The position numbers were made by a program, and so were the translations under genes. Positions 1-64,000 of a stretch of 64,000 bases of DNA are shown one piece after another. Position 1 is the stretch's first letter; each line of letters opens with the position of its first letter. This stretch comes from a virus. The notes under the pieces are model-generated. The model was not told the origin of the DNA and searched no databases. It worked only from the letters and a program-made list of their open reading frames with translations. The stretch lies in IMG/VR virus record IMGVR_UViG_3300047121_000347, positions 37,831 through 101,830 of that record, one strand, 5' to 3'.

Positions 1-792
1 CTCGGTCGACCAACCCGTCATGGCCCCGATGATCAGCGCCGCCCGGTCGGCCGCCGCCACCGTGGGGCAGTAAACGGCAACGTGCCGGCGGCGCGACGCC
101 AACTCCCCAATCGACCGCGCCACGCTAATGAGCCACTCCTGAGTCTCGAGCGACGCCACCTCCGACTGAACGTAGTCGCTGTCGATTCGAACCCCACCCA
201 CGTCAAGCTGAACGGCGGTCTCAACCCCCACCAAGGGGCAAAGGTAGCCTTCCTTCACGGCGCGGGGCACGTTGTAAGAGTACGCCAAGCGGTCGAACCA
301 GAACTGCTCCCCTTCGCCGTGAATCACTCCGTTGTCCATGCGCCACGGGGTGGCGGTCATGGCGATGCGGCGGGCTTGCGGTTGCCCGCTTAAGACGCGC
401 TCATACTGCGTGGGTTTGCCGTGATTGTGCGGGACGCGATGCGCCTCGTCAATGATGATGAGCTCCGGCGGGGGCATGCGCCCCGTGGCGCTGATGACGG
501 TCTGAATGGTTCCGTAGATGACCGGCGCGTCGTAGTCGCGGCGCTTCAACCCGGTGCAAACCACGCCCGGCTCCGAGCCGGTGTGCCGAGCGTAAGTCGC
601 GGCATTTTGCCTGACGAGCTGCTGAACGTGCGTGAGTACCCACGTTCGACCGGGCAGCCGGCGGCGAGCCAGCTCCGCTATGATGAGGGACTTGCCGGTG
701 CCGGTGGCGAGCTGCAACGCCGGGTTGCCTCCCGCGTTGAGCGCGTCGAGCCCGGCCTCGACCGCCTCAAGCTGATAGGGTCTCAGGTTCAT
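1..792 (-). CDS. DEAD/DEAH-type SF2 helicase, N-terminal part (cut by window edge)
   Basis: The reading frame is open from the ATG at 792 to the window edge and covers about the first 264 residues. It shows the same motifs as the complete helicase at 57516-59054: Walker A ATGTGKS near residues 29-35, a DEAH box in IIIDEAH near residue 115, and MTATPWR near residue 145. The protein is close to that copy (roughly nine in ten residues by eye) while the DNA is only about 80% identical, so this is a diverged relative and not a simple terminal repeat. Likely role: unwinding DNA during replication or recombination. It has its own promoter at 834-862. Confidence 0.9.
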   Translation of the reverse strand, partial: MNLRPYQLEAVEAGLDALNAGGNPALQLATGTGKSLIIAELARRRLPGRTWVLTHVQQLVRQNAATYARHTGSEPGVVCTGLKRRDYDAPVIYGTIQTVISATGRMPPPELIIIDEAHRVPHNHGKPTQYERVLSGQPQARRIAMTATPWRMDNGVIHGEGEQFWFDRLAYSYNVPRAVKEGYLCPLVGVETAVQLDVGGVRIDSDYVQSEVASLETQEWLISVARSIGELASRRRHVAVYCPTVAAADRAALIIGAMTGWSTE

Positions 793-833
793 ATCGTAAA
801 GTTATCGGTTATTGCGAGGTTGAACGATTTTTA

Positions 834-862
834 ATTATGCGCAAACCCCGCCAAGAAGGCAA
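834..862 (-). promoter_or_regulatory. Sigma70-like promoter for the left helicase
   Basis: On the minus strand, TTGCCT (857-862) is followed after exactly 17 bases by CATAAT (834-839), about 42 bases upstream of the helicase ATG. The same boxes with the same spacing lie upstream of the right-hand helicase at 59094-59122, although the spacer has changed. This conservation supports a real promoter. A GAACGAT half-site, resembling the repeats near terS, lies between the promoter and the gene. Confidence 0.65.
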
Positions 863-892
863 GCTATACCCAACCACCGTGCGGGGTCTTTT

Positions 893-1120
893 TCAATGGA
901 TTGCGCCGGGACCGTCGAACATACGCTGCCGCACCGCAGCGGCTATCGCCAGCGTGCCGTAGCCATCAGTACCCATGCGTTCAATCAGCCGGGCGCACTG
1001 CTCGTTCTCGGCCGCCGCAGCGGCAAACATCAACATGTTCACGTTAGCGCGGAGTGCTGCTAAGGTGCGTTTGATGTCCTCAAGATCCTGCAAGGCGCGT
1101 TCGTAGTCGGCGGTGTTCAT
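893..1120 (-). CDS. Conserved small phage protein, 75 aa
   Basis: I do not recognise a function. The protein is mostly helical, with a heptad-like N-terminal half (RALQDLEDIKRTLAAL) followed by an alanine-rich stretch. A nearly identical copy (about 95% DNA identity by eye) lies at 62566-62796 on the opposite strand, so the gene is under purifying selection in both units. It is the last gene of the left accessory block and lies next to the helicase; in the other unit it is the last gene before the repeat region and terS. It starts with ATG here but GTG in the other copy. Only its last few residues differ in length. Confidence 0.75.
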   Translation of the reverse strand: MNTADYERALQDLEDIKRTLAALRANVNMLMFAAAAAENEQCARLIERMGTDGYGTLAIAAAVRQRMFDGPGAIH

Positions 1121-1123
1121 CGC

Positions 1124-1333
1124 TCATCCTTTCGTTGGGTAAAAAGTTACGAAGTCGCTGGCGACGTGAATCGTGGCCGTGCAGCCGAGGTTGCGGCATA
1201 CCTGCTCGGCCCAGTCTTGAATCGCTCTCAAGGCTGGCACTTCGGGCGGGTACGCTTGCTCAAGCAACGCAAGACTAATGGTTGCGTCTTTGCCACACAG
1301 TACTTGGCTGGCGATCCAGGCTTCGTAGTTCAT
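1124..1333 (-). CDS. Small phage protein of unknown function, 69 aa
   Basis: The start is ATG at 1333. The gene sits between two conserved accessory genes with gaps of only 2-3 bases, which supports translation from one operon. The protein has three cysteines and an amphipathic middle (ALRAIQDWAEQVCRNLG). There is no counterpart in the right-hand block, where the flanking genes are directly joined, so it is a gain or loss between the two units. No family recognised. Confidence 0.6.
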   Translation of the reverse strand: MNYEAWIASQVLCGKDATISLALLEQAYPPEVPALRAIQDWAEQVCRNLGCTATIHVASDFVTFYPTKG

Positions 1334-1335
1334 GC

Positions 1336-1569
1336 CTACCCCCTTGCTCGAATCAACTCAAACAAATGCTTCAACAAAGATTCATCAGAATCGGACAGAT
1401 CGTCGCGCTCAGCATAATCAAACAGAACCTTTGCACACGCCTCACGCTCGGCAGCGGCAACAAGAGCGGCGAAGCGTTCAAGCTCATGCACCATCAGTAA
1501 ATGGGGTGTTTCAATGGCTTGCTTAATGTTAGCCTCCCGCGCCATGCGGATTATTTCATCTTGGGTCAT
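1336..1569 (-). CDS. Small protein of the MxxxEIIRMAREA / AALVAAAEREAC family, 77 aa
   Basis: I start it at the ATG at 1569 (MTQDEIIRMAREA), which follows a GGGGGT Shine-Dalgarno-like run. An upstream in-frame start is possible, but the upstream bases encode the 45-residue gene at 1571-1708. The architecture is a short N-terminal helix, a variable middle and the block ERFAALVAAAEREAC, a combination common in small proteins of environmental phages. Paralogues are at 1957-2226 and in part 61649-61924; the orthologue is at 62312-62569. Function unknown. Confidence 0.7.
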   Translation of the reverse strand: MTQDEIIRMAREANIKQAIETPHLLMVHELERFAALVAAAEREACAKVLFDYAERDDLSDSDESLLKHLFELIRARG

Positions 1570-1570
1570 T

Positions 1571-1708
1571 TCAATACCCCCATCGAATACGGAAGCACAC
1601 CAGATACAGGTGCAGTACAAATTCGCTGCCACTGCTCATGAACCCCACGGCGAAGCAGGGCCACTTGCGCGGCAAGAATTCAGTAGTTAGATGTAAACTT
1701 TTTCGCAT
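1571..1708 (-). CDS. Conserved 45-residue protein
   Basis: A short frame from ATG 1708, preceded by GAGGT at good spacing, encoding a basic, aromatic-rich protein (MRKSLHLTTEFLPRK at the N-terminus, ending FRIRWGY). The counterpart at 62173-62310 is almost identical in DNA and keeps the same start, stop and ribosome site. The gene exactly fills the gap between its neighbours. Function unknown; the C-terminal half is moderately hydrophobic. Confidence 0.6.
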   Translation of the reverse strand: MRKSLHLTTEFLPRKWPCFAVGFMSSGSEFVLHLYLVCFRIRWGY

Positions 1709-1711
1709 ACA

Positions 1712-1954
1712 TTACCTCTGTGGGTTAAAGCCAAGCCGACGCATACCCAACTCAATGAGCATTGCGGCGTCCTCAAGGCGGTTCTGACTACTGCTCATGC
1801 CGGTCTGCCATTCGCCGCCTACGCGTTTGCCGACAATAGCCACCGTGACGACCTCCCCAGATTTGGCGTCTTCCAGCCACTGCTCCAACATTTCTATGGC
1901 ATCAGAGTTGTCAGGGGTTGTAGCCTTGATGAACGGTTTGATGTTGCCTGTCAT
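1712..1954 (-). CDS. Conserved small phage protein, 80 aa
   Basis: The start is ATG 1954, following a clear AAGGAG with 7-base spacing. The protein begins MTGNIKPFIKATT and contains MLEQWLEDAKSGEVVTVAIVG, which looks like a helix followed by a beta strand, then ends in a helix MLIELGMRRLGF. The copy at 61927-62169 differs at only a handful of residues. I do not know its function; the strong conservation in both units suggests a useful accessory role. Confidence 0.75.
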   Translation of the reverse strand: MTGNIKPFIKATTPDNSDAIEMLEQWLEDAKSGEVVTVAIVGKRVGGEWQTGMSSSQNRLEDAAMLIELGMRRLGFNPQR

Positions 1955-1956
1955 GT

Positions 1957-2226
1957 TTAACTCCTTGCTCGTATAGCGCCTGCGCTGTAGTCGGGACGAA
2001 CCCACTTGCTTTTTGCCACGGCGATGCAGTCGTTCGAATCCAGCATGTAATCGCCTTCGGTGACGCAGTAATCGTCTTCCTCTTTGATCGCCTTGCAGAT
2101 GCGCTCACGCTCGGCGGCAGCAACAAGGGCGGCGAAGCGTTCAAATAATTCGAGGTTTGCGCCCGTGTATGAGACTGGGTTAAAACCAGCCTCTCGCGCC
2201 ATGCGGATGATGTCTTCTCTGTTCAT
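1957..2226 (-). CDS. Small protein of the REDIIRMAREAG / AALVAAAERE family, 89 aa
   Basis: The start is ATG 2226, overlapping the TGA of the preceding 59-residue gene (ATGA), which indicates translational coupling. The N-terminus MNREDIIRMAREAGF and the block ERFAALVAAAERERI match the neighbour at 1336-1569, so the two are paralogues with unrelated C-termini. This one ends in a Trp/Tyr-containing tail. Function unknown. Confidence 0.7.
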   Translation of the reverse strand: MNREDIIRMAREAGFNPVSYTGANLELFERFAALVAAAERERICKAIKEEDDYCVTEGDYMLDSNDCIAVAKSKWVRPDYSAGAIRARS

Positions 2227-2402
2227 AGGTTTACATTCCAATAATGTAGTTTGGTCATTTCAAGTACACCGATCACGGTTGCAACGGTCATGTGGTCGTA
2301 CTTAGGAGAGTTAACCAAAGCTCTTATGTCGTTCATCAAATCAATCCCCATAGCTTTTTGATCGGACGATGGGATGACTGTTAACTTTTTTTCTCTATCC
2401 AT
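2223..2402 (-). CDS. Small hypothetical protein, 59 aa
   Basis: ATG 2402 lies inside the end of the preceding gene (8-base overlap in the sequence AATCATGGATAG) and the stop overlaps the next ATG, so the frame fits the operon exactly. The right-hand block uses the same AATCATGGATAG junction at 60980 to start a different protein, so the junction appears to be a swap point. The product is helical with no recognised domain. Confidence 0.55.
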   Translation of the reverse strand: MDREKKLTVIPSSDQKAMGIDLMNDIRALVNSPKYDHMTVATVIGVLEMTKLHYWNVNL

Positions 2403-2853
2403 GATTCTTCTCCTTTAGCTTGGCTTCGATGAGGTCACGTAGTTTCAACAGAGAATCGTCACAAACCTCTCCGTCTGCTGACCACCAGTGCATCGCCTCT
2501 GGGTCATCGTCGTTGTCGTAATCCTCATGAATATCAAATCCTGCTTTCCAAGCCGCGACCATGACCTCCTCATCTGTCAGCCCAACCCATTCAGCAGCCT
2601 TTGGTGGTGCGGTGTACAGGGGTGATCGACCTTCGCCAGCAGATTTGTAAATCGTGCCGCATCCGACCGAATCAAAATGCTCACGCACCTCATCAATCTT
2701 TACCCAGCCCTCTACTGCGTTCCAGTATTCAAACGGCTCTGTCTCCAGTGCTTGGCGTAGAGCTTTGACGGCTTCGTCAAACCTTTGAACGCTCATCCTG
2801 CTTTGATATAACTCCAGCGCCCCAAGCGCCAACTGCATAGCTTCTCTGCTCAT
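2395..2853 (-). CDS. Accessory protein with TAPPK-EWVGLTDEE module, 152 aa
   Basis: The N-terminus MSREAMQLALGALELYQ is a helical module and a later block, PLYTAPPKAAEWVGLTDEE, is a second module; the protein ends in IEAKLKEKNHG. The same modules recur in different combinations at 60191, 60607 and 61309. The closest relative is 61309-61659, which shares both ends but has a different middle. Such proteins are common in environmental phages and have no known function. Confidence 0.75.
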   Translation of the reverse strand: MSREAMQLALGALELYQSRMSVQRFDEAVKALRQALETEPFEYWNAVEGWVKIDEVREHFDSVGCGTIYKSAGEGRSPLYTAPPKAAEWVGLTDEEVMVAAWKAGFDIHEDYDNDDDPEAMHWWSADGEVCDDSLLKLRDLIEAKLKEKNHG

Positions 2854-3065
2854 GTTTTCTCTCCTGTTGCTTTAGCGATAGCAGCACGGGCTTTTGCGGC
2901 CGACTGCTGCATGTGTTCTTCCATGTGCTCAACAGCATGAAAGCTAGTGACCATGCCCCAAAGCGCCTCTAGCAGGTCTTGGTTCACCGCATGCAGGCGG
3001 CGCAGTTCTTCATGCGCTCGGCGAAGTGCTTCAGCCAAGTGCATTTCTTCAGGTTGCGGGTTCAT
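2850..3065 (-). CDS. Small helical protein, 71 aa
   Basis: The start is ATG 3065, in an ATGA overlap with the NinX-like gene. The protein is almost all helix (LAEALRRAHEELRRLHAVNQ) and probably forms a coiled coil. Its C-terminus AKARAAIAKATGEK is nearly the same as that of the otherwise different protein at 60980-61312 (QARAAIAKATGEKS), another case of module sharing. Function unknown. Confidence 0.65.
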   Translation of the reverse strand: MNPQPEEMHLAEALRRAHEELRRLHAVNQDLLEALWGMVTSFHAVEHMEEHMQQSAAKARAAIAKATGEKT

Positions 3066-3406
3066 GCGAGTTCCTCCGGAATGTGAACGGTGTCGCCGAG
3101 TTTCGACGCCACATAGCAGCGCATGGCTGAAATGAGGGGGGTGGGGCCGTACTGGGAATTGCAAATGCCGTTGCTGAACGGGTCACGCTGATAAGAGCGC
3201 CAGCCTTTGTTGATGGTGGGCTTGCAGAAAATCCCCTCGCGCTCAATAATCGGCCCGCCTTGTGCCCAGTCGGTTGAGTAGTGAAACTCAGCATCGCCAT
3301 CACCCTCCGCGTCGCGGTAGAACAGGCGGAACGCTTCTTCGTCCACTCCTTCGCACTTCGCGACCGCCCAGTCGAGGGCGGGGCCGGATAGTTCATTGGT
3401 TTTCAT
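3062..3406 (-). CDS. ninX: NinX-like protein (DUF2591 family)
   Basis: The start is ATG 3406, preceded by AGGAGA. The opening MKTNELSGPALDWAVAKCEG, the middle TDWAQGGPIIERE and the end GPTPLISAMRCYVASKLGD match the hallmark blocks of the NinX/DUF2591 family found in the lambda/P22 nin region and many other phages. Its biochemical role is unknown. Length (114 aa) is typical. It is encoded only in the left block and has no counterpart in the right-hand one. Confidence 0.85.
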   Translation of the reverse strand: MKTNELSGPALDWAVAKCEGVDEEAFRLFYRDAEGDGDAEFHYSTDWAQGGPIIEREGIFCKPTINKGWRSYQRDPFSNGICNSQYGPTPLISAMRCYVASKLGDTVHIPEELA

Positions 3407-3657
3407 GCGCGGTCTCCTGCGTGTAGTTGCCAATCCTCAACGGGTTCGGGCTGCCGGGCATACCCCGCCGGGAGCATCTCCGCTTTTATGTGCTCGGGGA
3501 TGAGCGGCAACGGTGCCCAAGCCAACGCCCACGCACCCCAGGTTCCGATGACGCACACGCCCCCTCGGTTCAGGAGGAGCATTTTCACGCCCAGCGGCGG
3601 GGGTTCCTCGGCGGGCAGTCGCCACGTGGACTGACCCGCGACGTAGTTCTTCACCAT
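3403..3657 (-). CDS. DUF551-like small phage protein, 84 aa
   Basis: The protein reads as a short beta-rich domain: an N-terminal W..PAEEPPPLG, a strand VKMLLLNRGGVCVIGTWG and a WAPLPLIPE motif. This resembles the small DUF551 proteins common in phages, a tentative assignment. The orthologue at 59940-60194 differs at only a few residues. It overlaps both neighbours by 4-7 bases. Function unknown. Confidence 0.7.
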   Translation of the reverse strand: MVKNYVAGQSTWRLPAEEPPPLGVKMLLLNRGGVCVIGTWGAWALAWAPLPLIPEHIKAEMLPAGYARQPEPVEDWQLHAGDRA

Positions 3658-3965
3658 CTTTGTTTCTCCTCTTTATACGTGAGTGCGGTCACCCGATCGC
3701 GCAGCTCGTCCAGCTGAGCGAGCAGCTCTTGTAGCTCCGTGGCGTGCACCATGACGTAGTCGTTGCGTTGCGCCAGCTCGCGCACCACCGCCAACGAGCC
3801 GTCGTCCGCAGTGGCGTCCAGGAACCCTTCGCAAAGGCACACGTAGCGTCCGGCGCTGTGACTGGCGTTGCGGTCAAAACCGTGCGGGTGTGCGGGGTCT
3901 TGTGAGCAGCTCAGCTCGTCATCGAGGCTGCCGGGGTCGCCGCGCATATTGCGTTTCTTTTGCAT
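3651..3965 (-). CDS. Conserved phage protein, 104 aa
   Basis: The basic N-terminus (MQKKRNMRGDPG) is followed by a section with Cys and His residues (C.QDPAHPHGFDRNASH, YVCLCEGF) and a C-terminal helix LQELLAQLDELRDRVTALTY. The Cys/His residues could bind a metal, but this is inference. The orthologue at 59632-59946 is very similar. The gene follows a leader with the ATAACT...GGAGAACT motif described in the findings. Confidence 0.75.
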   Translation of the reverse strand: MQKKRNMRGDPGSLDDELSCSQDPAHPHGFDRNASHSAGRYVCLCEGFLDATADDGSLAVVRELAQRNDYVMVHATELQELLAQLDELRDRVTALTYKEEKQRW

Positions 3966-3981
3966 TTTCAGTTCTCCATAG

Positions 3982-4893
3982 TTATCGTAAATCTCTTTTA
4001 TCGTTCCAATCGCGTTGGCTATCGACGGGTATATCTTTCACGGCATCGTGTTGAGCTTGGATGATAGCGTCAGAACCAACGTTGATGAATATAGCACCGG
4101 GTGCTGCATACTGTTCGAAACTCTTCCAACACTTAGCATCATAGTTTACGGTGGAGTCGAACGGCGGGCGCAGCTCTTCGGCTACCGGTTTCAGGAACGG
4201 TAACGTAGATCCAATGATCTTTGCGTGGCCGATTTCGCCGGGTTGCATGTTTCGCGCAACCGCAATACCTTTGCATTTAGTGTTCGGCCAAGCGATCTGA
4301 AACGCTCGGATAGCGGTGCCCGTCGAAACGCTCATCCAAACTTCGGTCGGTTCGCCACCAATTTGCTCGCTGATCCGAGCAGCCAGCTTCACGAGTCCCG
4401 CAGTCACCAACGGCGCTTTCGACAACCCCGGTGGTAAATATTCAGCACCATGCTTTTCAGCCCAAGCCTTTGCCCAACCGTTCAGGTTCGGCATGCGGAC
4501 GATCTTAGCGAACCGTAGCTCAGCACCATGGTAAAGCAGAGCGCGTTGATGCACTGAGAGCTCTTTGGCTGCAGGGCAAAAGAAAACACACTTTTTACCA
4601 TACAGTTTGCCGAGCGTCGCAATCGCGTTGGGGGCCATGCCGGCCCGAGGTGCTACGTAAACGAGTTTGTCGCTCTGGGTTTGTGCGATGAGCTGCTCGG
4701 CTCCGTAACCCTTGAGGCTGATCTGGCTCAAGTCACCTCGAAAAACCCATCGATTGCCATGCGAGATAACGACTGGCGGAGTTAATTTAGATACGAATTT
4801 ACTGCTCATCGACAAATAATGTTCGCGTGCTCGGTGCACGTCCATTCCGGTCGGGATGTCGCGGTTAGTGCGGTCTTCGGTTACGGTGAACAT
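3982..4893 (-). CDS. PLP-dependent enzyme-like protein, fold type II
   Basis: A 303-residue protein. The pattern FRGDLSQISLKGYGAEQLI has a candidate PLP lysine near K61, followed by a Rossmann-like section ending VAPRAGMAPNAIATLGKLYG and a glycine-rich phosphate loop SVSTGTAIRAF. This resembles tryptophan-synthase-beta / ACC-deaminase-like enzymes. Enzymes of this fold take part in thymine hypermodification in phages such as M6 and ViI, so it may tailor a base side chain. The start is ATG 4893 (GAGGAG upstream); a TTG at 4902 is less likely. The right-hand block has no counterpart, but 51928-52884 encodes a distantly similar enzyme. Confidence 0.6.
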   Translation of the reverse strand: MFTVTEDRTNRDIPTGMDVHRAREHYLSMSSKFVSKLTPPVVISHGNRWVFRGDLSQISLKGYGAEQLIAQTQSDKLVYVAPRAGMAPNAIATLGKLYGKKCVFFCPAAKELSVHQRALLYHGAELRFAKIVRMPNLNGWAKAWAEKHGAEYLPPGLSKAPLVTAGLVKLAARISEQIGGEPTEVWMSVSTGTAIRAFQIAWPNTKCKGIAVARNMQPGEIGHAKIIGSTLPFLKPVAEELRPPFDSTVNYDAKCWKSFEQYAAPGAIFINVGSDAIIQAQHDAVKDIPVDSQRDWNDKRDLR

Positions 4894-4898
4894 TAGAC

Positions 4899-5081
4899 TC
4901 AATGCTCCTCGGTGGCTTTGATTGACTCGACCTCGACGTCGTGGTCGTTGACGTTAGGGTAGTCGCTTTCGTAAAGCTCTTCGATGGCGAGCTCGGCAGC
5001 TGCTTCAGCGTTCTCGGCTTCGACTTGAATACGCACAAAACTAGTCAGGCGTAATTCGACTTCAAAGGTTTTCTTTTCCAT
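4899..5081 (-). CDS. Small acidic protein, 60 aa
   Basis: The start is ATG 5081, after GGAGA with good spacing; an upstream ATG at 5117 lacks a ribosome site and lies in the conserved leader. The protein has a beta-strand start (KKTFEVELRLTSFVRIQVEA) and a helix rich in Ala/Glu, like small phage proteins with a ferredoxin-like layout. It is the first gene of the left accessory block, transcribed away from the repeat region. Function unknown. Confidence 0.6.
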   Translation of the reverse strand: MEKKTFEVELRLTSFVRIQVEAENAEAAAELAIEELYESDYPNVNDHDVEVESIKATEEH

Positions 5082-5117
5082 GTTTAGTTCTCCAATTAAG
5101 TTATTGAGTTGTTTCAT

Positions 5118-5684
5118 TTACCACTGACCGAACTATAGTGCACTTTTTTGCTGCTGAAAAGAAAATCATTCAAGCAGCCGCTGAGCGGTTCAATGAGGTA
5201 GTTGAACGGCATTGAATTAGCCTTAACAAGCCATCGTTTGGGCGATCGTTCGGGGTGATCGTTCGACCAAACGATCGACCAAACGATCGGTTTCAGAGCG
5301 GCTAAAACGTTCGACGGTCAGTGGTTGCCATTAGGGGTGTAGCATGTTGCCGTTAGGGACTTAAAAAAGACCGTTCGAGGAACCTTAAAAGTGATCGTTC
5401 GTTTGGTTTGATCGTTCTTAAAGAAACCGACCGAACGAACGATCGATTTTGGGGTTCTTGAGGGAGAGCTGAGCGGTCGTATTTGGGGTGTGAACGGTAG
5501 GGGTTGAATCTGTGCGTAAACGCTCCCTTGTCGCTCTGATCGGCTGCGGTGTGGGGAGGCCAAAGGCACTCCCCCACACTCCGCCCAATCCGAGCTCCTG
5601 AGCTTGCGTTGGCTGCGATCGTTCGGTCGGCTAATCGTTCGAACGATCGACCAAACGATCAAAACCGAACGATCGAAAATATGG
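5118..5684. repeat. Intergenic repeat region with GATCGTTCG iterons (left copy)
   Basis: A non-coding stretch of about 570 bases between divergent genes. It carries at least eleven copies or near copies of GATCGTTCG/CGAACGATC/CAAACGATC in both orientations, for example at 5244, 5257, 5268, 5280, 5393, 5410, 5436, 5617, 5640, 5652 and 5666. A perfect 14-base palindrome ATCGTTCGAACGAT lies at 5634-5647. A hairpin sits between the iteron groups. Likely uses are a replication origin, terminase (pac/cos) binding or an operator; the sequence does not distinguish them. An open frame from 5549 running into terS is most likely not translated. Confidence 0.75.
5549..5579. other. Hairpin inside left repeat region
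   Basis: GTGTGGGGAG (5549-5558) pairs with CTCCCCCACAC (5569-5579), with one bulged base and a 10-base loop. Adjacent bases GTCGCTCTGATCGGCTGCG are, as reverse complement, closely similar to the flank of the right-hand hairpin at 62931-62957. The element is therefore conserved but inverted between the two units. No run of T follows, so it is not a typical terminator. Confidence 0.6.
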
Positions 5685-5713
5685 TTGCCGACTGCGAAAA
5701 ACGTGGGTATAAT
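5685..5713 (+). promoter_or_regulatory. Sigma70-like promoter upstream of left terS
   Basis: TTGCCG (5685-5690), a 17-base spacer and a perfect TATAAT (5708-5713). A transcript would start about 3 bases before ATG 5723 and so be almost leaderless. A comparable TTGCCT-18-TATAAT promoter precedes the second terS (63092-63121). Together they suggest late genes start here. Confidence 0.6.
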
Positions 5714-5722
5714 CCGGCGAAT

Positions 5723-6196
5723 ATGAAAGTAGAAAAACCCTTGCAAGAAAAAGCTCCGGGCGAAAAGCGCCGCTCTGGAGGTGCGCAGCCCGGTGCGGGC
5801 CGACCGGCGTTTGTGCCCACGAAGACCGAGCGGGAGCTGGTCGCGACGCTCTCGGGGTATGGGTTGCCGCAGGATCAGATTGCGATTTTGGTCCGCGAGG
5901 GCATCGACCTCAGCACCCTGCGTAAGCACTTTGAGCGGGAGCTGCTGCTCGGCAAGGCGCACGCCAACAGCAAAGTCGGCAAGACGCTTTTTACCAAAGC
6001 CGTCGAGGGCGACACGGCCTCGGCCATATGGTGGTCGAAGACGCAGCTGCGTTGGGCCGAAACGCATCGCATCCAGCACGCCGGAGCGGACGATGGGCCG
6101 CTGCGGGTTGAGGTAAACGTATTTGACGAGATTCTGAAAAACATCGAGCTCAAACGGCGCACGTCCGATGAGGGCGGCGGTAGTGGGCGCGGCTGA
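5723..6196 (+). CDS. terS: Terminase small subunit (left copy, GRP-type)
   Basis: DNA-recognition subunit of the packaging motor. The 157-residue protein has a basic, disordered start, then GRPAFVPTKTERELVATLSG and a helix-turn-helix-like section YGLPQDQIAILVREGIDLS, followed by the typical KANSKVGKTLF-like helices and AIWWSKTQLRWAET. It sits immediately upstream of terL, overlapping it by 14 bases. I chose ATG 5723 because the promoter is just before it, although there is no clear Shine-Dalgarno site; ATG 5681 is an alternative in frame. It belongs to a different TerS family from the copy at 63153, sharing only its last 25 or so residues. Confidence 0.85.
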   Translation: MKVEKPLQEKAPGEKRRSGGAQPGAGRPAFVPTKTERELVATLSGYGLPQDQIAILVREGIDLSTLRKHFERELLLGKAHANSKVGKTLFTKAVEGDTASAIWWSKTQLRWAETHRIQHAGADDGPLRVEVNVFDEILKNIELKRRTSDEGGGSGRG

Positions 6197-7640
6197 TTCG
6201 GCGCTCCGGGACCTGCTGCAAGACGCAAAGCTGCGCGAAGAGTTCGGCCGGCTACCGCTCGAGCGGCAAGCCGCTTGGGCGTGGCGGGCGCTGTGGCTTT
6301 CGAAGGCGCACCTGCATCAGCTGCTGCCCCAGGGCGAATGGTGGAGCATATGGTTGATGTTGGCGGGCCGGGGCGCGGGCAAGACCCGCACCGCCGCCGA
6401 GCAGGTGGGGTGGTGGGCGTGGAGCTACCCCCGGACGCGATGGCTAGTGGCGGCGCCAACCTCCTCGGACGTGCGTGGCACCTGCTTTGAGGGCGACTCG
6501 GGACTGCTCACCGTGATTCCGCAGGTGCTCATCAGCGAGTACAACAAAGCACTGCACGAGTTGAAGCTGACCAACGGCTCGCTGATAAAAGGCATTCCGG
6601 CCTCGGAGCCCGAGCGGTTCCGGGGGCCGCAGTTTCACGGTGGATGGTGCGACGAGCTAGCGGCGTGGGAGTACCTGCAGGAGGCGTGGGACCAGATTCA
6701 GTTCGGTGTGCGCCTCAAGCTGCCCGACATGAAGTCCCGCCTGCTCATCACCACGACCCCCAAACCCCGCGACCTGATTGTTGACCTCATCAGCCGGGAA
6801 GGCACCGACGTCACCCTAACCACGGCGAGCACGTACGCGAACGTGGATAACCTGAGTGACAACTTCAAAGCGCAGATCCTGGCGTATGAGGGTACCAACC
6901 TCGGCCGGCAAGAGATCCACGCCGAAGTGATTGACCCGGAAGAAGGGGGTATAGTCAAGCGGGATTGGTTCAAGCTCTGGCCAGCGGAGAGAGAGCTCCC
7001 GAAGCTGGAGTTCATCGTTCAGTCGTACGACTGCGCGTATACGGAGAAGACGCACAACGACCCCACGGCGTCGATCACCTTCGGAGTGTTCAAGCCGCAA
7101 GACGGCCCGATGGGCGTGTTGGTCATCGACGCGTGGCAGGATCACCTGCAGTACCCCGACTTGAAACCCAAAGTCATCGACGAGTACGACATTGTCTTCG
7201 GCGAGGGGCGCAATCTGAAGAAGGTCGACCTCGTGCTCGTTGAGGACAAAGCGGCGGGCATCGTGCTCATTCAAGACCTGCAGCGTGCGCATGTGCCGGT
7301 GCGGGCGTACAACCCCGGCAAGGCCGATAAGATCCAGCGCCTGAGCATAGTTGCCAACATCGTCCGCGCTGGCCGGGTCTACATCCCGGAGTCTAGCGCT
7401 CGGACGGGCTACGTCCGTGACTGGGCCGAGGGCATGATCACGCAGATCTGTAGCTTCCCCAACGCCACGCACGATGACTTTGTGGATGCTTTCAGCCAGG
7501 CGCTGCGGTACATGCGCGATGCGGGTTGGCTCAACATTGACCCCGCGCCGCGTGATGACTACGACCCCGAGGATTACATTGACGCCCTCAATGACTCGGA
7601 CGACTACACCGGACCCAAGGTGAACCCCTATGCCGCCTAG
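6183..7640 (+). CDS. terL: Terminase large subunit
   Basis: ATPase and nuclease of the DNA-packaging motor. Walker A LAGRGAGKTRT is near residues 59-69, Walker B WCDEL near 155 and the coupling motif TTTPKP near 190. The nuclease acidic residues are visible in SYDCAY (about 282), VEDKAAG (about 353) and HDDFVDAF (about 430). I chose GTG 6183, which makes a 485-residue protein, because the second copy (63727) starts with the equivalent GTG and has the same 14-base overlap with terS; ATG 6168 is an alternative. Length is normal for the family. Confidence 0.95.
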   Translation: MGAADSALRDLLQDAKLREEFGRLPLERQAAWAWRALWLSKAHLHQLLPQGEWWSIWLMLAGRGAGKTRTAAEQVGWWAWSYPRTRWLVAAPTSSDVRGTCFEGDSGLLTVIPQVLISEYNKALHELKLTNGSLIKGIPASEPERFRGPQFHGGWCDELAAWEYLQEAWDQIQFGVRLKLPDMKSRLLITTTPKPRDLIVDLISREGTDVTLTTASTYANVDNLSDNFKAQILAYEGTNLGRQEIHAEVIDPEEGGIVKRDWFKLWPAERELPKLEFIVQSYDCAYTEKTHNDPTASITFGVFKPQDGPMGVLVIDAWQDHLQYPDLKPKVIDEYDIVFGEGRNLKKVDLVLVEDKAAGIVLIQDLQRAHVPVRAYNPGKADKIQRLSIVANIVRAGRVYIPESSARTGYVRDWAEGMITQICSFPNATHDDFVDAFSQALRYMRDAGWLNIDPAPRDDYDPEDYIDALNDSDDYTGPKVNPYAA

Positions 7641-10566
7641 CCTAATGCCCCCCAGCCCCGAGGAACTCGAAGAGCTCCGCGCTCAACGCCGCTTAAAGCT
7701 ACCTCCGGGGGTTCAACGCGCTACTGCGGCCGCCCCAACTCGGGGTAGCGTGGCCCCTGTGCCCGGAATCCGCTACCCGGCTGAGTTCATCGGCGGGTTT
7801 GCGGGCGCTAACCAGCGCCGCAGCGTCATGGAGCCCGACGCCGAAGGTCTTGAAAGCGCCTACCGCGCCGGGGAGGCCACCAGCGTGCTCGGTGATTTGT
7901 TTGGCTCGTTGACCCCGTTCGCGACCGCCTCAACGCTGTCCCGTGTGGGGGCGCTACCCGGCGCGGCGGTCATCAAACCCAAAGGCGGCAACTGGCTTGC
8001 CGGGTCGTTCTCGGCTGAGCGGGCGCTCGAGCCGTTGAGGAAACCCATGCCTTCCCGCGCCACTGACGCCTTCGGCAATGAGGTTCCTAACCCGCTGGCC
8101 AACTCGCCGATGTACACGGAAAACGCCGCCCTCAACAAGTGGATTGATACCAAGCTCACCAAGTACGTCAAGAACGAAATGGCTACCCCCGAGGACCCCG
8201 TCCGGGCACTCGCTGAGCGGGGCACGCTGCACTTTGAGCCGCAAGATGCCCCAAGGCCTATGGGGTTTGAGAGGGAGGGCCGGACGCTACGTGAAAACCG
8301 AGAGGCCAGCGGCTATCCTATTGAGGGTCTAGGTAAATCCAACCTCGCCAAGGACTGGGAGGCTCTCGCTGATATAAACATACAGCCCGATAAAGCTGAG
8401 GTGTTTCAGTCGATGCAGTTGGTTGAAGCAAACCCTTGGCTAGCGAAAGTGTCGCCTGATACGCCGGTGTACGGTATGAATCTGAGCACCGATATGTCTA
8501 AGCTCGGCTTCCCGCACATCATCGACGAGCTAACCAACGCCATGAACCCCAACTCGGGGCTGCCGGCGTCGTTGCGGCTGACCCCGCAGCAGCTTGAGAA
8601 GATCACGGTGCCGCAGGCCGTCGAGCGGGTCGCAAAGATCAACGAGTGGCGGGCGGCGCAAAAGGTCGAGGCCGACGCCCTCAAGGCGCGCAACCCCGCC
8701 ACGTTCGAGCACCGCGCCTATGAGACCGTTCCGGGCACCACCGAGCCCAACGAGAAAGGCCTGCGTTGGGTAGAGTTGAAAGCCTCCACAGAGCCCGTCG
8801 ACGTGAGTAGCATGCTGATTCAAAACGCCGGCAAGTACTCAATCCTTGAGCCGGGGCAGAAACTATCCTGGAAAGACCCTAAGACCGGGCGCGTGCTGTT
8901 TGACACACCCGAGAAAGCCGCCAAGGCTTACACCGAGCACAAGCATTACGCCTCACTCGAGGACGCCCTCAAGTACGAGGGCGACGTCATGGGGCACTGC
9001 GTCGGGGGCTACTGTCCGGACGTCATCGAGGGGCGCAGCCGCATTTACAGCCTGCGCGACAAGAAGGGCGAACCCCACGTAACGATTGAGGTCGCGCCTC
9101 ACAATCCGAATCTTGAGTCTGTTTACGCGAAACAGAACCTCCCTGAGCTTTACGCAAAGTACAGCGCAGATCGAAATAAGTATTCTAACAGTTGGCCTGA
9201 ATTTCTTAAAACAGAAGCGCCAGAACTTTTAAACGCAACGGAAAACAAAATCATCCAAATCAAAGGCAAGGCCAACCGAGCCCCCAAGGACGAGTATCTG
9301 CCCTTTGTGCAGGACTTCGTGCGTTCGGGGCGGTGGTCGAGTGTCGGGGACTTAGGTAACACCGGGCTGATCCGTATCAACCCCGACAGCGACCTAGGTA
9401 TGAACCTTCGAGCCGCGAATGTAACCGCGCCCGAGTTCGTCACGCAACGCCAACTCAGCGATCTCTTAGACAAATACGGCAGGACAAACCTACCGCCTAG
9501 TAGCCCAGAAGGCTACGCCGCCGGTGGCGCGGTGCGCATGAACGAGGGCGGCAAACCCCCTAAGCGTCGGGCGTCAGACCTGCCCGGTTACGGCGAGGGC
9601 TCCGCCGGAGCGTTGAGCGACGTGGTGCGCGGGTTCATGGGCGAGAAACCCGCCGAACCCACCAACCCCAGCGAGCTGTTCCGACTGGCGCAAGCCCTCG
9701 GGGCGTTTCCGCCGGTGGCGGGCGCAGTCGGGGCCGTGAAGCGTCCCGCCGGGGCAGCGGCTGCGTTGCGCGAGCTGTTGAAAACCGAAGCCCCCGCGCA
9801 GTCCGCCGCCGCTCGGGAGGCGCTCCGTCGTGCATACCGCACCGGCCACGAGCACTCCGTCGTGGGGCTGACCGAAGCCGGCGTCCCAGGCGAAGTTGTT
9901 ACCTCGGGCAACCGCACGCGAGTCATCCCCAGTGCGGCGGACGTCAGCCGAGCGGTCAGCGACCCGCAGCGTCGCGCGATTGTAGACTTCCACACTCACC
10001 CGAGCGACGTCAGCGGGCTGCGGGTTTCGCCCAGCGCGGATGACGTGGCGTTTTACGCCGACTACGAGCGGGGTGCGTGGCCCCGGACGTTGAAGACTTT
10101 CATCGCCTCGCCCCCCTCAACCGGAGGTGGCCGAGCCTCCACGGCGTACAGCTTCTTTGAGACCGACGTGCCGCGTCGCGTTTACGACAAAGATCTTTTT
10201 GAAAAAGCCGAACTGGAGCTGCAAAACGCGGGCCGACTCGGCCGGTTTGACCGCGTGCGGCGCGACCCGGCGTTTGCGGCGGCGTTTGAGTCCGGTGCGG
10301 TGGACCTGCAAGACCTGCTCGGTGAGGCGGCCCCGTTGTTGCTGCTCGAACGGCGAGCCGCTCAGGGCGCGGGTCGGCAGCGGTTGGACCTGGGCGCTAA
10401 CGCCGTAGCCCCCAACGCTGAGCTGCGTGACTTTTACGAGATGATTCGCGAGCCCGCTCAAGAGTTCCTGAAAAAGAACAAGCTCAAAAAGGGCGGTGCG
10501 GTTAAAATTGAAACTAATCCCACGCTCATGGCCGATGAGCTGTTGTTCAAGGGCTACAGGCGCTGA
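7630..10566 (+). CDS. Large virion-module protein with PcfJ-like and JAMM-like domains
   Basis: A 978-residue protein between terL and portal. The block near residue 454 (VMGHCVGGYC, then SLRDKKGEPHVTIEV and QIKGKANRAP) matches PcfJ-like proteins. After a linker with AAGGAVRMNEGG (about 630), a second domain has HTHPSDVSGLRVSPSADD near 787-804, the H-x-H...S-x-x-D pattern of JAMM/MPN metalloproteases. It ends with an LKKGGAV tag. Roles could include head-protein processing or injected anti-host activity; neither is shown. Its position suggests co-packaging or assembly with the portal. The start is ATG 7630 after AAGGTG, overlapping terL. Confidence 0.7.
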   Translation: MPPSLMPPSPEELEELRAQRRLKLPPGVQRATAAAPTRGSVAPVPGIRYPAEFIGGFAGANQRRSVMEPDAEGLESAYRAGEATSVLGDLFGSLTPFATASTLSRVGALPGAAVIKPKGGNWLAGSFSAERALEPLRKPMPSRATDAFGNEVPNPLANSPMYTENAALNKWIDTKLTKYVKNEMATPEDPVRALAERGTLHFEPQDAPRPMGFEREGRTLRENREASGYPIEGLGKSNLAKDWEALADINIQPDKAEVFQSMQLVEANPWLAKVSPDTPVYGMNLSTDMSKLGFPHIIDELTNAMNPNSGLPASLRLTPQQLEKITVPQAVERVAKINEWRAAQKVEADALKARNPATFEHRAYETVPGTTEPNEKGLRWVELKASTEPVDVSSMLIQNAGKYSILEPGQKLSWKDPKTGRVLFDTPEKAAKAYTEHKHYASLEDALKYEGDVMGHCVGGYCPDVIEGRSRIYSLRDKKGEPHVTIEVAPHNPNLESVYAKQNLPELYAKYSADRNKYSNSWPEFLKTEAPELLNATENKIIQIKGKANRAPKDEYLPFVQDFVRSGRWSSVGDLGNTGLIRINPDSDLGMNLRAANVTAPEFVTQRQLSDLLDKYGRTNLPPSSPEGYAAGGAVRMNEGGKPPKRRASDLPGYGEGSAGALSDVVRGFMGEKPAEPTNPSELFRLAQALGAFPPVAGAVGAVKRPAGAAAALRELLKTEAPAQSAAAREALRRAYRTGHEHSVVGLTEAGVPGEVVTSGNRTRVIPSAADVSRAVSDPQRRAIVDFHTHPSDVSGLRVSPSADDVAFYADYERGAWPRTLKTFIASPPSTGGGRASTAYSFFETDVPRRVYDKDLFEKAELELQNAGRLGRFDRVRRDPAFAAAFESGAVDLQDLLGEAAPLLLLERRAAQGAGRQRLDLGANAVAPNAELRDFYEMIREPAQEFLKKNKLKKGGAVKIETNPTLMADELLFKGYRR

Positions 10567-10580
10567 GAGGAACCCGAGCT

Positions 10581-13142
10581 ATGGCTATCGAATTTCCACA
10601 ACCCCAACTTGAAGACGAACTGCCCGCTGGGCCGATGACCGTCGAGTACGAAGAGGAAGAACTCGAGCTGGGTGACGCCGAGCTTGAGGAGCTGCCCGAT
10701 GGGTCGGTGCTCGTCAATCTTGAGCCGGATAGCGGCCCGGAGGAGAACCCCGAGTTCTACGCCAACCTGGCGGAGGTGTTTGATCCGCTCGACCTTGACA
10801 CGCTCGCTAGTCGGTACTTGGAACTCATCAAGAAAGACAAAACGGCGCGGGAAGATCGCGACAAACAGTACGAAGAAGGCCTCAAGCGCACCGGGATGGG
10901 CAAGGACGCCCCCGGCGGTGCGACGTTCATGGGCGCGAGCAAGGTCGTACACCCCGCGATGGCGGAGGCCTGCGTCGACTTTGCCTCCCGAGCCATAAAA
11001 GAGCTATTCCCGCCCGACGGCCCCGTCAAAACTAAGATCCTCGGCCAAAACGATGAGGAGAAAACCCAGCGTGCGGAGCGTAAGCGCGACTGGATGAACT
11101 GGCAACTCACTGAGCAGATTGAAGAGTTCCGCGACGAGCAGGAGCAACTCCTCACTCAGCTGCCCCTGGGCGGGTCGCAGTACCTGAAGCTCTGGTACGA
11201 TGACCGGCAAAAGCGCCCTTGCGCCGAGTTCCTGCCCATCGACAAGGTGTTGATACCCTTTTCGGCCACGAACTTCTACACCGCGCAGCGGGCCACCGAG
11301 ATTCACGACATCAGCGAGTGGGAGTTCAAGCGTCGAATCAGCTCCGGTATGTATCGCGACATCAGTTTGATCCGCGCCACCATGGAGCCCGAGGAAACTA
11401 AGGCCGAAAAGGCCAACAACAAGATCGAAGGCCGCAAGTGGGATGAGAACACCGACGGCGAACGCCGTGTTTTTCACATCTACACCTGGCTCGAGTTTGA
11501 AGATGACCGCGAAAGCGGGGGCGAAATGGCCCCGTATATCCTGATGATTGACGAACTTGAGTCGGAAGTGGTGGGGTTGTACCGGAACTGGGAAGACGGC
11601 GACGAATCGATGACCAAACTGGACTGGGTCATTGAGTACAAGTTCATTCCGTGGCGTGGAGCGTACGCAATCGGGCTGCCGCACCTCATTGGGGGGCTCT
11701 CGGCGGCGTTGACGGGGGCGCTGCGTGCCCTGCTCGACTCGGCGCACATCAACAACGCGCCGGCGATGCTCAAACTGAAGGGCGCAAAGGTGAGCGGGCA
11801 GAGCCAACAGGTCGACATCACGCAGGTTGTTGAGATCGAAGGCGCACCGGGCGTGGACGATATCAAGAAAATCGCAATGCCTATGCCTTTTAACCCCCCG
11901 AGCGCTGTGCTTTTTGAGCTTTTGGGGTGGCTTGACAAGGCCACTAAGGGCGTAGTCACGACGGCGGAGGAAAAGATCGCCGACGTGAGCGCGCAAACCC
12001 CCGTCGGCACTACGCAGGCGCTCATCGAGCAAGGCGCGGCGGTTTTCAGCGCCATTCACGCCCGGCTGCACGATGCGCAAGGCCGACTTTTGAAGGTTCT
12101 GGGGCGGTTGAACCGCTGGTACCTGAGCGACATGCGTAAAGGCGAGGTCGTGGCGGACCTCGAGATTGAGGAAGCTGATTTTCAACGCAATACGGACGTG
12201 GTGCCGGTTTCGGACCCGCATATCTTTAGCGAAACCCAACGCATGGCGCAGATTCAGGCGGTGCTGGCCCGTGCGGACGCCGCGCCGGACCTCTACGACC
12301 GGCGGGCGGTGGAAGAACGGCTGCTGAAACAGCTGAAAATACCCGGCTACAACGAACTGCTCAAGAATACGCCTTCGCCGGACGAACTCAGCGCGGTTGA
12401 TGAGAACGTTGCCATGGCGTTGGGGCAGAACGGCTACGCCTATATGCATCAAGATCACTTGGCGCATATTCAGACGCACTTGGACTTTGCCCTGAACCCG
12501 GCGTTCGGTGGTAACCCCATCATGGCGTCGATTTACCTGCCTCGGGCGCTGGAGCACGTGAAGCAGCACATGATTCTGTGGTACCTGAACCGCTCGCAAG
12601 GGTACGTCACCAAGCTCCGCAACGGTCGCCCCGTGACCGAGGCCGAGTACGAGGACAAAACCCTCACGGCGCAGATCGACAAAGTGTACGCCCTCGTGTC
12701 GCAACACGTCAAGTCCGACGCCGAGCAGGCGTTCGGTAAGATTCTTCCCCTCGTCGGACAGCTGCTTCAGGCGATGCAACAAATGACCCCGCAACCTCAG
12801 TTGCCACCCGAGGCGCAAGTGCTCAAGGAAACCAGCCTGGCGGAAACCCAGCGCCGTGCCCAGCGCGACGCAGCGGAGATGCAGCTCAAAGGAGCCGACA
12901 TGCAACAGCGGGGGCAGATTGACGTGGCGCGGCTTCAAGCCGAGCAACAACGCGCCGCCGAGCGTGATCAGATTGACGTGGCGCTGAACGCCTCGGATAA
13001 CCTGACCCGCGAGCGCATAGAAACCGCACGCCTGACTCAAGAAGACGACAGGCTGCGCACCGAGCAGTACGAGACTGCAATCCGGCTTCAAAACGAAGCC
13101 CAACGTAACCTAGGAGCTGAACGTGGCCCAACCATCCAATAA
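10581..13142 (+). CDS. Portal protein
   Basis: The 853-residue protein forms the ring at the capsid vertex through which DNA passes. After an acidic N-terminus it has the block SKVVHPAMAEACVDFASRAIKEL, typical of podovirus-type portals, then IGLPHLIGGLSAALTGALRALLD, and a long charged coiled-coil C-terminus (QRRAQRDAAEMQLKGADMQQ). Size and position after terL fit large podoviral portals (P22/N4-like range). The clear upstream GAGAGGAA ribosome site supports ATG 10581. Confidence 0.9.
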   Translation: MAIEFPQPQLEDELPAGPMTVEYEEEELELGDAELEELPDGSVLVNLEPDSGPEENPEFYANLAEVFDPLDLDTLASRYLELIKKDKTAREDRDKQYEEGLKRTGMGKDAPGGATFMGASKVVHPAMAEACVDFASRAIKELFPPDGPVKTKILGQNDEEKTQRAERKRDWMNWQLTEQIEEFRDEQEQLLTQLPLGGSQYLKLWYDDRQKRPCAEFLPIDKVLIPFSATNFYTAQRATEIHDISEWEFKRRISSGMYRDISLIRATMEPEETKAEKANNKIEGRKWDENTDGERRVFHIYTWLEFEDDRESGGEMAPYILMIDELESEVVGLYRNWEDGDESMTKLDWVIEYKFIPWRGAYAIGLPHLIGGLSAALTGALRALLDSAHINNAPAMLKLKGAKVSGQSQQVDITQVVEIEGAPGVDDIKKIAMPMPFNPPSAVLFELLGWLDKATKGVVTTAEEKIADVSAQTPVGTTQALIEQGAAVFSAIHARLHDAQGRLLKVLGRLNRWYLSDMRKGEVVADLEIEEADFQRNTDVVPVSDPHIFSETQRMAQIQAVLARADAAPDLYDRRAVEERLLKQLKIPGYNELLKNTPSPDELSAVDENVAMALGQNGYAYMHQDHLAHIQTHLDFALNPAFGGNPIMASIYLPRALEHVKQHMILWYLNRSQGYVTKLRNGRPVTEAEYEDKTLTAQIDKVYALVSQHVKSDAEQAFGKILPLVGQLLQAMQQMTPQPQLPPEAQVLKETSLAETQRRAQRDAAEMQLKGADMQQRGQIDVARLQAEQQRAAERDQIDVALNASDNLTRERIETARLTQEDDRLRTEQYETAIRLQNEAQRNLGAERGPTIQ

Positions 13143-13290
13143 CCTCAAAGACAACGAAGCCGTCCCCTATCACAAGCGCATCGCCATGGGCGCGGCGCTC
13201 GACGGCACTAGTCTGAAGTCCAAAGGTAGCACCACCCCTCAACCCGCACAAAAAGGAGCCCCCGCCCCGCTAGCACGCAAAAACAAATGA
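13123..13290 (+). CDS. Small basic protein, 55 aa (GTG start)
   Basis: A short frame begins with GTG 13123, preceded by TAGGAG, inside the end of the portal gene, and ends in an ATGA overlap with the next gene. The product begins VAQPSNNLKDNEAV and ends LARKNK, basic and proline-rich and probably disordered. The tight coupling on both sides supports translation. Function unknown. Confidence 0.6.
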   Translation: MAQPSNNLKDNEAVPYHKRIAMGAALDGTSLKSKGSTTPQPAQKGAPAPLARKNK

Positions 13291-13478
13291 CCCTAACCCT
13301 GAGCCAACTGATTGGCGCATTCAAGGCACGTCAGGCTGAAATAGGCCATTCCCTAGCGGCGGGCAACGCTGCGACCTGGGAGGCGTACCAGCGCATGGTT
13401 GGCGAACACATGGGGCTGCAAAAAGCCCTTGACATTATTGAGAACTTTATAGAGGAAGAAGATGAACATGATGACTGA
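13287..13478 (+). CDS. Small conserved protein, 63 aa
   Basis: ATG 13287 overlaps the stop of the preceding gene. The product starts with a helix LSQLIGAFKARQAEIGHSLA and ends acidic (EEEDEHDD). It resembles short helical proteins found between portal and GroES/scaffold in environmental phages. No function assigned. Confidence 0.65.
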   Translation: MTLTLSQLIGAFKARQAEIGHSLAAGNAATWEAYQRMVGEHMGLQKALDIIENFIEEEDEHDD

Positions 13479-13902
13479 ACCAGTAGCGTCGCAAGACGCT
13501 GAGATGGCTTGGGCTTTCCCGAGCGTGGATCCTGGTGCGCAGCCGTTAGGTGGACGTATACTGGTGCAACTGCGCCGTAGCCGTAAAAAGACCACCAAAG
13601 CAGGAATCGTACTTGTTGAGGAAACCAAAGAGACCGAAAAGTGGAACACCCAGGTCGCCAAGGTCATCGCCGTGGGGCCGCTCGCCTTTCGGCATCGCGA
13701 CTCGATGAACCCCTGGCCCGAGGGGTCGTGGTGTGGGGTGGGTGACTTTATTCGTGTGCCCAAGTGGGGCGGCGACCGCTGGGAGGTCAAAGTGCCCGGT
13801 GAGGACCACCTTGAGGACCCCGCACTGTTCATGATCGTTAATGATCACGAGGTCATTGCCCGAATCACCACTAACCCCCTCGAGACTAAGGCATTCCTAT
13901 GA
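13462..13902 (+). CDS. GroES-like co-chaperonin
   Basis: A 146-residue protein with the Cpn10 layout: LGGRILVQLRRSRKKTTKAG, then IVLVEETKETEKWNTQVAKVIAVGP, a loop, VGDFIRVPKWGG and a last strand MIVNDHEVIARI. The region around KKTTKAGIVL corresponds to the mobile loop that contacts GroEL. Phage co-chaperonins (T4 gp31 is the known example) help the host chaperonin fold the capsid protein. The position before scaffold and capsid fits. Confidence 0.8.
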   Translation: MNMMTEPVASQDAEMAWAFPSVDPGAQPLGGRILVQLRRSRKKTTKAGIVLVEETKETEKWNTQVAKVIAVGPLAFRHRDSMNPWPEGSWCGVGDFIRVPKWGGDRWEVKVPGEDHLEDPALFMIVNDHEVIARITTNPLETKAFL

Positions 13903-14891
13903 GCACGAGCACCGAAGTAAAAGAACCCGATATCGAGATCACCGAGCAGCCCGACGGTTCAGTCGCGGTGGCGCTGCCGGAAGGTCTCGCTCCACCCTCG
14001 GTTCAAGATGACGATGAGGACGACTCACCGCAAAACAAAGCCGAAGGCGGCCCCGCCGACGACCCGGCTGACGCCGATGCCGACGACGACACCGAGGCGC
14101 TACGCAACGCCAAACGCGAGCGCCGCCGCGCCAAGCGCGAACTAGCCCGCAAAACCAGCGCCGAGAAAGACCAGCGGTTGCAACTGCTGCAGCGACAAAA
14201 CCAAGAGCTAATGGAGCGGCTGAGCGTGGTTGAGCGTAAAACGCACGCCGGCGAAATCGCCAAGCTCGACAAGGCGGTCGAAGACCAAGAGCTGCGGCTC
14301 GAGTACGCCAAGCGCAAGATCGCCGAAGCCACCCGTGCTCAAGACGGCGACGCCCTGGCGCAGGCCCAGGAGCTCTGGTACGAGTCGAGGCAACAGCTCG
14401 AAGCCTTGAAAAACCTCAAAAAGGCCAGCACCACCCCCCGGCAGCAGAACAACCTGCCCGATGCGAGGGTGCAGAAAATGGCCGCCGACTGGATTCGACG
14501 CAACGACTGGTACGACCCCCAGCACCGCAACACCGACTCCCGAATCGTCAAGCAGATAGACGAGGAACTCACCGCCGAGGGCGGTTGGGACCCGGCAACC
14601 GAGGAGTATTGGGAAGAGCTCGACGAGCGGGCAAAAAAGTACTTGCCTCATCGGTATGAATTGAGCTATAATGCTCCGAATCAGCGTTCAAGGCCTCGGA
14701 ATATGCAAACTAGCACCGGTCGCGAATCATCCAACAGTGGCGGCTCCCCCAAGGGGCAGTTCATGCTCGAACCGGATCAGGTACGCGCCATGAAGGATGC
14801 CGGCTTTTGGGACGACCCCGTCAAGCGCAACAGTATGATCAAGCGCTACGCGGCGGAAGCTCGCAAACGTGCTGCTGCAAACCCACGCTAA
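13899..14891 (+). CDS. Head scaffolding protein
   Basis: The 330-residue product has a very acidic, Asp/Glu-rich N-terminus (DDDEDDSPQ, DADADDDTEAL), a long central coiled coil (RNAKRERRRAKRELARK to LKNLKK) and a C-terminal tail KRYAAEARKRAAANPR. This layout, and its location between portal and capsid genes, fits a scaffold that guides procapsid assembly. There is no sequence match that I can name. Confidence 0.7.
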   Translation: MSTSTEVKEPDIEITEQPDGSVAVALPEGLAPPSVQDDDEDDSPQNKAEGGPADDPADADADDDTEALRNAKRERRRAKRELARKTSAEKDQRLQLLQRQNQELMERLSVVERKTHAGEIAKLDKAVEDQELRLEYAKRKIAEATRAQDGDALAQAQELWYESRQQLEALKNLKKASTTPRQQNNLPDARVQKMAADWIRRNDWYDPQHRNTDSRIVKQIDEELTAEGGWDPATEEYWEELDERAKKYLPHRYELSYNAPNQRSRPRNMQTSTGRESSNSGGSPKGQFMLEPDQVRAMKDAGFWDDPVKRNSMIKRYAAEARKRAAANPR

Positions 14892-14909
14892 TTCAAAGGA
14901 CGCACACAA

Positions 14910-15458
14910 ATGGATTCAAGACTTAAGAAATCTCTCTCCGCCGGTGGACGCGAAAGCCGCGCAAGCGAAGACCTCGACCGCCTTCCGCCGGAGACTATGT
15001 TCGCCGCCTCACAGGACATCGACAAGATGTGGAGTGACGAGTGGACGCAAACCGCCCTGCCGAACGTGCCCGCCCTGCCGGGTTGGCACATGTGCTGGCT
15101 TTCCACCACCAACAGCTACGACACGATTGACAAGCGAATCCGACTGGGGTACGTTCCGGTGACAGCCGATGAGTTACCTGGGTTTGAGAATTATCGCGTA
15201 AAAGCGGGCGAGCATGTGGGTCACATTTCGTGCAACGAAATGTTGCTGTTCAAGATTCCGACTGAACTCTACCAGCGGGTCATGGCGCATTTCCATTATC
15301 AAAAACCAATGGAAGCAACTCAAGCGATCATGGAACGTATGGAGGAACTTCAGCAGGGCGCTGACAGCTCAGGACACAAACTCCTGAAAACGGAAGGCGA
15401 AGGCTTCGGACGAGTGGCACAATCATCCGTCAACCGACCCCCGGTCTTCGAGGGTTAA
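14910..15458 (+). CDS. Conserved head-region protein, 182 aa
   Basis: The protein carries a mixed alpha/beta section (WHMCWLSTTNSYDTIDKRIR, LGYVPVTADEL, VGHISCNEMLLFKIP) and a helical C-terminus with MEATQAIMERMEELQQ. I have seen similar products between scaffold and capsid genes of environmental podoviruses but know no function. A GAAAGGA-like site precedes ATG 14910. It could be a capsid accessory or completion protein. Confidence 0.6.
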   Translation: MDSRLKKSLSAGGRESRASEDLDRLPPETMFAASQDIDKMWSDEWTQTALPNVPALPGWHMCWLSTTNSYDTIDKRIRLGYVPVTADELPGFENYRVKAGEHVGHISCNEMLLFKIPTELYQRVMAHFHYQKPMEATQAIMERMEELQQGADSSGHKLLKTEGEGFGRVAQSSVNRPPVFEG

Positions 15459-15476
15459 ATTGGAGTTTACAATATC

Positions 15477-16091
15477 ATGTCTGCAACCTTAGCACCCTTT
15501 GGTTTGCGGCCTGCGTATCACCCCTCGGGGCTCGATCGTGCGCAGGGGCTAGCCAATGTGATTCAGTCGGGGTATGCTCAGAACATCTTGAAGGGTCAGG
15601 CCGTTAAGCTCGACCCCACAACTGGGTATATCGTTCGTGCCGCGAGTGGCGATCCAATCTACGGCGTCTTTGATGGCGTCGAGTGGACCGACACCACGGG
15701 GCGTCGTCGTGTGTCGAACTGCTGGCCCGCCAACACGGGCTATCAGACCGGCTCGCTCATTGCGTATGTGTGGACTGACCCCAAAGTGGTTTACGAAATC
15801 CAAGCCGAAGGCTCGATTGCGCAAACCGCCCTGGGCCAAGAGTACGACATCACCAACCCGTATAACCCGACTTCGGGCGACCCGACGCTGGTGGGTCTGT
15901 CTCAGGCCACTATGGGCACTACGGCGGCCGCCTCCAACGCCACCAAGACCCTGCGCGTGGTCGATCTGGCTCCGTATCCGGGCAATGCATGGGGTGATTC
16001 GTACACGATCGTTCGTGTGCAGATTGCCGAGTTCCAGTACGCTGGTATTTACGAAGGTGCGGCGGTGGCTTACCCCGTTACCGTAGCTTAA
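15477..16091 (+). CDS. Putative capsid decoration/accessory protein, 204 aa
   Basis: A beta-rich protein directly upstream of the major capsid gene. Features are MSATLAPFGLRPAYHPSGLD at the start and several predicted strands ending in GIYEGAAVAYPVTVA. Gene order (scaffold, this gene, capsid) and composition suggest a head decoration or stabilisation protein, as inference from position. No family is recognised with certainty. Confidence 0.55.
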   Translation: MSATLAPFGLRPAYHPSGLDRAQGLANVIQSGYAQNILKGQAVKLDPTTGYIVRAASGDPIYGVFDGVEWTDTTGRRRVSNCWPANTGYQTGSLIAYVWTDPKVVYEIQAEGSIAQTALGQEYDITNPYNPTSGDPTLVGLSQATMGTTAAASNATKTLRVVDLAPYPGNAWGDSYTIVRVQIAEFQYAGIYEGAAVAYPVTVA

Positions 16092-16105
16092 AGGAGGGCT
16101 AACAA

Positions 16106-17023
16106 ATGGCAGCCCCAATGCGCAGTACGGACTTTCGGAGCATCGTTGAGCCTATCCTGAACGAGTGCTTCGACGGAGTCTATGATCAGCGTGCCGATGA
16201 GTGGTCGCGAGTCTTCCGCGAGCAGAACGGCATCCCCCGTAATTACCATGAGGAACCCGTCCTGTACGGTTTTGGCTTGGCACCGTTGCTCCCCGACGGC
16301 AGCCCCGTAACCTATCAGCAAGGTGGCGTGTTGTTCCTGAAGCGTTATGTCTACTCGGTGTACGGTCTAGCCTTCGCGTTGACGAAAGTCCTCGTCGAAG
16401 ACGGCGACCACATCCGCATCGGGTCGGTGTACGCTCGTCACCTGGCACAGTCTTTGGTCGAGACCAAAGAAACCCTGTGCGCCAACGTGCTGAACAACGC
16501 CTTCACGGGCGGGCAGTATGCCGGTGGTGACGGTGTAGCGCTTAACAGTGCCTCACACCCCATCGTGAACGGTACGGTGAGCAACCTCCTCACCACAGCG
16601 GCCAACCTCAGCCAGACCTCCCTTGAGCAGATGCTCATTCAGGTGCGTCAGGCGGTTGACAACAACGGCAAAAAGATTCGCCTCGTGCCACGACAGCTCG
16701 TCGTCGCCCCAGGCAACATCTTCCAAGCCGAAGTGTTGCTCAAGAGTGTGCTGCGTGCCGGTCAAGCCAACAACGACATCAACCCAGTCAAATCTATCGG
16801 TTTGCTCGATGAAGGTGCTGCGGTTCTGTCGCGTTTGACCAGCTCGACCGCATGGTGGGTGCAGACCGACACGCCCGAAGGTATGAAGCTCATGATGCGT
16901 CGCGGCCTTGAAAAGACCATGGAAGGTGATTTCGAAACCGACTCCATGCGCTACAAGGCCACCGAGCGTTACGATGTGGGCTTTACCGATTGGCGCGCAA
17001 TGTACGGCACGCCCGGAGTCTAA
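16106..17023 (+). CDS. Major capsid protein, gpT-like (HK97 fold)
   Basis: The 305-residue product has the features of Mu gpT-like capsid proteins: an N-terminal helix region (IVEPILNECFDGVYDQ), an A-like section with LVVAPGNIFQAEVLLKSV and a C-terminal domain ending TDSMRYKATERYDVGFTDWR, a typical gpT-family ending. It has a strong AAGGAGG ribosome site, as expected for a highly expressed protein, and is followed by a hairpin terminator. It forms the shell hexamers and pentamers. Confidence 0.9.
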   Translation: MAAPMRSTDFRSIVEPILNECFDGVYDQRADEWSRVFREQNGIPRNYHEEPVLYGFGLAPLLPDGSPVTYQQGGVLFLKRYVYSVYGLAFALTKVLVEDGDHIRIGSVYARHLAQSLVETKETLCANVLNNAFTGGQYAGGDGVALNSASHPIVNGTVSNLLTTAANLSQTSLEQMLIQVRQAVDNNGKKIRLVPRQLVVAPGNIFQAEVLLKSVLRAGQANNDINPVKSIGLLDEGAAVLSRLTSSTAWWVQTDTPEGMKLMMRRGLEKTMEGDFETDSMRYKATERYDVGFTDWRAMYGTPGV

Positions 17024-17031
17024 GGAAACCA

Positions 17032-17053
17032 GGGGGCTGCGGCCCCCGCTTTA
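17032..17053 (+). terminator. Hairpin after the capsid gene
   Basis: GGGGGC (17032-17037), TGCG loop and GCCCCC (17042-17047), then GCTTTAT. The T-run is short, so it may be a leaky terminator or an mRNA-stabilising hairpin that sets the ratio of capsid to downstream products. Confidence 0.55.
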
Positions 17054-17066
17054 TAGGAGTTAAAGT

Positions 17067-17750
17067 ATGACTACGACTCGGTTTCCTAATGGGGTCACCA
17101 ACGTGGGTGAGCAGTCGCTGTTTGCTGAGCTAGGCCAGCCCGCAGCCACGCTGTATCACACCTACTTTGAGGACTTCGACTACTACACGGCGGCCGACTG
17201 GACGGTGACCGAAACCGACGCAGGGGCAACCCAGGCGTTGGCTGATGGTGATGGGGGTTTGTTGCTCATCACTAACACCGCTGCTGACAATGACCTTGTG
17301 TCGTTGCAGAAGAAAGGTGAGTCGTTCCGGTTCGCTAGCGGTAAACCACTGTTCTTTGAGGCTCGCTTCAAAGTCAGCGACGCCACGCAGTCGGACGTTG
17401 TCATTGGTCTGCAGATCACCGACACGACCCCGCTTGATGTGTCTGACGGCGTCTTCTTCATCAAAGCTGATGGTGCTGCGACGGTCAATTTCCTTGTTGA
17501 GAAAAACAACACGGCAACCACCGCGAGCGCTGTGGCCACGATGGCAGATGACACCTACATCCGTCTTGGGTTTTACTATGACGGGATTTCGGCGGTGCAG
17601 TACTTTGTGAATGGCTCAATCGCTGGCAGTTCGGTAACTACCAACCTGCCCGACGATGAGGACATGACCATCACCATCGCAATCCAGAACGGTGAAGCCG
17701 TCGCCAAGACCATGACCGTGGACTATGTCTATGTAGCCAAGGAGCGCTAA
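17067..17750 (+). CDS. LamG/concanavalin-like head decoration or fibre protein, 227 aa
   Basis: Beta-sandwich-like pattern: repeated strands such as LFFEARFKVSDATQSDVVIGL, GVFFIKADGAATVNFLVEKN and YIRLGFYYDGISAVQYFVNG, the arrangement of concanavalin-A-like (LamG) domains. Phage proteins of this kind right after the capsid gene are often head decorations or carbohydrate-binding fibres. A TAGGAG site precedes ATG 17067. Confidence 0.6.
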   Translation: MTTTRFPNGVTNVGEQSLFAELGQPAATLYHTYFEDFDYYTAADWTVTETDAGATQALADGDGGLLLITNTAADNDLVSLQKKGESFRFASGKPLFFEARFKVSDATQSDVVIGLQITDTTPLDVSDGVFFIKADGAATVNFLVEKNNTATTASAVATMADDTYIRLGFYYDGISAVQYFVNGSIAGSSVTTNLPDDEDMTITIAIQNGEAVAKTMTVDYVYVAKER

Positions 17751-17752
17751 TC

Positions 17753-18577
17753 ATGGGCCAATTTAAACCGATGGTTAAAATGATGACCACCGAGCCTTCA
17801 GTGATTCTGAAACTGAAGAAAGGCGGTTCGGTCAAAGCGCCCAAAAAGATGATGGACGGTGGGGTGATGCGTGGTCTTGCGGCCGCGCCTGCACCCGGTG
17901 CCCGAGGCGGGATGCCTCCGGCGGTTGCTCCGGCACGTCCCTCGATGGCTATGCGTCGCAAAGCGATGATGGCTCGCCCGATGATGAAAGAGGGCGGCGA
18001 AAGCAAAGCTGAGCACGCCGCTGAGATGAAGAAGATGATGGGCACCGAGGCTAAGCTCAAAAAGCACGCCTCTATGCCTGCTTCTAAAGCTCACAAAGGT
18101 CTTGCAACCGGCGGTGTGGCAATGGGTCAGGCAGGGTTCAAAAAGGGTGGAGTAATTGGCGTAGCGGCCTCTGAAAAGGGAGCTAAGGGTTATGTCAAGA
18201 CCAAGATGGACACTGCTTCAGGCGAGCATCACACTCCGAAGAAGACTGGCGACGTGGCAATGGGCAAACCCGGCGGTTACAAGCACGGCGGGAGCCCCAA
18301 GTACGCTAAAGGTGGCGGAGTCGAAGGTAATGTTTCGACGTCCAAACCCGGCCCAACCAACACCACCACTGGCGAAGTGAAGAAAGGCAACGCCGGGGGC
18401 TTTAAGAAAGGCGGTGCGTTGGGAAAGCGTTATGCTACGGGGGGTCTAGTCGATAGCGGACGTCCCGTAGCGATGCCTCGGCACCCGGTGTCGAAACCCG
18501 TGGCTAATGACCTGCAGTCCGGAACCTTCAAAAAGGGTGGCGGAGTACAGAAAAAGGCCTACGGCGGCGCGTGCTAA
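17753..18577 (+). CDS. Lys/Gly-rich protein with KKGG-type repeats, 274 aa
   Basis: A very basic, low-complexity protein with many short motifs of the type KKGGx, KHGGS and TGGLV: LKKGGSV, FKKGGVI, YKHGGSP, YAKGGGV, FKKGGAL, YATGGLV, FKKGGGV. It also has methionine- and alanine-rich stretches. The same type of motif is found at the end of 7630-10566 and near the C-terminus of 32152-38127. It may be an internal head protein or assembly adaptor; charge would allow DNA binding. All this is inference. Confidence 0.6.
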   Translation: MGQFKPMVKMMTTEPSVILKLKKGGSVKAPKKMMDGGVMRGLAAAPAPGARGGMPPAVAPARPSMAMRRKAMMARPMMKEGGESKAEHAAEMKKMMGTEAKLKKHASMPASKAHKGLATGGVAMGQAGFKKGGVIGVAASEKGAKGYVKTKMDTASGEHHTPKKTGDVAMGKPGGYKHGGSPKYAKGGGVEGNVSTSKPGPTNTTTGEVKKGNAGGFKKGGALGKRYATGGLVDSGRPVAMPRHPVSKPVANDLQSGTFKKGGGVQKKAYGGAC

Positions 18578-18580
18578 ATA

Positions 18581-18607
18581 GCGGGGGCTTCGGCCCTCGC
18601 TTATTTT
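18581..18607 (+). terminator. Intrinsic terminator
   Basis: GCGGGGGC (18581-18588), UUCG tetraloop and GCCCTCGC (18593-18600) with one G-U pair, followed by TTATTTT. A good Rho-independent terminator between the KKGG protein and the following small-structural-gene cluster. Confidence 0.75.
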
Positions 18608-18618
18608 AAGGACTTGTG

Positions 18619-18921
18619 ATGAGAGTTCAATCGGTTTCAAAGACTGGTGTCGGTTCAAGTAGCGCCGTGATCATGAATACTAATATCAGTCCGTTTAATG
18701 TGGGCTTTGGTGTGACGGTGTCAGGTACGGTTGATTACACCGTCCAGCACTCATTTGACGACCCCAGCGGTACGATTTCTACTTGGTTCAGTCATCCCAC
18801 AGTAGCGGGTGAAGTTGCGGCGGCTGATGGTAATTACGCATTTCCGGTGACGGCTATCAAACTGCTTGTTAATTCAGGCTCCGGTACGGCAACGCTTAAA
18901 ATCGTTCAAGCGGGTATTTAA
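18619..18921 (+). CDS. Small beta-rich virion protein, 100 aa
   Basis: ATG 18619 sits about 6 bases after AAGGA; GTG 18616 is too close to it. The product is Ser/Thr/Val-rich and beta-rich (FGVTVSGTVDYTVQHSFDDP). Proteins of this type are often found among fibre genes of environmental phages. Probably structural; function unknown. Confidence 0.6.
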   Translation: MRVQSVSKTGVGSSSAVIMNTNISPFNVGFGVTVSGTVDYTVQHSFDDPSGTISTWFSHPTVAGEVAAADGNYAFPVTAIKLLVNSGSGTATLKIVQAGI

Positions 18922-19160
18922 TGGCTCCTGTCGGCTACTCCAGCGTTGCCGATCAAGCCAACACCTCAGACGGCTTTGCGTTAGGTGTCGGTGCCCAGAA
19001 TGTCATCGGAGGCACCGACTACGGCCTTGATGTTGGCGATGATGGTGTGGTTGACACTTATGGCACCATTCCGCCAACCACGTTTTATATTCTGGATGAA
19101 GCAACGCCAGGATATGTGCTGCAAGAAGACGACAGCAAAATTGTTTTGGAGCAATCATAA
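18921..19160 (+). CDS. Small hypothetical virion-region protein, 79 aa
   Basis: ATG 18921 overlaps the TAA of the preceding gene (TAATGG). The product is Gly/Asp-rich (GTDYGLDVGDDGVVDTYGT) and acidic, with a C-terminal LQEDDSKIVLEQS. The next gene starts in the same way (TAATGG). Function unknown; the location suggests a minor structural role. Confidence 0.55.
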   Translation: MAPVGYSSVADQANTSDGFALGVGAQNVIGGTDYGLDVGDDGVVDTYGTIPPTTFYILDEATPGYVLQEDDSKIVLEQS

Positions 19161-19744
19161 TGGCCGACCAGAAAATTAGCGCAATGCCAGCAGCCGCAAC
19201 GCTGACGGGCGCAGAGCTTGTGCCGTTAGTGCAAAGTGGCGCGAATGTGCAAGCAACCATCGGTGATTTGCGGGCGTTTGGTGCGGCTTATGGCGGCTTT
19301 AGCAGCACCCAAGATCAGACGGGAAGCACCACTGCTGGCACGGCCATGACTTGCAACACTACGGATATTGCCGATGGCATTACCCTGGTTAGCAATAGCC
19401 GTTTTACGGTACCCAGTGACGGCATTTATAACTTTCAGTTCAGCGCCCAGTTCAAGAACGTCGCTAACGAGCAGCATATCGTTACGATTTGGATCAAGGT
19501 CAACGGTTCGGATCTTGCCAACTCATCGACGCAAGTTACGGTGCCAGCGCGTAAGAATGCAGGCATTTTTGGTTTTGCGGTAGCTGCTTGGAACTTCTAT
19601 TTAGATTTGAACGCTACCAACTATGTGCAATTGTTTTGGCTGCCTGAATCAACGGATGTAACGCTTGAGGCGCTGCCATCAAGTGTGACGCCTGCGTACC
19701 CGGCCATCCCTTCGTTGATTGTTACTATGGGGCAGATAGCTTAA
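19160..19744 (+). CDS. Fibre or appendage protein with jelly-roll-like C-terminus, 194 aa
   Basis: The first 30 residues (KISAMPAAATLTGAELVPLV) match the start of the fibre at 21567 ([20 protein letters not shown]), suggesting a shared virion-attachment module. The remainder (IYNFQFSAQFKNVANEQHIV and similar strands) resembles C1q/TNF-like jelly-roll domains used as receptor-binding tips or decorations. Confidence 0.6.
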   Translation: MADQKISAMPAAATLTGAELVPLVQSGANVQATIGDLRAFGAAYGGFSSTQDQTGSTTAGTAMTCNTTDIADGITLVSNSRFTVPSDGIYNFQFSAQFKNVANEQHIVTIWIKVNGSDLANSSTQVTVPARKNAGIFGFAVAAWNFYLDLNATNYVQLFWLPESTDVTLEALPSSVTPAYPAIPSLIVTMGQIA

Positions 19745-20149
19745 ATGCCTGCCAAGACTAAAGCACAGTTCCGGCTGATGAAAGCGGCTGAGAATAATCC
19801 AAAGTTTGCCAAGAAAGTAGGCATTCGACCTGATGTGGCTGCAGAGTTTACGCAGTCCAACGTGAAAGGGAAATCGTATGCAAAACTTCCTGAACGGCTT
19901 AAGAACGGTGGTCCGAGCCTTGCGATCGGTCGCGGTGAAAAGTTACCGGCGTCTCAGGGTGCGGGTCTCACGGCGAAAGGCCGCGCCAAGTACAACCGAG
20001 CCACCGGCTCAAACTTGAAGGCTCCTCAGCCCGAGGGCGGCCCACGGCGCGACTCGTTTTGTGCCCGAATGGGTCCCGTAGCACGTAAGTCTGAGCGCGG
20101 TTCGCGTGCTCGGGCCTCAATGAAGCGCTGGAACTGCCCAGGGTGGTAA
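19745..20149 (+). CDS. DUF3008/DUF6321-like protein, 134 aa
   Basis: The start MPAKTKAQFRLMKAAENNP matches DUF3008-like proteins; the end, from GAGLTAKGRAKYNRATGSN through RDSFCARM to KRWNCPGW, matches DUF6321-like proteins. The product is strongly basic with two cysteines. Similar proteins are common among structural genes of environmental phages, but their role is not known. The ATG directly follows the preceding stop codon. Confidence 0.7.
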   Translation: MPAKTKAQFRLMKAAENNPKFAKKVGIRPDVAAEFTQSNVKGKSYAKLPERLKNGGPSLAIGRGEKLPASQGAGLTAKGRAKYNRATGSNLKAPQPEGGPRRDSFCARMGPVARKSERGSRARASMKRWNCPGW

Positions 20150-20153
20150 AGAT

Positions 20154-21224
20154 ATGGCGTACTCAGACACTTACGGTCAGGTTTACAACGTTCAAACGCT
20201 AATTGATCACGCCGCTCGCCGGTGTGGTAAGTTGGCCGAAGAGCTCACCAGCGAGCAGCTGCTCACCGCGAGGGAGTCGCTCGGCTTCGTGCTGACTAAC
20301 CTCATCAATATCGGTATTCAGTATTGGGCTATAAAGAAAGAGGTCATCGGCCTGACGCCCGATAAGTATATTTACACGTTGCCCGTTGGGGCTAATGACG
20401 TGCTCAACGCGCTGTATCGAACCATGAACCGCCCCACGGGTAGCTATAGCACCTCGGCGGGCGGAACGGTCAGCAATGTAGCCGACAATGATGTTGATAC
20501 GTATTGTCAGCAGAGCTCCGCAAACGGCAACATTACGGTCGATTTCGGCACCGACAACCCCGTTTATGCGGGGTCTATTGGTGTGCTACCTTATGTTTCT
20601 GGGGGCGGAAGCGCCACTTGGACCTTCACCCTCAAGTATTCAACCGATGGGTCGACTTGGAACACGCTTGAGAATGTCGGCACAACGGTTGTGACTGACA
20701 ATCAGTGGTTGTGGTATGACATCGACCCCGGTCAAACGGTTCGTTACTACCGAATTGAGGCTTCGGGCGGCACTACATTGGCGCTGCGCGAGTGGTATGT
20801 GGGTAATAACAGTCGCGAGATTACGATGTCACGTCTGAATCGTGATGATTACACCAACCTGCCTAACAAAAACTTTACGGCCAACCAGCCTTATCAGTTT
20901 TGGTTCAATCGCACCATCCCGCAACCTGAAATTTACCTCTGGCCGACGCCCTCAGACCCATTTGTGCAGATGACCGTGTGGTATTCGAAGCAAATCATGG
21001 ACGTGGGTGAGTTGACCGATGAGTTGCAGATCCCTCAAAGGTGGTACCTCGCCACGCTCGCTATGTTGAGCCACCAGTTGTCGCTCGAACTGCCCGCAGT
21101 CCCTCTCGACCGCGTTCAGTACCTCGAAACGCAGGCCGAAAAATACCTGAACCTGGCCGAGCAGGAAGAGCGCGACCGTTCTCCCATTTACTTCGCGCCG
21201 AACATTAGCGTTTACACGGCCTGA
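20154..21224 (+). CDS. Head-to-tail adaptor (gp4-like) with inserted discoidin-like domain
   Basis: The first ~85 residues (VQTLIDHAARRCGKLAEELT to ALYRTMNRPTG) and last ~130 (MSRLNRDDYTNLPNKN to LAEQEERDRSP) read as one alpha-helical adaptor/packaged-DNA-stabilisation domain of the P22 gp4 type. Between them is a beta-rich insert (VADNDVDTYCQQSSANGNIT, then YYRIEASGGT) with an F5/8-type C (discoidin) pattern. The adaptor joins portal and tail; the insert may decorate the neck and bind a glycan. Confidence 0.65.
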   Translation: MAYSDTYGQVYNVQTLIDHAARRCGKLAEELTSEQLLTARESLGFVLTNLINIGIQYWAIKKEVIGLTPDKYIYTLPVGANDVLNALYRTMNRPTGSYSTSAGGTVSNVADNDVDTYCQQSSANGNITVDFGTDNPVYAGSIGVLPYVSGGGSATWTFTLKYSTDGSTWNTLENVGTTVVTDNQWLWYDIDPGQTVRYYRIEASGGTTLALREWYVGNNSREITMSRLNRDDYTNLPNKNFTANQPYQFWFNRTIPQPEIYLWPTPSDPFVQMTVWYSKQIMDVGELTDELQIPQRWYLATLAMLSHQLSLELPAVPLDRVQYLETQAEKYLNLAEQEERDRSPIYFAPNISVYTA

Positions 21225-21225
21225 C

Positions 21226-21567
21226 ATGCCTATTTTTCTTGATACCACGGGTTATTCATCGCTGGCGATTGCGATCTGCGACCGCTGCCGGATGAAACGC
21301 CCGTATTCGGTATTGATGAATGACCCGAACTTTGCGGGTCTGAGGGTTTGCAATGAAGGTTGCGCGGACCAGAAAGACCCGTATCGCCTGCCGGCGCGGC
21401 AGACCGAGCGCATCAACCTGCGTTTTCCCCGGCCTGACGTTTCCGTAGCGGCGATTCAAGACAACATCGTAACCAATAACCAGCAGAGCGTTATACTTTC
21501 AACCGAAGGCAATACCCAGACGCCGGAGAACAATGGGAATCTTGACGGAATAGCGATTTCACCATAA
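21226..21567 (+). CDS. Small Cys-motif structural protein, 113 aa
   Basis: It has a four-cysteine zinc-ribbon-like pattern, CDRCRMK and CNEGCADQ, spaced about 30 residues. The remainder is Asn/Gln-rich. Genes like this often follow the adaptor gene in environmental podoviruses. A Zn-stabilised assembly role is plausible but not shown. Its stop overlaps the next ATG (TAATGG). Confidence 0.6.
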
Positions 21568-23990
21568 TGGCTAATCAGACTATCACGCAGTTGCCCACCG
21601 CGAATGCGCTCACCGGAACTGAGCTAGTACCGATTGTTCAAAACGGCGGTACAGTTAAGACTACCGTAGCGGACATCGCTAACGCGCCGACGTTGACGTT
21701 CAGCTTTTTGACTGCGACCTCAGAGGCCGGGCTGCCTGATTCACGGTTGCTTTCAGCACCGGGTGGTGGTCTCACGCTGACTGACAACGGCGCGGGTTCT
21801 ACGTTAGCTTTAGCCCTGTCGGGTGCGCCGGCGAGTTTGGTGTCTTCGGGCAACGGTATTCAGGTCAAAACCAGCTCCACAACGCTCGCGGCTCGCTCAC
21901 TAGCTTATAGCGGAAACGGTCTGAGCATTGCCGATCCGGACGGTGTGGCGGCTAACCCAACCATTTCGCTGTCTGGGTTCATTGGGCAGATCTCAAATAT
22001 AACCTCCGGTACCGGACTTTTAGCTCGTACGGTGGGTCCGGGGGCGGGTCTGGTGTCAATCCTAGGCACTGCCGATCAGATCAATGTAGCTAACGGTAGC
22101 GGTGGTTCAGGCGACCCGACCATTAGTCTAGCGTCCAACGCGGTGCTGCCCGGCACAGCTGCCATGACCCCGCCGATTGGGACAACCGCCCAACGGCCGG
22201 GATTACCGACTGACGGCCAGTTTCGCTTCAACGCAGATCTTGCTCAGTTTGAGGGCTATACCTCGGGGTCTTGGCAGCAGTTCTCTTTAGCAGGTGGTGT
22301 ACTGTCATTCAGCGCCGGGACTACCGGTTTAACACCAGGAGTCGCAACTTCAGGAAACGTTACGCTTGCTGGAACCCTGAATGTTGCCAGCGGCGGAACC
22401 GGAGCTAATACACTCACGGGTTATGTGAAGGGCACTGGCACCACTGCAATGACCGCCAGTGCGACGATTCCCAATACGGACATCACCGGCTTGGGGACGA
22501 TGTCCACGCAGAACTCGGGTGCGGTTACGATCACTGGCGGTACGATTGCGGCTGCTATTTCGGGCGCGACGGTGAACAATACAATCATCGGTGGATCGAC
22601 CCCTGCTGCTGGTACGTTCACCTCGATCACGACCACGACGGGCACGATCAGTACAACGCCTACGAACGCGACCGACATCGTCAATAAGTCTTATGTCGAT
22701 ACGATCGCAGCCTCGGGCATCACCTACCACACGCCGGTTAAGTATGAAGCGCCAACCGCACTGACTGCGACCTACAACAACGGCACAGCAGGCGTCGGAG
22801 CTACGCTGACGAATGCGGGAACCTTGGCTGCTTTCGCGCCTGACGGACCCACAGCATCCCCAGGCGATCGCATCCTGGTTTATAACCAAGCAGCACCGGC
22901 TCAAAACGGCGTTTACACGGTCACGACGGTTGGCGATGGGTCTACTGCCTGGGTGCTTACTCGTGCGACGGATTGCGACTCTTACGGCCTCAAGGACCCC
23001 AATGCACTAGGCGAAGGCGATGCGTTCTTCGTCACCTCGGGCCTTACCGGCGCTGGCGAGACTTACGTCTGCAATACCTCGGGCACGATTACCTTCGGGA
23101 CGACGGCGATCACGTTCGTTCAGGTATCGTCCGCGCAGATCTACAGCGCAGGTACGGGTCTGACGCTCACGGGTACGCAATTCTCGATCACCAATACCGG
23201 GGTTACTGCGAACTCTTACGGCGGCGCGGCCACGGTCCCCACCTTCACGGTTAACGCTCAGGGACAGCTAACCCTTGCGACTGACGTTTCGATTGCAATC
23301 ACTTCCGGGCAGGTTTCTGGCCTTGCTGCATCGGCTACAACGGACACGACTAACGCCTCGAACATCTCCTCAGGCACGCTCAATACGGCTCGTCTGACGG
23401 GCTCCTATACCGGTATAACAGGCGTCGGAACGCTGACGGCAGGAACCTGGAACGCCACGACGATCGGCATCGGTTACGGTGGTACCGGGGTTACTGGAAC
23501 ACCTACGAATGGCCAGTTACTGATCGGTAACGGCTCGGGCTACACGCTCAATACGCTAACCGCCGGAACTAACGTCAGCATCAGCAATACGGCAGGCGGC
23601 ATTACGATTTCTGCCACCCCGTCTTTTGGCGGTACGGTTACTTCGGTCTCTGCCGATGGCGGCACGACGGGTCTTACGTTCTCTGGAAGCCCGATCACTA
23701 CGAGCGGAACCCTAACACTAGGTGGTACGCTTGTGGTCTCCAATGGCGGCACCGGAGCCACGACCTTAACGGGTTACGTTAAAGGTAACGGCACTTCAGC
23801 CTTCACAGCCTCGGCCAGTATTCCCAACACGGACATCTCGGGTTTGGGTACCATGTCGACGCAAAGCGCAAGCAGTGTGGCGATTACGGGCGGGACGATT
23901 GACGGCACCACGATCGGCGCAACAACGGCTGCTGCCGGAACCTTTACAACGGTAACAGCAACCACAGGCATCTACGGAGGTGCATTCTAA
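21567..23990 (+). CDS. Large repetitive tail fibre, 807 aa
   Basis: Built from Gly/Ser/Thr-rich beta repeats typical of trimeric phage fibres. The first 35 residues form the same attachment module as the protein at 19160. An ~80-residue repeat ([39 protein letters not shown]...) occurs near residues 273-355 and again at the C-terminus (725-800). A middle domain ([20 protein letters not shown]...) resembles a globular insertion. The next gene likely continues the fibre with its S74 tip. Confidence 0.75.
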
Positions 23991-25814
23991 ATGGCACAGT
24001 CAGGCTACACACCCATCCTCATTTACGCGAGTGGTACGGCTTCCGCGTTGCCTTCGGCGGCGAACCTTACCTCCTCCGCTAATGGCGCCGAGCTTGCACT
24101 GAACTACGCAGACGGCAAGCTCTATTACAAGAACTCCTCCGGCGTAGTTACGCTCCTTGCAAGTGCAGCCGCAGCAAGCGGCACTTCTCCCGGTGGCTCC
24201 ACCACGCAAGTCCAGTACAACAATGCTGGTGCGTTTGGTGGGTCTGCGAACTTCGTTTGGGATAACAGCAACGTAAGACTTGGTATTGGGACGAGTTCTC
24301 CGGCAACAAAGTTAGACGTGCGGGGTACACCCGGAGCGGACTACGGGATAGCAAACATTTTTGATACGACGTCTGCCGCTTCGGGTGTCGGCGGCGTTCT
24401 GGCTTTAAGCGGTTATAAAACAACTACGTCTGGCGCTGCAATTTTTGCAAAAATAAAAGGCATAAAAGAAAACGCAACGGCCGGAAACGAGGCGGGCGCA
24501 TTAACGTTTGAAACAAATAGTGGTAGTGCTTACACCGAGCGGATGCGTATCACCTCCGCAGGCAACGTGGGGATTGGGACTACATCACCATCAACTAAAC
24601 TGGATATTGTCGGCCCTGGCACCGGCTCTGCTCTTGCTGATGGAGTGAGGGTTTCATCTTCAATCGGTTTTGGTGCTAGTTATGGTGATGGACTATCTTT
24701 TTATAACAGCAACCCTTCTTATTTGGCACAGCTTGCAGGCATCTACCCTTATACAAGCGGTTTTTCCCAGAAAGCCGGTAATCTGATATTCGCTACCAAT
24801 AACAGTACGACATATGCCGAGCGGATGCGTATCGACTACTCCGGCGCAGTATGTATCAACACATCATCATCCACATTGAATGGGCTAACCAGTCAGTTAG
24901 CCATAAGTATTAACAATTCAACCAGTAGTCCAAACGCAGCGTTGAACATTCGCCGTTCTTACGATGAACATCCGGGCCGAACATCAAACTACTACGGCGT
25001 TTACTCCAATGTTGTAGGCTCCACACAAGCTAGTACCTTCACTACCGCCGGTGTGTATGGGGAGGCAAGCATTGATAATGGAAACGGCGTAATTGGTAAA
25101 AGTGGTACTGTTACCAGTAACGCATATGGCGTGACGGGTTGGGCCAGTGTAGATAGCAACGGGTACGGAAACGCATTTGCTTTGCGTGCTTATCTGTCTC
25201 AAACAGGTCCGAATCCGGGCAATGGTAATTTGTATGGTCTTTTCATTGATTTGCCGAATTACGAAGGCAACGGTTCTGTTAGAACGATTGGTGTGTACTA
25301 TAAGTCTGATTACACTGGAAGTCAGACAACGTATGCGATGTATTTCGTAAGAAACTCGAATAACATTGGCAGCATAAGCACCAGCACCACTGCAACTGCC
25401 TACAATACTTCGTCCGACTATCGACTGAAAGAAAATGTGCAACCAATGACGAACGCATTGGCGACCGTTGCACAGCTCAATCCTGTCACCTACACCTGGA
25501 AATCGACTGGTGAAGCAGGTCAAGGCTTCATCGCGCATGAGCTTCAGGCTGTCGTTCCTCATGCGGTAACAGGTGAGAAGGACGCAATAAAAACTGAGCG
25601 TGTTGAAGTCAGTCCGGCAGTGTCTGCAACGTACGATGAAGAAGGCAACGAACTCACGCCAGCGGTTGAGGCAGTCTTTGAAGATCGTGAGGTTCCAGAT
25701 TATCAGGGGGTTGATACATCGTTCTTGGTTGCAGCGCTCACAGCAGCTATTCAAGAACTCAAAGCAATCGTTGACGCGCAAGCGGCGCGTATTGCCGCCC
25801 TCGAGGGTAACTGA
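23991..25814 (+). CDS. Tail fibre tip with C-terminal S74 intramolecular chaperone
   Basis: The 607-residue protein ends with a peptidase S74 (endosialidase-type) chaperone domain. The cleavage-site motif SSDYRLKEN is near residue 474, followed by AQLNPVTYTWKSTGEAGQGF and a long terminal helix LVAALTAAIQELKAIVDAQA. The chaperone trimerises the fibre and then cleaves itself off. The body (such as RMRITSAGNVGIGTTSPSTK, repeated in part) forms beta repeats. The middle (about 24.3-25.4 kb) is AT-richer than its surroundings, a mark of recently exchanged receptor-binding modules. Confidence 0.85.
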   Translation: MAQSGYTPILIYASGTASALPSAANLTSSANGAELALNYADGKLYYKNSSGVVTLLASAAAASGTSPGGSTTQVQYNNAGAFGGSANFVWDNSNVRLGIGTSSPATKLDVRGTPGADYGIANIFDTTSAASGVGGVLALSGYKTTTSGAAIFAKIKGIKENATAGNEAGALTFETNSGSAYTERMRITSAGNVGIGTTSPSTKLDIVGPGTGSALADGVRVSSSIGFGASYGDGLSFYNSNPSYLAQLAGIYPYTSGFSQKAGNLIFATNNSTTYAERMRIDYSGAVCINTSSSTLNGLTSQLAISINNSTSSPNAALNIRRSYDEHPGRTSNYYGVYSNVVGSTQASTFTTAGVYGEASIDNGNGVIGKSGTVTSNAYGVTGWASVDSNGYGNAFALRAYLSQTGPNPGNGNLYGLFIDLPNYEGNGSVRTIGVYYKSDYTGSQTTYAMYFVRNSNNIGSISTSTTATAYNTSSDYRLKENVQPMTNALATVAQLNPVTYTWKSTGEAGQGFIAHELQAVVPHAVTGEKDAIKTERVEVSPAVSATYDEEGNELTPAVEAVFEDREVPDYQGVDTSFLVAALTAAIQELKAIVDAQAARIAALEGN

Positions 25815-25862
25815 GCCATAATTAAATTGTTGTACCTTGATCAACCAACCTAAGAGGTTTGC

Positions 25863-26027
25863 ATGAAACTTCATATTCCAATCGAACTCGCGAATCAAAT
25901 CATTGGCTACCTGGGCACCCGCCCGTACCAGGAGGTCTACCAACTGATTGAGGGCATGAAGGAGGCTGCAAAGCCACCGATGACCCCCTTGCAGGAAGTG
26001 CCAACCGAGGAACAAGAGGCTGCTTAA
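25863..26027 (+). CDS. Small hypothetical protein, 54 aa
   Basis: ATG 25863 follows AAGAGGT, a good ribosome site, and the TAA is directly followed by the ATG of the next gene. The product has a helical N-terminus (KLHIPIELANQIIGYLGTRP) and an acidic tail (EVPTEEQEAA). Position at the head of the lysis cassette suggests a linked role, but nothing specific is visible. Confidence 0.6.
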   Translation: MKLHIPIELANQIIGYLGTRPYQEVYQLIEGMKEAAKPPMTPLQEVPTEEQEAA

Positions 26028-26225
26028 ATGAGCGACGACCTGGACAAGCGCTTGTCGGTGCATGAAGCGATTTGCGCCCAACGCTACGAGAACATCGAGA
26101 AACGCCTCGGTGACGGTAGCCGACGCATGCGCCATATCGAGTGGCTGCTTTACATCACGATCGCTGCTGTCTTGCTTGGTCCAGGTGTCGCGGCCATGTT
26201 CGTTAAGAAGCTGCTGGGTATCTGA
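26028..26225 (+). CDS. Small membrane protein of the lysis cassette, 65 aa
   Basis: A charged N-terminal half (coiled-coil-like, YENIEKRLGDGSRRMRHIEW) followed by one membrane segment (LLYITIAAVLLGPGVAAMFV) and a short basic end. This looks like a small accessory holin or hemolysin-XhlA-like protein. It precedes the two other membrane proteins and the endolysin. Confidence 0.6.
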   Translation: MSDDLDKRLSVHEAICAQRYENIEKRLGDGSRRMRHIEWLLYITIAAVLLGPGVAAMFVKKLLGI

Positions 26226-26641
26226 TGGACGATAAAACCCACGAGTTGGCGGTGCTTAAAGCGCAAGCCAAGATCCGGCTTGAAGAACTTAAAGCGCAAG
26301 ACTCGGCCAAAGAAGTAGCAGGAAAAGCCATTGGCGAAGATGGGCTGCTTTATATCTTCCTGATCGTGCTCGTGGGTGTCGGTGCATCGTTATTCCTTGA
26401 AGGCGAAAAGATTGCCGCTGTAATGGGCCTGCTAGGCGCCTCGTTGACAGCCTTGATCCAAATGCTCAACGGTATTGCCGGAACCGCGCCAAAGCAAGAA
26501 AAGCCCGAGTTCGAGGTCATCAAGGACCTTATCACCCGCCTGGACAAGTTGGACCGTGCCGAGCCGCCTATGCAGGTTGATGTTGAAGGCAGCAAGGTAA
26601 CAGTCAAGAAGGGTGCCGACATCGTAACTGCTAGAGGCTAG
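26225..26641 (+). CDS. Holin-like membrane protein, 138 aa
   Basis: An N-terminal coiled-coil-like segment (VLKAQAKIRLEELKAQDSAK) is followed by two membrane segments, LLYIFLIVLVGVGASLFL and IAAVMGLLGASLTALIQML, and a charged C-terminal tail. Overlaps the preceding gene (ATGG at its stop). It probably helps form or regulate lesions in the inner membrane; which protein is the main holin is undecided. Confidence 0.6.
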   Translation: MDDKTHELAVLKAQAKIRLEELKAQDSAKEVAGKAIGEDGLLYIFLIVLVGVGASLFLEGEKIAAVMGLLGASLTALIQMLNGIAGTAPKQEKPEFEVIKDLITRLDKLDRAEPPMQVDVEGSKVTVKKGADIVTARG

Positions 26642-26643
26642 AG

Positions 26644-27141
26644 ATGCTAGACATTATTGGTGGTGGTCTTTTCGGCACAATCTTCGGGGGCTTATTTCGA
26701 CTGGCTCCCGAAGTCTTGAAGTTTCTTGATCGCAAGAACGAACGGCAACATGAACTCTCGATGTTCAACCGTCAGTGCGAACTTGAGCAGATACGCGGTG
26801 AAATGAAGTTGGCTGAGATAGGAGCTGAACGTGATAAAGCAATCGATACTGGCGTTATGGCTGCATTCGAAGCTGCTATCAACTCACAGACCGAGATGGC
26901 TAAAGCTGCCGGTGGCTGGGTTGCATCGCTTTCGGCTTCAGTCCGACCGGTAGTGACCTATTGGATCTTGGCCATCTGGTCAGCGTCGCATGTCTGGTTT
27001 GCGATCATCGCCTCGCGTGAAGGTCTTCCCGTGCAGGAAGTGTTCAAAATGATTATGTCGCCCGACTTCGCCGCACTGGTCGCAGGCACGTTCAATTACT
27101 GGTTTCTTGATCGCACCTTGAAGGCTAGAGGGTTGGCGTGA
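26644..27141 (+). CDS. Holin, 3TM GTA-type-like, 165 aa
   Basis: The hydrophobic N-terminus (IIGGGLFGTIFGGLFRLAP), a charged helix (RKNERQHELSMFNRQCELEQ) and the C-terminal block (SVRPVVTYWILAIWSASHVW, then FAALVAGTFNYWFLDRTLK) resemble the 3-TM holins used by gene-transfer agents and many phages. The endolysin gene overlaps its stop codon. It would permeabilise the inner membrane at the end of infection. Confidence 0.7.
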   Translation: MLDIIGGGLFGTIFGGLFRLAPEVLKFLDRKNERQHELSMFNRQCELEQIRGEMKLAEIGAERDKAIDTGVMAAFEAAINSQTEMAKAAGGWVASLSASVRPVVTYWILAIWSASHVWFAIIASREGLPVQEVFKMIMSPDFAALVAGTFNYWFLDRTLKARGLA

Positions 27142-27599
27142 AACTAGACCTCGCTGCTGAGCTATGCCGACGGTTTGAGGGTTTTTCAGCCCGGCCGTAT
27201 CTCTGCCCGGCGGGGGTGTGGACCATCGGATACGGGTCGACTTATTATCAAAGCGGCGACAGGGTTACAAAGGATGATCCCCCGATAACGCGTGAATACG
27301 CCGAGCAGCTGTTAATGCATGAGCTGGTGCGCACTTACGCACCGGGGGCGATTCGGCTCTGCCCGATACTGCTGACTCTCGCGATTCAAAAGAAAGATTG
27401 GGGAAAGTTAAACGCCGTAGTAGATTTTTGCTATAATTTAGGCGTAGGGCGTTTACAAACATCCACTTTGAGGCGTAAAATAAACGCTCAAGATTGGGAA
27501 GGCGCAAAAGAGCAGCTCGGACTCTGGGTACGTGGGGGTGGTAAAGTGTTACGCGGCTTAGTCCTCAGACGTCAAGCCGAATGCAACCTAATGGGGTGA
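27138..27599 (+). CDS. Endolysin, GH24 lysozyme (E-x8-C-x5-T type)
   Basis: Cleaves peptidoglycan. The catalytic Glu is E14 in RRFEGFSARPYLCPAGVWTI; the second catalytic position, where T4 has Asp20, is Cys23 here, with Thr29 after five residues, giving E-x8-C-x5-T, a known GH24 variant. GYGSTYYQ and a later VVDFCYNLGVGRL follow the family. There is no signal peptide or SAR segment, so a holin is needed. It starts with GTG 27138 in the overlap with the holin gene. Confidence 0.88.
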   Translation: MKLDLAAELCRRFEGFSARPYLCPAGVWTIGYGSTYYQSGDRVTKDDPPITREYAEQLLMHELVRTYAPGAIRLCPILLTLAIQKKDWGKLNAVVDFCYNLGVGRLQTSTLRRKINAQDWEGAKEQLGLWVRGGGKVLRGLVLRRQAECNLMG

Positions 27600-27606
27600 G
27601 GAAGCT

Positions 27607-27771
27607 ATGAAAGAGGTATGGGAAAAACCACGGCCCAAGTCACTCGGCGAGTCCAAGTCTCTGAGTCCGAATCAGAAACGAGCCGCCAAAGCGTTCGCCA
27701 AACGCACCGGCACCAAGTACCCTTCGCTAGTCGCAAATATGGCCGGCGCTAAGGCTAAAAGGAGCTGGTAA
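27607..27771 (+). CDS. Small basic conserved protein, 54 aa
   Basis: ATG 27607 follows GAGGAAGC and the TAA overlaps the next ATG (TAATG). The product (KEVWEKPRPKSLGESKSLS, then RAAKAFAKRTGTKYPSLVAN) is strongly basic. I have seen similar short proteins in tail modules of environmental phages. No function known; the composition would suit an internal or nucleic-acid-contacting protein. Confidence 0.65.
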   Translation: MKEVWEKPRPKSLGESKSLSPNQKRAAKAFAKRTGTKYPSLVANMAGAKAKRSW

Positions 27772-28403
27772 TGCCCGCCTACGCAATGACCTATAACAAC
27801 TTGGTCACTGACATTCAGCAGTACCTTGAGCGTACCGATACGGCCACGGTGGACCGCATACCGACGTTCATCGGCCTAGCTGAGCAGGTGATAGCGAGTC
27901 AGATTAAATTTCTAGGTAACCTGACCGTTCAGACTAGCAGTATGACCGCCAGCAACCCCATCATCAACAAACCGGCACGTTGGCACAAGACGGTCAGTAT
28001 GAACCTTACCGTAGCGGGTCGGCGACAGCCTGTGCTGTTGCGCAAATATGAGTACCTGCGTGAGTACTGGCCGGACTCAACGCAAACCGAAGTGCCTCGG
28101 TTTTACTGCGATTACGACTACACGCACTGGTTTGTAGCGCCGACACCGGCTCAGGCTTATAGTTTTGAGGTATTGTACTATGAGCGGGTTCAGCCATTGG
28201 ACTCTTCAAATCAAACAAACTGGTTCACCGAATACGCCCCGCAGGCGTTGTTATACGGGTCGCTTCTGCAAGCTATGCCATTTTTGAAGAACGACGAACG
28301 GATACCGATGTGGCAGTCGCAGTACAACGCGATCATGCAGACGCTCATAGCGGAAGACAAACTACGTATCGCCGATCGCCAGGCGATCGCGTCGGATAGC
28401 TGA
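27771..28403 (+). CDS. Phage adaptor protein, SU10-type
   Basis: A 210-residue protein with the family pattern: MTYNNLVTDIQQYLERTD, IPTFIGLAEQVIASQIKFLG, then RRQPVLLRKYEYLREYWPDS, FVAPTPAQAYSFEVLYYERV and the C-terminal helix MWQSQYNAIMQTLIAEDKLR. This matches the adaptor proteins described in podoviruses such as SU10, which join portal and nozzle. The presence of a second adaptor-like protein at 20154 is unusual. Confidence 0.75.
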   Translation: MPAYAMTYNNLVTDIQQYLERTDTATVDRIPTFIGLAEQVIASQIKFLGNLTVQTSSMTASNPIINKPARWHKTVSMNLTVAGRRQPVLLRKYEYLREYWPDSTQTEVPRFYCDYDYTHWFVAPTPAQAYSFEVLYYERVQPLDSSNQTNWFTEYAPQALLYGSLLQAMPFLKNDERIPMWQSQYNAIMQTLIAEDKLRIADRQAIASDS

Positions 28404-28405
28404 TC

Positions 28406-29608
28406 ATGAGTTACGTTAGCCCTTTTACTGGCGACGTCATACAGCCGACCGATGTTCTCTACCTTGAGATTCAGCTCGACGCAAACCTTCAGCTGTTCTG
28501 GCCAATTAACGGTAATGAAGCCACCGAGACCCCGGCTGCTCGAATCATGGACGTTGACGCTTCGGGTAGCTACGAGCTGCGCATGCCTCCGGCCAATCAG
28601 GTCTCGGTCGGGCAAGATGCGTTGATACGTAACGTCGGCAGCAACACGTTTACGGTTAAGACCTATGATGGCAACGGCACTATTGTGTCGATACCTTCCG
28701 GCGCGGCGCGTTACATTTATTTGACCGATAACGCCGACGACTACGGCGCGTGGGGTAATTTTACGTTCGGCGCGGGAACGTCCTCAGCTGATGCGGCTAC
28801 GCTCGCCGGGGCGGGGCTGCTCGCTAGTGGGTTAACCCTGAACCAAAGCCATCCGGTTTCGGCCATCACCGCGAGCCAAGTATTCGTTGACGGTGACCGA
28901 GCGAAAACTTATGTTTGGAGCGGCGGGGTTACAACCACCACGCTGCCTTCCGCTGTTACGGTAGGTAGTAATTGGTTCTTTCTGATAAAGAACGCCGGAA
29001 CGGGCACGCTCACGGTTAACTGCACGGGTGTTGAGCTGATTGACGGGGGAGCTTCAAAAGCCTTTGCGCCTAATGAGTCGGCTTTTATCGTTTCGACCGG
29101 AACCGGGTTCATCACGGTGGGTTACGGGGTTAGCACGCAGTTCGAGTACGGTATTCTGACTAAAACCGTAACCAGCGGAACCTACACCCTGACGGCTAAC
29201 GAGGCCTCAAACACAATTCAGATTTATAACGGAACCCTCACGGGTAACGTCACAATCATCATACCGCCGGTGGTTAATTTCTACATCATCAGCAATCAAT
29301 GTAGCGCGGGCGGTTTCACTCTGACAATCTCAACTGGCGCGGTCGGCGGGGCTACTGCGATCGTTCCCGCCTCGGGGCAAGCGAGTTTGTTTTGCGACGG
29401 TACTAATGTGCTCAACGCTAATACGACTCAGGCCGGCGGCACTTCGTTCAGTATCGTTAACGGCAGCGCGGGTAGCCCTTCTTTGAATTTTGCCTCTGAA
29501 ATAAGCACCGGGCTGTTCAGGCCCGGCGCAGGTCAGTTTGGAATATCCGTGCTCGGAACCATAAAGTTCATGTTGACTTCTGAAGGTATCTCTGGGGGTT
29601 CGTTCTGA
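28406..29608 (+). CDS. Tail appendage/fibre protein, 400 aa
   Basis: Gly/Ser/Thr-rich beta protein. The N-terminal ~110 residues (LEIQLDANLQLFWPINGNEA, DVDASGSYELRMPPANQVSV, NTFTVKTYDGNGTI) look like a repeated jelly-roll-type domain; the second half repeats related strands (ANEASNTIQIYNGTLTGNVT, GGFTLTISTGAVGG). It ends with IKFMLTSEGISGGSF, a style common in fibre-attachment tails. Likely a spike or fibre attached near the nozzle. Its stop overlaps the next ATG. Confidence 0.65.
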   Translation: MSYVSPFTGDVIQPTDVLYLEIQLDANLQLFWPINGNEATETPAARIMDVDASGSYELRMPPANQVSVGQDALIRNVGSNTFTVKTYDGNGTIVSIPSGAARYIYLTDNADDYGAWGNFTFGAGTSSADAATLAGAGLLASGLTLNQSHPVSAITASQVFVDGDRAKTYVWSGGVTTTTLPSAVTVGSNWFFLIKNAGTGTLTVNCTGVELIDGGASKAFAPNESAFIVSTGTGFITVGYGVSTQFEYGILTKTVTSGTYTLTANEASNTIQIYNGTLTGNVTIIIPPVVNFYIISNQCSAGGFTLTISTGAVGGATAIVPASGQASLFCDGTNVLNANTTQAGGTSFSIVNGSAGSPSLNFASEISTGLFRPGAGQFGISVLGTIKFMLTSEGISGGSF

Positions 29609-31905
29609 TGACTAAGAAAGTCTTCGCCCTCGATACCCGGCCCGGTATTCAACGCGATGGTACCATCTTTGACAAAGAGTACTATACTGACGGGCGCTGG
29701 GTGCGTTTTCAGAAGTTCGGGGGTGAGCTGGCTCGTCCGCGAAAGATGGGCGGGTACCGTCAAATCGTGAACTCGCTCGCTGGGCCTTCTCGCGGCGTGT
29801 TTGTGGTGGTGCGTAATCTGTACAATAACGTTTACAGCGGCTACAACGACGGTCTGCAGCTCGTACCGATTGACAATAACGGAGTGGGTTCGGGGGTTAC
29901 TGACTTCAAATTTGGCGGCCCCGCCACCACACTCAGCATAACGGTCGCCGGTTCGGGTTACCTGCCCGGTACGTATACCAACGTACCCTTAACGTACACA
30001 ACCTCAGGCACCGGAGAAGGTCTCATAACGACGGTTACCGTCGGCGGCGGGGGAACCGTGACCGCCGTGACCGTGACCGGAGGCGGGGTACGTTACGTGG
30101 CTGGAGACTTCCTCACCGCTAGCAATACTTCTCTCGGCGGTGTGGGTTCAGGGTTAGTACTTCAGGTGAGCGCCATTGACTCGCCGTTTGTGGCTTCGGA
30201 CCTGAACTCTTGGCAGTTCGACACGTTCACCGATACGGTAGGTTACAACACGAGCCTGCTGCTCGCGCACCCGTCGCAAGACCTCGTCAGCATTGACAAC
30301 GAAACCAATACGCGGCTGCTTTGCGGACCGCTAACAGGTACAACGCTCTGGGCTGCGGGGCTTTTTGCCGTGACGACATGTACCGTTACGAGCGGTTCGC
30401 CCACGGTCACCATCCCCACCACCGATGTTCGTATCGCCGCTGGGCAGGTGGTCAAGGGTTACGGAATACCGGCGGGTACGACGGTTGTCTCAGTCGTCAC
30501 CAGCACTATAACGTTGAGCCAGAACGCAACCGCTACAAGCGTAACAACGCTCACGTTTGACAACGAGGTTTCCGTCTCGGGCGGCGTAGTATCGCTACAC
30601 CCTTACGTATTCGTTTACGGCAACAACGGTCTCATCTGGAACTGCTCAGCCGGGGACATCGATGACTGGGTTTCGGCTGATGCCAACCGGGTCAACGCCG
30701 CGACGGGTAAGATACTACAAGGGTTGCCGGTGCGGGGCGGTTCGAACTCGCCTTCCGGGCTCTTTTGGTCGTTGGACTCACTGGTTCGAGTGTCTTACGC
30801 ACCTCAGTCGTTAGGTGTGGCGGGCACGCCTAACTTTGCAGCTACGACCTACTGGCGTTACGATATCATCACTTCGCAGTCCTCGTTCTTGTCGTCTTCG
30901 GCGGTCATCGAGTATGATGGTATTTACTTCTGGACAGGGGTCGATCGGTTCCTGCTGTATAACGGGGTTACAAAAGAGATTCCAAACACGTTCAATCAGA
31001 ACTACTTCTTTGACAATCTCAACTACACGCAGCGACAGAAAGTCTGGGCTACTAAAGTGCCTCGTTTCGGTGAAGTGTGGTGGTTTTACCCCAGGGGTAA
31101 CGCCACCGAGTGTACCGATGCGGTGATCTACAACGTGCGTGACAATACGTGGTATGACACCGGGGAAGCTTCCGGTGCGCAGCGTTCGGCTGGGTACTTT
31201 TCGCAGGTCTTTCGGTTCCCCATTCAGGCGGGTTATAACGTCAACACGGCGGACGCGATCAACGTGTTTACGATCAGCGATCAAGGCTCCGGCTACGCCG
31301 ACGGCACGTACAACTACGAGAGCCTAACCGGGGGAACCGGCAGCGGCGCGACCGCCACAATCACGGTGCTCGGTGGGAAAGTGGTCACGGTTGATATAAA
31401 CAATCGCGGCAGCGGTTACGCTGAGGGTGACCTGCTCACGGCGGTGTTGGACGGCGTAGGTGTTGACTTTGAGATCACGGTCGATTCGTTGATGCAGCAG
31501 GTCTCGCTGTGGCAGCATGAAATTGGAAAAGACTCCGTTCAGGGTGCAACCGTGCTCGCAATTGAATCGTACTTCACGACCTCGGATCTCGGCGTCATAG
31601 CCGGCGGCCCGGCTACGTTCTCCCCAGTGGGTGAAAACAAATGGACGCGTATCGAGCGCGTTGAGCCGAACTTTGTGCAGGTCGGAAACCTTGACTTATA
31701 CATCATCGGCCGCCCCTATGCTGATGAGGTCGATCAAGTCACGGGGCCATACACATTTGCGCCGGGCACAGGTAAGATCGACATGAAAGAGCAGCGCCGT
31801 ATACTGCGAATCAAGATAGTTAGCAATGTTTCCGGCGGTGATTATCAAACGGGTAAAATTATGGTCGACGCCGACACCGGCGACGTTCGAGGCTACTCAA
31901 CATGA
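29608..31905 (+). CDS. Tail nozzle/stopper protein with GSGY-type repeat insertions
   Basis: The 765-residue protein begins LDTRPGIQRDGTIFDKEYYT and DGRWVRFQKFGGELARPRKM, the start seen in many podoviral nozzle-like proteins (P22 gp10/T7 gp12 group). The WNCSAGDIDDWVSADAN and ITSQSSFLSSSAVIEYDGIY blocks are also typical. It has two insertions of a Gly-rich beta repeat (GSGYLPGTYTNVPLTY..., GSGYADGTYNYESLTG...) and a third Thr-rich repeat (CTVTSGSPTVTIPTTDVRI). The nozzle would close the tail until adsorption; the insertions likely project outward. Confidence 0.75.
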   Translation: MTKKVFALDTRPGIQRDGTIFDKEYYTDGRWVRFQKFGGELARPRKMGGYRQIVNSLAGPSRGVFVVVRNLYNNVYSGYNDGLQLVPIDNNGVGSGVTDFKFGGPATTLSITVAGSGYLPGTYTNVPLTYTTSGTGEGLITTVTVGGGGTVTAVTVTGGGVRYVAGDFLTASNTSLGGVGSGLVLQVSAIDSPFVASDLNSWQFDTFTDTVGYNTSLLLAHPSQDLVSIDNETNTRLLCGPLTGTTLWAAGLFAVTTCTVTSGSPTVTIPTTDVRIAAGQVVKGYGIPAGTTVVSVVTSTITLSQNATATSVTTLTFDNEVSVSGGVVSLHPYVFVYGNNGLIWNCSAGDIDDWVSADANRVNAATGKILQGLPVRGGSNSPSGLFWSLDSLVRVSYAPQSLGVAGTPNFAATTYWRYDIITSQSSFLSSSAVIEYDGIYFWTGVDRFLLYNGVTKEIPNTFNQNYFFDNLNYTQRQKVWATKVPRFGEVWWFYPRGNATECTDAVIYNVRDNTWYDTGEASGAQRSAGYFSQVFRFPIQAGYNVNTADAINVFTISDQGSGYADGTYNYESLTGGTGSGATATITVLGGKVVTVDINNRGSGYAEGDLLTAVLDGVGVDFEITVDSLMQQVSLWQHEIGKDSVQGATVLAIESYFTTSDLGVIAGGPATFSPVGENKWTRIERVEPNFVQVGNLDLYIIGRPYADEVDQVTGPYTFAPGTGKIDMKEQRRILRIKIVSNVSGGDYQTGKIMVDADTGDVRGYST

Positions 31906-32150
31906 CCGTTCCGTTGGTTTATGACCCGCGTTATCACAGCTTTGAGTCTTGGGCAGCGTTGATGGTTGAGGCTTACGCCGCGCAGCAGCTGCAAGTTCCG
32001 ATGACCGACACCGATTGGAAGTCATGGGGTGCAGGGTTAAAAGCCATCGACGTGTTTGCTAATGAAGCTATACCCGAGCCTTATCAATTTGACGACTGGC
32101 AAGAATGGGCCGCCGCATTGGTCGGTGCCGTAAACCCGAGGATGAGCTAG
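31902..32150 (+). CDS. Small hypothetical tail protein, 82 aa
   Basis: The ATGA overlap at 31902 with the nozzle gene suggests coupling. The product has two tryptophan-rich repeats, YHSFESWAALMVEAYAAQQL and FDDWQEWAAALVGAVNPRMS, so it may be two copies of a short helix-turn-helix-like unit. Position between nozzle and the giant protein suggests a minor virion role. Confidence 0.6.
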   Translation: MTVPLVYDPRYHSFESWAALMVEAYAAQQLQVPMTDTDWKSWGAGLKAIDVFANEAIPEPYQFDDWQEWAAALVGAVNPRMS

Positions 32151-32151
32151 T

Positions 32152-35100
32152 ATGGCGACTTCACCTTTATCGATAACGCCCGAAGCACTCAAATCGCTTT
32201 ACGATGACTTGACAAGCCAAGGTTACAGCCATGATGTTCTCGTCAATGCTGCGAGACAAAACTACGGCATAGATCTTGATCAGGCTTTGAAAAGTTCCGC
32301 GCCCATTTCTTACGCTGACAAAATCAATTCAGGACCGTTGGAGAAAGCCGCTCAGCCCACTTACGCCGAGTATCAAGCATCACTCCCCGCTGCGAAATCT
32401 ACTGTTCCTGGCACTGACCTAACGTACACTCGAACTTCAGATGACACGAGCTGGTTAAGTAATGTTCGACAAGGCTATGGGCCGCAGGGTCAGGGTGCTC
32501 GCACTGAAGAGCAGATACCGAGCCTTTATCGTGACCCGGATTCAGGTTACGGTGTTGGGGTTGAGATGGAGGACGGGCAGGTTCAAAAGCTCGTTTACTA
32601 CGACCCGCAAGGCCGAAAACTGCGATCAAGTATTTTTACTGCGCCAGAACTGTATAAAAACGCCAATGAATTTGGAATCAATTTAAGTGGAATCGGTAGT
32701 CTAGGTACAGCATTAGACGCTGCAGGAATAAAATATAAGCCCGGAGAGCTTTACGCAGGCGTTGGTTCAAACTTAGGGATCAATTTTAATGACATTGCAG
32801 CCGGTAAACTCGGCGCTGCATACGACTGGACACAAGACCCGTTTGCATCAACTAAAGGTCCATACGGCTCGCAGACGCTCGCCGAAAATCAAAATATTGC
32901 GCGAACGCTAAATGTTAAACCTGAGCTTTCAGAAAACCTTGCCACAATTGATCCTTATAAAGGACCTACGGGAACACGAAACTTTGCCGTAGTTATACCT
33001 AGTATTTCGGGTTCTCCGACCGTTGCATATTACGCTACTGCTGAAGAGGCTGAAGCTGCAAAATATTTATACGGAGGTACGCTTTATAACGTAGCTGAAA
33101 GTCCATTAGATGTGGGTAACGATGGGACAGTTACTACTTCGCAAAATGCGACCGCTTCTGCGCCGTTAGGTGCGTTATCTACCGCTACAAATACAGCGCC
33201 TGCAACTGGCGCACTACCGACAAGCGGTTTTGATGCATTTGGTAACCCAAGGGGTAATACCTGGACGGAAGACCGTTACAACCCCAATGATCCCGCTTCA
33301 TCAAGCTACATAGCAGACCCTAATGCTGGTCGGTATGTGTTTGATCCAGCCACTGGCAAACATACCCTTGTTCCTAGCACTGGCGCAACGTCAGTTACGG
33401 GCGCAACAGGTAATGACACTGTTACAGGCGCTCTTGATACGGCCAGTAGATTTTACGACCCAGTCTTGAAATCCAACTGGGAAATAGAAAATGTTGGCGA
33501 TCTTGGACTGGCAAACGATCCAAGATTTCAGGGTCAGGGTTCTCAGGTTTACATTGACCCCAAAACGGGTCGTATGTTATCCCGTGATGAATACTTGCAA
33601 GTTGCCAATACAACAGAGGCTGTTAGCTATCGCGCTGAACAAGAGCGCATTGCCGCTGCAAATGCAAAATTATTTAGGCCTGGAAACACATTAGACAACC
33701 CTCTTGCAGGTGTTACTGATTTTGGCGGCGACACTGCCATTTCGTTGCTTACGGCAAGCCCAAACATTTCTGCTGCAATACAGCACAAGTCAACATTTGT
33801 TAAGCCTTACAAGATTATTAACGGCAAATTACAAGAAGTGACTGATGCGGACATCACGCCACAAGACATCGCATCTAACAGCGTTTACTTTTACATTGGT
33901 GGCGCCACAGGTGGACCAGATCGCCAGCGCATGGCGCAGTTGTATCAATCCAAAGGTGACAAGCTGGTGCCTGTTGGCGATCCAAGCTTTTATCAAGGCG
34001 CTCACCCAGATCAAGCGGCTATGGACTTTGCAAGAATCGCATTGCCCATTGCGCTATCGTTTGTTCCAGGCCTCGGTACTGCCATTGGTGGTGCATTAGG
34101 CGCAACTGGCGCTGCTGCCGGTGCTTTAGGTTCAGGCGTATTAAGCTTTGGTACGCAACTGGCCATGGGTGCCGATCCTTTGCAGGCCTTAAAAGGTGCG
34201 GCGTTAAGTGCGGCGGGTGGCTATCTCGGCAGCCAGATTAGCTCAATGTTACCCACTGAAGTTGCAGGTATTGGAAAAAACGTCATTACGCAACTTGTAA
34301 CAACGGGCAAACTTGATCCGGCTGCGTTAGCAACAAGCGTTGGCACTAGCTTTGCCACAGACGCTTTGGCAGCAGAAACCGGCATGGACAAAGCCACTGC
34401 TGCAAAAATCGTTACGGCAGGTTTGCAGGCTATACAGGGCAACGAATTAGCCGCATTGACATCATTAGCTCAGGCCGGTATTCAATCAGGCCTTGCTGGC
34501 ACAGGAGTAACAGCACAATCACCTCAAGACCGGGCCGCATTTCTTGAGGCCAACGCGTCACCACTTGGGTTAAGTGCGCTTAGTCCGATCGCCGCTGAAG
34601 ATGAGGAGATTGCACTGCTGCAACGGCAAAACGCTGCCAATCAAGCCCTGTCAGATTATCTAGGGCCAGGCAATGACTTAAGCCGTGAGGGTCTTGTTAG
34701 TCAATTGAAAAACCTTGGCTTCACGGCAGATCAGGCCGAAGGTTTCGCAATACAAGCAGATCAGCGGATCAATATGCAGCGCGTTGGCGCTGATGTGATG
34801 AGCCGCTACTCAAAGATTGATCCTGAGTTCGGCACACCACAGCTTGATCGAGACATAGCGTGGGCAGAAATGGTTGCTGCTGGCTTTTCATCAGATCGTG
34901 CTAATGAAATATTGAACGGTATTGATGCGCAAAATGCGATCAAGTTAGAAAACAAACTGAGCGTTCAGTCTGCATATCAAAACTTCACGCAAGGCAAAGG
35001 CTCTGAAGACCAGCTACGCAGCGCTCTAACCTCTGCTGGCTATAACGACGCGCAGATCAACGAACTTGTCACGCGTGGTCGAGGTGTTCTTGAAGGTAGC

Positions 35101-38100
35101 AAATTAACCTCTGGTGAGCAAGCACAGATTCGCGCTGAGAACCTGCCCGACATCAGGAGTGAGATCGCAGGCAAGAGCAATTTCAATGATGCCTATGCTT
35201 TAGCGCGGGATAAACTCGGTGCTGATGCCACGTTTACCTGGCAAGGCAAAACTTATAGCACTGCCACGGCAGCAGAAAGACCTGACCTATCAGGCACAAC
35301 AAGCAAGCCAACGGCTGAAGTCCCGTATGTCGCACCTAACGGTATGCATAACCGCGCAGCCTTTATCCAGGCTGGTGGTGGTACAAGCGACGCTGATTAC
35401 GCCAAGTACGTTCAGGCAGTAAACGCCGTTATTGCCGAAGGGAAATCGGGCACGTTAATCACGCCTGCATCGGTTAATAGCACTGGTAAAGAGATGCCAT
35501 CGACCACAGGCCCGGTCACGATGGAAAAGCCCAGTGTTGACTCAGTGCTTGGCAGTGTTGCTGCGCAAGGTGTAGCGAGCTTCGGGGCCAACTCCATCGC
35601 TGGCGTATTAAGTGCATTAGGCTTTACAGATGCGGGTAGAACAGTGCTTGATAAGGCCAATCAAATTGCTGCTGCCGCTACTGCAGCAGAAGGCGCTGAC
35701 ATCACGCAAGGCAAGAGGGACATCAATGCTGCCATCCAAAGAGTTGGCGAGTCCTCTGGAATCAAAGACTTTGCTACCAATGTCGGCAACTTAGTATCAA
35801 CAGCTTTTAATAATCCAAAAGCATTTGGCGCTACTGTTGGCAGTGAGGTTGTTGAAGAAGTATTGCAACTTGCCACACTGAAGTTCCCTGGCAGCTTCCT
35901 TGTCAAAGAGACCGTTGCCTCGGCCTTAGAAAATGGCGGTGCTGCTTACAACACGGAATATGAGTCACAGATTGCCAAAGGCGCTTCCAAGGAAGATGCG
36001 CACTTGGCCGCTCAGAAAGCTGCCGGCACGGCTGCTGGCGTCACCGTAGCCCTGGCAGGCGGTGCTGCTGGCTTAGGCAAGGTGGCCGGCAAGGTCTTTG
36101 GCAGCCAAGCTGATGAGGCAGCAAGTGGCGTATCTCAAGTTGGCAAGACCACGCTGAGAGAGTCAGCACAAGAAGTGCTCGAGGAAGGCAGTATTGCCGG
36201 GTCGATTGATTTGGCGTTGGGTAGGCCTGTCGATGCTGTAAACGCGCTTACTAACATGACGGGCGGTGCTTTGTATGGTGGCGTTACGGCAGGGTCCATG
36301 CAAGGCACGAAGCTTGATACACTTGATCAAGCCGCATCAACATCGATTGGCTCAGGCGTTCAAGCCTCATTCAATGACACGCTCGCTCAAACTGGCAACA
36401 TCGCTCAGGCTTCGACCAACTCGGTTACCACTGCGATCAATAATGGGCTTGACCCTGGCGCAGCGGTTTCAACCGTGATTGACACAGCAGCCAAGTCGGG
36501 CGGTGATATGTCAGCCGTTATCACTGCGTCAATTAATACGGGTCTTTCGACTGCTCTAAGCAGTGGCGTAGATACCTCAACAGCCGTCAGCACGATTGTT
36601 GCAGGCTCCGTTACCGCATCGCTCAACAACGGTGTTAATGCTTCGATGGCGGTCTCTTCAACCGTTGGATCTTCAGTCAAGACAGGAATTGAAAGCGGTG
36701 CTGACGCCTCGACTGTTATTGCATCCTCGGTAACTACAGCCGTTTCGACTGCTACACAAAATGGTGCCAATTCGACAGCGGTTGTTGCAGGCTCAACGAG
36801 CACGGCAATATCAACAGCAATTGCAAGCGGTGTTGATGCAAGCACTGCTATTAGCTCTGCTGTTGACTCGGCTACCAAGGCAGGGGCTGACACCTCAGTT
36901 GCCACAGCGTCTTCAATTACGGCTGCGGTTGCTGCCGGCACGGATACAAACACGGCTATCGCGGCAGCTACGGGTGCGAACTCAAACATTACGGCAAATA
37001 GCACAACAAACAACAATGTCACATCCACAGTCGTAACGGATACGAAGACAGGCGTAACAAGTCAGACCGTGGTTGACAGTACCAATAATGCGTCAACGAC
37101 TACAACGACTAATAACAACGTCACCTCACAGGTAACGACGGTTGGCAGTACAACCACTACAGTTACAAGCGATACAAGTACGGGCGTGACCACTCAAACA
37201 ACAGTTGATGGCACTCGCTCAACAGACGTCACGGTCAATACAACCACAAATGTCACGACACAGGTCGTTACAGATACAAACACAAACACCAAAGTGACTG
37301 TGGAGTGGGAGCCTGATGGGGAGACCAGGTGCACTTTTACGGATCCTGAAGGTCGGGAAACTGTTTTTGATGATCTTGACGTTGGCGATCCTCCAAAGGT
37401 TGACATTGTTGTGCCCCTTGAGCCTGTTAAACCAGAAGTCAAGCCTGAAACGCCGAAAGAAACAAAACCCAAGACCTCTCAATCGGGCAGCGGTTCCGCC
37501 ATGATGATGCCCGCGATGGCGGGTGCGGCGGCTGCGGTTGATTGGTTAGGTCCGCAGTTTTTGAAGTCTAAAGAGCGCGGTACTTATGTTGACCCACTTG
37601 CCGAATTTCAAGCGCTGCAGCAACAAGCCGACCAACAGCAAATACTCAGTCAAATACAACCCGAACTAGCTAATGTTTTAACGGAGCGCGGTGCTATGCC
37701 CTATTATGCCTATGGCCAAGAGCCCTCGATTGATGAAGTTCTGGGCTTGCCCGATCAAGAATCTTCAAGCTATAATGAATCGGATTACGTTCCGGTGTTC
37801 AAATCAGGCGGAAAAGTATCCCCGCTGAACATTCAAATGATGTACGCCAAAGGTGGGCACGCTCGTGAAGACTTCCGTGACGGTAAGCATGTGGCCGGCC
37901 CCGGTGACGGGCAGTCGGATGATATTCCGGCGTGGCTCGCTGACGGGGAGTTCGTATTCCCGGCGGATGTGGTCAGCGCCCTCGGAAACGGCTCAACAAA
38001 GGCCGGAACCGAAAAGCTCTACGAGATGATGCATGAGATCAGAGGTCGTGCTCGCTCAAAACACCCGAAAGACCTGCCTCCGCCGGCGCACAAAAGCCCG

Positions 38101-38127
38101 CTTGATTACCTGAAGAAAGGCAAATAA
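32152..38127 (+). CDS. Giant candidate ejection/internal virion protein, 1991 aa
   Basis: The largest gene. Recognisable parts: a Pro/Ser-rich N-terminal half; an alanine/glycine-zipper-like membrane-active stretch near 630-700 (IALPIALSFVPGLGTAIGGA); a second hydrophobic Ala/Gly segment near 1270-1310; about 250 residues of a Ser/Thr/Ala/Val repeat with a 25-30 residue period near 1420-1660 (SGVDTSTAVSTIVAGSVTAS); a Thr-rich segment; a Pro/Lys-rich linker; and a C-terminal domain with FKSGGKV, YAKGGHA and GPGDGQSDDIPAWLADGEFV. The layout fits a large protein ejected to cross the periplasm, by inference. Its DNA is AT-richer than neighbours. Confidence 0.65.
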   Translation: MATSPLSITPEALKSLYDDLTSQGYSHDVLVNAARQNYGIDLDQALKSSAPISYADKINSGPLEKAAQPTYAEYQASLPAAKSTVPGTDLTYTRTSDDTSWLSNVRQGYGPQGQGARTEEQIPSLYRDPDSGYGVGVEMEDGQVQKLVYYDPQGRKLRSSIFTAPELYKNANEFGINLSGIGSLGTALDAAGIKYKPGELYAGVGSNLGINFNDIAAGKLGAAYDWTQDPFASTKGPYGSQTLAENQNIARTLNVKPELSENLATIDPYKGPTGTRNFAVVIPSISGSPTVAYYATAEEAEAAKYLYGGTLYNVAESPLDVGNDGTVTTSQNATASAPLGALSTATNTAPATGALPTSGFDAFGNPRGNTWTEDRYNPNDPASSSYIADPNAGRYVFDPATGKHTLVPSTGATSVTGATGNDTVTGALDTASRFYDPVLKSNWEIENVGDLGLANDPRFQGQGSQVYIDPKTGRMLSRDEYLQVANTTEAVSYRAEQERIAAANAKLFRPGNTLDNPLAGVTDFGGDTAISLLTASPNISAAIQHKSTFVKPYKIINGKLQEVTDADITPQDIASNSVYFYIGGATGGPDRQRMAQLYQSKGDKLVPVGDPSFYQGAHPDQAAMDFARIALPIALSFVPGLGTAIGGALGATGAAAGALGSGVLSFGTQLAMGADPLQALKGAALSAAGGYLGSQISSMLPTEVAGIGKNVITQLVTTGKLDPAALATSVGTSFATDALAAETGMDKATAAKIVTAGLQAIQGNELAALTSLAQAGIQSGLAGTGVTAQSPQDRAAFLEANASPLGLSALSPIAAEDEEIALLQRQNAANQALSDYLGPGNDLSREGLVSQLKNLGFTADQAEGFAIQADQRINMQRVGADVMSRYSKIDPEFGTPQLDRDIAWAEMVAAGFSSDRANEILNGIDAQNAIKLENKLSVQSAYQNFTQGKGSEDQLRSALTSAGYNDAQINELVTRGRGVLEGSKLTSGEQAQIRAENLPDIRSEIAGKSNFNDAYALARDKLGADATFTWQGKTYSTATAAERPDLSGTTSKPTAEVPYVAPNGMHNRAAFIQAGGGTSDADYAKYVQAVNAVIAEGKSGTLITPASVNSTGKEMPSTTGPVTMEKPSVDSVLGSVAAQGVASFGANSIAGVLSALGFTDAGRTVLDKANQIAAAATAAEGADITQGKRDINAAIQRVGESSGIKDFATNVGNLVSTAFNNPKAFGATVGSEVVEEVLQLATLKFPGSFLVKETVASALENGGAAYNTEYESQIAKGASKEDAHLAAQKAAGTAAGVTVALAGGAAGLGKVAGKVFGSQADEAASGVSQVGKTTLRESAQEVLEEGSIAGSIDLALGRPVDAVNALTNMTGGALYGGVTAGSMQGTKLDTLDQAASTSIGSGVQASFNDTLAQTGNIAQASTNSVTTAINNGLDPGAAVSTVIDTAAKSGGDMSAVITASINTGLSTALSSGVDTSTAVSTIVAGSVTASLNNGVNASMAVSSTVGSSVKTGIESGADASTVIASSVTTAVSTATQNGANSTAVVAGSTSTAISTAIASGVDASTAISSAVDSATKAGADTSVATASSITAAVAAGTDTNTAIAAATGANSNITANSTTNNNVTSTVVTDTKTGVTSQTVVDSTNNASTTTTTNNNVTSQVTTVGSTTTTVTSDTSTGVTTQTTVDGTRSTDVTVNTTTNVTTQVVTDTNTNTKVTVEWEPDGETRCTFTDPEGRETVFDDLDVGDPPKVDIVVPLEPVKPEVKPETPKETKPKTSQSGSGSAMMMPAMAGAAAAVDWLGPQFLKSKERGTYVDPLAEFQALQQQADQQQILSQIQPELANVLTERGAMPYYAYGQEPSIDEVLGLPDQESSSYNESDYVPVFKSGGKVSPLNIQMMYAKGGHAREDFRDGKHVAGPGDGQSDDIPAWLADGEFVFPADVVSALGNGSTKAGTEKLYEMMHEIRGRARSKHPKDLPPPAHKSPLDYLKKGK

Positions 38128-38128
38128 C

Positions 38129-39160
38129 ATGGCCGGATTATTTGAAGGTTCCGCCCCAGAACCCATCGAACTGACTAAGACCTCGGCCGCAAAAGCGCCG
38201 GAGTATCTTACCAACTACCTCACTTCGCTGTCTCAAGCGGGAATGGGTGCGTTAGGTACCGTAACCCCCGGCACCCCGGCTACTGACACAACGCCAGGCA
38301 CCGCCCCGACGGTCAAGGCGTTTACCGGTAAAGAGCTGGTCGCAGACCTTCCCGATTTTTATAAAACTCTCATGACTCCGAAGGCTGGCGCAAGTCTGCC
38401 GGGTCTTTCAGATCTGACACGTTATCAGGACGCTTTAGATCAAGCGCTAACGTCAGGTAAGTCGGCTATGGAGGTCGGCGGTACGGACATTTCAAAGTTC
38501 TATGACCCTTATCAGAAACAAGTCATAGACGAAATGCAAAAGCAGTCTGACATCAACGTGCAGCGCAACGTGTTGCCCGCCCTCAAAGCGTTGGGGGTGA
38601 GCGGCATGGGTGGGGCACTAGGTAGCTCCCGCACAGGTACGATTAGTGGTCAGGCACTGGCTGAAATTGCAGCTAACCTTCAAGCCCAGCAGACCGCTGC
38701 TCGGTCGAAAGGTTTTCAGACCGCGCTTGATGCTGCGCTCAAAGAGCAGGGGCAACAGGCCACCACAACGAGTGCTCTCTCAGGTTTAGGTTCTCAGGAG
38801 CAGACGGCCGCAACTTCAGGGTTGAAAACTTTGAGTGACGTGGGGGCTGCAAAACTGGCTTACGATCAGTCTCAGATAGAAGCACCGCTCAAGCGAGCTT
38901 TGAACGTGGCTGAAATTATGCGCGGTTACACCTACCCCACCAGCTCAACTGAAACCGCTGAAACGATTCCAACAACTTTCGCCCCCTCACCGTTGCAGCA
39001 GATCGCCGGACTTGGAACTTTAGTCGGAGCGGCATTTCCAGCTGGCGGAGGCGGAGTGGGTAATAAAATTATCAGCGGTATTGAGAAAATTTTCAGCGGC
39101 GGTAGCGACAGTAATGACACAGGTAGTTGGGTTGATTGGTGGAATAAAGGGGGCGGCTAA
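38129..39160 (+). CDS. Candidate internal virion/ejection protein, 343 aa
   Basis: Predicted to be mainly helical with glycine-rich linkers. After TPGTPATDTTPGTAPT, it has a long helix-rich core (QKQVIDEMQKQSDINVQRNV, LAEIAANLQAQQTAARSKGF, LDAALKEQGQQ) and a C-terminal hydrophobic, Gly-rich segment (LGTLVGAAFPAGGGGVGNKI). Together with the two flanking large proteins it makes the usual set of three ejection proteins of podoviruses. Confidence 0.6.
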   Translation: MAGLFEGSAPEPIELTKTSAAKAPEYLTNYLTSLSQAGMGALGTVTPGTPATDTTPGTAPTVKAFTGKELVADLPDFYKTLMTPKAGASLPGLSDLTRYQDALDQALTSGKSAMEVGGTDISKFYDPYQKQVIDEMQKQSDINVQRNVLPALKALGVSGMGGALGSSRTGTISGQALAEIAANLQAQQTAARSKGFQTALDAALKEQGQQATTTSALSGLGSQEQTAATSGLKTLSDVGAAKLAYDQSQIEAPLKRALNVAEIMRGYTYPTSSTETAETIPTTFAPSPLQQIAGLGTLVGAAFPAGGGGVGNKIISGIEKIFSGGSDSNDTGSWVDWWNKGGG

Positions 39161-39162
39161 TT

Positions 39163-40782
39163 ATGACTACTTCTAGAGGCGCGTTGCCCGTTTCTTATTA
39201 CGCCGAGACGCCCGGTGAAAAGAAAAGTCTTGATGATTTTTTACGCATTCAGGACGAGCTCGAGAAAGCCTTAACTAACCGGCAGCAGTTGTTTGACCCG
39301 GTGCTGCTCGCGATGGCGCAAGGGTTCCTCGCCCCTACTAAGACGGGTAAGTTTGGCGAGGCGCTCGGCAACGTAGCCGCTCAGGTCGTCCCTGCGCAGC
39401 AGGCCGAAGAAAAGCGCATGTTGGAAAACATTGCTATGCGTCGCGACCTCGCGGCGTCTAAGCTCGGCGCTCAGCAGGCCTCCCGCGATGAGCAGATGCT
39501 ACGCGGGCTGCTCAAACCGCCCACGGCCACCCCAACGGCTACCCCGGCGGCTGAAGGCACAACACCCCCCGCAGCCCCGGTTGAAGGAGCCCCTGCGGCC
39601 GAGCCGGTTGCGGGTGCGCCGTTAGCGCCCAGACCCGCTGAGGCTCAGGCGACCGCTGCTCCTGTACGAAGCCTTCAGGAAGGCTCTACGCTTGATCAAC
39701 TCACTAGCCCTCAGCTGAGTGCGATGGCTATAAGTAACAACCCACGGGTTCAGGCACTGGCGAAGTATGTTCTAAATTTGCGCGAAGATGAGCGCAAAAA
39801 TCTCATGGTAGTGGGTGGTAATCTCGTCGATACCCGCACAAGAGAAGTAGTGTTCACGGGCGCGGAAGAGCAGAAACCTTACAGTTTCCCCGGCATAGAA
39901 GGCCGATTCCCGATGACACCTTCTGAGTACAGGAAAATTGTTGCTCAGGTGGGTGATTTGACCGGCGAAGCACAAGCGCAGAAAATTAGGGATATACTCA
40001 AAGGGCGGCAGACTCTGGAAGAACAAGAGGCCGCTAGCGAACGGTCTAAAGAACGTGCTAAAGGTGACGTGAAACTTGAAGAAGGAATTTTCGCGGACGC
40101 TAAAGTTGCACCCGAGCTGATACGTAGCGCAGACACGCTCATTCAGCTGGCTAGCAACCCTAACACTAAGCGCACGTTCGGTATCCTTGCCCAGTCGGGG
40201 TTCCTCGGTGCGTTGGGGCAGCTGGGTGAAAACACGCTGCGCGTGGGTTCATACAATATTGGTGTTCCGTCGATTGAGCAGGCTATCCGGACCGCAACCC
40301 GCACGCCGGCTGAGATACGCGCTGCTGAAATCGCCTCCGCCGCATCAACCACGCTGGAGCTGAACTTCCGCCAGTTGTTCTACAAAGGGCAAGGTAACGT
40401 CTCAAACATGGAGGCTGAGACGATTCGCCAGCTGGGCGGGTCAATAAAAGACACTCCGGAAGGTATAGTCGCTAAGGCGCAAATGGTCAAGTTGCGCTCT
40501 GAGTTTGACCGTAAGGCAGCTGAGATCTTCCGCGCTGCGCAAAAACGCGGCGTTAGCGTTCGAGATTTCAAAGACAGCGAAGAGTACAAAACAGCGGTCA
40601 AAGAATATGATGACGGTATTCAGACCGTTCGCGATTCGATCATAAACTTTCAGCCTGCCGCCAGCGGCGCACCAGCGGGCGGTCGTCCGGCTGCCGGCTC
40701 CAGACCCGCCGAACGCACTATGCCTGACGGTAGCGTCTGGGTTCTGCAGCCCAACGGCTCGTATGTTCAGAAGAAAAAGTAA
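39163..40782 (+). CDS. Candidate internal virion/ejection protein, 539 aa
   Basis: A helical N-terminus (KSLDDFLRIQDELEKALTNR) includes LLAMAQGFLAPTKTGKFGEA, a pattern seen in ejection-like proteins; it is followed by a Pro/Ala/Thr-rich linker of about 60 residues and a helical C-terminal half (EEQEAASERSKERAKGDVKL, LNFRQLFYKGQGNVSNMEAE). It ends PDGSVWVLQPNGSYVQKKK. Likely an internal virion protein by position and composition; no enzymatic motif is visible. Confidence 0.6.
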   Translation: MTTSRGALPVSYYAETPGEKKSLDDFLRIQDELEKALTNRQQLFDPVLLAMAQGFLAPTKTGKFGEALGNVAAQVVPAQQAEEKRMLENIAMRRDLAASKLGAQQASRDEQMLRGLLKPPTATPTATPAAEGTTPPAAPVEGAPAAEPVAGAPLAPRPAEAQATAAPVRSLQEGSTLDQLTSPQLSAMAISNNPRVQALAKYVLNLREDERKNLMVVGGNLVDTRTREVVFTGAEEQKPYSFPGIEGRFPMTPSEYRKIVAQVGDLTGEAQAQKIRDILKGRQTLEEQEAASERSKERAKGDVKLEEGIFADAKVAPELIRSADTLIQLASNPNTKRTFGILAQSGFLGALGQLGENTLRVGSYNIGVPSIEQAIRTATRTPAEIRAAEIASAASTTLELNFRQLFYKGQGNVSNMEAETIRQLGGSIKDTPEGIVAKAQMVKLRSEFDRKAAEIFRAAQKRGVSVRDFKDSEEYKTAVKEYDDGIQTVRDSIINFQPAASGAPAGGRPAAGSRPAERTMPDGSVWVLQPNGSYVQKKK

Positions 40783-40794
40783 GGAGCCTCACCG

Positions 40795-42159
40795 ATGAGT
40801 ACGTTGGCTGAGTACAACAATAATCCGGGTAATTTGCGCCCACCGCCGGGGGTAAAATATGACGGCCAGATAGGCGTTGATGAGAACGGGTTCGCTATCT
40901 TTGAAAACAAAGACTACGGACGCCGAGCACTCATCAATGATATTGAAATCAAGCTCAAGCGTGGTTTGAACAGCCCCGATAAGTTCATCGAACGTTATGC
41001 CCCACGCGGTAACGAGAACCCGCAGGAAGCCCAAGACAACTACAAAATTTGGCTCGCCGGGTCGTTAGGTCTTGAAAGTACTAACGCTCCTTTCCCTAAA
41101 GACTCAGCCGAAAAAATAGCCGACGCCGTAGCACAGTTTGAGAGCGGCACATGGGGAAAGCCACCAGCAGCCGCACCTTCAAGCCCGAGCACAGAAGAAA
41201 CTAACGGCCAGCTCACCGATCAACAGCGGCGGGATAAACTAACTGAAGAAATCAAAGCACTCCCTGGAAAAATCTATGAAGAATACCCCACCGCTAGTCG
41301 CGTTGCGATTGACGCTGCGGGGGCTGCTTTAGGTTCACAGGCAAGCCGGTTCACTGAAAGCGGTAGAGAACGGGCAGCACAAGCCGCAGCTGATTTGCTA
41401 CGGAGTTCGACCAAACCCGTTGCCCCGGCGGTTCAACCGGCGGCCACCCCTCCAGCTCCGATACCTACAGACCCGATGCACACCCGGCAGCTGCAAGGCA
41501 CCACGGACGCAGGGGCTACGGGTCGTGCGAGGCAACAGACCTACAACGTAGGCACCTCTCAACAGGCTGCCGCTGCTAACGAGCAGGCCAAAGTCATCGA
41601 GCAGCTCAAGCGTCAAGGGATTGTAACGGGTGATGCGAAGTCCCTGCTCGCTAAAGCACCCGGCCTTACTTCAACACCTTCGGGAGTGTTACTACCTTCG
41701 AGTCAGGTCTATGCCGACGTACCTCCCACCCAAGGCACAACGCCCCCGCCGCCTCCAGAACCACCTCAGCCCCGCCAGCCTTCACCGTTGTCACGCGGTG
41801 CTCAGGCAGTCTCACGCGGAGTAAATATTGGGTACAGAGCATTTCCCGGAGCAGCTGGTGCGCTAGCAGGCCTAGGAATGGCCGATCTCGGGCAGCAGGC
41901 GTACAGCCGATTCTCAGAAGGTGACGTTCCGGGCGGCATCCTAGCGAGTGTTGGAGCCGGGAGCTCAGCGCTTTCGTTGTTTCCGTTTCCAGTAACCCGC
42001 GTACCTTCAACGCTGCTAGCGGTTGCTTCACCACTGGCGCTGCTAGCCTACGATAAAATGAAAGAACGCGCAGTTTCTCAAGCCCAAGGGTATGGTGCGC
42101 TAGCCGCCGGGCGGCAACTCCCCGCACCGTCAATATACTCCGGCTTTACCAGTCCCTGA
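40795..42159 (+). CDS. Virion protein with NNPGNLR peptidoglycan-acting-like domain, 454 aa
   Basis: The N-terminal ~110 residues (AEYNNNPGNLRPPPGVKYDG, IGVDENGFAIFENKDYGRRA, FIERYAPRGNENPQEAQDNY) match the family of virion-associated structural proteins with a lysozyme-like NNPGN domain, thought to help open the cell wall on entry. A long Pro/Ala/Gln-rich middle follows, then a hydrophobic segment (AAGALAGLGMADLGQQAY and LAVASPLALLAYDKM). It is the last plus-strand late gene and is followed by a terminator. Confidence 0.65.
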   Translation: MSTLAEYNNNPGNLRPPPGVKYDGQIGVDENGFAIFENKDYGRRALINDIEIKLKRGLNSPDKFIERYAPRGNENPQEAQDNYKIWLAGSLGLESTNAPFPKDSAEKIADAVAQFESGTWGKPPAAAPSSPSTEETNGQLTDQQRRDKLTEEIKALPGKIYEEYPTASRVAIDAAGAALGSQASRFTESGRERAAQAAADLLRSSTKPVAPAVQPAATPPAPIPTDPMHTRQLQGTTDAGATGRARQQTYNVGTSQQAAAANEQAKVIEQLKRQGIVTGDAKSLLAKAPGLTSTPSGVLLPSSQVYADVPPTQGTTPPPPPEPPQPRQPSPLSRGAQAVSRGVNIGYRAFPGAAGALAGLGMADLGQQAYSRFSEGDVPGGILASVGAGSSALSLFPFPVTRVPSTLLAVASPLALLAYDKMKERAVSQAQGYGALAAGRQLPAPSIYSGFTSP

Positions 42160-42204
42160 GTGTGCGGGGACTCCTCGTCGCCTCTCTGTCCATGGGGGCG
42201 GCTT

Positions 42205-42240
42205 CCCCCGAACTGTTTAGGTTCGGGGGTTTTTCTTTTT
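42205..42240 (+). terminator. Strong late-operon terminator
   Basis: CCCCCGAAC (42205-42213), a 7-base loop and GTTCGGGGG (42221-42229), then TTTTTCTTTTT. The nine-pair stem and long T-run make this a strong terminator for the plus-strand late genes. It lies exactly at the convergent junction; the minus-strand ruvC stop codon is inside the T-run, so there is no room for leftward genes to reach further. Confidence 0.92.
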
Positions 42241-42715
42241 ACTTGAAATGCTTCTCATAAAGCCACTGCGCCATGAGGAGCGCCTCGGCCCGATCGGCAT
42301 ACTTCTTCAAGTTGAGCGGCGCATCAGGGTAGAGCCTGATTGCAAACGCCCGGCACTGCTCTTTGTCAGAGCTCAGCCCGAAGTGCCTCTTCCAAGTCAC
42401 AGGTGACGTATAAGTAAGGCTCAGCCGAGCGGCCGCAACCGCTGCTCGAGCCACACCGAAAGAGTCCCCCAGGCTAAAAACCGAACTCACCCCCTGACCG
42501 GGCATAGCGTTTACGCGCTCAAGAACCACAGCTACGTCTTCATCCGGTGCGACGTGGTGCCTCAGGATAGCGAGAAGTCCCGCCGCGTCAACTTCGCTCT
42601 TAACGCTACCCGAACCCTTAGCAACGGTAGGCATGTCCTCTACGGCGACGAATCGTCCGTCTCTGAGCACCCCCACCGCCCCACTCAAGCCGGGGTCAAT
42701 ACCGATAGTGATCAT
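42239..42715 (-). CDS. ruvC: RuvC-like Holliday junction resolvase
   Basis: A 158-residue RNase-H-fold nuclease. Catalytic acids are visible as D7 in TIGIDPGLSGAVG, E66 in VVLERV, and D141/E144 in ADRAEALLMA. TSPVTWKRHFGL is the usual RuvC-like block. It would resolve branched DNA before packaging or during recombination. It is the last gene of the minus-strand early region and overlaps the Cys-rich protein gene by 4 bases. Confidence 0.88.
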   Translation of the reverse strand: MITIGIDPGLSGAVGVLRDGRFVAVEDMPTVAKGSGSVKSEVDAAGLLAILRHHVAPDEDVAVVLERVNAMPGQGVSSVFSLGDSFGVARAAVAAARLSLTYTSPVTWKRHFGLSSDKEQCRAFAIRLYPDAPLNLKKYADRAEALLMAQWLYEKHFK

Positions 42716-43026
42716 ATCTTGTTCTCATCCAGCCGGTGGTCACCGCACCAGTCGGTCATAAAGACCACGGGATAGCCTCCCATCGTTGGAGCGTGACGGC
42801 GGCAGCGGCCAACGCTCGACTTTCCTGTAGCGGTGGTCAACTCTTTGAGTACGAACCAGATACAGGTCTGACAGCGCATCCCAACAGAGCGGTGCTTCCA
42901 GGGGTCCTTTTCCCCTTCTTTCGTAAACTGCACAGGTCCGCCAGGGTAGTTGATCGTTGGCCCGCCAGGGTGGTTGATCGTTGGCCCTTCAAAGCTAGGG
43001 ATGGTGCTTGCGTTACTCGTGCTCAT
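42712..43026 (-). CDS. Cys-rich phage protein with candidate zinc site, 104 aa
   Basis: The ATG 43026 follows GGAGGT with ideal spacing. The N-terminal third has a curious tandem repeat, GGPTINHPGGPTINYPGG, and the rest has RCQTCIWF, GRCRRHAP and DWCGDH, a C-x2-C ... C-x2-H ... C-x2-H arrangement that may bind zinc. Small proteins with this ending are frequent in environmental phages; the role is unknown. Confidence 0.65.
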   Translation of the reverse strand: MSTSNASTIPSFEGPTINHPGGPTINYPGGPVQFTKEGEKDPWKHRSVGMRCQTCIWFVLKELTTATGKSSVGRCRRHAPTMGGYPVVFMTDWCGDHRLDENKI

Positions 43027-43027
43027 C

Positions 43028-43264
43028 TCAGTACCTCCAAGTTGCGGCCTTGACGGCCCACATCTGCCCAGACTGAATGTCGGTGATGGCAAGGGACGCC
43101 ATGCGCGCGATCTCGCCGTTGGGCTGGTTGGTGCGCAGCTCATGGATCTCATCAATCAGATCGGCGCACTTACGTTTGATTGCCTCGACCGTCGGGTCAC
43201 CGCTTGGGTTAAAGGTGATTCCGACGGCTTTTTCGCCGAAGGTCATGGGTCTTGAATTATTCAT
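43028..43264 (-). CDS. Acb2-like anti-CBASS protein (Acb2/Tad1 hairpin family)
   Basis: The sequence MTFGEKAVGITFNPSGDPTV, a helix with CADLIDEIHEL, and SLAITDIQSGQMWAVKAATW match the family of Acb2 (T4 Vs.4-like), small helical-hairpin proteins forming hexamers that sequester cyclic nucleotides made by host CBASS and some Thoeris systems. Length (78 aa from ATG 43264; ATG 43270 and 43246 are alternatives) is typical. That this copy acts as a cyclic-nucleotide sponge is inference from family. It overlaps nothing but lies 2 bases after the nuclease gene and 1 before the next. Confidence 0.8.
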   Translation of the reverse strand: MNNSRPMTFGEKAVGITFNPSGDPTVEAIKRKCADLIDEIHELRTNQPNGEIARMASLAITDIQSGQMWAVKAATWRY

Positions 43265-43266
43265 AA

Positions 43267-44103
43267 TCATAATACCTCGTAATGTTCACACCCGGCCCGC
43301 TGCTCGTCGAGGGTTAGGGTGTGGTTGTTGAGTTCGCATACCCAACGGCCTTCCGGCCCTGGGGTACACATGCGGCAGGTGCGGCAGTGACGCAGGGGTT
43401 CAACTTCGCGGGTGCAGACCGCCCTCATGCTGCAGAACCTGCAGCCGAAACTTGAGCCATCATCACTGATTCCGGCCGGGCGTAGCCGGGCCTCCGTGAG
43501 TTTGATGATTCGCGCTCGCAGTCGGTCTTGCTCGGCTGCGTCTTCCCGTATACGCTCGACGTAGAACTGCTCGTCGTCTTTGCAGACCGCCACATACAGC
43601 GCCCGAGAGAATCCCCCGAGCGCCATACTGATCTGCACCTGAGCGTAGTGAGAAGGCTTTGAGTCGGCTACACCTTTCTTCAGCAGCGAACTGAAGCTGT
43701 TTTTGTTGTGCGTCTTCACCTCCAGCAGGTGCGGTTTGTCGCTCTCCGGAACATCCCTGACCACGCCGTCCACTTTTGTAATAAAGTGCCCGGTCGAGTC
43801 GCCGAACTCGTACTGACGTCCGTCGGGTTGTTTGTCCCAGACCGCGAACCCCGCACGGCGCAGATCATCTACGATTCGCGCCTCCTGAAGGTGCCCCGTC
43901 TCAAAAAGGCGATACAGGCGTCCGTCAAACTGCTCGCGGGCGAAACCTCGCCAGTTGAGCCACACCTGACGGACGCACTCCTCACCTATCCCAGACGAGC
44001 CAAGCCGCCCTAAGTACAGTTCAGAATCTGCTTTCTCTTTCTGAATGGCAGCGTAGACACGGTTAATTATCTGCTGCTCGGGTTTGGGCGGAATGGCTAC
44101 CAT
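43267..44103 (-). CDS. Cas4/RecB-like PD-(D/E)XK exonuclease with Cys clusters
   Basis: A 278-residue nuclease. The core reads VDGVV (D112) and LLEVKTHNK (E128, K130), the PD-(D/E)XK pattern, followed by SHYAQVQISMAL. N-terminal GEECVRQVW supplies one cysteine and the C-terminal region has CRFCSMRAVC plus CRTCRMC and two further Cys residues. The first group resembles the iron-sulphur cluster of Cas4-type enzymes; the CRTCRMC group may be an extra zinc site. Next to a Sak4-like ATPase and DUF669 protein it likely acts in recombination or end processing. Confidence 0.78.
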   Translation of the reverse strand: MVAIPPKPEQQIINRVYAAIQKEKADSELYLGRLGSSGIGEECVRQVWLNWRGFAREQFDGRLYRLFETGHLQEARIVDDLRRAGFAVWDKQPDGRQYEFGDSTGHFITKVDGVVRDVPESDKPHLLEVKTHNKNSFSSLLKKGVADSKPSHYAQVQISMALGGFSRALYVAVCKDDEQFYVERIREDAAEQDRLRARIIKLTEARLRPAGISDDGSSFGCRFCSMRAVCTREVEPLRHCRTCRMCTPGPEGRWVCELNNHTLTLDEQRAGCEHYEVL

Positions 44104-44108
44104 GGCGA

Positions 44109-44606
44109 TCAGTCCCAGGGGTTAGAAGACGCGGCGGCGGGCTTTGAGGCGGCCTTGGGCGCGGGCTTAGGGGCGGGGGCGGCTTTTGGGGCTGCCGCTG
44201 CGGGAGCATCATCAAACAGGAACGCTTTGATCTTGTTGCTCGCCTTGTAGCCGTTGCTAGCGGGCTCGACACCGACCGCTGCGCGGAACGGTTTTTCAAG
44301 CAGCTTGTCGGTGTCGTCGGCTTCGGGCCTGCCGCACGCGGTGGCCCAGGCGACGAGCTGCTGCCGGCCGATACGCTGTGCTTTCTCGCTGGGGTTGTTG
44401 ATGTTGAAATTTTGCCACAACAGGCGGCCGGCGTGCTCACCTTTGACGACTTCAAACTTCGCCTTGATGTAGCTGCCGTCGCCTCGGCTGGTGGACTTCT
44501 CCTCAGCGTCGAGTGCCTTCAGAATGTACTCACCCTCAGGAATGGGGTCGTACTCGGCGGGGGCGGAAACATCAACTTCGGCGGTGTCAAATCCAAACTT
44601 TGCCAT
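44109..44606 (-). CDS. DUF669 family, single-strand DNA-binding-like protein
   Basis: The 165-residue product contains IPEGEYILKALDAEEKSTSR, YIKAKFEVVKGEHAGRLLWQ and GRQQLVAWATACGRPEADDT, the pattern of DUF669 proteins, and ends with an Ala/Pro/Lys-rich tail and acidic NPWD tip like that of single-strand binding proteins. It sits beside the Sak4-like ATPase, its usual partner. It probably coats single-stranded DNA; direct evidence for DUF669 is limited. Confidence 0.8.
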   Translation of the reverse strand: MAKFGFDTAEVDVSAPAEYDPIPEGEYILKALDAEEKSTSRGDGSYIKAKFEVVKGEHAGRLLWQNFNINNPSEKAQRIGRQQLVAWATACGRPEADDTDKLLEKPFRAAVGVEPASNGYKASNKIKAFLFDDAPAAAAPKAAPAPKPAPKAASKPAAASSNPWD

Positions 44607-44624
44607 GATAAGGGGCTCCTTTAA

Positions 44625-45389
44625 TTAAGCGGCAATGGGGATGAGTTTTTCGAGATTTTCAATCTTCATCTCAATCTCGTCGGGGCAACCGTAACGGTTC
44701 TTTGCAGCATACGCGGGGTTCTCAATAAAGTGCAGCAGTCGCTCGCCGGTAGTCACGCCTCGGGTCTTTTGATTGTTGAACCCGGTATCAGACTTGCGGA
44801 TGATCACTTTGAACGCCGCAAACGCAATCACATCGGCCCACTCTTGCAGCAGCGCGTTGCAGCGATTCGGCAGCTTAGGCTGATAGCGATCGTACGGCTC
44901 GGTGCGGGGGTCTTCGAACTTCACCACCGCCGCATGTGCGATCAAGACCACGTTCATACCGCGCTTGATTCGCAGCACGTCGAGCCCCTGCAAGATCTCG
45001 CGAAACTCCTCCGCGACCAACATCTGTCCCTTGCCGTAGGCGAGGTCTTTGGCCTCGTGGGAAGACTCCACATTGCTCACAATCAGCGGCTCAATCAGCC
45101 AGTCAACCGAGTCAATCACCACGGTCTTGAACTGATGCTCTTCTTTGATGAGCGTCTTAATACTCTCCACCACGTCGTTGATCTGCGTCGCTCGGGGAAA
45201 GCTCGTCACGTCGAGCGAGTCCAAGCCGTCTTCCGTACTGATGAAGATCGGGGCCGGAAACTGGCTGGCGAGCGTCGACTTACCTATCCCGTGGCCGCCG
45301 TAGATGACGATACGCGGGGGAACGGCCTGCTTACCCCGGCGCAGCGTGTCCTGCCAGCTGCTGGGGGTGGGTTGCTTCTCTTTTGACAT
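44625..45389 (-). CDS. Sak4-like RecA-fold ATPase (AAA_24)
   Basis: A 254-residue ATPase. Walker A GGHGIGKST is at 31-39 and Walker B VVIDSVDWL around 90-97; LNVVLIAHAAVVKFEDP-type block follows (MNVVLIAHAAVVKFEDPRTE). These match Sak4-like single-strand annealing proteins, small RecA-family recombinases. It is likely to anneal or exchange strands with the DUF669 protein. ATG 45389 follows AAAGGAGAAAC. Confidence 0.82.
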   Translation of the reverse strand: MSKEKQPTPSSWQDTLRRGKQAVPPRIVIYGGHGIGKSTLASQFPAPIFISTEDGLDSLDVTSFPRATQINDVVESIKTLIKEEHQFKTVVIDSVDWLIEPLIVSNVESSHEAKDLAYGKGQMLVAEEFREILQGLDVLRIKRGMNVVLIAHAAVVKFEDPRTEPYDRYQPKLPNRCNALLQEWADVIAFAAFKVIIRKSDTGFNNQKTRGVTTGERLLHFIENPAYAAKNRYGCPDEIEMKIENLEKLIPIAA

Positions 45390-45417
45390 TTTGTTTCTCC
45401 TTTCTGAGTAGAGGCGG

Positions 45418-45792
45418 TTAGTCGTCCGCCGTTGCGAAATCGTCGTAGTCTTCGGCGTTCTGGCCGAAGTCCCACTGGTGTGTGATGTACTGGAACAGCT
45501 CGCGGTCCCAGCTCAACAGGTTCAACTTGTAGTCCTGCTCGGTGACCAGCGCGGCGCATATGGCGCACAGCGACGGATCTCCCACCATGAGCAGGTAGTC
45601 TCCCGGCTCCCACTCACTCAATACTCGTCGCGCTTTAGCGATCATCATGCGGGTGTTGTACGGTTTGCGGGGGCGGCTAAACACTGCCCGCAGCTGACCG
45701 AACCGACGCGCATCGCTGAGGTCTTTGCTGTTGTCAACCTGCACGACGAATACGGTGCGGGTGTTACCGGATGATTGTAGAGGTGTTGTCAT
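45418..45792 (-). CDS. Early protein of unknown function, 124 aa
   Basis: I start it at ATG 45792 (MTTPLQSSGNTRTVF) after AGGAA; the longer frame runs only into the polymerase gene. The product has alternating strands and helices (TVFVVQVDNSKDLSDARRFG, YLLMVGDPSLCAICAALVTE, LNLLSWDRELFQYI) and an acidic tail DYDDFATADD. It lies between polymerase and Sak4 genes. I do not recognise a family. Confidence 0.65.
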   Translation of the reverse strand: MTTPLQSSGNTRTVFVVQVDNSKDLSDARRFGQLRAVFSRPRKPYNTRMMIAKARRVLSEWEPGDYLLMVGDPSLCAICAALVTEQDYKLNLLSWDRELFQYITHQWDFGQNAEDYDDFATADD

Positions 45793-47617
45793 TTTTACGT
45801 TTCCTAGGTTGTTTGGGTGGTGGGGCGATGAGCGCGAGCTCTTCCGAGCTGAGGTAGTTCTCACAACCCACCGCCACGGCGATCTTGATCGCCTCTTTTT
45901 GATACCAAGTGTGGTCGAGATCAGCCGGGTGTTTGATGAAGTCCTCAACGGTCATGCAGGCTCGAGCACCGTCGGTCTTGGGCACCTTGTTATTGTTCTT
46001 GATATAACGTATCGGCTCCAGCGCGGGGTCGTTAGATTGATACCACCGCACCACGCGACCCAAGTACTGACCGGCCTGAGCACCGCCGCCCGTGACGTTA
46101 CGCGCTGAGATGAAGTCTCTGAACGGCGCGGCGTGTATCGTGTCGAGCAGCGGCGTGCCTCGCGCTAACCACTGCCCCACAGCGTCTGAGCAGACCTGCG
46201 CAGTGGGGTTTTTCTTGAGCGACAACGGTGCGTAAATACCTTTAACTTTTAGCGATCGGTCCGGTTTGACGGCGATGTAGTTGTTAACATCCTTCATCGC
46301 CAGCACGCGGTAAGGCGTAAACTCAAAAGCGAACTTAGAAATTTCACCGTACCGACGCACCACCTTTTGAATAGTGTCCTCGAGCGCGGCCGGATACCGA
46401 ATCGCGATACCGTCGGTGTTGGCGGAAAGCGTGGTCGCCCCAGCCAGCTCAAGCCACTCAATCAACATGAGCAGGGTGAACTGCCCAGTCAGCGTCACAG
46501 CGAGCATCAAGTCCGGCGAGTACAGCACCGAGTAACGGCTAGCGAGCTTGCCAAATGTGCCGTTCAAAGAAATCTTGAGCGTGGCGTCCGTGGTCTTATC
46601 ACCAGAACGTTTGGCCTCCAGCCGCCGTTCGTAAATTTTACGATACTCGCGAACGAAGTCCTCACCCAGTCCGGCAGGCACAAAACCACACTCAAGGATG
46701 ATGCTGGGGTAGAAGCTAGCGGCGTCAATGTCACAGATGACGTCGGCCCCAGCGACGTAACACACTTTTCGGTCGTGAACACTATGTATACCTCCCACGC
46801 CGAGCTGATACTCGCCGGTGCCGAACGGTATAGTGCGCTCGCCCAGGAAGTCCGGCAGCACCACATGCCCGGTGTTTTGGTTCATGATGAACGTGTGCTC
46901 AGCCACCCGGTCAAGCAGTCCCTGCAACTGCGCGTCCTGAAACCGCAAAAAGCTCGGCGGCGTATAACGCACCGTACGGGGGATTTCGTTCTCCCGTCGC
47001 TGAAGGCGCATACTGGTAATGTACGCCTGCTCGGCCATCTGAGAATCAGACTTGCTGCGCATGTCGACGCCGTAACGCCGGCTCATCTCCACCCGTAACA
47101 GGACCTCTTTTTCAAGCTGCCGCAGTAGTTCGGCCGTGGTCTCAACGTCGTTGTGGCAGTATTCGAGCAGCGTAGCCTCCTGCTCGGGGCGTATGAGTTC
47201 GGCATGATGAATGGGTAGGTCTTGAAGGCGAGGCATGTGCATGCGAGCGCCGTAGGCTTTTAACCCCACAAACGAAGGAGCCACCTCGATCAGGTCGATC
47301 GAATCAAAACGCAACTCGGGCAGCATGTATTTACGCATCGCGGCCCAGGGCGCTAGGCGGTTACCGATGATATCATCCGCGATGCGTTTGATTTCGGCCT
47401 CCGTGCGGGTGTTGCAGAACGCCGCCACGACGACATTGTCAAACTCCCGCGAGTTGAACCCTACGAAAGTGCCCCCGGAGGTGAGCAGCTTCTTCAGCCG
47501 CTCAGGAGCCTCCGGCTCGTGACGCCATAGGTCAAACCACTCGCCGGTGTCTACGTTCTTGGCGCAGAACAACGTTCGGTTGCGGTAAGTTTCGGTATCA
47601 AACACCCAGGTGCTCAT
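45764..47617 (-). CDS. polB: Family B DNA polymerase
   Basis: A compact 617-residue polymerase with proofreading. Exo motifs: FDTETY (6-11), VGFNSREFDN (about 52-61) and YCHNDVETT (about 153). Polymerase motifs: DIDAASFYPSII (motif A, about 293), KISLNGTFGKL (motif B) and LSANTDGIAI (motif C, about 400), where the first Asp of the usual DTD is Asn while the second Asp is kept. Such N-T-D-G variants occur in some phage polymerases. Length is short for the family. It starts in an ATGA overlap with the DUF3310 gene. Confidence 0.9.
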   Translation of the reverse strand: MSTWVFDTETYRNRTLFCAKNVDTGEWFDLWRHEPEAPERLKKLLTSGGTFVGFNSREFDNVVVAAFCNTRTEAEIKRIADDIIGNRLAPWAAMRKYMLPELRFDSIDLIEVAPSFVGLKAYGARMHMPRLQDLPIHHAELIRPEQEATLLEYCHNDVETTAELLRQLEKEVLLRVEMSRRYGVDMRSKSDSQMAEQAYITSMRLQRRENEIPRTVRYTPPSFLRFQDAQLQGLLDRVAEHTFIMNQNTGHVVLPDFLGERTIPFGTGEYQLGVGGIHSVHDRKVCYVAGADVICDIDAASFYPSIILECGFVPAGLGEDFVREYRKIYERRLEAKRSGDKTTDATLKISLNGTFGKLASRYSVLYSPDLMLAVTLTGQFTLLMLIEWLELAGATTLSANTDGIAIRYPAALEDTIQKVVRRYGEISKFAFEFTPYRVLAMKDVNNYIAVKPDRSLKVKGIYAPLSLKKNPTAQVCSDAVGQWLARGTPLLDTIHAAPFRDFISARNVTGGGAQAGQYLGRVVRWYQSNDPALEPIRYIKNNNKVPKTDGARACMTVEDFIKHPADLDHTWYQKEAIKIAVAVGCENYLSSEELALIAPPPKQPRKRKNDNTSTIIR

Positions 47618-47871
47618 CTGTCTTGATTAGTGTAGCCGGAGGTCGGTTCAGCACCGTCGGACTGCTCAGTGTGGCGAGCGATCTCGATGTATTTCTCAAG
47701 AAAGTGCTGTGCCTTGAGCAGGTCCGTGAGACCGTTCTTACGTTTCCAACGCGTTACATATTTAGTGATCTGACCCTGAAAATAGTCAAGGTCGTTAGCG
47801 ACGACGTAGTCCCAGTGCTGAATGCCGGAGCGGTAATGCGAGCCGGCGACTTGTTTTTCGTTAGCACTCAT
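47614..47871 (-). CDS. DUF3310 (SaV-like) protein, 85 aa
   Basis: ATG 47871 gives MSANEKQVAGSHYRSGIQHW, then DYVVANDLDYFQGQITKYVT and RWKRKNGLTDLLKAQHFLEK, the complete DUF3310 pattern seen in phage nucleotide-kinase-like SaV proteins. It usually occurs with replication genes; its activity is not firmly known. Overlaps the HD gene upstream by 11 bases and the polymerase gene by 4. Confidence 0.85.
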   Translation of the reverse strand: MSANEKQVAGSHYRSGIQHWDYVVANDLDYFQGQITKYVTRWKRKNGLTDLLKAQHFLEKYIEIARHTEQSDGAEPTSGYTNQDR

Positions 47872-48355
47872 AACGTAACCCCTTGATGATGTTGAAAAGG
47901 TCAAGCTCACGACCCGACAGGATAAACTCATGCGCGTACGCAACGTAACGATCGTGAACCTCGAGCATCCGCCGGTTGCCGAGCTGCACCTCACGTAGGC
48001 AAAACACCGCCCCGTGAGCTATGTCGGCGAGCTTGAGCGTGCGCTGATCGCAGGCGTTGAGCTCGGGGTACACGATGCCCGCATCGAGCATTAGCCGCCG
48101 CTCGAGTTTATCAACCTGATCGCCTATGCCGTATTCGCGTTTGGCTGGCGAGGGGATGTCGCCCGTATACTGCTCGGCGAGGTCATGAAACAACGCAGCC
48201 AGGAGCAACTGACGACTGGCGTCCGGGTTTAGCAGCAAGGTAAAACAGGCAACACCATGCGAATGGTGACCGACGGTTTCAGTTTGCAGGGTCGTGAGCG
48301 TGTGAAAGCGTTTGACTTCGCTTCCGTTGATGATGAACTGAAGGGTTTTTCTCAT
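47861..48355 (-). CDS. HD-domain 5'-deoxynucleotidase (YfbR-like)
   Basis: A 164-residue HD phosphohydrolase. The metal site is visible as ETVGHHSHGVACF (His about 33), LLAALFHDLAEQYTGDIPSP (HD at 57-58) and a later LADIAHGAVF. Enzymes of this family dephosphorylate deoxynucleoside monophosphates. Next to a thymidylate-synthase-fold enzyme, it could remove dTMP or dUMP so that a modified pyrimidine replaces thymine. Its ATG follows the conserved ATAACTTTTAACTTGAGAACT leader. Confidence 0.82.
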   Translation of the reverse strand: MRKTLQFIINGSEVKRFHTLTTLQTETVGHHSHGVACFTLLLNPDASRQLLLAALFHDLAEQYTGDIPSPAKREYGIGDQVDKLERRLMLDAGIVYPELNACDQRTLKLADIAHGAVFCLREVQLGNRRMLEVHDRYVAYAHEFILSGRELDLFNIIKGLRYEC

Positions 48356-48427
48356 GTCAGAGTTCTCAAGTTAAAAGTTATAAAGCTAGAACGGTAAAGT
48401 ATAGGCCACATTTGTTGAAACGCAAAA

Positions 48428-49417
48428 TTAGCGCTTGCGAGCTGCTTCGCGCCGCTCAACCCAGTCCATGGTTGCGCTACGCCAATCGGTAGCCCGAACC
48501 GAAGCGGCCTCCACCCGGCCCGTTTCCCCTGCCCGGCGAGCCGCACTGACCATAGCCATCGGGCGGGCGACCTCGCTCAGGAAAGTGTTACGGTATGGGT
48601 TGTTAGCCAGCGGGTCGGTGCAGAACCACTCACACTCGTACAGGAACAGCTGCGGGTCGGGCTCGGTCATCAACGCACGCGGCGTAACCATCCCCCGCCA
48701 GTACCGATCAAATTCACTCGCCTGAGGTGGGAGGCTGATATACTGGTCGGCTTTGTACAGGTGGGTGTAGAGGTGCATGTTGGCGCTGACCTGCCGGTAG
48801 ATCCCGAGCGGCACTCCGAGCGCGGTGGCTATGAACTCCTGCAGCACGCTGAAATGCACCGCGTTAGCACCCAACGCACCCCACCAGATATCATTGCTAC
48901 GGTTCAACACGGTCATGTCGAGTCGGCCGGCTTGGGTTTCAAAGATGATCTGCGTGTTGCAGGCTTTGTCTTTGGTGGTCTTGGTGAGATCGGCTGGGTC
49001 CCAGATCTGCACCACCGCCTGACGGCTCTGGGGGTCGCGACGTAACACGTCTATCACCGCGAGCAGTTGATCAAAACCAAAGTGCCGACGCCAGCGGTAA
49101 CCGTACGCAGCGTTAAACGTCACGCCGTCATCGCTATACTGCCTGATGCGACTGTTGAACCGCTCAAGAAACGCGACGTCGTTGCGCCCCGCGAGCATCC
49201 AAATCGACTCCAGCAGGTGAAATATCGGGTTAGCGTCACGCCCCTCATGAAACAACACCCGCTCCTGAGGTTTGAGGTAAGTGATGATGAAAGTGTCTGT
49301 GAACGTAATAGCGGGTCCGTTACGCGTATTGCGCAGGTGCGTAGGATACGTGCGGAGCTTCCAGAATACCTCCGCGAACGCTTCGTTGACGTTGGTGGCT
49401 GTGATTGTATAGGACAT
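48428..49417 (-). CDS. Thymidylate-synthase-fold enzyme, candidate dUMP hydroxymethylase
   Basis: A 329-residue thymidylate synthase family member. The catalytic Cys is C153 in TKDKACNTQIIF; the substrate-binding RSND motif is at 173-176, followed by WGALGANAVHFSVLQEF, a form typical of phage homologues in which the spacing to the substrate Asn is one longer than in ThyA. It could make dTMP or, in the context of the hypermodification genes upstream, 5-hydroxymethyl-dUMP. The family alone cannot separate these. Its closest neighbours are the base-modification genes and the HD nucleotidase. Confidence 0.8.
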   Translation of the reverse strand: MSYTITATNVNEAFAEVFWKLRTYPTHLRNTRNGPAITFTDTFIITYLKPQERVLFHEGRDANPIFHLLESIWMLAGRNDVAFLERFNSRIRQYSDDGVTFNAAYGYRWRRHFGFDQLLAVIDVLRRDPQSRQAVVQIWDPADLTKTTKDKACNTQIIFETQAGRLDMTVLNRSNDIWWGALGANAVHFSVLQEFIATALGVPLGIYRQVSANMHLYTHLYKADQYISLPPQASEFDRYWRGMVTPRALMTEPDPQLFLYECEWFCTDPLANNPYRNTFLSEVARPMAMVSAARRAGETGRVEAASVRATDWRSATMDWVERREAARKR

Positions 49418-49421
49418 GATC

Positions 49422-50342
49422 TTAGAACGCCTTCTCGGGTTTGTATCGGGTCTTGGGGACGCCTTCGCCCAGCACAGTGCGAGCGTACTTGCTGTACTCG
49501 CACATGACGTTCTGCACGTCGTGTAGGGTGAGGTCGGTGATGTCGAGCTTTGTTTTGATCGCTTCGTTCAGTTCGATGAGCTTTTTGTTGAACTGCGCCG
49601 GGTTCCACACCGCGAAAGGCTTACGCCCGGTTAGGTAGTTCAACCCTCTCAAGCTACCCGGCCCTATGGGAGCGTAGGTGTAGAGATCCAACGCAGTGCC
49701 CAGGTGCTCATCCGAGTAGGTCAAGTCGGCGGCCACCTGTCCAGCCATAAAGGTGCTGATGCCAAAACTACCGGCGAGTAGGTTCACAAACTTCTCGATG
49801 CTCGGCTTGGCGTAACTGAGCTCTTCCTCAATCGCCTCCTGCAGCTGCGCGGCCGGCTGAATAATATGCCGAGCGATGGCGAGGCTTTTCAAACCGTCGG
49901 GGTCTTTCTTAGTGGGGTAAACCATATACGCCCCGCTGTAGATCTTATCAACCTTGCTGCGATAGTCCTCAACCACTCGGCTGAACGCCTCGGGTGAGAA
50001 GTCACGCGGCGCGACGGGCAACTGTTTCTCGTAGATTAACGTGAGCAGCGTTGGCGGCCAGTTGATGAGCCGAGCGATGAGCAACGTGAACCACAGGTCA
50101 GGACGTTTCTCATCGGGTTGGATCAAATACCTGATGATCCAACGGGAAACGCGGTCATCCCGGCGACGAATGTTCGTGAACTTGTAATCGCGCAGGATAG
50201 GGTCCTCGGTAAACGGAGGAGCCACACCGCTGCTATAAGCGATGTTGACTACTTCGCGTTCCCATACGAAGTAGAGCAACCCGTCAACCGAGGCGACCTG
50301 CTCAGCGGTGGTGGGGCGCGGGTAGGGACATTCTTCAATCAT
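49422..50342 (-). CDS. Putative DNA base hypermodification protein (HMUDK_hel-like)
   Basis: The motif KFTNIRRRDDRVSRWIIRYL near residues 54-73, followed by LLIARLINWPPTLL and later YSGAYMV and LYTYAPIGPGSLRGLNYLTG, matches the family annotated as putative DNA base hypermodification protein, the helical partner of 5-hmdU DNA kinases. The family includes enzymes or scaffolds that act on phosphorylated hydroxymethyluracil in DNA. It overlaps the kinase gene by 4 bases, so the two are coupled. Exact chemistry not known from sequence. Confidence 0.75.
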   Translation of the reverse strand: MIEECPYPRPTTAEQVASVDGLLYFVWEREVVNIAYSSGVAPPFTEDPILRDYKFTNIRRRDDRVSRWIIRYLIQPDEKRPDLWFTLLIARLINWPPTLLTLIYEKQLPVAPRDFSPEAFSRVVEDYRSKVDKIYSGAYMVYPTKKDPDGLKSLAIARHIIQPAAQLQEAIEEELSYAKPSIEKFVNLLAGSFGISTFMAGQVAADLTYSDEHLGTALDLYTYAPIGPGSLRGLNYLTGRKPFAVWNPAQFNKKLIELNEAIKTKLDITDLTLHDVQNVMCEYSKYARTVLGEGVPKTRYKPEKAF

Positions 50343-50905
50343 GCTTCAAACTCCTCAATTATGCTCATGAGTTGCGGATGTGGGTCGGTGTAGTCGATGA
50401 GCCGCACGTCATAGCCCGCTGCGCGGAGGTTTTTATAACAGTTCACCACCGAATCGAACTTATCGACAAGGTTCTTCGGGTTAAATGGTTTCTCATTACC
50501 GGCGGTCAGGCGACGTTGCTTGACGCGCTCTATGCACAACTCGAGCGGGGTGTTCAGGAAAGCGTACACGTCACAGCCCGTGGGGTGAACGGCCTGGGTT
50601 ACGGCTCCGCCGAGCCCACTCGCTGAGACCAACGCCCCTTCATAGAGCACGTGGCCTAGCGGGTGGGCGCGGAGGATCTTCTCGGCTATCTCAGCCTGGG
50701 TCTTGATGGCATCCGTACCGCCGCAGGTGTTATCGTACTTGCCGATCACATACACCGGCCGTTTCAGCTGGGTAGGAGCGACCCGATAACCGGCGATTCG
50801 CGCTCCGCTCATCAATGTGTCGTTCGGGTAGGAAAAGAATTGACGCACGGCGGTGGTCTTACCCGACCCAAAGGTGCCCGCCACACGCAGTATCACGTTA
50901 CGCAT
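50339..50905 (-). CDS. P-loop kinase, 5-hydroxymethyluracil DNA kinase-like
   Basis: A 188-residue P-loop enzyme with Walker A GTFGSGKTT (10-18). The motif KYDNTCGGTDAI (56-67) and YEGALVSASGLGG (88-100) match DNA-modification P-loop kinases that phosphorylate 5-hydroxymethyl-dU in DNA, the step that activates the base for amino-acid attachment. A generic nucleotide kinase is the alternative, but the neighbours argue against it. The ATG follows GGAGAACT (conserved leader motif). Confidence 0.75.
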   Translation of the reverse strand: MRNVILRVAGTFGSGKTTAVRQFFSYPNDTLMSGARIAGYRVAPTQLKRPVYVIGKYDNTCGGTDAIKTQAEIAEKILRAHPLGHVLYEGALVSASGLGGAVTQAVHPTGCDVYAFLNTPLELCIERVKQRRLTAGNEKPFNPKNLVDKFDSVVNCYKNLRAAGYDVRLIDYTDPHPQLMSIIEEFEA

Positions 50906-50920
50906 GTTCTCAGTTCTCCG

Positions 50921-51931
50921 TTATAGAAAGTGTTCCGCTCGGTAGGGTTGCCCCTGCTCGGGAAATATACCTGCTTTTTCCCGCAAAGACAAGCGCTCCG
51001 TTTCACATTCAGCGCGCAACCAATCCGGCAGGTTCAAGCTCCTGATGTCTTTGAACACTCCGGTGAACTCACTCAGACCACGAGCATCCGCCCACTCGAT
51101 CCGTTCCCAGGCCATATCGGCGTAAACACCGGGGTAGCGTCGTCCGAAGAAATGATTCTTGAACGTACAAAGGTTACTCTCCAACGTGAAGAACGAGGCG
51201 TTGGGCGTGTCGTAGTTGGCTTCCGTAAAGTCAAATAGTACGTTGTCAGCCTCACGACTCAGCCAGTTACACATCCCTTCAAAGTTAAAATAATTGCCGT
51301 CAAAATCATTGTTAGCGCGTTTATCCCAGACCAGTTGGTCATGCCCGGTGAGGAACAACATACCGTTGCGATGTGAACGAGAACCAGATTTATCACTAAA
51401 AAGCAGATCATCACAGTCGGCTCCGTATCCGTTCAGGTGGACGTACTCCAGGTAACTGAACGATGATAACCGACCAAACGAGAAGTAGTGGTTGCGTACA
51501 AGTTTCCACAACTCGGCGTAGGTCTTTCCGGTGAGCATAGCGAACTGCGAGCCGCCGTGTTCGGCCACCAAGTTGGCGTAGGTCTTTATGGCTTCGACGG
51601 TGTCGGCTTTTTGATACCGTCGGTCGGTGTCGTACTGCAGCCGGTCCCACTCCGCGTTGAACCACTCGCTGAATTGTGTTAGAGCCGCGCCGGGCGGCGG
51701 AACACCGGGCAGCCGGGAAGCCAACCTGAGCGAAGTAATGGGGTTCTGAGTGAGACCGTTCAAAAAGGCAAACCAGAGCTTCTGCTCATGGTCCCAGCCG
51801 TAACGCTGCGCCAGTTCGGGCATGTACAAGTACACCAACCCCGGCATGATTCCGTAAGTCAGGTTCAGACCGTAGAGCTTATCAAAGTACTCGCGACGGT
51901 TTTCCGGCAATCGGTAATCTTTAACGCTCAC
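50921..51931 (-). CDS. Candidate amino-acid:DNA transferase (aGPT-PPlase-like)
   Basis: I start it at GTG 51931 (VSVKDYRLPENRREYFDKLY), which overlaps the PLP-enzyme stop as GTGA and has a GGAG ribosome site. The 336-residue protein contains LNLTYGIMPGLVYLYMPELA, WFAFLNGLTQNPITSLRLAS and FFTLESNLCTFKNHFFGRRY, which fit the alpha-glutamyl/putrescinyl thymine pyrophosphorylase-type families, shown or proposed to attach amino acids or amines to activated hydroxymethyluracil. Family assignment is from memory and needs a profile search. Confidence 0.6.
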   Translation of the reverse strand: MSVKDYRLPENRREYFDKLYGLNLTYGIMPGLVYLYMPELAQRYGWDHEQKLWFAFLNGLTQNPITSLRLASRLPGVPPPGAALTQFSEWFNAEWDRLQYDTDRRYQKADTVEAIKTYANLVAEHGGSQFAMLTGKTYAELWKLVRNHYFSFGRLSSFSYLEYVHLNGYGADCDDLLFSDKSGSRSHRNGMLFLTGHDQLVWDKRANNDFDGNYFNFEGMCNWLSREADNVLFDFTEANYDTPNASFFTLESNLCTFKNHFFGRRYPGVYADMAWERIEWADARGLSEFTGVFKDIRSLNLPDWLRAECETERLSLREKAGIFPEQGQPYRAEHFL

Positions 51932-52884
51932 TGCACACTCCTCAGGTAGTAGGGTTCGATGACTTTGGGGTTGGGCGCGGAGCCTACAATCCAGAAACCC
52001 CAAGAGTCGTCCTGCGGGATGAACCGACGCTCGCGCTGCCAGCGCCAGATCTTGGCTTCGTAGGTGGGGTGAAACTCGATGCTGCTAAACCGCTCGCCCT
52101 TGAACTTATCGCTATACCGACTGTACCCCGTGGTGTGGAGGCTGTAATGCTGCCACGCGAACGGCAGGTTCGTAACGTCGATACCGATCTTCTGCATACG
52201 CTCGCGCACCCAGGTGTGCTTTTCGGGGCCGATACCGATCGTGACAAGGCGCTTGAGGTTGTGCGGTCTGCGGCTCAACCCTAGCAGCACGCTGCAAAGG
52301 CTGTTGCACGACCCGGCGGGCATGACCAGATTTTCAACCGAATCGGGAAGGTTTTCAACCTGCCGAGCGCCGACCTCATGAAACTTACGCACGTCGTCGG
52401 CCGGGTAGCGTTCATGAGGTACGGTGATACCATACTCAACGACCAGCGACTTCTCCTGCGTCAGGTCGGCCACCCGGCGCTGAATGATCGGGTTGTACGG
52501 ACCGTTGGTGTACTCAAACTCAGCGCCGAACCCGTAGGCTATACGCGGGTTTTCATGGCTCAAAACTGTCTCCGGCTTACTGTACACCACCTGACGAGCA
52601 CGGAGTCCGTAATGTGCACCCACTATAGCGGACATGCTCAGCTGGGGGGACTGAATGCTCGCGCCGGTGACGATGTGCGTCTTACCTTCGCGATACCGAT
52701 TCACGTACCAAATCAACTGCCGCATCTTTGACCCGTTGGGACCGCCGTAACCGAGCGGAGCAAAGTAGTCATCGCGTTTGAACCAGATACCGTCGTGGTT
52801 CTCCCACGGGGTGAACGCCCCGAGGTACGCCTCCCACTGTATCTGATCGCGGTTCAGGGCGAACTGCGGAAACACGCTGCTCAT
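51928..52884 (-). CDS. PLP-dependent enzyme (ACC deaminase/D-Cys desulfhydrase fold)
   Basis: 318 residues from ATG 52884, which overlaps the TGA of the tiny membrane-protein gene (ATGA); ATG 52896 is an alternative. The PLP lysine is K53 in PLGYGGPNGSKMRQLIWY, followed by TGASIQSPQ (74-81, equivalent to the GxxQSNH substrate loop) and the phosphate loop MPAGSCNS (188-195). In phages with hypermodified thymine a PLP enzyme remodels the attached amino acid, e.g. by decarboxylation; this protein is a good candidate for such a tailoring step. Confidence 0.72.
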   Translation of the reverse strand: MSSVFPQFALNRDQIQWEAYLGAFTPWENHDGIWFKRDDYFAPLGYGGPNGSKMRQLIWYVNRYREGKTHIVTGASIQSPQLSMSAIVGAHYGLRARQVVYSKPETVLSHENPRIAYGFGAEFEYTNGPYNPIIQRRVADLTQEKSLVVEYGITVPHERYPADDVRKFHEVGARQVENLPDSVENLVMPAGSCNSLCSVLLGLSRRPHNLKRLVTIGIGPEKHTWVRERMQKIGIDVTNLPFAWQHYSLHTTGYSRYSDKFKGERFSSIEFHPTYEAKIWRWQRERRFIPQDDSWGFWIVGSAPNPKVIEPYYLRSVQ

Positions 52885-53015
52885 ATCAGGTTCCATCCGA
52901 AGTTAAACAGCAGGTTAAGAATACGCAAGCCCAACCCCAGCAGCACCGATCCGCTAAGGAGCAAGATCACCCAGCTCATGATCCACAAGAGGAAATAAAC
53001 ATTTTCACGCGACAT
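52881..53015 (-). CDS. Tiny membrane protein, 44 aa
   Basis: Found by reading the gap: ATG 53015 with AAGGAG at 7-base spacing, and its TGA overlapping the next ATG (ATGA). The product starts MSRENVYFLLWIMSWVILLL and continues with SGSVLLGLGLRILNLLF, i.e. one long or two short membrane segments, and ends FNFGWNLI. It is inside the DNA-modification operon and translationally coupled to the PLP gene. Function unknown. Confidence 0.6.
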   Translation of the reverse strand: MSRENVYFLLWIMSWVILLLSGSVLLGLGLRILNLLFNFGWNLI

Positions 53016-53445
53016 TTCTAAGCTCCTTAGCGGTTAGTTGATACCGACGGCCGTTCATCTCGGCCACGGCGGCTTCGCCACGCTTGGCGGCTTCATACAG
53101 TTTGCGGGTCAGGCGGTCTTGCTGCCCGCTGCTCATCCAGTCAGGGTGCTGCTTCCACATCTGATGAGCGTTGGGCCAGGTCTCCATAGTATCCAAGCAG
53201 CGGATTTCACGGGACAGTTTAAGCGTATCGCGCATGGCCTCTCGCTTGAGCGGCTGCTCGGTCTTGCGTGCCGGGGGGCGCTGGTTCAAGACTTTACTAT
53301 GCGAGGCGGCCTGCAACGACTCCCACAGATCAGAGCAACGCTTGATGGCTGTGGGTCGGTCGCTGAACCGACGGACGGGACGCTCGGCATACTGATTGTA
53401 GAACGCGATGAGCGCCGGGGTGGTGAGTTCGTTAAAATTCATCAT
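53005..53445 (-). CDS. Early DNA-binding-like protein, 146 aa
   Basis: The N-terminal block NELTTPALIAFYNQYAERPV and RRFSDRPTAIKRCSDLWESL is a helical module often found at the start of phage primase or regulatory proteins (the NELVALYN.LTG..VKRF.DR type). The rest is basic and helical. ATG 53445 or 53442 are possible starts. Probably a small early DNA-associated protein; not proven. Confidence 0.6.
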   Translation of the reverse strand: MMNFNELTTPALIAFYNQYAERPVRRFSDRPTAIKRCSDLWESLQAASHSKVLNQRPPARKTEQPLKREAMRDTLKLSREIRCLDTMETWPNAHQMWKQHPDWMSSGQQDRLTRKLYEAAKRGEAAVAEMNGRRYQLTAKELRNVA

Positions 53446-53459
53446 GGTCGTGGGTCCTA

Positions 53460-53678
53460 TCAAAAAGGGGCTTCTTCAAAATCTTCAACACTCGGGGGTG
53501 ACTTGGGGGTGCGCACGGCTTTGACTTGCGAGATGTGGAGGATGACCCACTGCGGAAATGGCCAGTTGGTCTCTTGATTGATGAGCCGCACTGAACATCC
53601 CCCGTCAGCATGAATCGCCTCCAGCACACCCAGGCCTGAAGGCGTCATCACACGATCGCCTTGTTGATGGTAACGCAT
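53460..53678 (-). CDS. Small early protein, 72 aa
   Basis: The pattern QQGDRVMTPSGLGVLEAIHA, VRLINQ and FPQWVILHISQVKAV suggests a small beta-barrel fold, like KOW/SH3-like domains. The end is Pro/Glu-rich. It lies 3 bases after the upstream gene. Function unknown. Confidence 0.6.
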   Translation of the reverse strand: MRYHQQGDRVMTPSGLGVLEAIHADGGCSVRLINQETNWPFPQWVILHISQVKAVRTPKSPPSVEDFEEAPF

Positions 53679-53681
53679 CGT

Positions 53682-53873
53682 TCAAACCCCCTCAACAACG
53701 TACTCAGCGTCCAGCGGTGCGTCGATAGCCGCGAGGTAATCCTCGACGGCGTCTTGCTGCGTCGCGCCGTGGCCAATCGGGTCACCGGGCTCGTAGTCCG
53801 GGCTGCAAGCCGCCCAGTCAAAACAGCGCACCGGAATAGGAGCTAGGCGAAATGATACGTGGATTTTAATCAC
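53682..53873 (-). CDS. Small early protein, HicB-like, 63 aa
   Basis: GTG 53873 overlaps the stop of the upstream gene and follows AGAGGT. The sequence IKIHVSFRLAPIPVRCFDWA and ACSPDYEPGD, with GHGATQQDAVEDYLAAID, resembles the partial RNase-H-like fold of HicB-type antitoxins (a beta core with G.T...A...). No HicA toxin is next to it. The resemblance is weak. Confidence 0.55.
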   Translation of the reverse strand: MIKIHVSFRLAPIPVRCFDWAACSPDYEPGDPIGHGATQQDAVEDYLAAIDAPLDAEYVVEGV

Positions 53874-54144
53874 GGCGAAACCTCTCACTCAACAGATGCT
53901 GAACCTCGGTTCGAATTTCTTCGTCCTCAGCCCAGGTGGCTTTGGCGGCTAGCTCGGGGGACAACTGGCCGTCTTCATCAAGCACGTGCCACTCGCAGTC
54001 AAACCAGCCGTGGTAGTCAAGGTCGCTGGCGGCGTTGCGGTTAAACGTGCCGCGTACGCTCTCGTAGGACAACACGCCGATGATGCACGGAACACCGCCG
54101 ATGCGGTGCTCGAACGTGAGGAGGTACTTGTCCGGGGTGGTCAT
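53866..54144 (-). CDS. Small early protein, 92 aa
   Basis: Begins MTTPDKYLLTFEHRIGGVPC, then IIGVLSYESVRGTFNRNAAS, with YHGWFDCEWHVLDEDGQLSP towards the end. It looks like a mixed alpha/beta domain. GAGGAG precedes ATG 54144. I do not recognise a family. Confidence 0.6.
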   Translation of the reverse strand: MTTPDKYLLTFEHRIGGVPCIIGVLSYESVRGTFNRNAASDLDYHGWFDCEWHVLDEDGQLSPELAAKATWAEDEEIRTEVQHLLSERFRRD

Positions 54145-54149
54145 TTGGG

Positions 54150-54335
54150 TTACTCCTCGACGGTGACTTCGAGTTGAGCAGCTTCAATCGCGTGCTTCAG
54201 AGGCCACACCGCTAACCAGGCTTCGGCCTGCAACGCGCCGACGTATTGCGGGTCTTGAAACGTCTTCATGCTTGCTCTTTCGATCTTGCTGAGCACTTCG
54301 ATGACTTTAACAAGTTGGCTGACTGTGACTTTCAT
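54150..54335 (-). CDS. Small helical early protein, 61 aa
   Basis: Helical throughout: KVTVSQLVKVIEVLSKIERA and YVGALQAEAWLAVWPLKHAI. ATG 54335 follows the leader CATAACTCAACAACTCAAAGGAACTCAAA, which contains the shared ATAACT and GGA-AACT elements. Function unknown. Confidence 0.6.
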   Translation of the reverse strand: MKVTVSQLVKVIEVLSKIERASMKTFQDPQYVGALQAEAWLAVWPLKHAIEAAQLEVTVEE

Positions 54336-54365
54336 TTTGAGTTCCTTTGAGTTGTTGAGTTATGA

Positions 54366-54380
54366 GGGGCCGAAGCCCCG
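54366..54380 (-). terminator. GC-rich UUCG hairpin between early genes
   Basis: On the minus strand, CGGGGC-TTCG-GCCCC forms a compact UUCG hairpin just after the stop of 54388-54720. There is no T-run, so it is more likely a transcription attenuator or mRNA-processing/stability element than a full terminator. Similar UUCG hairpins appear at 18581. Confidence 0.45.
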
Positions 54381-54387
54381 TTGGTAA

Positions 54388-54720
54388 TTAAAGTGAAGTG
54401 ACTTTGACGCTGAAAACAGCTGAAACCTTGGTGTTTTTGGCGACCAAGTTGCTGATGACACTGTTGATGTCGATCTGAGGGTTCTGCTGTTGGATGAGGT
54501 CAGCGAGTACCGTTACAATGGATTTGTAGTCAACCGTTGCGCGGTTGCTCTCGCTGTAAGTCGCTTTGAACAATACACCCTCGACGACCTTAGCACCGCC
54601 GGCGCTAGCAGCGTCTTTGATTTGGTTCTTGATTTCCTCGGCACGAGCCTCGAGGGTTTTGATCTCAGCGAGCAACGCGCCGAGCTGATCAATACTGGTG
54701 AGTTTGAGATCGTTAAGCAT
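54388..54720 (-). CDS. Coiled-coil early protein, 110 aa
   Basis: The N-terminal half is a clear coiled coil (LNDLKLTSIDQLGALLAEIK, LEARAEEIKNQIKDAA), followed by a compact domain (EGVLFKATYSESNRATVDYK). No known family. The ATG follows GATAACTTACTAACTCGGAGAACTTCAA, a strong match to the shared early leader. It may bind DNA or protein as a dimer; unproven. Confidence 0.62.
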   Translation of the reverse strand: MLNDLKLTSIDQLGALLAEIKTLEARAEEIKNQIKDAASAGGAKVVEGVLFKATYSESNRATVDYKSIVTVLADLIQQQNPQIDINSVISNLVAKNTKVSAVFSVKVTSL

Positions 54721-54805
54721 TTGAAGTTCTCCGAGTTAGTAAGTTATCAAGGTACAACGGTTTGAATTAAAACTCATTTCAAACGTGGATTGAGGGTATA
54801 ACCAT

Positions 54806-55159
54806 TCAGTCTGGTTGGGTATTGACACGCTCCCTCCCGCGCCCCAGGTTGAACGGGTCGTTGAACATAGGCGGCGAGGTGTTCGGTCGTTTCTTCTTTG
54901 ACGGAATGGGCTTGGTGGCTTTGTAGTAGCCGAGCTTAACGACTTTGCTCGCTAGGGAGGTCTGCTCAAATTTGAAAGTTCGCTCCACTTCTCCCGCCAT
55001 CAGCAGCGGGCGCAGGTTGCCCGTAATGCACGCTGTGGTCACCTTGAACCGTTCGGCCAGCGCGGTCGTTGAGACCGGAGTGGTGCGATTCCTCAGGTAA
55101 TTGAGTAGCTGCCGTTGCCGATCATTGATCACCAGCGGAGGTAGTTCATGCTCGCTCAT
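54806..55159 (-). CDS. Winged-helix regulator-like protein, 117 aa
   Basis: I start it at ATG 55159, in an ATGA overlap. The segment INDRQRQLLNYLRNRTTPVS and TTALAERFKVTTACITGNLR, followed by PLLMAGEVERTFKFE, reads as a winged helix-turn-helix. The C-terminus is basic and Pro-rich. It may regulate early or late transcription, or be a replication accessory; there is no direct evidence. The 85-base gap after it holds no gene. Confidence 0.68.
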   Translation of the reverse strand: MSEHELPPLVINDRQRQLLNYLRNRTTPVSTTALAERFKVTTACITGNLRPLLMAGEVERTFKFEQTSLASKVVKLGYYKATKPIPSKKKRPNTSPPMFNDPFNLGRGRERVNTQPD

Positions 55160-55374
55160 GACTGGGTCTCCCCGGCGAGCTGCCACCGGCGATAGGTTTC
55201 ATGTTTACGCATCGTTTCCGGGCACTCCCGTGAGGGCGGCACCCAACCGTGACGACGCCACACGTCCTCAACGGGCAGGCACCAGTTGCCGGGTTTGATC
55301 TGCCTGTTGAACTCCGCAACCCAACCGGGTGGTTTCGGCTGATCGTCTTGGGCAGTGTTGATGATGTTATCCAT
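55156..55374 (-). CDS. Small early protein, 72 aa
   Basis: ATG 55374 overlaps the end of the prim-pol gene and follows GGAGAACT. The product contains KPPGWVAEFNRQIKPGNWCL and VEDVWRRHGWVPPSRECPET, a Trp/Pro-rich section. The family is not recognised; its position between the prim-pol and the winged-helix gene suggests a replication accessory role. Confidence 0.6.
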   Translation of the reverse strand: MDNIINTAQDDQPKPPGWVAEFNRQIKPGNWCLPVEDVWRRHGWVPPSRECPETMRKHETYRRWQLAGETQS

Positions 55375-57526
55375 TCTGCAGTTCTCCTTCTTCGGGGTTA
55401 AAAATACGTAATGAGCCGGGCTCGGTGGGGTAATGCTGCGCGATGAGCGCTTCATTCAGCCGCACGTAATGATTGGCGCGGCCCTGCGGTTTCTCAAGCT
55501 CGACCCGCTCCACCAACCCATCGGCTAGCAGGGAGTTCATCAACCGCTCGCGTCGTTCTTGAGAACACTTCAGACCGCCCTCGGCCGTGGTCAACCGCTC
55601 AAAATAGCTTCGTGCTCGGTTGGGGTTGGCACGGATGAGCTGAATCATTTGCTGCGTCAGGGTGGCCCACTGCGTGCGCTCGCGCTCCTCCTTGACTTGA
55701 TCCTTGAGGTCTATGCGCTCGCCGGGCTTGAGCGGCCGGGCGACGGCATGCGCAAACCACACATCACGCATATGCCCCAACACGTCGGCGTGGCGCTCAC
55801 GATTGCTGACCAGTTCAAAAGCCAGCTCCGGGTAGGCGGCCGGGAACCTGACCTTGAGCGCTTTTAACACTCGCGGAGCATTGACGTCTTCGCCATCTTT
55901 GAACACAGCGTAAACCCCCTGCGCATCCCCGGTCCAGGCCGACGCCCCGCGTGGGCTGAGGTAATCGGACTCCTGCGAGCCGAGAATCTTAGCCGTGTGG
56001 CTGACGATGAGTATAGGGAACGCCGCAAAGGCCTGCTTCACCTCGGCCATCGCCCGCCCCACCTCGGCGTTGTCGTTTTCATTCTCAAGGTCAAACACAG
56101 CGTTGGCGGTATCAAACACCACGAGCGGTAGCGCGGCATGCGCTGTGCCGTCAACACGGGCGTTGTCCACCGTCCAGGCTCGGTACTCGCTCGCAACCGC
56201 GCCCACCACTTTGGGTTGCAACCGGCGGGCGGGTATGACCCGCACCCGAGCTTCAAACTCGGCGCTGCTCGCTCCGGTGCAACCCCACGAGTACAGCGAG
56301 TAGACGGTGCGTTGAACCTGCTCAACGGATTCGGTAATGATGATGACATTACGCCGCACCGTGGGGCGGAGGGTGTAGTCCGCCGGGCACAAGTGCGCGG
56401 CCGCCAACGCCAACGGTATGACTAGGGTGGTCTTGCCGACGCCGGGGGCACCAGCCACCACGTTCACCCCCACGCTCATAAAGTCATCAAAGATGTACTC
56501 AAACATGGGCGGGCGTTCGGCCCCGGACTCTCGTGCCTCGCTCAGGGCGAACGGATGTTTACCCTCGGGGGTGGTGGGGCTGCCTGCGGACGGGGTATTA
56601 CCCGACCAACCGTTGTCGATGGCGAGGCGGAAAATGGACCGGTACGTAATGGAGTGTGGCTGCTCGATGTCGCGCTCCCACTTGCGGCGCTGCGCGGCGG
56701 CGTTGAACTTGTCGCTCTGAGCCGCCCACTCGGTCCAGATCTTGTAACCGTTCTCGCCATACGGACGTAGCGCCATTCCGACGTTGACCCACGTGGTGTA
56801 GTCATCAGCGTCGACGTGCTTGAGCGCGGAACGCAGGTCATCAAAGGTCTGCGCTGTGGCTACGGGCACCCCACCCCGCTCCACTAGGCTGTAGTTCACC
56901 GGGGAGTGCGCCCGGTCAAGAATCAAGTTGGGTAGGGGCGAGGGCTGCGCCGGAGCCGACCGCGACAACGGCGAACGACCCGCCGCCCAACGATACTCGC
57001 CGGAGGGTCCCAACGTGGGCGCGACGCAGATGTAACCGTGGTGCTTCAGGTCAAGCCCACGACCCAACGAGCCGGGGTAGCTGAGTTCGGGCGATGCCTG
57101 AAAGATGCGATGCTCGCCGCCGCCCTGGGTGACCGCCGTGAGGTCGGAGTGCAGGACGCCGTGCTCGGCCTCGAGCGTCGCAAGGCTCTCCGCACCGCCG
57201 TTTTGCGGATCAATGTCAAGGGCGAGCAACCCCGAGTCAGCTAGGCTAACCCCTATGCCCGCCTCCGGGTCGGTTGACCACCATTGGCGAATGCGCTCCT
57301 CATCAGTCGTCGCGTCTTGATGCCCATGCGGCACCAGTTGAGACTGAGGATGCTTGCCGGCTTTGTGGCCCTGCTCGCTGTTGGCGCGGCCGCATCGGCA
57401 CTGCCCATGGGCGTCCACCGACCACACCGGCAACACCGCCCACCCCAACCGAGCGTAAGCCAGTGCGTAGTCGAGCGTGGTGGGGGCGCGGTCCACGGCC
57501 CAGAGTTGTTTTTGTTTACTGACCAC
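55367..57526 (-). CDS. Bifunctional prim-pol primase / RepA-like helicase
   Basis: A 719-residue replication protein. The N-terminus (LDYALAYARLGWAVLPVWSV, GIGVSLADSGLLALDIDPQN, GGGEHRIF) is an archaeo-eukaryotic-type prim-pol domain; DIDP is part of its active site. Then comes a PriCT-2-like section (DDYTTWVNVGMALRPYGENG) and an RecA-fold ATPase (Walker A GAPGVGKTT near 360; VVFDTANAVFDLENENDN as Walker B; ILIVSHTAK as a sensor region) of the RepA/AAA_25 type. I chose GTG 57526 because it has a GGAGGAGAGG ribosome site and overlaps the helicase stop; ATG 57547 would have none. Confidence 0.88.
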   Translation of the reverse strand: MVSKQKQLWAVDRAPTTLDYALAYARLGWAVLPVWSVDAHGQCRCGRANSEQGHKAGKHPQSQLVPHGHQDATTDEERIRQWWSTDPEAGIGVSLADSGLLALDIDPQNGGAESLATLEAEHGVLHSDLTAVTQGGGEHRIFQASPELSYPGSLGRGLDLKHHGYICVAPTLGPSGEYRWAAGRSPLSRSAPAQPSPLPNLILDRAHSPVNYSLVERGGVPVATAQTFDDLRSALKHVDADDYTTWVNVGMALRPYGENGYKIWTEWAAQSDKFNAAAQRRKWERDIEQPHSITYRSIFRLAIDNGWSGNTPSAGSPTTPEGKHPFALSEARESGAERPPMFEYIFDDFMSVGVNVVAGAPGVGKTTLVIPLALAAAHLCPADYTLRPTVRRNVIIITESVEQVQRTVYSLYSWGCTGASSAEFEARVRVIPARRLQPKVVGAVASEYRAWTVDNARVDGTAHAALPLVVFDTANAVFDLENENDNAEVGRAMAEVKQAFAAFPILIVSHTAKILGSQESDYLSPRGASAWTGDAQGVYAVFKDGEDVNAPRVLKALKVRFPAAYPELAFELVSNRERHADVLGHMRDVWFAHAVARPLKPGERIDLKDQVKEERERTQWATLTQQMIQLIRANPNRARSYFERLTTAEGGLKCSQERRERLMNSLLADGLVERVELEKPQGRANHYVRLNEALIAQHYPTEPGSLRIFNPEEGELQNG

Positions 57527-59054
57527 CGAACCTCTCCTCCAAAACATTCCAGTAGCGCCCCCGCTTGATTATACGCACCTCTTGTGGCTGGCGCGGCGCA
57601 TTACGCAACTGCCACAACACCGACCGAGCCGGCGCGGGCAGCCTAACGGCCAGCGCCCGCTGATTGAAGAACCTAACAGCACGCTGATCGGGTTGCGCCG
57701 AGTTGATGAACTGCGACGCCTGAAGGCGTGCGCCTTCGGGGGTCATGCAGTTGTAGTTGACGAGCAGGATTGGCGTGGCGGGGTCGCGGCGAGTGGTGAT
57801 AGCTACGCTGTTTACGGTATGCACCTGCGCAGTCAGCACAGCGCCGTCTTGGGCCTCCTGGCCCGTCATGGGGTCAATGGGTGATAACTTGATGAGCCCA
57901 GGGCGCATCTCCCGCTCGCGGCGCTCGGCCGGGTCGGCGCGGACCTGCTCAAGATGGCCAGCGTCATTCTTCTCCCGGTAATACGTCTCCATCATATCAA
58001 CCCCGCCCAGCCGGATGAGGTTGCCGACGTAGTCCAAGATGAGGCAGTTGCGTTTGCTTTCATGCAGTCGGGTACCTCGCCCTTGCATCTGCACCCACAA
58101 TGATGAGGACAGCGTGGGTCGCAGGCACACGATGCAGTCCAATGCCGGGTGATCGAACCCCGTGGTGAGCATATCCACCGAGCACAACACCCGAGTTTGC
58201 CCACTCGTGAACCGCCCCAACACCGCCTGACGTTGCTCCTCATCAAGAGCGCTGGTGAGCACCTCGGTCGTCCAGCCGGTCATGGCCTGAATGACGAGCG
58301 CAGCTCGCTTGGCGGCCACCACCGTCGGGCAGTACACCGCGACGTGCCGACGGCGCACAGCCAACTCACCCAGCGACCGGGCCACGCTGATGAGCCACTC
58401 CTCGGTCTCAAGGTTGGCCACTTCGGACTGCACGTAGTCGCTGTCGATCTTTACGCCACCCACGTCAAGCTGAACGGCGGTCTCAACCCCAACGAGGGGG
58501 CAGAGGTAGCCCTCCTGCACTGCGCGAGGCACATTGTAGGCGTACGCCAACCGATCAAACCAGAACTGCTCCCCCTCGCCGTAGATCACGCCGTTGTCCA
58601 TACGCCACGGGGTGGCGGTCATAGCGATGCGTTGGGCCTGGGGTTGCCCGCTCAGCAGCCGCTCATACTGAGTCGGCTCCCCGTGGTTATGCGGCACGCG
58701 GTGTGCTTCGTCAATGATGATGAGTGCCGGCGGGGGCATACGCCCCGTGGCACTGATGACGGTTTGAATGGTGCCGTAGATGATCGGCGCGTCGTAGTCG
58801 CGGCGCTTCAGCCCGGTGCAGACCACACCCGGCTCCGCGCCGGTATGCCGAGCGTAGGTGGCGGCATTCTGCCTCACCAACTGTTGAACGTGAGTGAGTA
58901 CCCACGTTCGGCCGGGCAGCCGCCGACGAGCCAACTCAGCTATGATGAGGGACTTTCCCGTCCCGGTGGCGAGCTGCAACGCCGGGTTGCCACCCGCGTC
59001 GAGCGCATTGAGTGCGGAGTCGACCGCCTCAAGTTGATAGGGTCTCAGATCCAT
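57516..59054 (-). CDS. DEAD/DEAH-type SF2 helicase, complete copy
   Basis: 512 residues with Walker A ATGTGKS (29-35), DEAH (115-118), MTATPWR (145-151) and C-terminal helicase motifs LCSVDMLTTGFDHPALD, SLWVQMQGRGTR and LILDYVGN. This is the layout of UvsW/RecQ-like or type I R-M-like phage helicases that act on replication or recombination intermediates. The N-terminal half is nearly the same protein as the partial copy at 1-792. It begins the minus-strand early operon; its promoter is at 59094-59122. Confidence 0.92.
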   Translation of the reverse strand: MDLRPYQLEAVDSALNALDAGGNPALQLATGTGKSLIIAELARRRLPGRTWVLTHVQQLVRQNAATYARHTGAEPGVVCTGLKRRDYDAPIIYGTIQTVISATGRMPPPALIIIDEAHRVPHNHGEPTQYERLLSGQPQAQRIAMTATPWRMDNGVIYGEGEQFWFDRLAYAYNVPRAVQEGYLCPLVGVETAVQLDVGGVKIDSDYVQSEVANLETEEWLISVARSLGELAVRRRHVAVYCPTVVAAKRAALVIQAMTGWTTEVLTSALDEEQRQAVLGRFTSGQTRVLCSVDMLTTGFDHPALDCIVCLRPTLSSSLWVQMQGRGTRLHESKRNCLILDYVGNLIRLGGVDMMETYYREKNDAGHLEQVRADPAERREREMRPGLIKLSPIDPMTGQEAQDGAVLTAQVHTVNSVAITTRRDPATPILLVNYNCMTPEGARLQASQFINSAQPDQRAVRFFNQRALAVRLPAPARSVLWQLRNAPRQPQEVRIIKRGRYWNVLEERFGGQ

Positions 59055-59093
59055 CGCAGTTATCGGTTATGGGGTTGAACAAAAGGGTTTTTC

Positions 59094-59122
59094 ATTATGC
59101 GCACTCCCGGCGGGAAAGGCAA
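59094..59122 (-). promoter_or_regulatory. Sigma70-like promoter for the right helicase and early operon
   Basis: On the minus strand, TTGCCT (59117-59122), 17 bases, CATAAT (59094-59099). It is the same arrangement as at 834-862. Transcription would go leftwards into the replication and DNA-modification genes. The rest of the divergent region (59123-59228) has no further strong boxes, so the plus-strand block may rely on weaker or phage-specific promoters. Confidence 0.68.
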
Positions 59123-59228
59123 ATTATAACCAACCAAAGCGAGTGGTTATATGTTCAATCCACGCGCCAAATAAGTTTTAATTCACTTCAGCAACAACTT
59201 AATAACTTTTAACTCAGGAGAACTCAGC

Positions 59229-59615
59229 ATGAAACTAGGCACACAAACCGGAAGCCTCATCAATCACGTCCTCTCGGGCAGCACCACGGGCAAGCCCCCT
59301 TACGTGGGGATGCCCGCTACGCTGCTCGCTTGGTCGGACCGTTACCCCGCCACGGTGGTTGAGGTCAACAACTTGAAACGGTACATCGTGGTGCAGGAAG
59401 ACCACGCCCGACGCATTGACCGGAACGGTCTCAGCGAGCAGCAAGTCTACGAGTACACCCCCAACCCCAACGGTCATCGGCGCATCTTCCGTAAAATGAA
59501 GAACGGCCAGTGGGCCGAGCACTTCATCAACCCCGAGACGAAGCGCCTGGTAAAAGCCAGCAGCTGCGGGTTGTGGCTCGGGCACCGCGAGAAGTATGAA
59601 GATCCCTCGTTTTGA
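59229..59615 (+). CDS. Conserved phage protein, 128 aa
   Basis: Begins MKLGTQTGSLINHVLSGSTT, then VGMPATLLAWSDRYPATVVE, ending SCGLWLGHREKYEDPSF. Similar sequences occur in many phages of Proteobacteria, without known function. The ATG follows CAACTTAATAACTTTTAACTCAGGAGAACTCAGC, the best example of the shared leader. It is present only in the right-hand block, occupying the position next to the helicase. Confidence 0.72.
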   Translation: MKLGTQTGSLINHVLSGSTTGKPPYVGMPATLLAWSDRYPATVVEVNNLKRYIVVQEDHARRIDRNGLSEQQVYEYTPNPNGHRRIFRKMKNGQWAEHFINPETKRLVKASSCGLWLGHREKYEDPSF

Positions 59616-59631
59616 CAGCTGGAGCAAACAC

Positions 59632-59946
59632 ATGCAAAAGAAACGCAACATGCGCGGCGACCCCGGCGGCCCTGATGACGAGCCGGGCTGCTCACGGGAC
59701 CCCGCACACCCCCACGGTTTCGACCGCAACGCCAGCCACAACGCCGGACGTTACGTGTGCCTTTGCGAAGGGTTCCTGGACGCCACCGTGGACGACGGCT
59801 CGTTGGCGGTGGTGCGCGAACTGGCGCAACGCGACGACTACGTCATGGTGCACGCCACGGAGCTACAAGAGCTGCTCGCTCAGCTGGACGAGCTGCGCGA
59901 TCGGGTAACCGCACTCACGTATAAAGAGGAGAAACAAAGATGGTGA
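59632..59946 (+). CDS. Conserved phage protein, 104 aa (right copy)
   Basis: Orthologue of 3651-3965 on the opposite strand, with only scattered changes and the same Cys/His residues (DPAHPHGFDRNASH, YVCLCEGF). I start it at ATG 59632 (MQKKRNMRGDPG) after GGAG. Function unknown; its preservation through inversion shows it is not dependent on its strand. Confidence 0.75.
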   Translation: MQKKRNMRGDPGGPDDEPGCSRDPAHPHGFDRNASHNAGRYVCLCEGFLDATVDDGSLAVVRELAQRDDYVMVHATELQELLAQLDELRDRVTALTYKEEKQRW

Positions 59947-60194
59947 AGAACTACGTCGCGGGTCAATCCACGTGGCGACTACCCGCCGAGGACCCCCCGC
60001 CGTTGGGGGTGAAGATGCTCCTCCTGAACCGAGGGGGCGTGTGCGTCATAGGCACTTGGGGTGCGTGGGCGTTGGCTTGGGCACCGTTGCCGCTCATCCC
60101 CGAGCACATAAAAGCGGCGCTGCTCCCGGCGGGGTATGCCCGGCAGCTCGAACCCGTTGAAGATTGGAAACTACACGCAGGAGACGCCGCATGA
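59940..60194 (+). CDS. DUF551-like small protein, 84 aa (right copy)
   Basis: Orthologue of 3403-3657 with the same TWRLPAED, GVKMLLLNRGGVCVIGTWG and WAPLPLIPE blocks and only a few substitutions. It overlaps both neighbours, as in the left block, confirming that local gene order (59632 then this gene) was kept when the block was inverted. Confidence 0.7.
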   Translation: MVKNYVAGQSTWRLPAEDPPPLGVKMLLLNRGGVCVIGTWGAWALAWAPLPLIPEHIKAALLPAGYARQLEPVEDWKLHAGDAA

Positions 60195-60610
60195 GCCGAG
60201 AGCTAATGAAGCTGGCGCTAGAAGAATTGCAAAACGCCCGCGATCATATTTACCTACTGCCCGAGAACGAGCAGCCTCTCACCGAAGAGCAGATTCTCAA
60301 CCGCATCAACGCGGCTATCACCCTTTTGCATCAAGAGGTGTACGGCGACGCTAATGACACATCCCAAAAATGCGCAGGGAAGCAAGAACCCGTAGCGTGG
60401 ATGCACACAACCGGAACCGGGCACGTGTACTTCCGCAAGAAGCCGCAAGACAAGGTGTTCAACCCGCAGCCTGTGTTCACCGCACCGCCAAAAGCTGCTG
60501 AATGGGTTGGGCTGACGCTAAATGAAGCAGAAGATTTCTACGAGAAATACCCTGACAGGGCGGAGCTCATTAACGCCATAGACAAGTTCCTTGAGGAGAA
60601 GAACGCATGA
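60191..60610 (+). CDS. Accessory protein with EWVGLT module, 139 aa
   Basis: ATG 60191 overlaps the previous stop (ATGA). It begins MSRELMKLALEELQNARDHI, a variant of the MSREAM helical module, and carries FTAPPKAAEWVGLT, after which it diverges from the family with NEAEDFYEKYPDRAELINAI. No known function. It fills the position that NinX and the 71-residue gene have in the left block. Confidence 0.68.
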   Translation: MSRELMKLALEELQNARDHIYLLPENEQPLTEEQILNRINAAITLLHQEVYGDANDTSQKCAGKQEPVAWMHTTGTGHVYFRKKPQDKVFNPQPVFTAPPKAAEWVGLTLNEAEDFYEKYPDRAELINAIDKFLEEKNA

Positions 60611-60987
60611 GCGATTCATACGATGATTACGAGTCAAAAATGCAACTTGCAGAACACGCATGGGAGGTAAAAACTGAACACGACCGTGCGGTTGAGCTGG
60701 CGAAGGCCTACGAGCGCGGATGGAATGCAGCATTAGCGCAACAAGAGCCGGTGGCAGAGATTCAAGCCGAAGATATGGGGAAACCATTTAACGCAATACG
60801 GGTGACGGTTCATTTCTACGCAGAAGTGCCTGCTGTGGGTACGAAACTCTACAAAGCACCACCAAAGCGTGAATGGGTTGGGCTGACTGATGAAGAGGTT
60901 AATGAGCTGGTTGCTCGGTTTAAACGGTATGCCTATGTATTGCTCCGTGAAGTCGAAGCCAAACTCAAGGAGAAGAATCATGGATAG
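60607..60987 (+). CDS. Accessory protein with EWVGLTDEE module, 126 aa
   Basis: The N-terminus is helical (MQLAEHAWEVKTEHDRAVEL, AKAYERGWNAALAQQEPVAE); the C-terminus, from KLYKAPPKREWVGLTDEEVN to EVEAKLKEKNHG, matches the shared module of 2395 and 61309. It ends in the AATCATGGATAG junction found at the end of 2395-2853, so the last ~10 codons are nearly identical DNA in different genes. Confidence 0.68.
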   Translation: MSDSYDDYESKMQLAEHAWEVKTEHDRAVELAKAYERGWNAALAQQEPVAEIQAEDMGKPFNAIRVTVHFYAEVPAVGTKLYKAPPKREWVGLTDEEVNELVARFKRYAYVLLREVEAKLKEKNHG

Positions 60988-61312
60988 AGAAGCTATGAAA
61001 CACACACCGGGGCCGTGGGTTGTTGATCCAGCAGTCCGTCAAGGCTTCACGGTCTACGCACCGAAAGAAGGATTCATCGTGGGAACGCAAGATGAAGAAG
61101 GACGCTACGGTGCAATTGAATCAGAAGCCAACGCTCGCCTGATCGCCGCCGCGCCTGATTTGTTGGAAGCGTTACAACAAGCCACGTCTGCTCTTGAGTG
61201 GCGCTGGGAAAGAGTCGCAAACTGCGCAGCACCAGTACACGAGACAGCCATTCAGGAAGCCTACAACCAAGCCCGCGCCGCCATCGCCAAGGCAACAGGA
61301 GAGAAATCATGA
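60980..61312 (+). CDS. Accessory protein, 110 aa
   Basis: ATG 60980 is inside the end of the previous gene. The sequence KHTPGPWVVDPAVRQGFTVY, then NARLIAAAPDLLEALQQATS, is typical of a widespread phage family (HTPGPW...ANA.LIAAAP.LLEAL). It ends QARAAIAKATGEKS, the same ending as 2850-3065. No function is known. Confidence 0.72.
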   Translation: MDREAMKHTPGPWVVDPAVRQGFTVYAPKEGFIVGTQDEEGRYGAIESEANARLIAAAPDLLEALQQATSALEWRWERVANCAAPVHETAIQEAYNQARAAIAKATGEKS

Positions 61313-61659
61313 GCAGAGAAGCTATGCAGATGGCGCTTGAGGCGTTGGAGTTGTACCAAAGCAAAAGCAGCGTTCAAATGTTTGACGATGCCGTTAAAGC
61401 CCTGCGCCAAGCACTGGAGACAGAGCAAGAACCGGTGTGTTGGACTGTTGCCGATGGATGGGTTTATGCCAACGACACGAGCCAAATTGGTACTTCAAAG
61501 GAAGTTAATTGGCAGACCCTCTACACCGCACCACCAAAGGCTGCTGAATGGGTTGGGCTGACGGATGAGGACATGGAAGCACTTTTCTTGAATGAGGACG
61601 GTGTGAGGTTTGCCCGATACATCGAAGCCAAGCTGCGGGAGAAGAATCATGGACATTGA
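61309..61659 (+). CDS. Accessory protein with MSREAM and EWVGLTDE modules, 116 aa
   Basis: ATG 61309 overlaps the previous stop (ATGA). It is the counterpart of 2395-2853: the first ~45 residues (SREAMQMALEALELYQSKSS to LRQALETEQ) and TLYTAPPKAAEWVGLTDEDM agree, while the middle is different and shorter. It ends with IEAKLREKNHGH. Function unknown. Confidence 0.72.
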   Translation: MSREAMQMALEALELYQSKSSVQMFDDAVKALRQALETEQEPVCWTVADGWVYANDTSQIGTSKEVNWQTLYTAPPKAAEWVGLTDEDMEALFLNEDGVRFARYIEAKLREKNHGH

Positions 61660-61924
61660 AAAGATTAGGGTACGGATTATGTCCGAAGCCTACGACCTCG
61701 CAGACCGAGGCGATTTTGAAGGTTACAACGCGGTCAAAGTGATGTGTGGTGATGTGTTGGAATCAATAGCTGCTGTCGTCGCTGCCGAGCGCGAGGCGTG
61801 TGCCAGATTATGCGACCAGATGTTTCATGACTGGTGCAATCAAGAATTTGAAGACGAGGACGAGGCTTACAGAAACAAACCTGATGCCGAGGATTGCAAG
61901 AAAGCTATACGAGAAAGGAGTTAA
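61649..61924 (+). CDS. Small protein with AAVVAAEREACARLC module, 91 aa
   Basis: ATG 61649 is within the end of the previous gene (AATCATGGACATTGA). It contains the block SIAAVVAAEREACARLCDQM, related to AALVAAAEREAC of the small paralogues, followed by an acidic section (EFEDEDEAYRNKPDAED). It occupies the place of the gene at 1957-2226 but with a different N-terminus. Function unknown. Confidence 0.66.
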   Translation: MDIEKIRVRIMSEAYDLADRGDFEGYNAVKVMCGDVLESIAAVVAAEREACARLCDQMFHDWCNQEFEDEDEAYRNKPDAEDCKKAIRERS

Positions 61925-61926
61925 AC

Positions 61927-62169
61927 ATGACAGGCAACATCAAACCGTTCATCAAGGCTACAACCCATGACAACTCTGAGGCCGTAACCATGCTGGAGCA
62001 GTGGTTGGAAGACGCCAAGTCTGGGGAGATCGTCACGGTGGCTATTGTCGGCAAACGCATAGGCGGCGAATGGCAGACAGGCATGAGCAGCAGTCAAAAT
62101 CGCCTTGAGGACGCCGCAATGCTCATCGAGTTGGGTATGCGTCGGCTTGGCTTTAACCCACAGAGGTAA
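61927..62169 (+). CDS. Conserved small protein, 80 aa (right copy)
   Basis: Orthologue of 1712-1954 (MTGNIKPFIKATT, MLEQWLEDAKSGEIVTVAIV). The ribosome site AAAGGAG and the start are the same. Almost all differences are silent or conservative. Confidence 0.75.
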   Translation: MTGNIKPFIKATTHDNSEAVTMLEQWLEDAKSGEIVTVAIVGKRIGGEWQTGMSSSQNRLEDAAMLIELGMRRLGFNPQR

Positions 62170-62172
62170 CGT

Positions 62173-62310
62173 ATGCGAAAAAGTTTACATCTAACTACTG
62201 AATTCTTGCCGCGCAAGTGGCCCTGCTTCGCCGTGGGGTTCGTGAGTAGTGGCAGCGAATTTGTACTGCACCTGTATCTGGTGTGCTTCCGTATTCGATG
62301 GGGGTATTGA
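62173..62310 (+). CDS. Conserved 45-residue protein (right copy)
   Basis: Orthologue of 1571-1708; start, stop, ribosome site (GAGGT) and nearly every base are the same. The very high DNA identity compared with neighbouring genes suggests recent exchange or strong constraint on the DNA itself. Confidence 0.6.
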   Translation: MRKSLHLTTEFLPRKWPCFAVGFVSSGSEFVLHLYLVCFRIRWGY

Positions 62311-62311
62311 A

Positions 62312-62569
62312 ATGACCCAAGATGAAATCGTCAAGATGGCGCGAGAGGCTGGGCTTGTACGCACAGGAGACAAGTGGGTGGAGCCAGCGCGTTGGGGTGT
62401 AACTGAGCTTGTCCATTTCGCCGCCCTTGTCGCCGCAGCCGAGCGCGAGGCGTGTGCTGAATTGGCGGTGAAAGGGACGGACGAACCCGTGCAAACCAAG
62501 ACGCTTGAGATATTACGCAAAGAACGTGAGCGTATTGCCGCCGCCATACGAGCAAGGGGTGAGCAGTGA
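62312..62569 (+). CDS. Small protein of the EIxxMAREA / AALVAAAEREAC family, 85 aa (right copy)
   Basis: Orthologue of 1336-1569 with the same MTQDEI start and the HFAALVAAAEREAC block. The central part (GLVRTGDKWVEPARWGVTEL) and the C-terminus differ, so the family evolves by replacing the middle and tail. Overlaps the following gene by 4 bases. Confidence 0.7.
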   Translation: MTQDEIVKMAREAGLVRTGDKWVEPARWGVTELVHFAALVAAAEREACAELAVKGTDEPVQTKTLEILRKERERIAAAIRARGEQ

Positions 62570-62796
62570 ACACCGCAGACTACGAACGTGCTTTGAGGGA
62601 CCTTGAGGACATCAAACGCACCCTAGCAGCGCTCCGCGCCAACGTGAACATGTTGATGTTTGCCGCTGCGGCGGCCGAGAACGAGCAGTGCGCCCGGCTG
62701 ATTGAACGCATGGGCACTGATGGCTACGGCACGTTGGCGATAGCCGCTGCGGTGCGGCAGCGTATGTTCGACGGCCCTGACCGTTCGGTGCACTAG
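62566..62796 (+). CDS. Conserved small protein, 76 aa (right copy, GTG start)
   Basis: Orthologue of 893-1120, about 95% identical in DNA, but the start is GTG 62566, overlapping the previous stop (GTGA). The last residues are different (DGPDRSVH versus DGPGAIH), because the gene runs into the repeat region. It is the last gene before the repeats. Confidence 0.75.
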   Translation: MNTADYERALRDLEDIKRTLAALRANVNMLMFAAAAAENEQCARLIERMGTDGYGTLAIAAAVRQRMFDGPDRSVH

Positions 62797-63091
62797 CTGT
62801 GACCGTCGGTTCGAGTGGCCTGGCCGTCGGTTCGAGGTTGAAAGTGATTGATCGTTCGGGTAATCGTTCGAACGATCAAACCGAACGAACGATAGCGGAG
62901 GGGCGCAAACTGTGTTGCTCGATCGCCGGATGTGGGGGCAAACTACGTTGCCCCACACGGAGTCGATCAGAGCGAGGGGCGAACGGAGGGGTGCAAAAGT
63001 GGGTAATCGTTCGAACGTCTCCCTCTCTCGAAGAGAGAGGCGAACGATCAAACCGAACGATCACTTTTGGGTGTGGGTTTTGCAGGGGGGC
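62797..63091. repeat. Intergenic repeat region with GATCGTTCG iterons (right copy)
   Basis: A stretch without genes (62797-63152). It has the same iterons as the left region: GATCGTTCG 62850, the 14-base palindrome ATCGTTCGAACGAT 62863-62876, CGAACGAT 62886, the half-palindrome ATCGTTCGAACG 63006, CGAACGATC 63041 and 63054. Two hairpins: 62931-62957, and CCTCTCT-CGAA-type at about 63020-63040. Fewer copies than in the left region and otherwise little base conservation, so the repeats themselves seem to be what is selected. Confidence 0.72.
62931..62957. other. Hairpin inside right repeat region
   Basis: TGTGGGGGCAA (62931-62941) pairs with TTGCCCCACA (62948-62957), one bulged G and a short loop. 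It is followed by GGAGTCGATCAGAGCGAGGGG, which matches the reverse complement of the left region beside its hairpin. Orientation therefore differs between the units. Confidence 0.6.
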
Positions 63092-63121
63092 TTGCCTTCT
63101 GCGGCGGGGTGAGGTTATAAT
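63092..63121 (+). promoter_or_regulatory. Sigma70-like promoter upstream of second terS
   Basis: TTGCCT (63092-63097), 18 bases and TATAAT (63116-63121), followed by a ~26-base leader with TTGGAG before ATG 63153. Same type as the left terS promoter and helicase promoters (TTGCCN start). Confidence 0.65.
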
Positions 63122-63152
63122 CTCGCGCATACCCCTGACGGTTGGAGCGTAG

Positions 63153-63740
63153 ATGAGCAAACCCCGAGCAACGAAGAGCGATGAACCCAGACGCGGTGTG
63201 GGTGCGCCTCGGCGTTACGATCGCGCCGCCGTGGCGGAGAAAGTTTGTGCGGAGTTGAAGCGTGGGCGTTCGTTGGAGTCGATTTGCGCGGCGGAGGATA
63301 TGCCGCACGTGGGGACTTTTCTTGAGTGGGTGGAGCGGGATTCCCCGGCCGGCATAGCGCAGGACTACGCGCATGCGCGCAAAATTGGCTACGCGCTGCT
63401 AGCGGAGGAGATCGTCGCCCTGGCGGACAAGACCCACGAGTGGGTGATGACGCAGGAGCTCGACCCGGACGGCCAGCCGATGTTTGAGGATGACGGCCGC
63501 CCCCGGTTGAGGAAGGTCCTCATGCCGTTGAGCGCGGACGTCATCGCGCACAAGCGGGTGCAGATTGACACGCGGAAGTGGATGCTGAGCAAGATGCTGC
63601 CCAAAGTGTACGGCGACCGCCTGACCACCGAGCACACCGGCGCTGAGGGCGGCCCGGTGCAGGTCGAGCTGAGCGTGTTTGATCAGATTCTGAACAATCT
63701 TGAACTGAAACGTCAGGCCGAAGACGGTGGGCGCGACTGA
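63153..63740 (+). CDS. terS: Terminase small subunit (right copy, Sf6-like type)
   Basis: The 195-residue protein resembles Sf6 gp1-type small subunits: an N-terminal helix-turn-helix (AVAEKVCAELKRGRSLESIC, MPHVGTFLEWVERDSPAGIA), YAHARKIGYALLAEEIVALA, and the hallmark VQIDTRKWMLSKMLPKVYGD. It is not related to the left TerS except in the last ~30 residues (GPVQVELSVFDQILNNLELK against GPLRVEVNVFDEILKNIELK), probably the part that contacts TerL or portal. GGAG precedes ATG 63153. Confidence 0.88.
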   Translation: MSKPRATKSDEPRRGVGAPRRYDRAAVAEKVCAELKRGRSLESICAAEDMPHVGTFLEWVERDSPAGIAQDYAHARKIGYALLAEEIVALADKTHEWVMTQELDPDGQPMFEDDGRPRLRKVLMPLSADVIAHKRVQIDTRKWMLSKMLPKVYGDRLTTEHTGAEGGPVQVELSVFDQILNNLELKRQAEDGGRD

Positions 63741-64000
63741 CAGCGCAGCGCTGGCGGGGTTGCTGCAGGATGCGCAGCTACGCCAACAGTTCAGGCATCT
63801 CCCCCCGCAGCGGCAGGCGGCGTGGGCTTGGCGGGCGTTGTGGCTGAGCCAGGCTCACAGGCATCAGATACTCCCCGTGGGGGAGTGGTGGTCGATATGG
63901 TTAATGTTAGCCGGGCGGGGAGCAGGCAAGACCCGCACCGCAGCTGAGCAGGTCGGCTGGTGGGCTTGGAGCTACCCGAAGACCCGCTGGCTAGTCGCCG
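63727..64000 (+). CDS. terL: Terminase large subunit, second copy, N-terminal part
   Basis: From GTG 63727 the frame is open to the window edge (91 codons) and reads as the TerL N-terminus: LPPQRQAAWAWRALWLSQAH, EWWSIWLMLAGRGAGKTRTA and WWAWSYPKTRWLVA. It is very similar in protein but not in DNA to 6183-7640, with the same 14-base overlap with terS. Walker A AGRGAGKTRT is complete. Confidence 0.88.
   Translation, partial: MGATDSAALAGLLQDAQLRQQFRHLPPQRQAAWAWRALWLSQAHRHQILPVGEWWSIWLMLAGRGAGKTRTAAEQVGWWAWSYPKTRWLVA

What the first reader, a model, noticed from the sequence alone, without database searches (positions are those of the whole stretch)
48428..52884. Predicted thymine hypermodification cluster
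Five co-oriented, overlapping genes encode a thymidylate-synthase-fold enzyme, a putative base-hypermodification (HMUDK_hel-like) protein, a P-loop 5-hmdU-DNA-kinase-like enzyme, a candidate amino-acid:DNA transferase and a PLP-dependent enzyme. This is the gene set established for thymine hypermodification (hydroxylate dUMP, incorporate, phosphorylate in DNA, add amino acid, tailor). I see no radical-SAM or acetyltransferase gene next to it, so the end product could differ from the known ones.
Basis: partly seen in the sequence, partly recalled or inferred. Interest (0 to 1): 0.88.

Follow-up and report, generated by a model that had tools for sequence, protein, structure and literature searches.

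The report
Mosaic phage thymine-hypermodification gene cassette
An uncultured phage carries a compact five-gene kit that probably replaces part of the thymine in its DNA with a bulky, positively charged base that blocks restriction enzymes; the kit joins the first-half genes of one known phage type to the second-half genes of another, and a sister lineage has lost the last gene.

Summary
Five co-oriented, near-overlapping minus-strand genes encode a TS-fold dUMP hydroxymethylase, the two components of a 5-hmdU DNA kinase (HMUDK_hel plus P-loop HMUDK), an amino-acid:DNA transferase (ADDT) and a fold-type-II PLP enzyme. No radical-SAM or Nmad5 gene was found in the record. The cassette is a mosaic. 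TS, HMUDK_hel and kinase are of the Pseudomonas phage M6 type and sit in an M6-like block. ADDT and PLP are of the Salmonella phage ViI type. The best prediction is therefore ViI's known base, 5-(2-aminoethoxy)methyl-dU: hmdUMP made and incorporated, phosphorylated in DNA, serine added, then decarboxylated. The amino acid and product are inferred, not shown. The order PLP-ADDT-kinase-hel-TS recurs in dozens of uncultured phage contigs. One nested clade has lost the PLP gene; it may end at the un-decarboxylated adduct, which would be a new base. Most of its testable members carry a different PLP enzyme elsewhere, of unknown relevance. The window is itself a join of two related phages: about 1-16.2 kb belongs to the PLP-less sister, the rest to the phage with this cassette. 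New variant of a known kind.

The parts
51928..52884 (-). PLP-dependent enzyme, fold type II (phrog_3650, same family as ViI Vi01_182/orf00226); predicted decarboxylase of the amino acid attached to DNA. The ORF can be read from 52896, but homologues and the ATGA overlap with the upstream peptide favour 52884
   Evidence: 33.7% identity to ViI, family profile 261 bits against 10.9 for M6 gp52; Lys57 (PLP Schiff base, numbered from 52896) invariant in 63 proteins
50921..51931 (-). Amino acid:DNA transferase (ADDT, phrog_3271, ViI Vi01_199/orf00247 type); predicted serine transfer onto 5-phosphomethyl-dU in DNA; GTG start overlaps the PLP stop
   Evidence: PF18724 3e-17; AlphaFold pLDDT 90.7, best PDB match 8z2m/8z2n 5-PmdU glycinyltransferase; GSxSxRNG motif shared with ViI, absent in M6
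50339..50905 (-). P-loop 5-hmdU DNA kinase (HMUDK_HMUD1)
   Evidence: PF18748 2.1e-6; Walker A residues invariant; family profile 65 bits to M6 gp54, 36 bits to ViI
49422..50342 (-). 5-hmdU DNA kinase helical partner (HMUDK_hel); all-helical model with weak likeness to HhH DNA glycosylases
   Evidence: PF18723 3e-39; profile 167 bits to M6 gp55; pLDDT 92.1
48428..49417 (-). TS-fold dUMP 5-hydroxymethylase (catalytic Cys153, uracil-type Asn185)
   Evidence: best PDB match CMP 5-hydroxymethylase 84.9 bits against 53.6 for the best thymidylate synthase; 46% identity to M6 gp58
47861..48355 (-). HD-domain YfbR-like 5'-deoxynucleotidase, probable dNTP-pool accessory next to the cassette (also next to TS in M6)
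52881..52979 (-). Small hydrophobic peptide (MSWVILLLSGSVLL...LFNFGWNLI) ending at the PLP start; in the PLP-less sister the equivalent peptide abuts ADDT directly, which marks the edge of the PLP gain/loss

Best explanation
A post-replicative thymine-hypermodification pathway. (1) The TS-fold enzyme makes 5-hydroxymethyl-dUMP, which enters DNA in place of part of the T (inferred from family). (2) The P-loop kinase with its helical, glycosylase-like partner flips out and phosphorylates 5-hmdU in DNA, giving 5-phosphomethyl-dU (inferred). (3) ADDT displaces the phosphate with an amino acid, most likely serine through its hydroxyl (inferred; specificity not shown). (4) The PLP enzyme decarboxylates the attached serine, giving 5-(2-aminoethoxy)methyl-dU (5-NeOmdU), the base of phage ViI, which shields DNA from restriction. 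Shown here: the families, the gene order, the mosaic ancestry (M6-type first half, ViI-type second half) and conservation of key residues.
For: Family hits for all five proteins. Profiles from about 58-74 relatives per gene: TS 350 bits to M6 against 160 to ViI, hel 167 to M6, kinase 65 against 36; ADDT 115 bits to ViI and no hit to M6 gp51; PLP 261 bits to ViI against 10.9 to M6. TS resembles CMP 5-hydroxymethylase more than any thymidylate synthase. ADDT model matches 5-PmdU glycinyltransferase, Foldseek probability 1.00, TM 0.53-0.63. No radical SAM, the extra gene of the M6 route. ADDT motif GSxSxRNG and PLP Lys57 invariant. PLP present in 60 of the 69 relatives whose neighbourhood is visible. 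dN/dS 0.05-0.18 where it could be estimated. ViI DNA carries 5-NeOmdU (PMC6449724; PMC11721090).
Against: ADDT is only about 27% identical to ViI's and PLP about 34%, so amino-acid specificity could differ; other members of the same ADDT family (Mycobacterium and Glutamicibacter phages) have no product known to me. ViI's second kinase (HMUD2, PF18747) was not found, though no control rang. ADDT Foldseek E-value is only 0.035. No chemistry or virion DNA is available. The assignment of ViI and M6 steps to particular genes rests on my recollection of Lee et al. 2018 and 2022, which the library does not hold.
Confidence: 0.62

Rival explanations
1. Same pathway, but ADDT transfers an amino acid other than serine (for example glycine or threonine), or the PLP enzyme does a different reaction (elimination or aldol cleavage), giving a base not yet described.
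For: Low identity to the ViI enzymes; the ADDT family also serves phages without this PLP enzyme; the nearest structural relative is a glycinyltransferase; a fold-type-II PLP enzyme is nearer to D-cysteine desulfhydrase and ACC deaminase than to classical decarboxylases.
Against: ADDT and PLP both belong to ViI's own PHROG families and are co-inherited over dozens of contigs; parsimony favours the ViI pair doing the ViI reaction.
Confidence: 0.27
2. The sequence stops early: the DNA carries only 5-hmdU or its phosphate, and ADDT and PLP are idle or act on free metabolites.
For: No experimental data for this phage; the PLP gene has been lost once in the sister clade.
Against: All five genes intact, conserved catalytic residues and purifying selection where measurable; an ADDT with the fold of an enzyme acting on 5-PmdU in DNA.
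Confidence: 0.06
3. The TS-fold gene is an ordinary thymidylate synthase and the cluster is ordinary nucleotide metabolism.
For: PF00303 hit and PHROG label thymidylate synthase.
Against: About 30 bits nearer to CMP 5-hydroxymethylase than to any TS in the PDB; fixed beside two kinase components and ADDT, which have no role in nucleotide pools.
Confidence: 0.03

Closest known systems
Salmonella phage ViI (Vi01, Ackermannviridae) 5-NeOmdU pathway
   Same: ADDT of the same PHROG (phrog_3271) and PLP enzyme of the same PHROG (phrog_3650); TS and P-loop HMUDK present
   Different: In ViI the genes are scattered over the genome (TS and kinase at 37-39 kb, PLP at 141 kb, ADDT at 151 kb) and a second kinase HMUD2 is present; here five genes form one tight cassette and the kinase/hel/TS are M6-type
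Pseudomonas phage M6 (Mesyanzhinovviridae) 5-NedU pathway
   Same: TS 46%, hel 32% and kinase 29% identical; the same block kinase-hel-TS-HD-DUF3310 and a gp49-like gene upstream
   Different: M6 has its own ADDT (phrog_6364), PLP enzyme (phrog_7093), radical SAM and Nmad5; here gp51-gp52-gp53 are replaced by a ViI-type PLP-ADDT pair and Nmad5 is missing. Structural genes and DNA polymerase of the window phage gave no match to M6
PaMx11 gp46 5-PmdU glycinyltransferase (PUGT, PDB 8z2m/8z2n)
   Same: Best structural match of the ADDT model, same overall fold
   Different: 13-15% identity, glycine transferase by its title; different sequence family
Glutamicibacter phage Montesquieu cluster
   Same: ADDT (38%), PLP (30%), kinase-like, HMUDK_hel and TS genes present; ADDT and PLP adjacent
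   Different: Gene order differs, hel and TS lie several kb away; product unknown

Membership tests
5-hmdU-based thymine hypermodification cluster | TS-superfamily pyrimidine hydroxymethylase | tested here: met
   PF00303; best PDB match CMP 5-hydroxymethylase; Cys153 and Asn185 invariant. Activity itself not testable.
5-hmdU-based thymine hypermodification cluster | 5-hmdU DNA kinase | tested here: met
   PF18748 over cut-off and PF18723 at 3e-39, Walker A invariant
5-hmdU-based thymine hypermodification cluster | Amino acid:DNA transferase or aGPT-PPlase | tested here: met
   PF18724 3e-17; fold of 5-PmdU glycinyltransferase
5-hmdU-based thymine hypermodification cluster | Hypermodified thymidine present in virion DNA | not testable with these tools
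   Needs LC-MS of phage DNA
ViI-type (5-NeOmdU) pathway | ViI-family ADDT and ViI-family PLP enzyme | tested here: met
   phrog_3271 and phrog_3650; profile scores 115 and 261 bits to ViI, no significant score to M6
ViI-type (5-NeOmdU) pathway | Serine specificity of ADDT and decarboxylase activity of the PLP enzyme | not testable with these tools
   No PDB hit to ADDT by sequence; the two ViI papers are not held
ViI-type (5-NeOmdU) pathway | Second kinase HMUD2 (PF18747) as found in ViI | tested here: inconclusive
   No hit in the record, but no control genome rang; may not be essential to the route
M6-type (5-NedU) pathway | Radical-SAM isomerase and M6-family ADDT/PLP in the cluster | tested here: not met
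   No radical SAM in the record or 16 relatives; ADDT and PLP outside M6 families

The most novel reading that the evidence does not exclude
The sister lineage (phage A, present in the left part of this same record and as a clean 60.8 kb contig) keeps TS, hel, kinase and a ViI-type ADDT but has lost the ViI-type PLP gene, and so carries an un-decarboxylated amino-acid adduct of thymine (for example O-seryl-5-hydroxymethyl-dU, a zwitterionic base) as its final DNA modification; or it tailors the adduct with an unrelated M6-family PLP enzyme encoded near the terminase. Either could be a DNA base not yet described, in a natural plus/minus pair with the window phage.
Probability: 0.3. Interest if true: 0.7.

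Novelty: new variant of a known kind. Interest (0 to 1): 0.45.

Why it matters
It shows that the thymine-hypermodification route is built of two exchangeable halves: a make-and-activate half (hydroxymethylase plus kinase) and an attach-and-trim half (transferase plus tailoring enzyme). The closely related pair with and without the PLP gene, 74-89% identical in the other four proteins, is a natural experiment on what that gene does to the final base. The compact cassette is also a convenient source of ViI-type enzymes for testing ADDT specificity and for making DNA with amino-bearing thymines.

Tried and rejected
Cellular genomes: a scan of 84,980 species found no relative of this ADDT, so host and cellular origin remain open. 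PDB sequence searches with ADDT, alone and as a profile, found nothing; only the fold search worked. HMUDK_hel fold search gave only weak glycosylase-like matches, so its base-flipping role is inference. Idea that the sister phage simply has its PLP gene elsewhere: the ViI-type gene is absent from its 60.8, 57.5 and 45.7 kb contigs; an M6-family PLP gene is present in most but not all, and its nearest phage relatives are fused to or beside N4/N6 DNA methylases, so its link to thymine is doubtful. Idea that the window phage is a Mesyanzhinovviridae member: only the nucleotide-metabolism block resembles M6. Papers with the original chemistry (Lee 2018, 2022; Wen 2024; Iyer 2013) are not held. 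Promoter and terminator scans were no better than chance.

Full report
Observation. Five minus-strand ORFs lie end to end at 48428-52884. Junctions are coupled: the PLP stop overlaps the GTG start of ADDT, kinase and hel overlap by ATGA, and the other two gaps are 4 and 15 nt. Pfam and PHROG place them as PLP enzyme (phrog_3650; PF00291 below cut-off), ADDT (PF18724), 5-hmdU DNA kinase (PF18748), 5-hmdU kinase helical domain (PF18723) and TS superfamily (PF00303). PHROG's label 'terminase small subunit' for the kinase (phrog_800) is probably a misannotation; M6 gp54 and the ViI kinase carry it too.

Two phages in one record. The window is 37,831-101,830 of a 101,830-base virus record, and ADDT occurs twice in that record. 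The left copy belongs to a second phage, here A, about 80% identical at the nucleotide level over this region. A exists alone as a 60,781-base contig, G003. The record's left part (loci L003/L004), window 1-1553 and window 1711 to about 16.2 kb are 100% identical to it; from there identity falls, and the record continues as the second phage, B, which holds the cassette of this finding. Independent contigs L018 and L019 cover B's cassette at 98.1% and 96.5%. The record is therefore most likely a chimeric assembly, but the cassette is real.

Ancestry. Against annotated phages, TS, hel and kinase are nearest to M6 and its kin, while ADDT and PLP are nearest to Ackermannviridae (ViI), Vibrio, Glutamicibacter and, for ADDT, Mycobacterium phages. 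Profiles built from the relatives make the split sharp: ADDT scores 115 bits to ViI and does not find M6 gp51; PLP scores 261 to ViI and 10.9 to M6 gp52; TS 350 to M6 and 160 to ViI; hel 167 to M6; kinase 65 to M6 and 36 to ViI. M6 has the order gp49, ADDT, PLP, radical SAM, kinase, hel, Nmad5, TS, HD, DUF3310; the window has gp49-like, PLP, ADDT, kinase, hel, TS, HD, DUF3310. So the inner attach-and-trim segment has a different origin from its M6-like frame. Structural genes and polymerase are not M6-like.

Distribution. One IMG/VR scan gave 78 ADDT loci and a second 69 PLP loci. The order PLP-ADDT-kinase-hel-TS-HD-Pol is stable in nearly all. No radical SAM or Nmad5 was found in sixteen long records each (no control rang for Nmad5). 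Of the loci whose upstream side is visible, 60 have PLP and 9 do not. In the ADDT tree the six PLP-less loci nearest the window form one supported clade with phage A (100/94), sister to B (99/96) and nested among PLP bearers: one loss. The gene is cut out between a small hydrophobic peptide gene and ADDT. The other three PLP-less loci are L032 (a fragment) and L086/L087, which pair this ADDT with a Tet/JBP oxygenase, a different way to make 5-hmU. In L042, L043 and L091 the PLP gene lies some kilobases away on the other strand.

Mechanism. The TS-fold protein is about 30 bits nearer to CMP 5-hydroxymethylase than to thymidylate synthase; Cys153 and Asn185 are invariant, the Asn being the uracil-recognising residue by general knowledge of TS. 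The ADDT model (pLDDT 90.7) matches the 5-PmdU glycinyltransferase of phage PaMx11 first and 8-oxoguanine glycosylases next, fitting a base-flipping enzyme that works on phosphorylated 5-hmdU in DNA. ADDT carries GSxSxRNG, shared with ViI-type and lacking in M6-type proteins. The hel model is weakly glycosylase-like. PLP keeps Lys57 in all 63 proteins compared, M6-type included. dN/dS, where it could be estimated, is 0.05-0.18. From published work as I recall it (Lee et al. 2018, 2022), ViI adds serine and decarboxylates it, M6 adds glycine and needs a radical-SAM enzyme. ViI DNA contains 5-NeOmdU (PMC6449724). Hence the prediction of 5-NeOmdU.

Sister phage. Phage A lacks the ViI-type PLP gene in its 60.8 kb contig and in two other long contigs of its clade. 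G003, G010, the fragment G002 and A's part of this record carry an M6-family PLP gene (phrog_7093; window 3982-4902); G006 does not, and no PLP-bearing relative has a strong match. Its nearest phage relatives are joined to or beside DNA methylases, so a role in thymine tailoring is open. If no enzyme trims the adduct, A's DNA would carry the amino-acid adduct itself, a base not yet described to my knowledge.

Verdict. A real and complete thymine-hypermodification cassette, a new mosaic variant of a known kind. The pathway class is about 0.93 likely, the product 5-NeOmdU about 0.6. Combinations of these genes in metagenomes were already reported as a general phenomenon (Lee et al. 2022, from memory), which limits novelty; the PLP-loss pair is the most useful new element.

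Noticed in passing
window 1-16200 against 16200-64000: The window joins two related phages: up to about 16.2 kb it matches the independent 60,781-base contig G003 at 100% (positions 1-1553 and from 1711), then it switches to another phage. The whole 101.8 kb record is probably a chimeric assembly.
   Followed up: yes
window 3982-4902 (-): A second PLP-fold gene, of M6's PLP family (phrog_7093), near the terminase of phage A; nearest phage relatives are fused to or beside N4/N6 DNA methylases. Found only in the lineage that lost the cassette's PLP gene.
   Followed up: partly
window 909-3965 and 59632-62777: Inverted block shared by the two phages at 87-94% identity, above the roughly 80% of the flanking regions; possible invertible or recently exchanged segment.
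   Followed up: no
window 52881-52979 (-) and L004 near 12386-12530: Small hydrophobic peptide ending in LFNFGWxL just upstream of PLP (phage B) or ADDT (phage A), with a similar end in L026; unannotated.
   Followed up: partly
L085:3461-4219, L086:2436-3209, L087:7241-8014: Unknown protein of about 250 aa (12 loci) directly before ADDT, no Pfam match, with DPFGG and DFPHF motifs reminiscent of DNA methyltransferases; candidate extra tailoring enzyme.
   Followed up: partly
L085-L087: The same ADDT subfamily sits beside a Tet/JBP oxygenase (PF12851) and a different P-loop protein instead of TS/hel, so 5-hmU may be made by oxidising T in DNA there.
   Followed up: partly
window 50339-50905; M6 gp54; ViI Vi01_061c: phrog_800 labels these 5-hmdU DNA kinases 'terminase small subunit', and the same label appears in the M6 and ViI GenBank records.
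   Followed up: no
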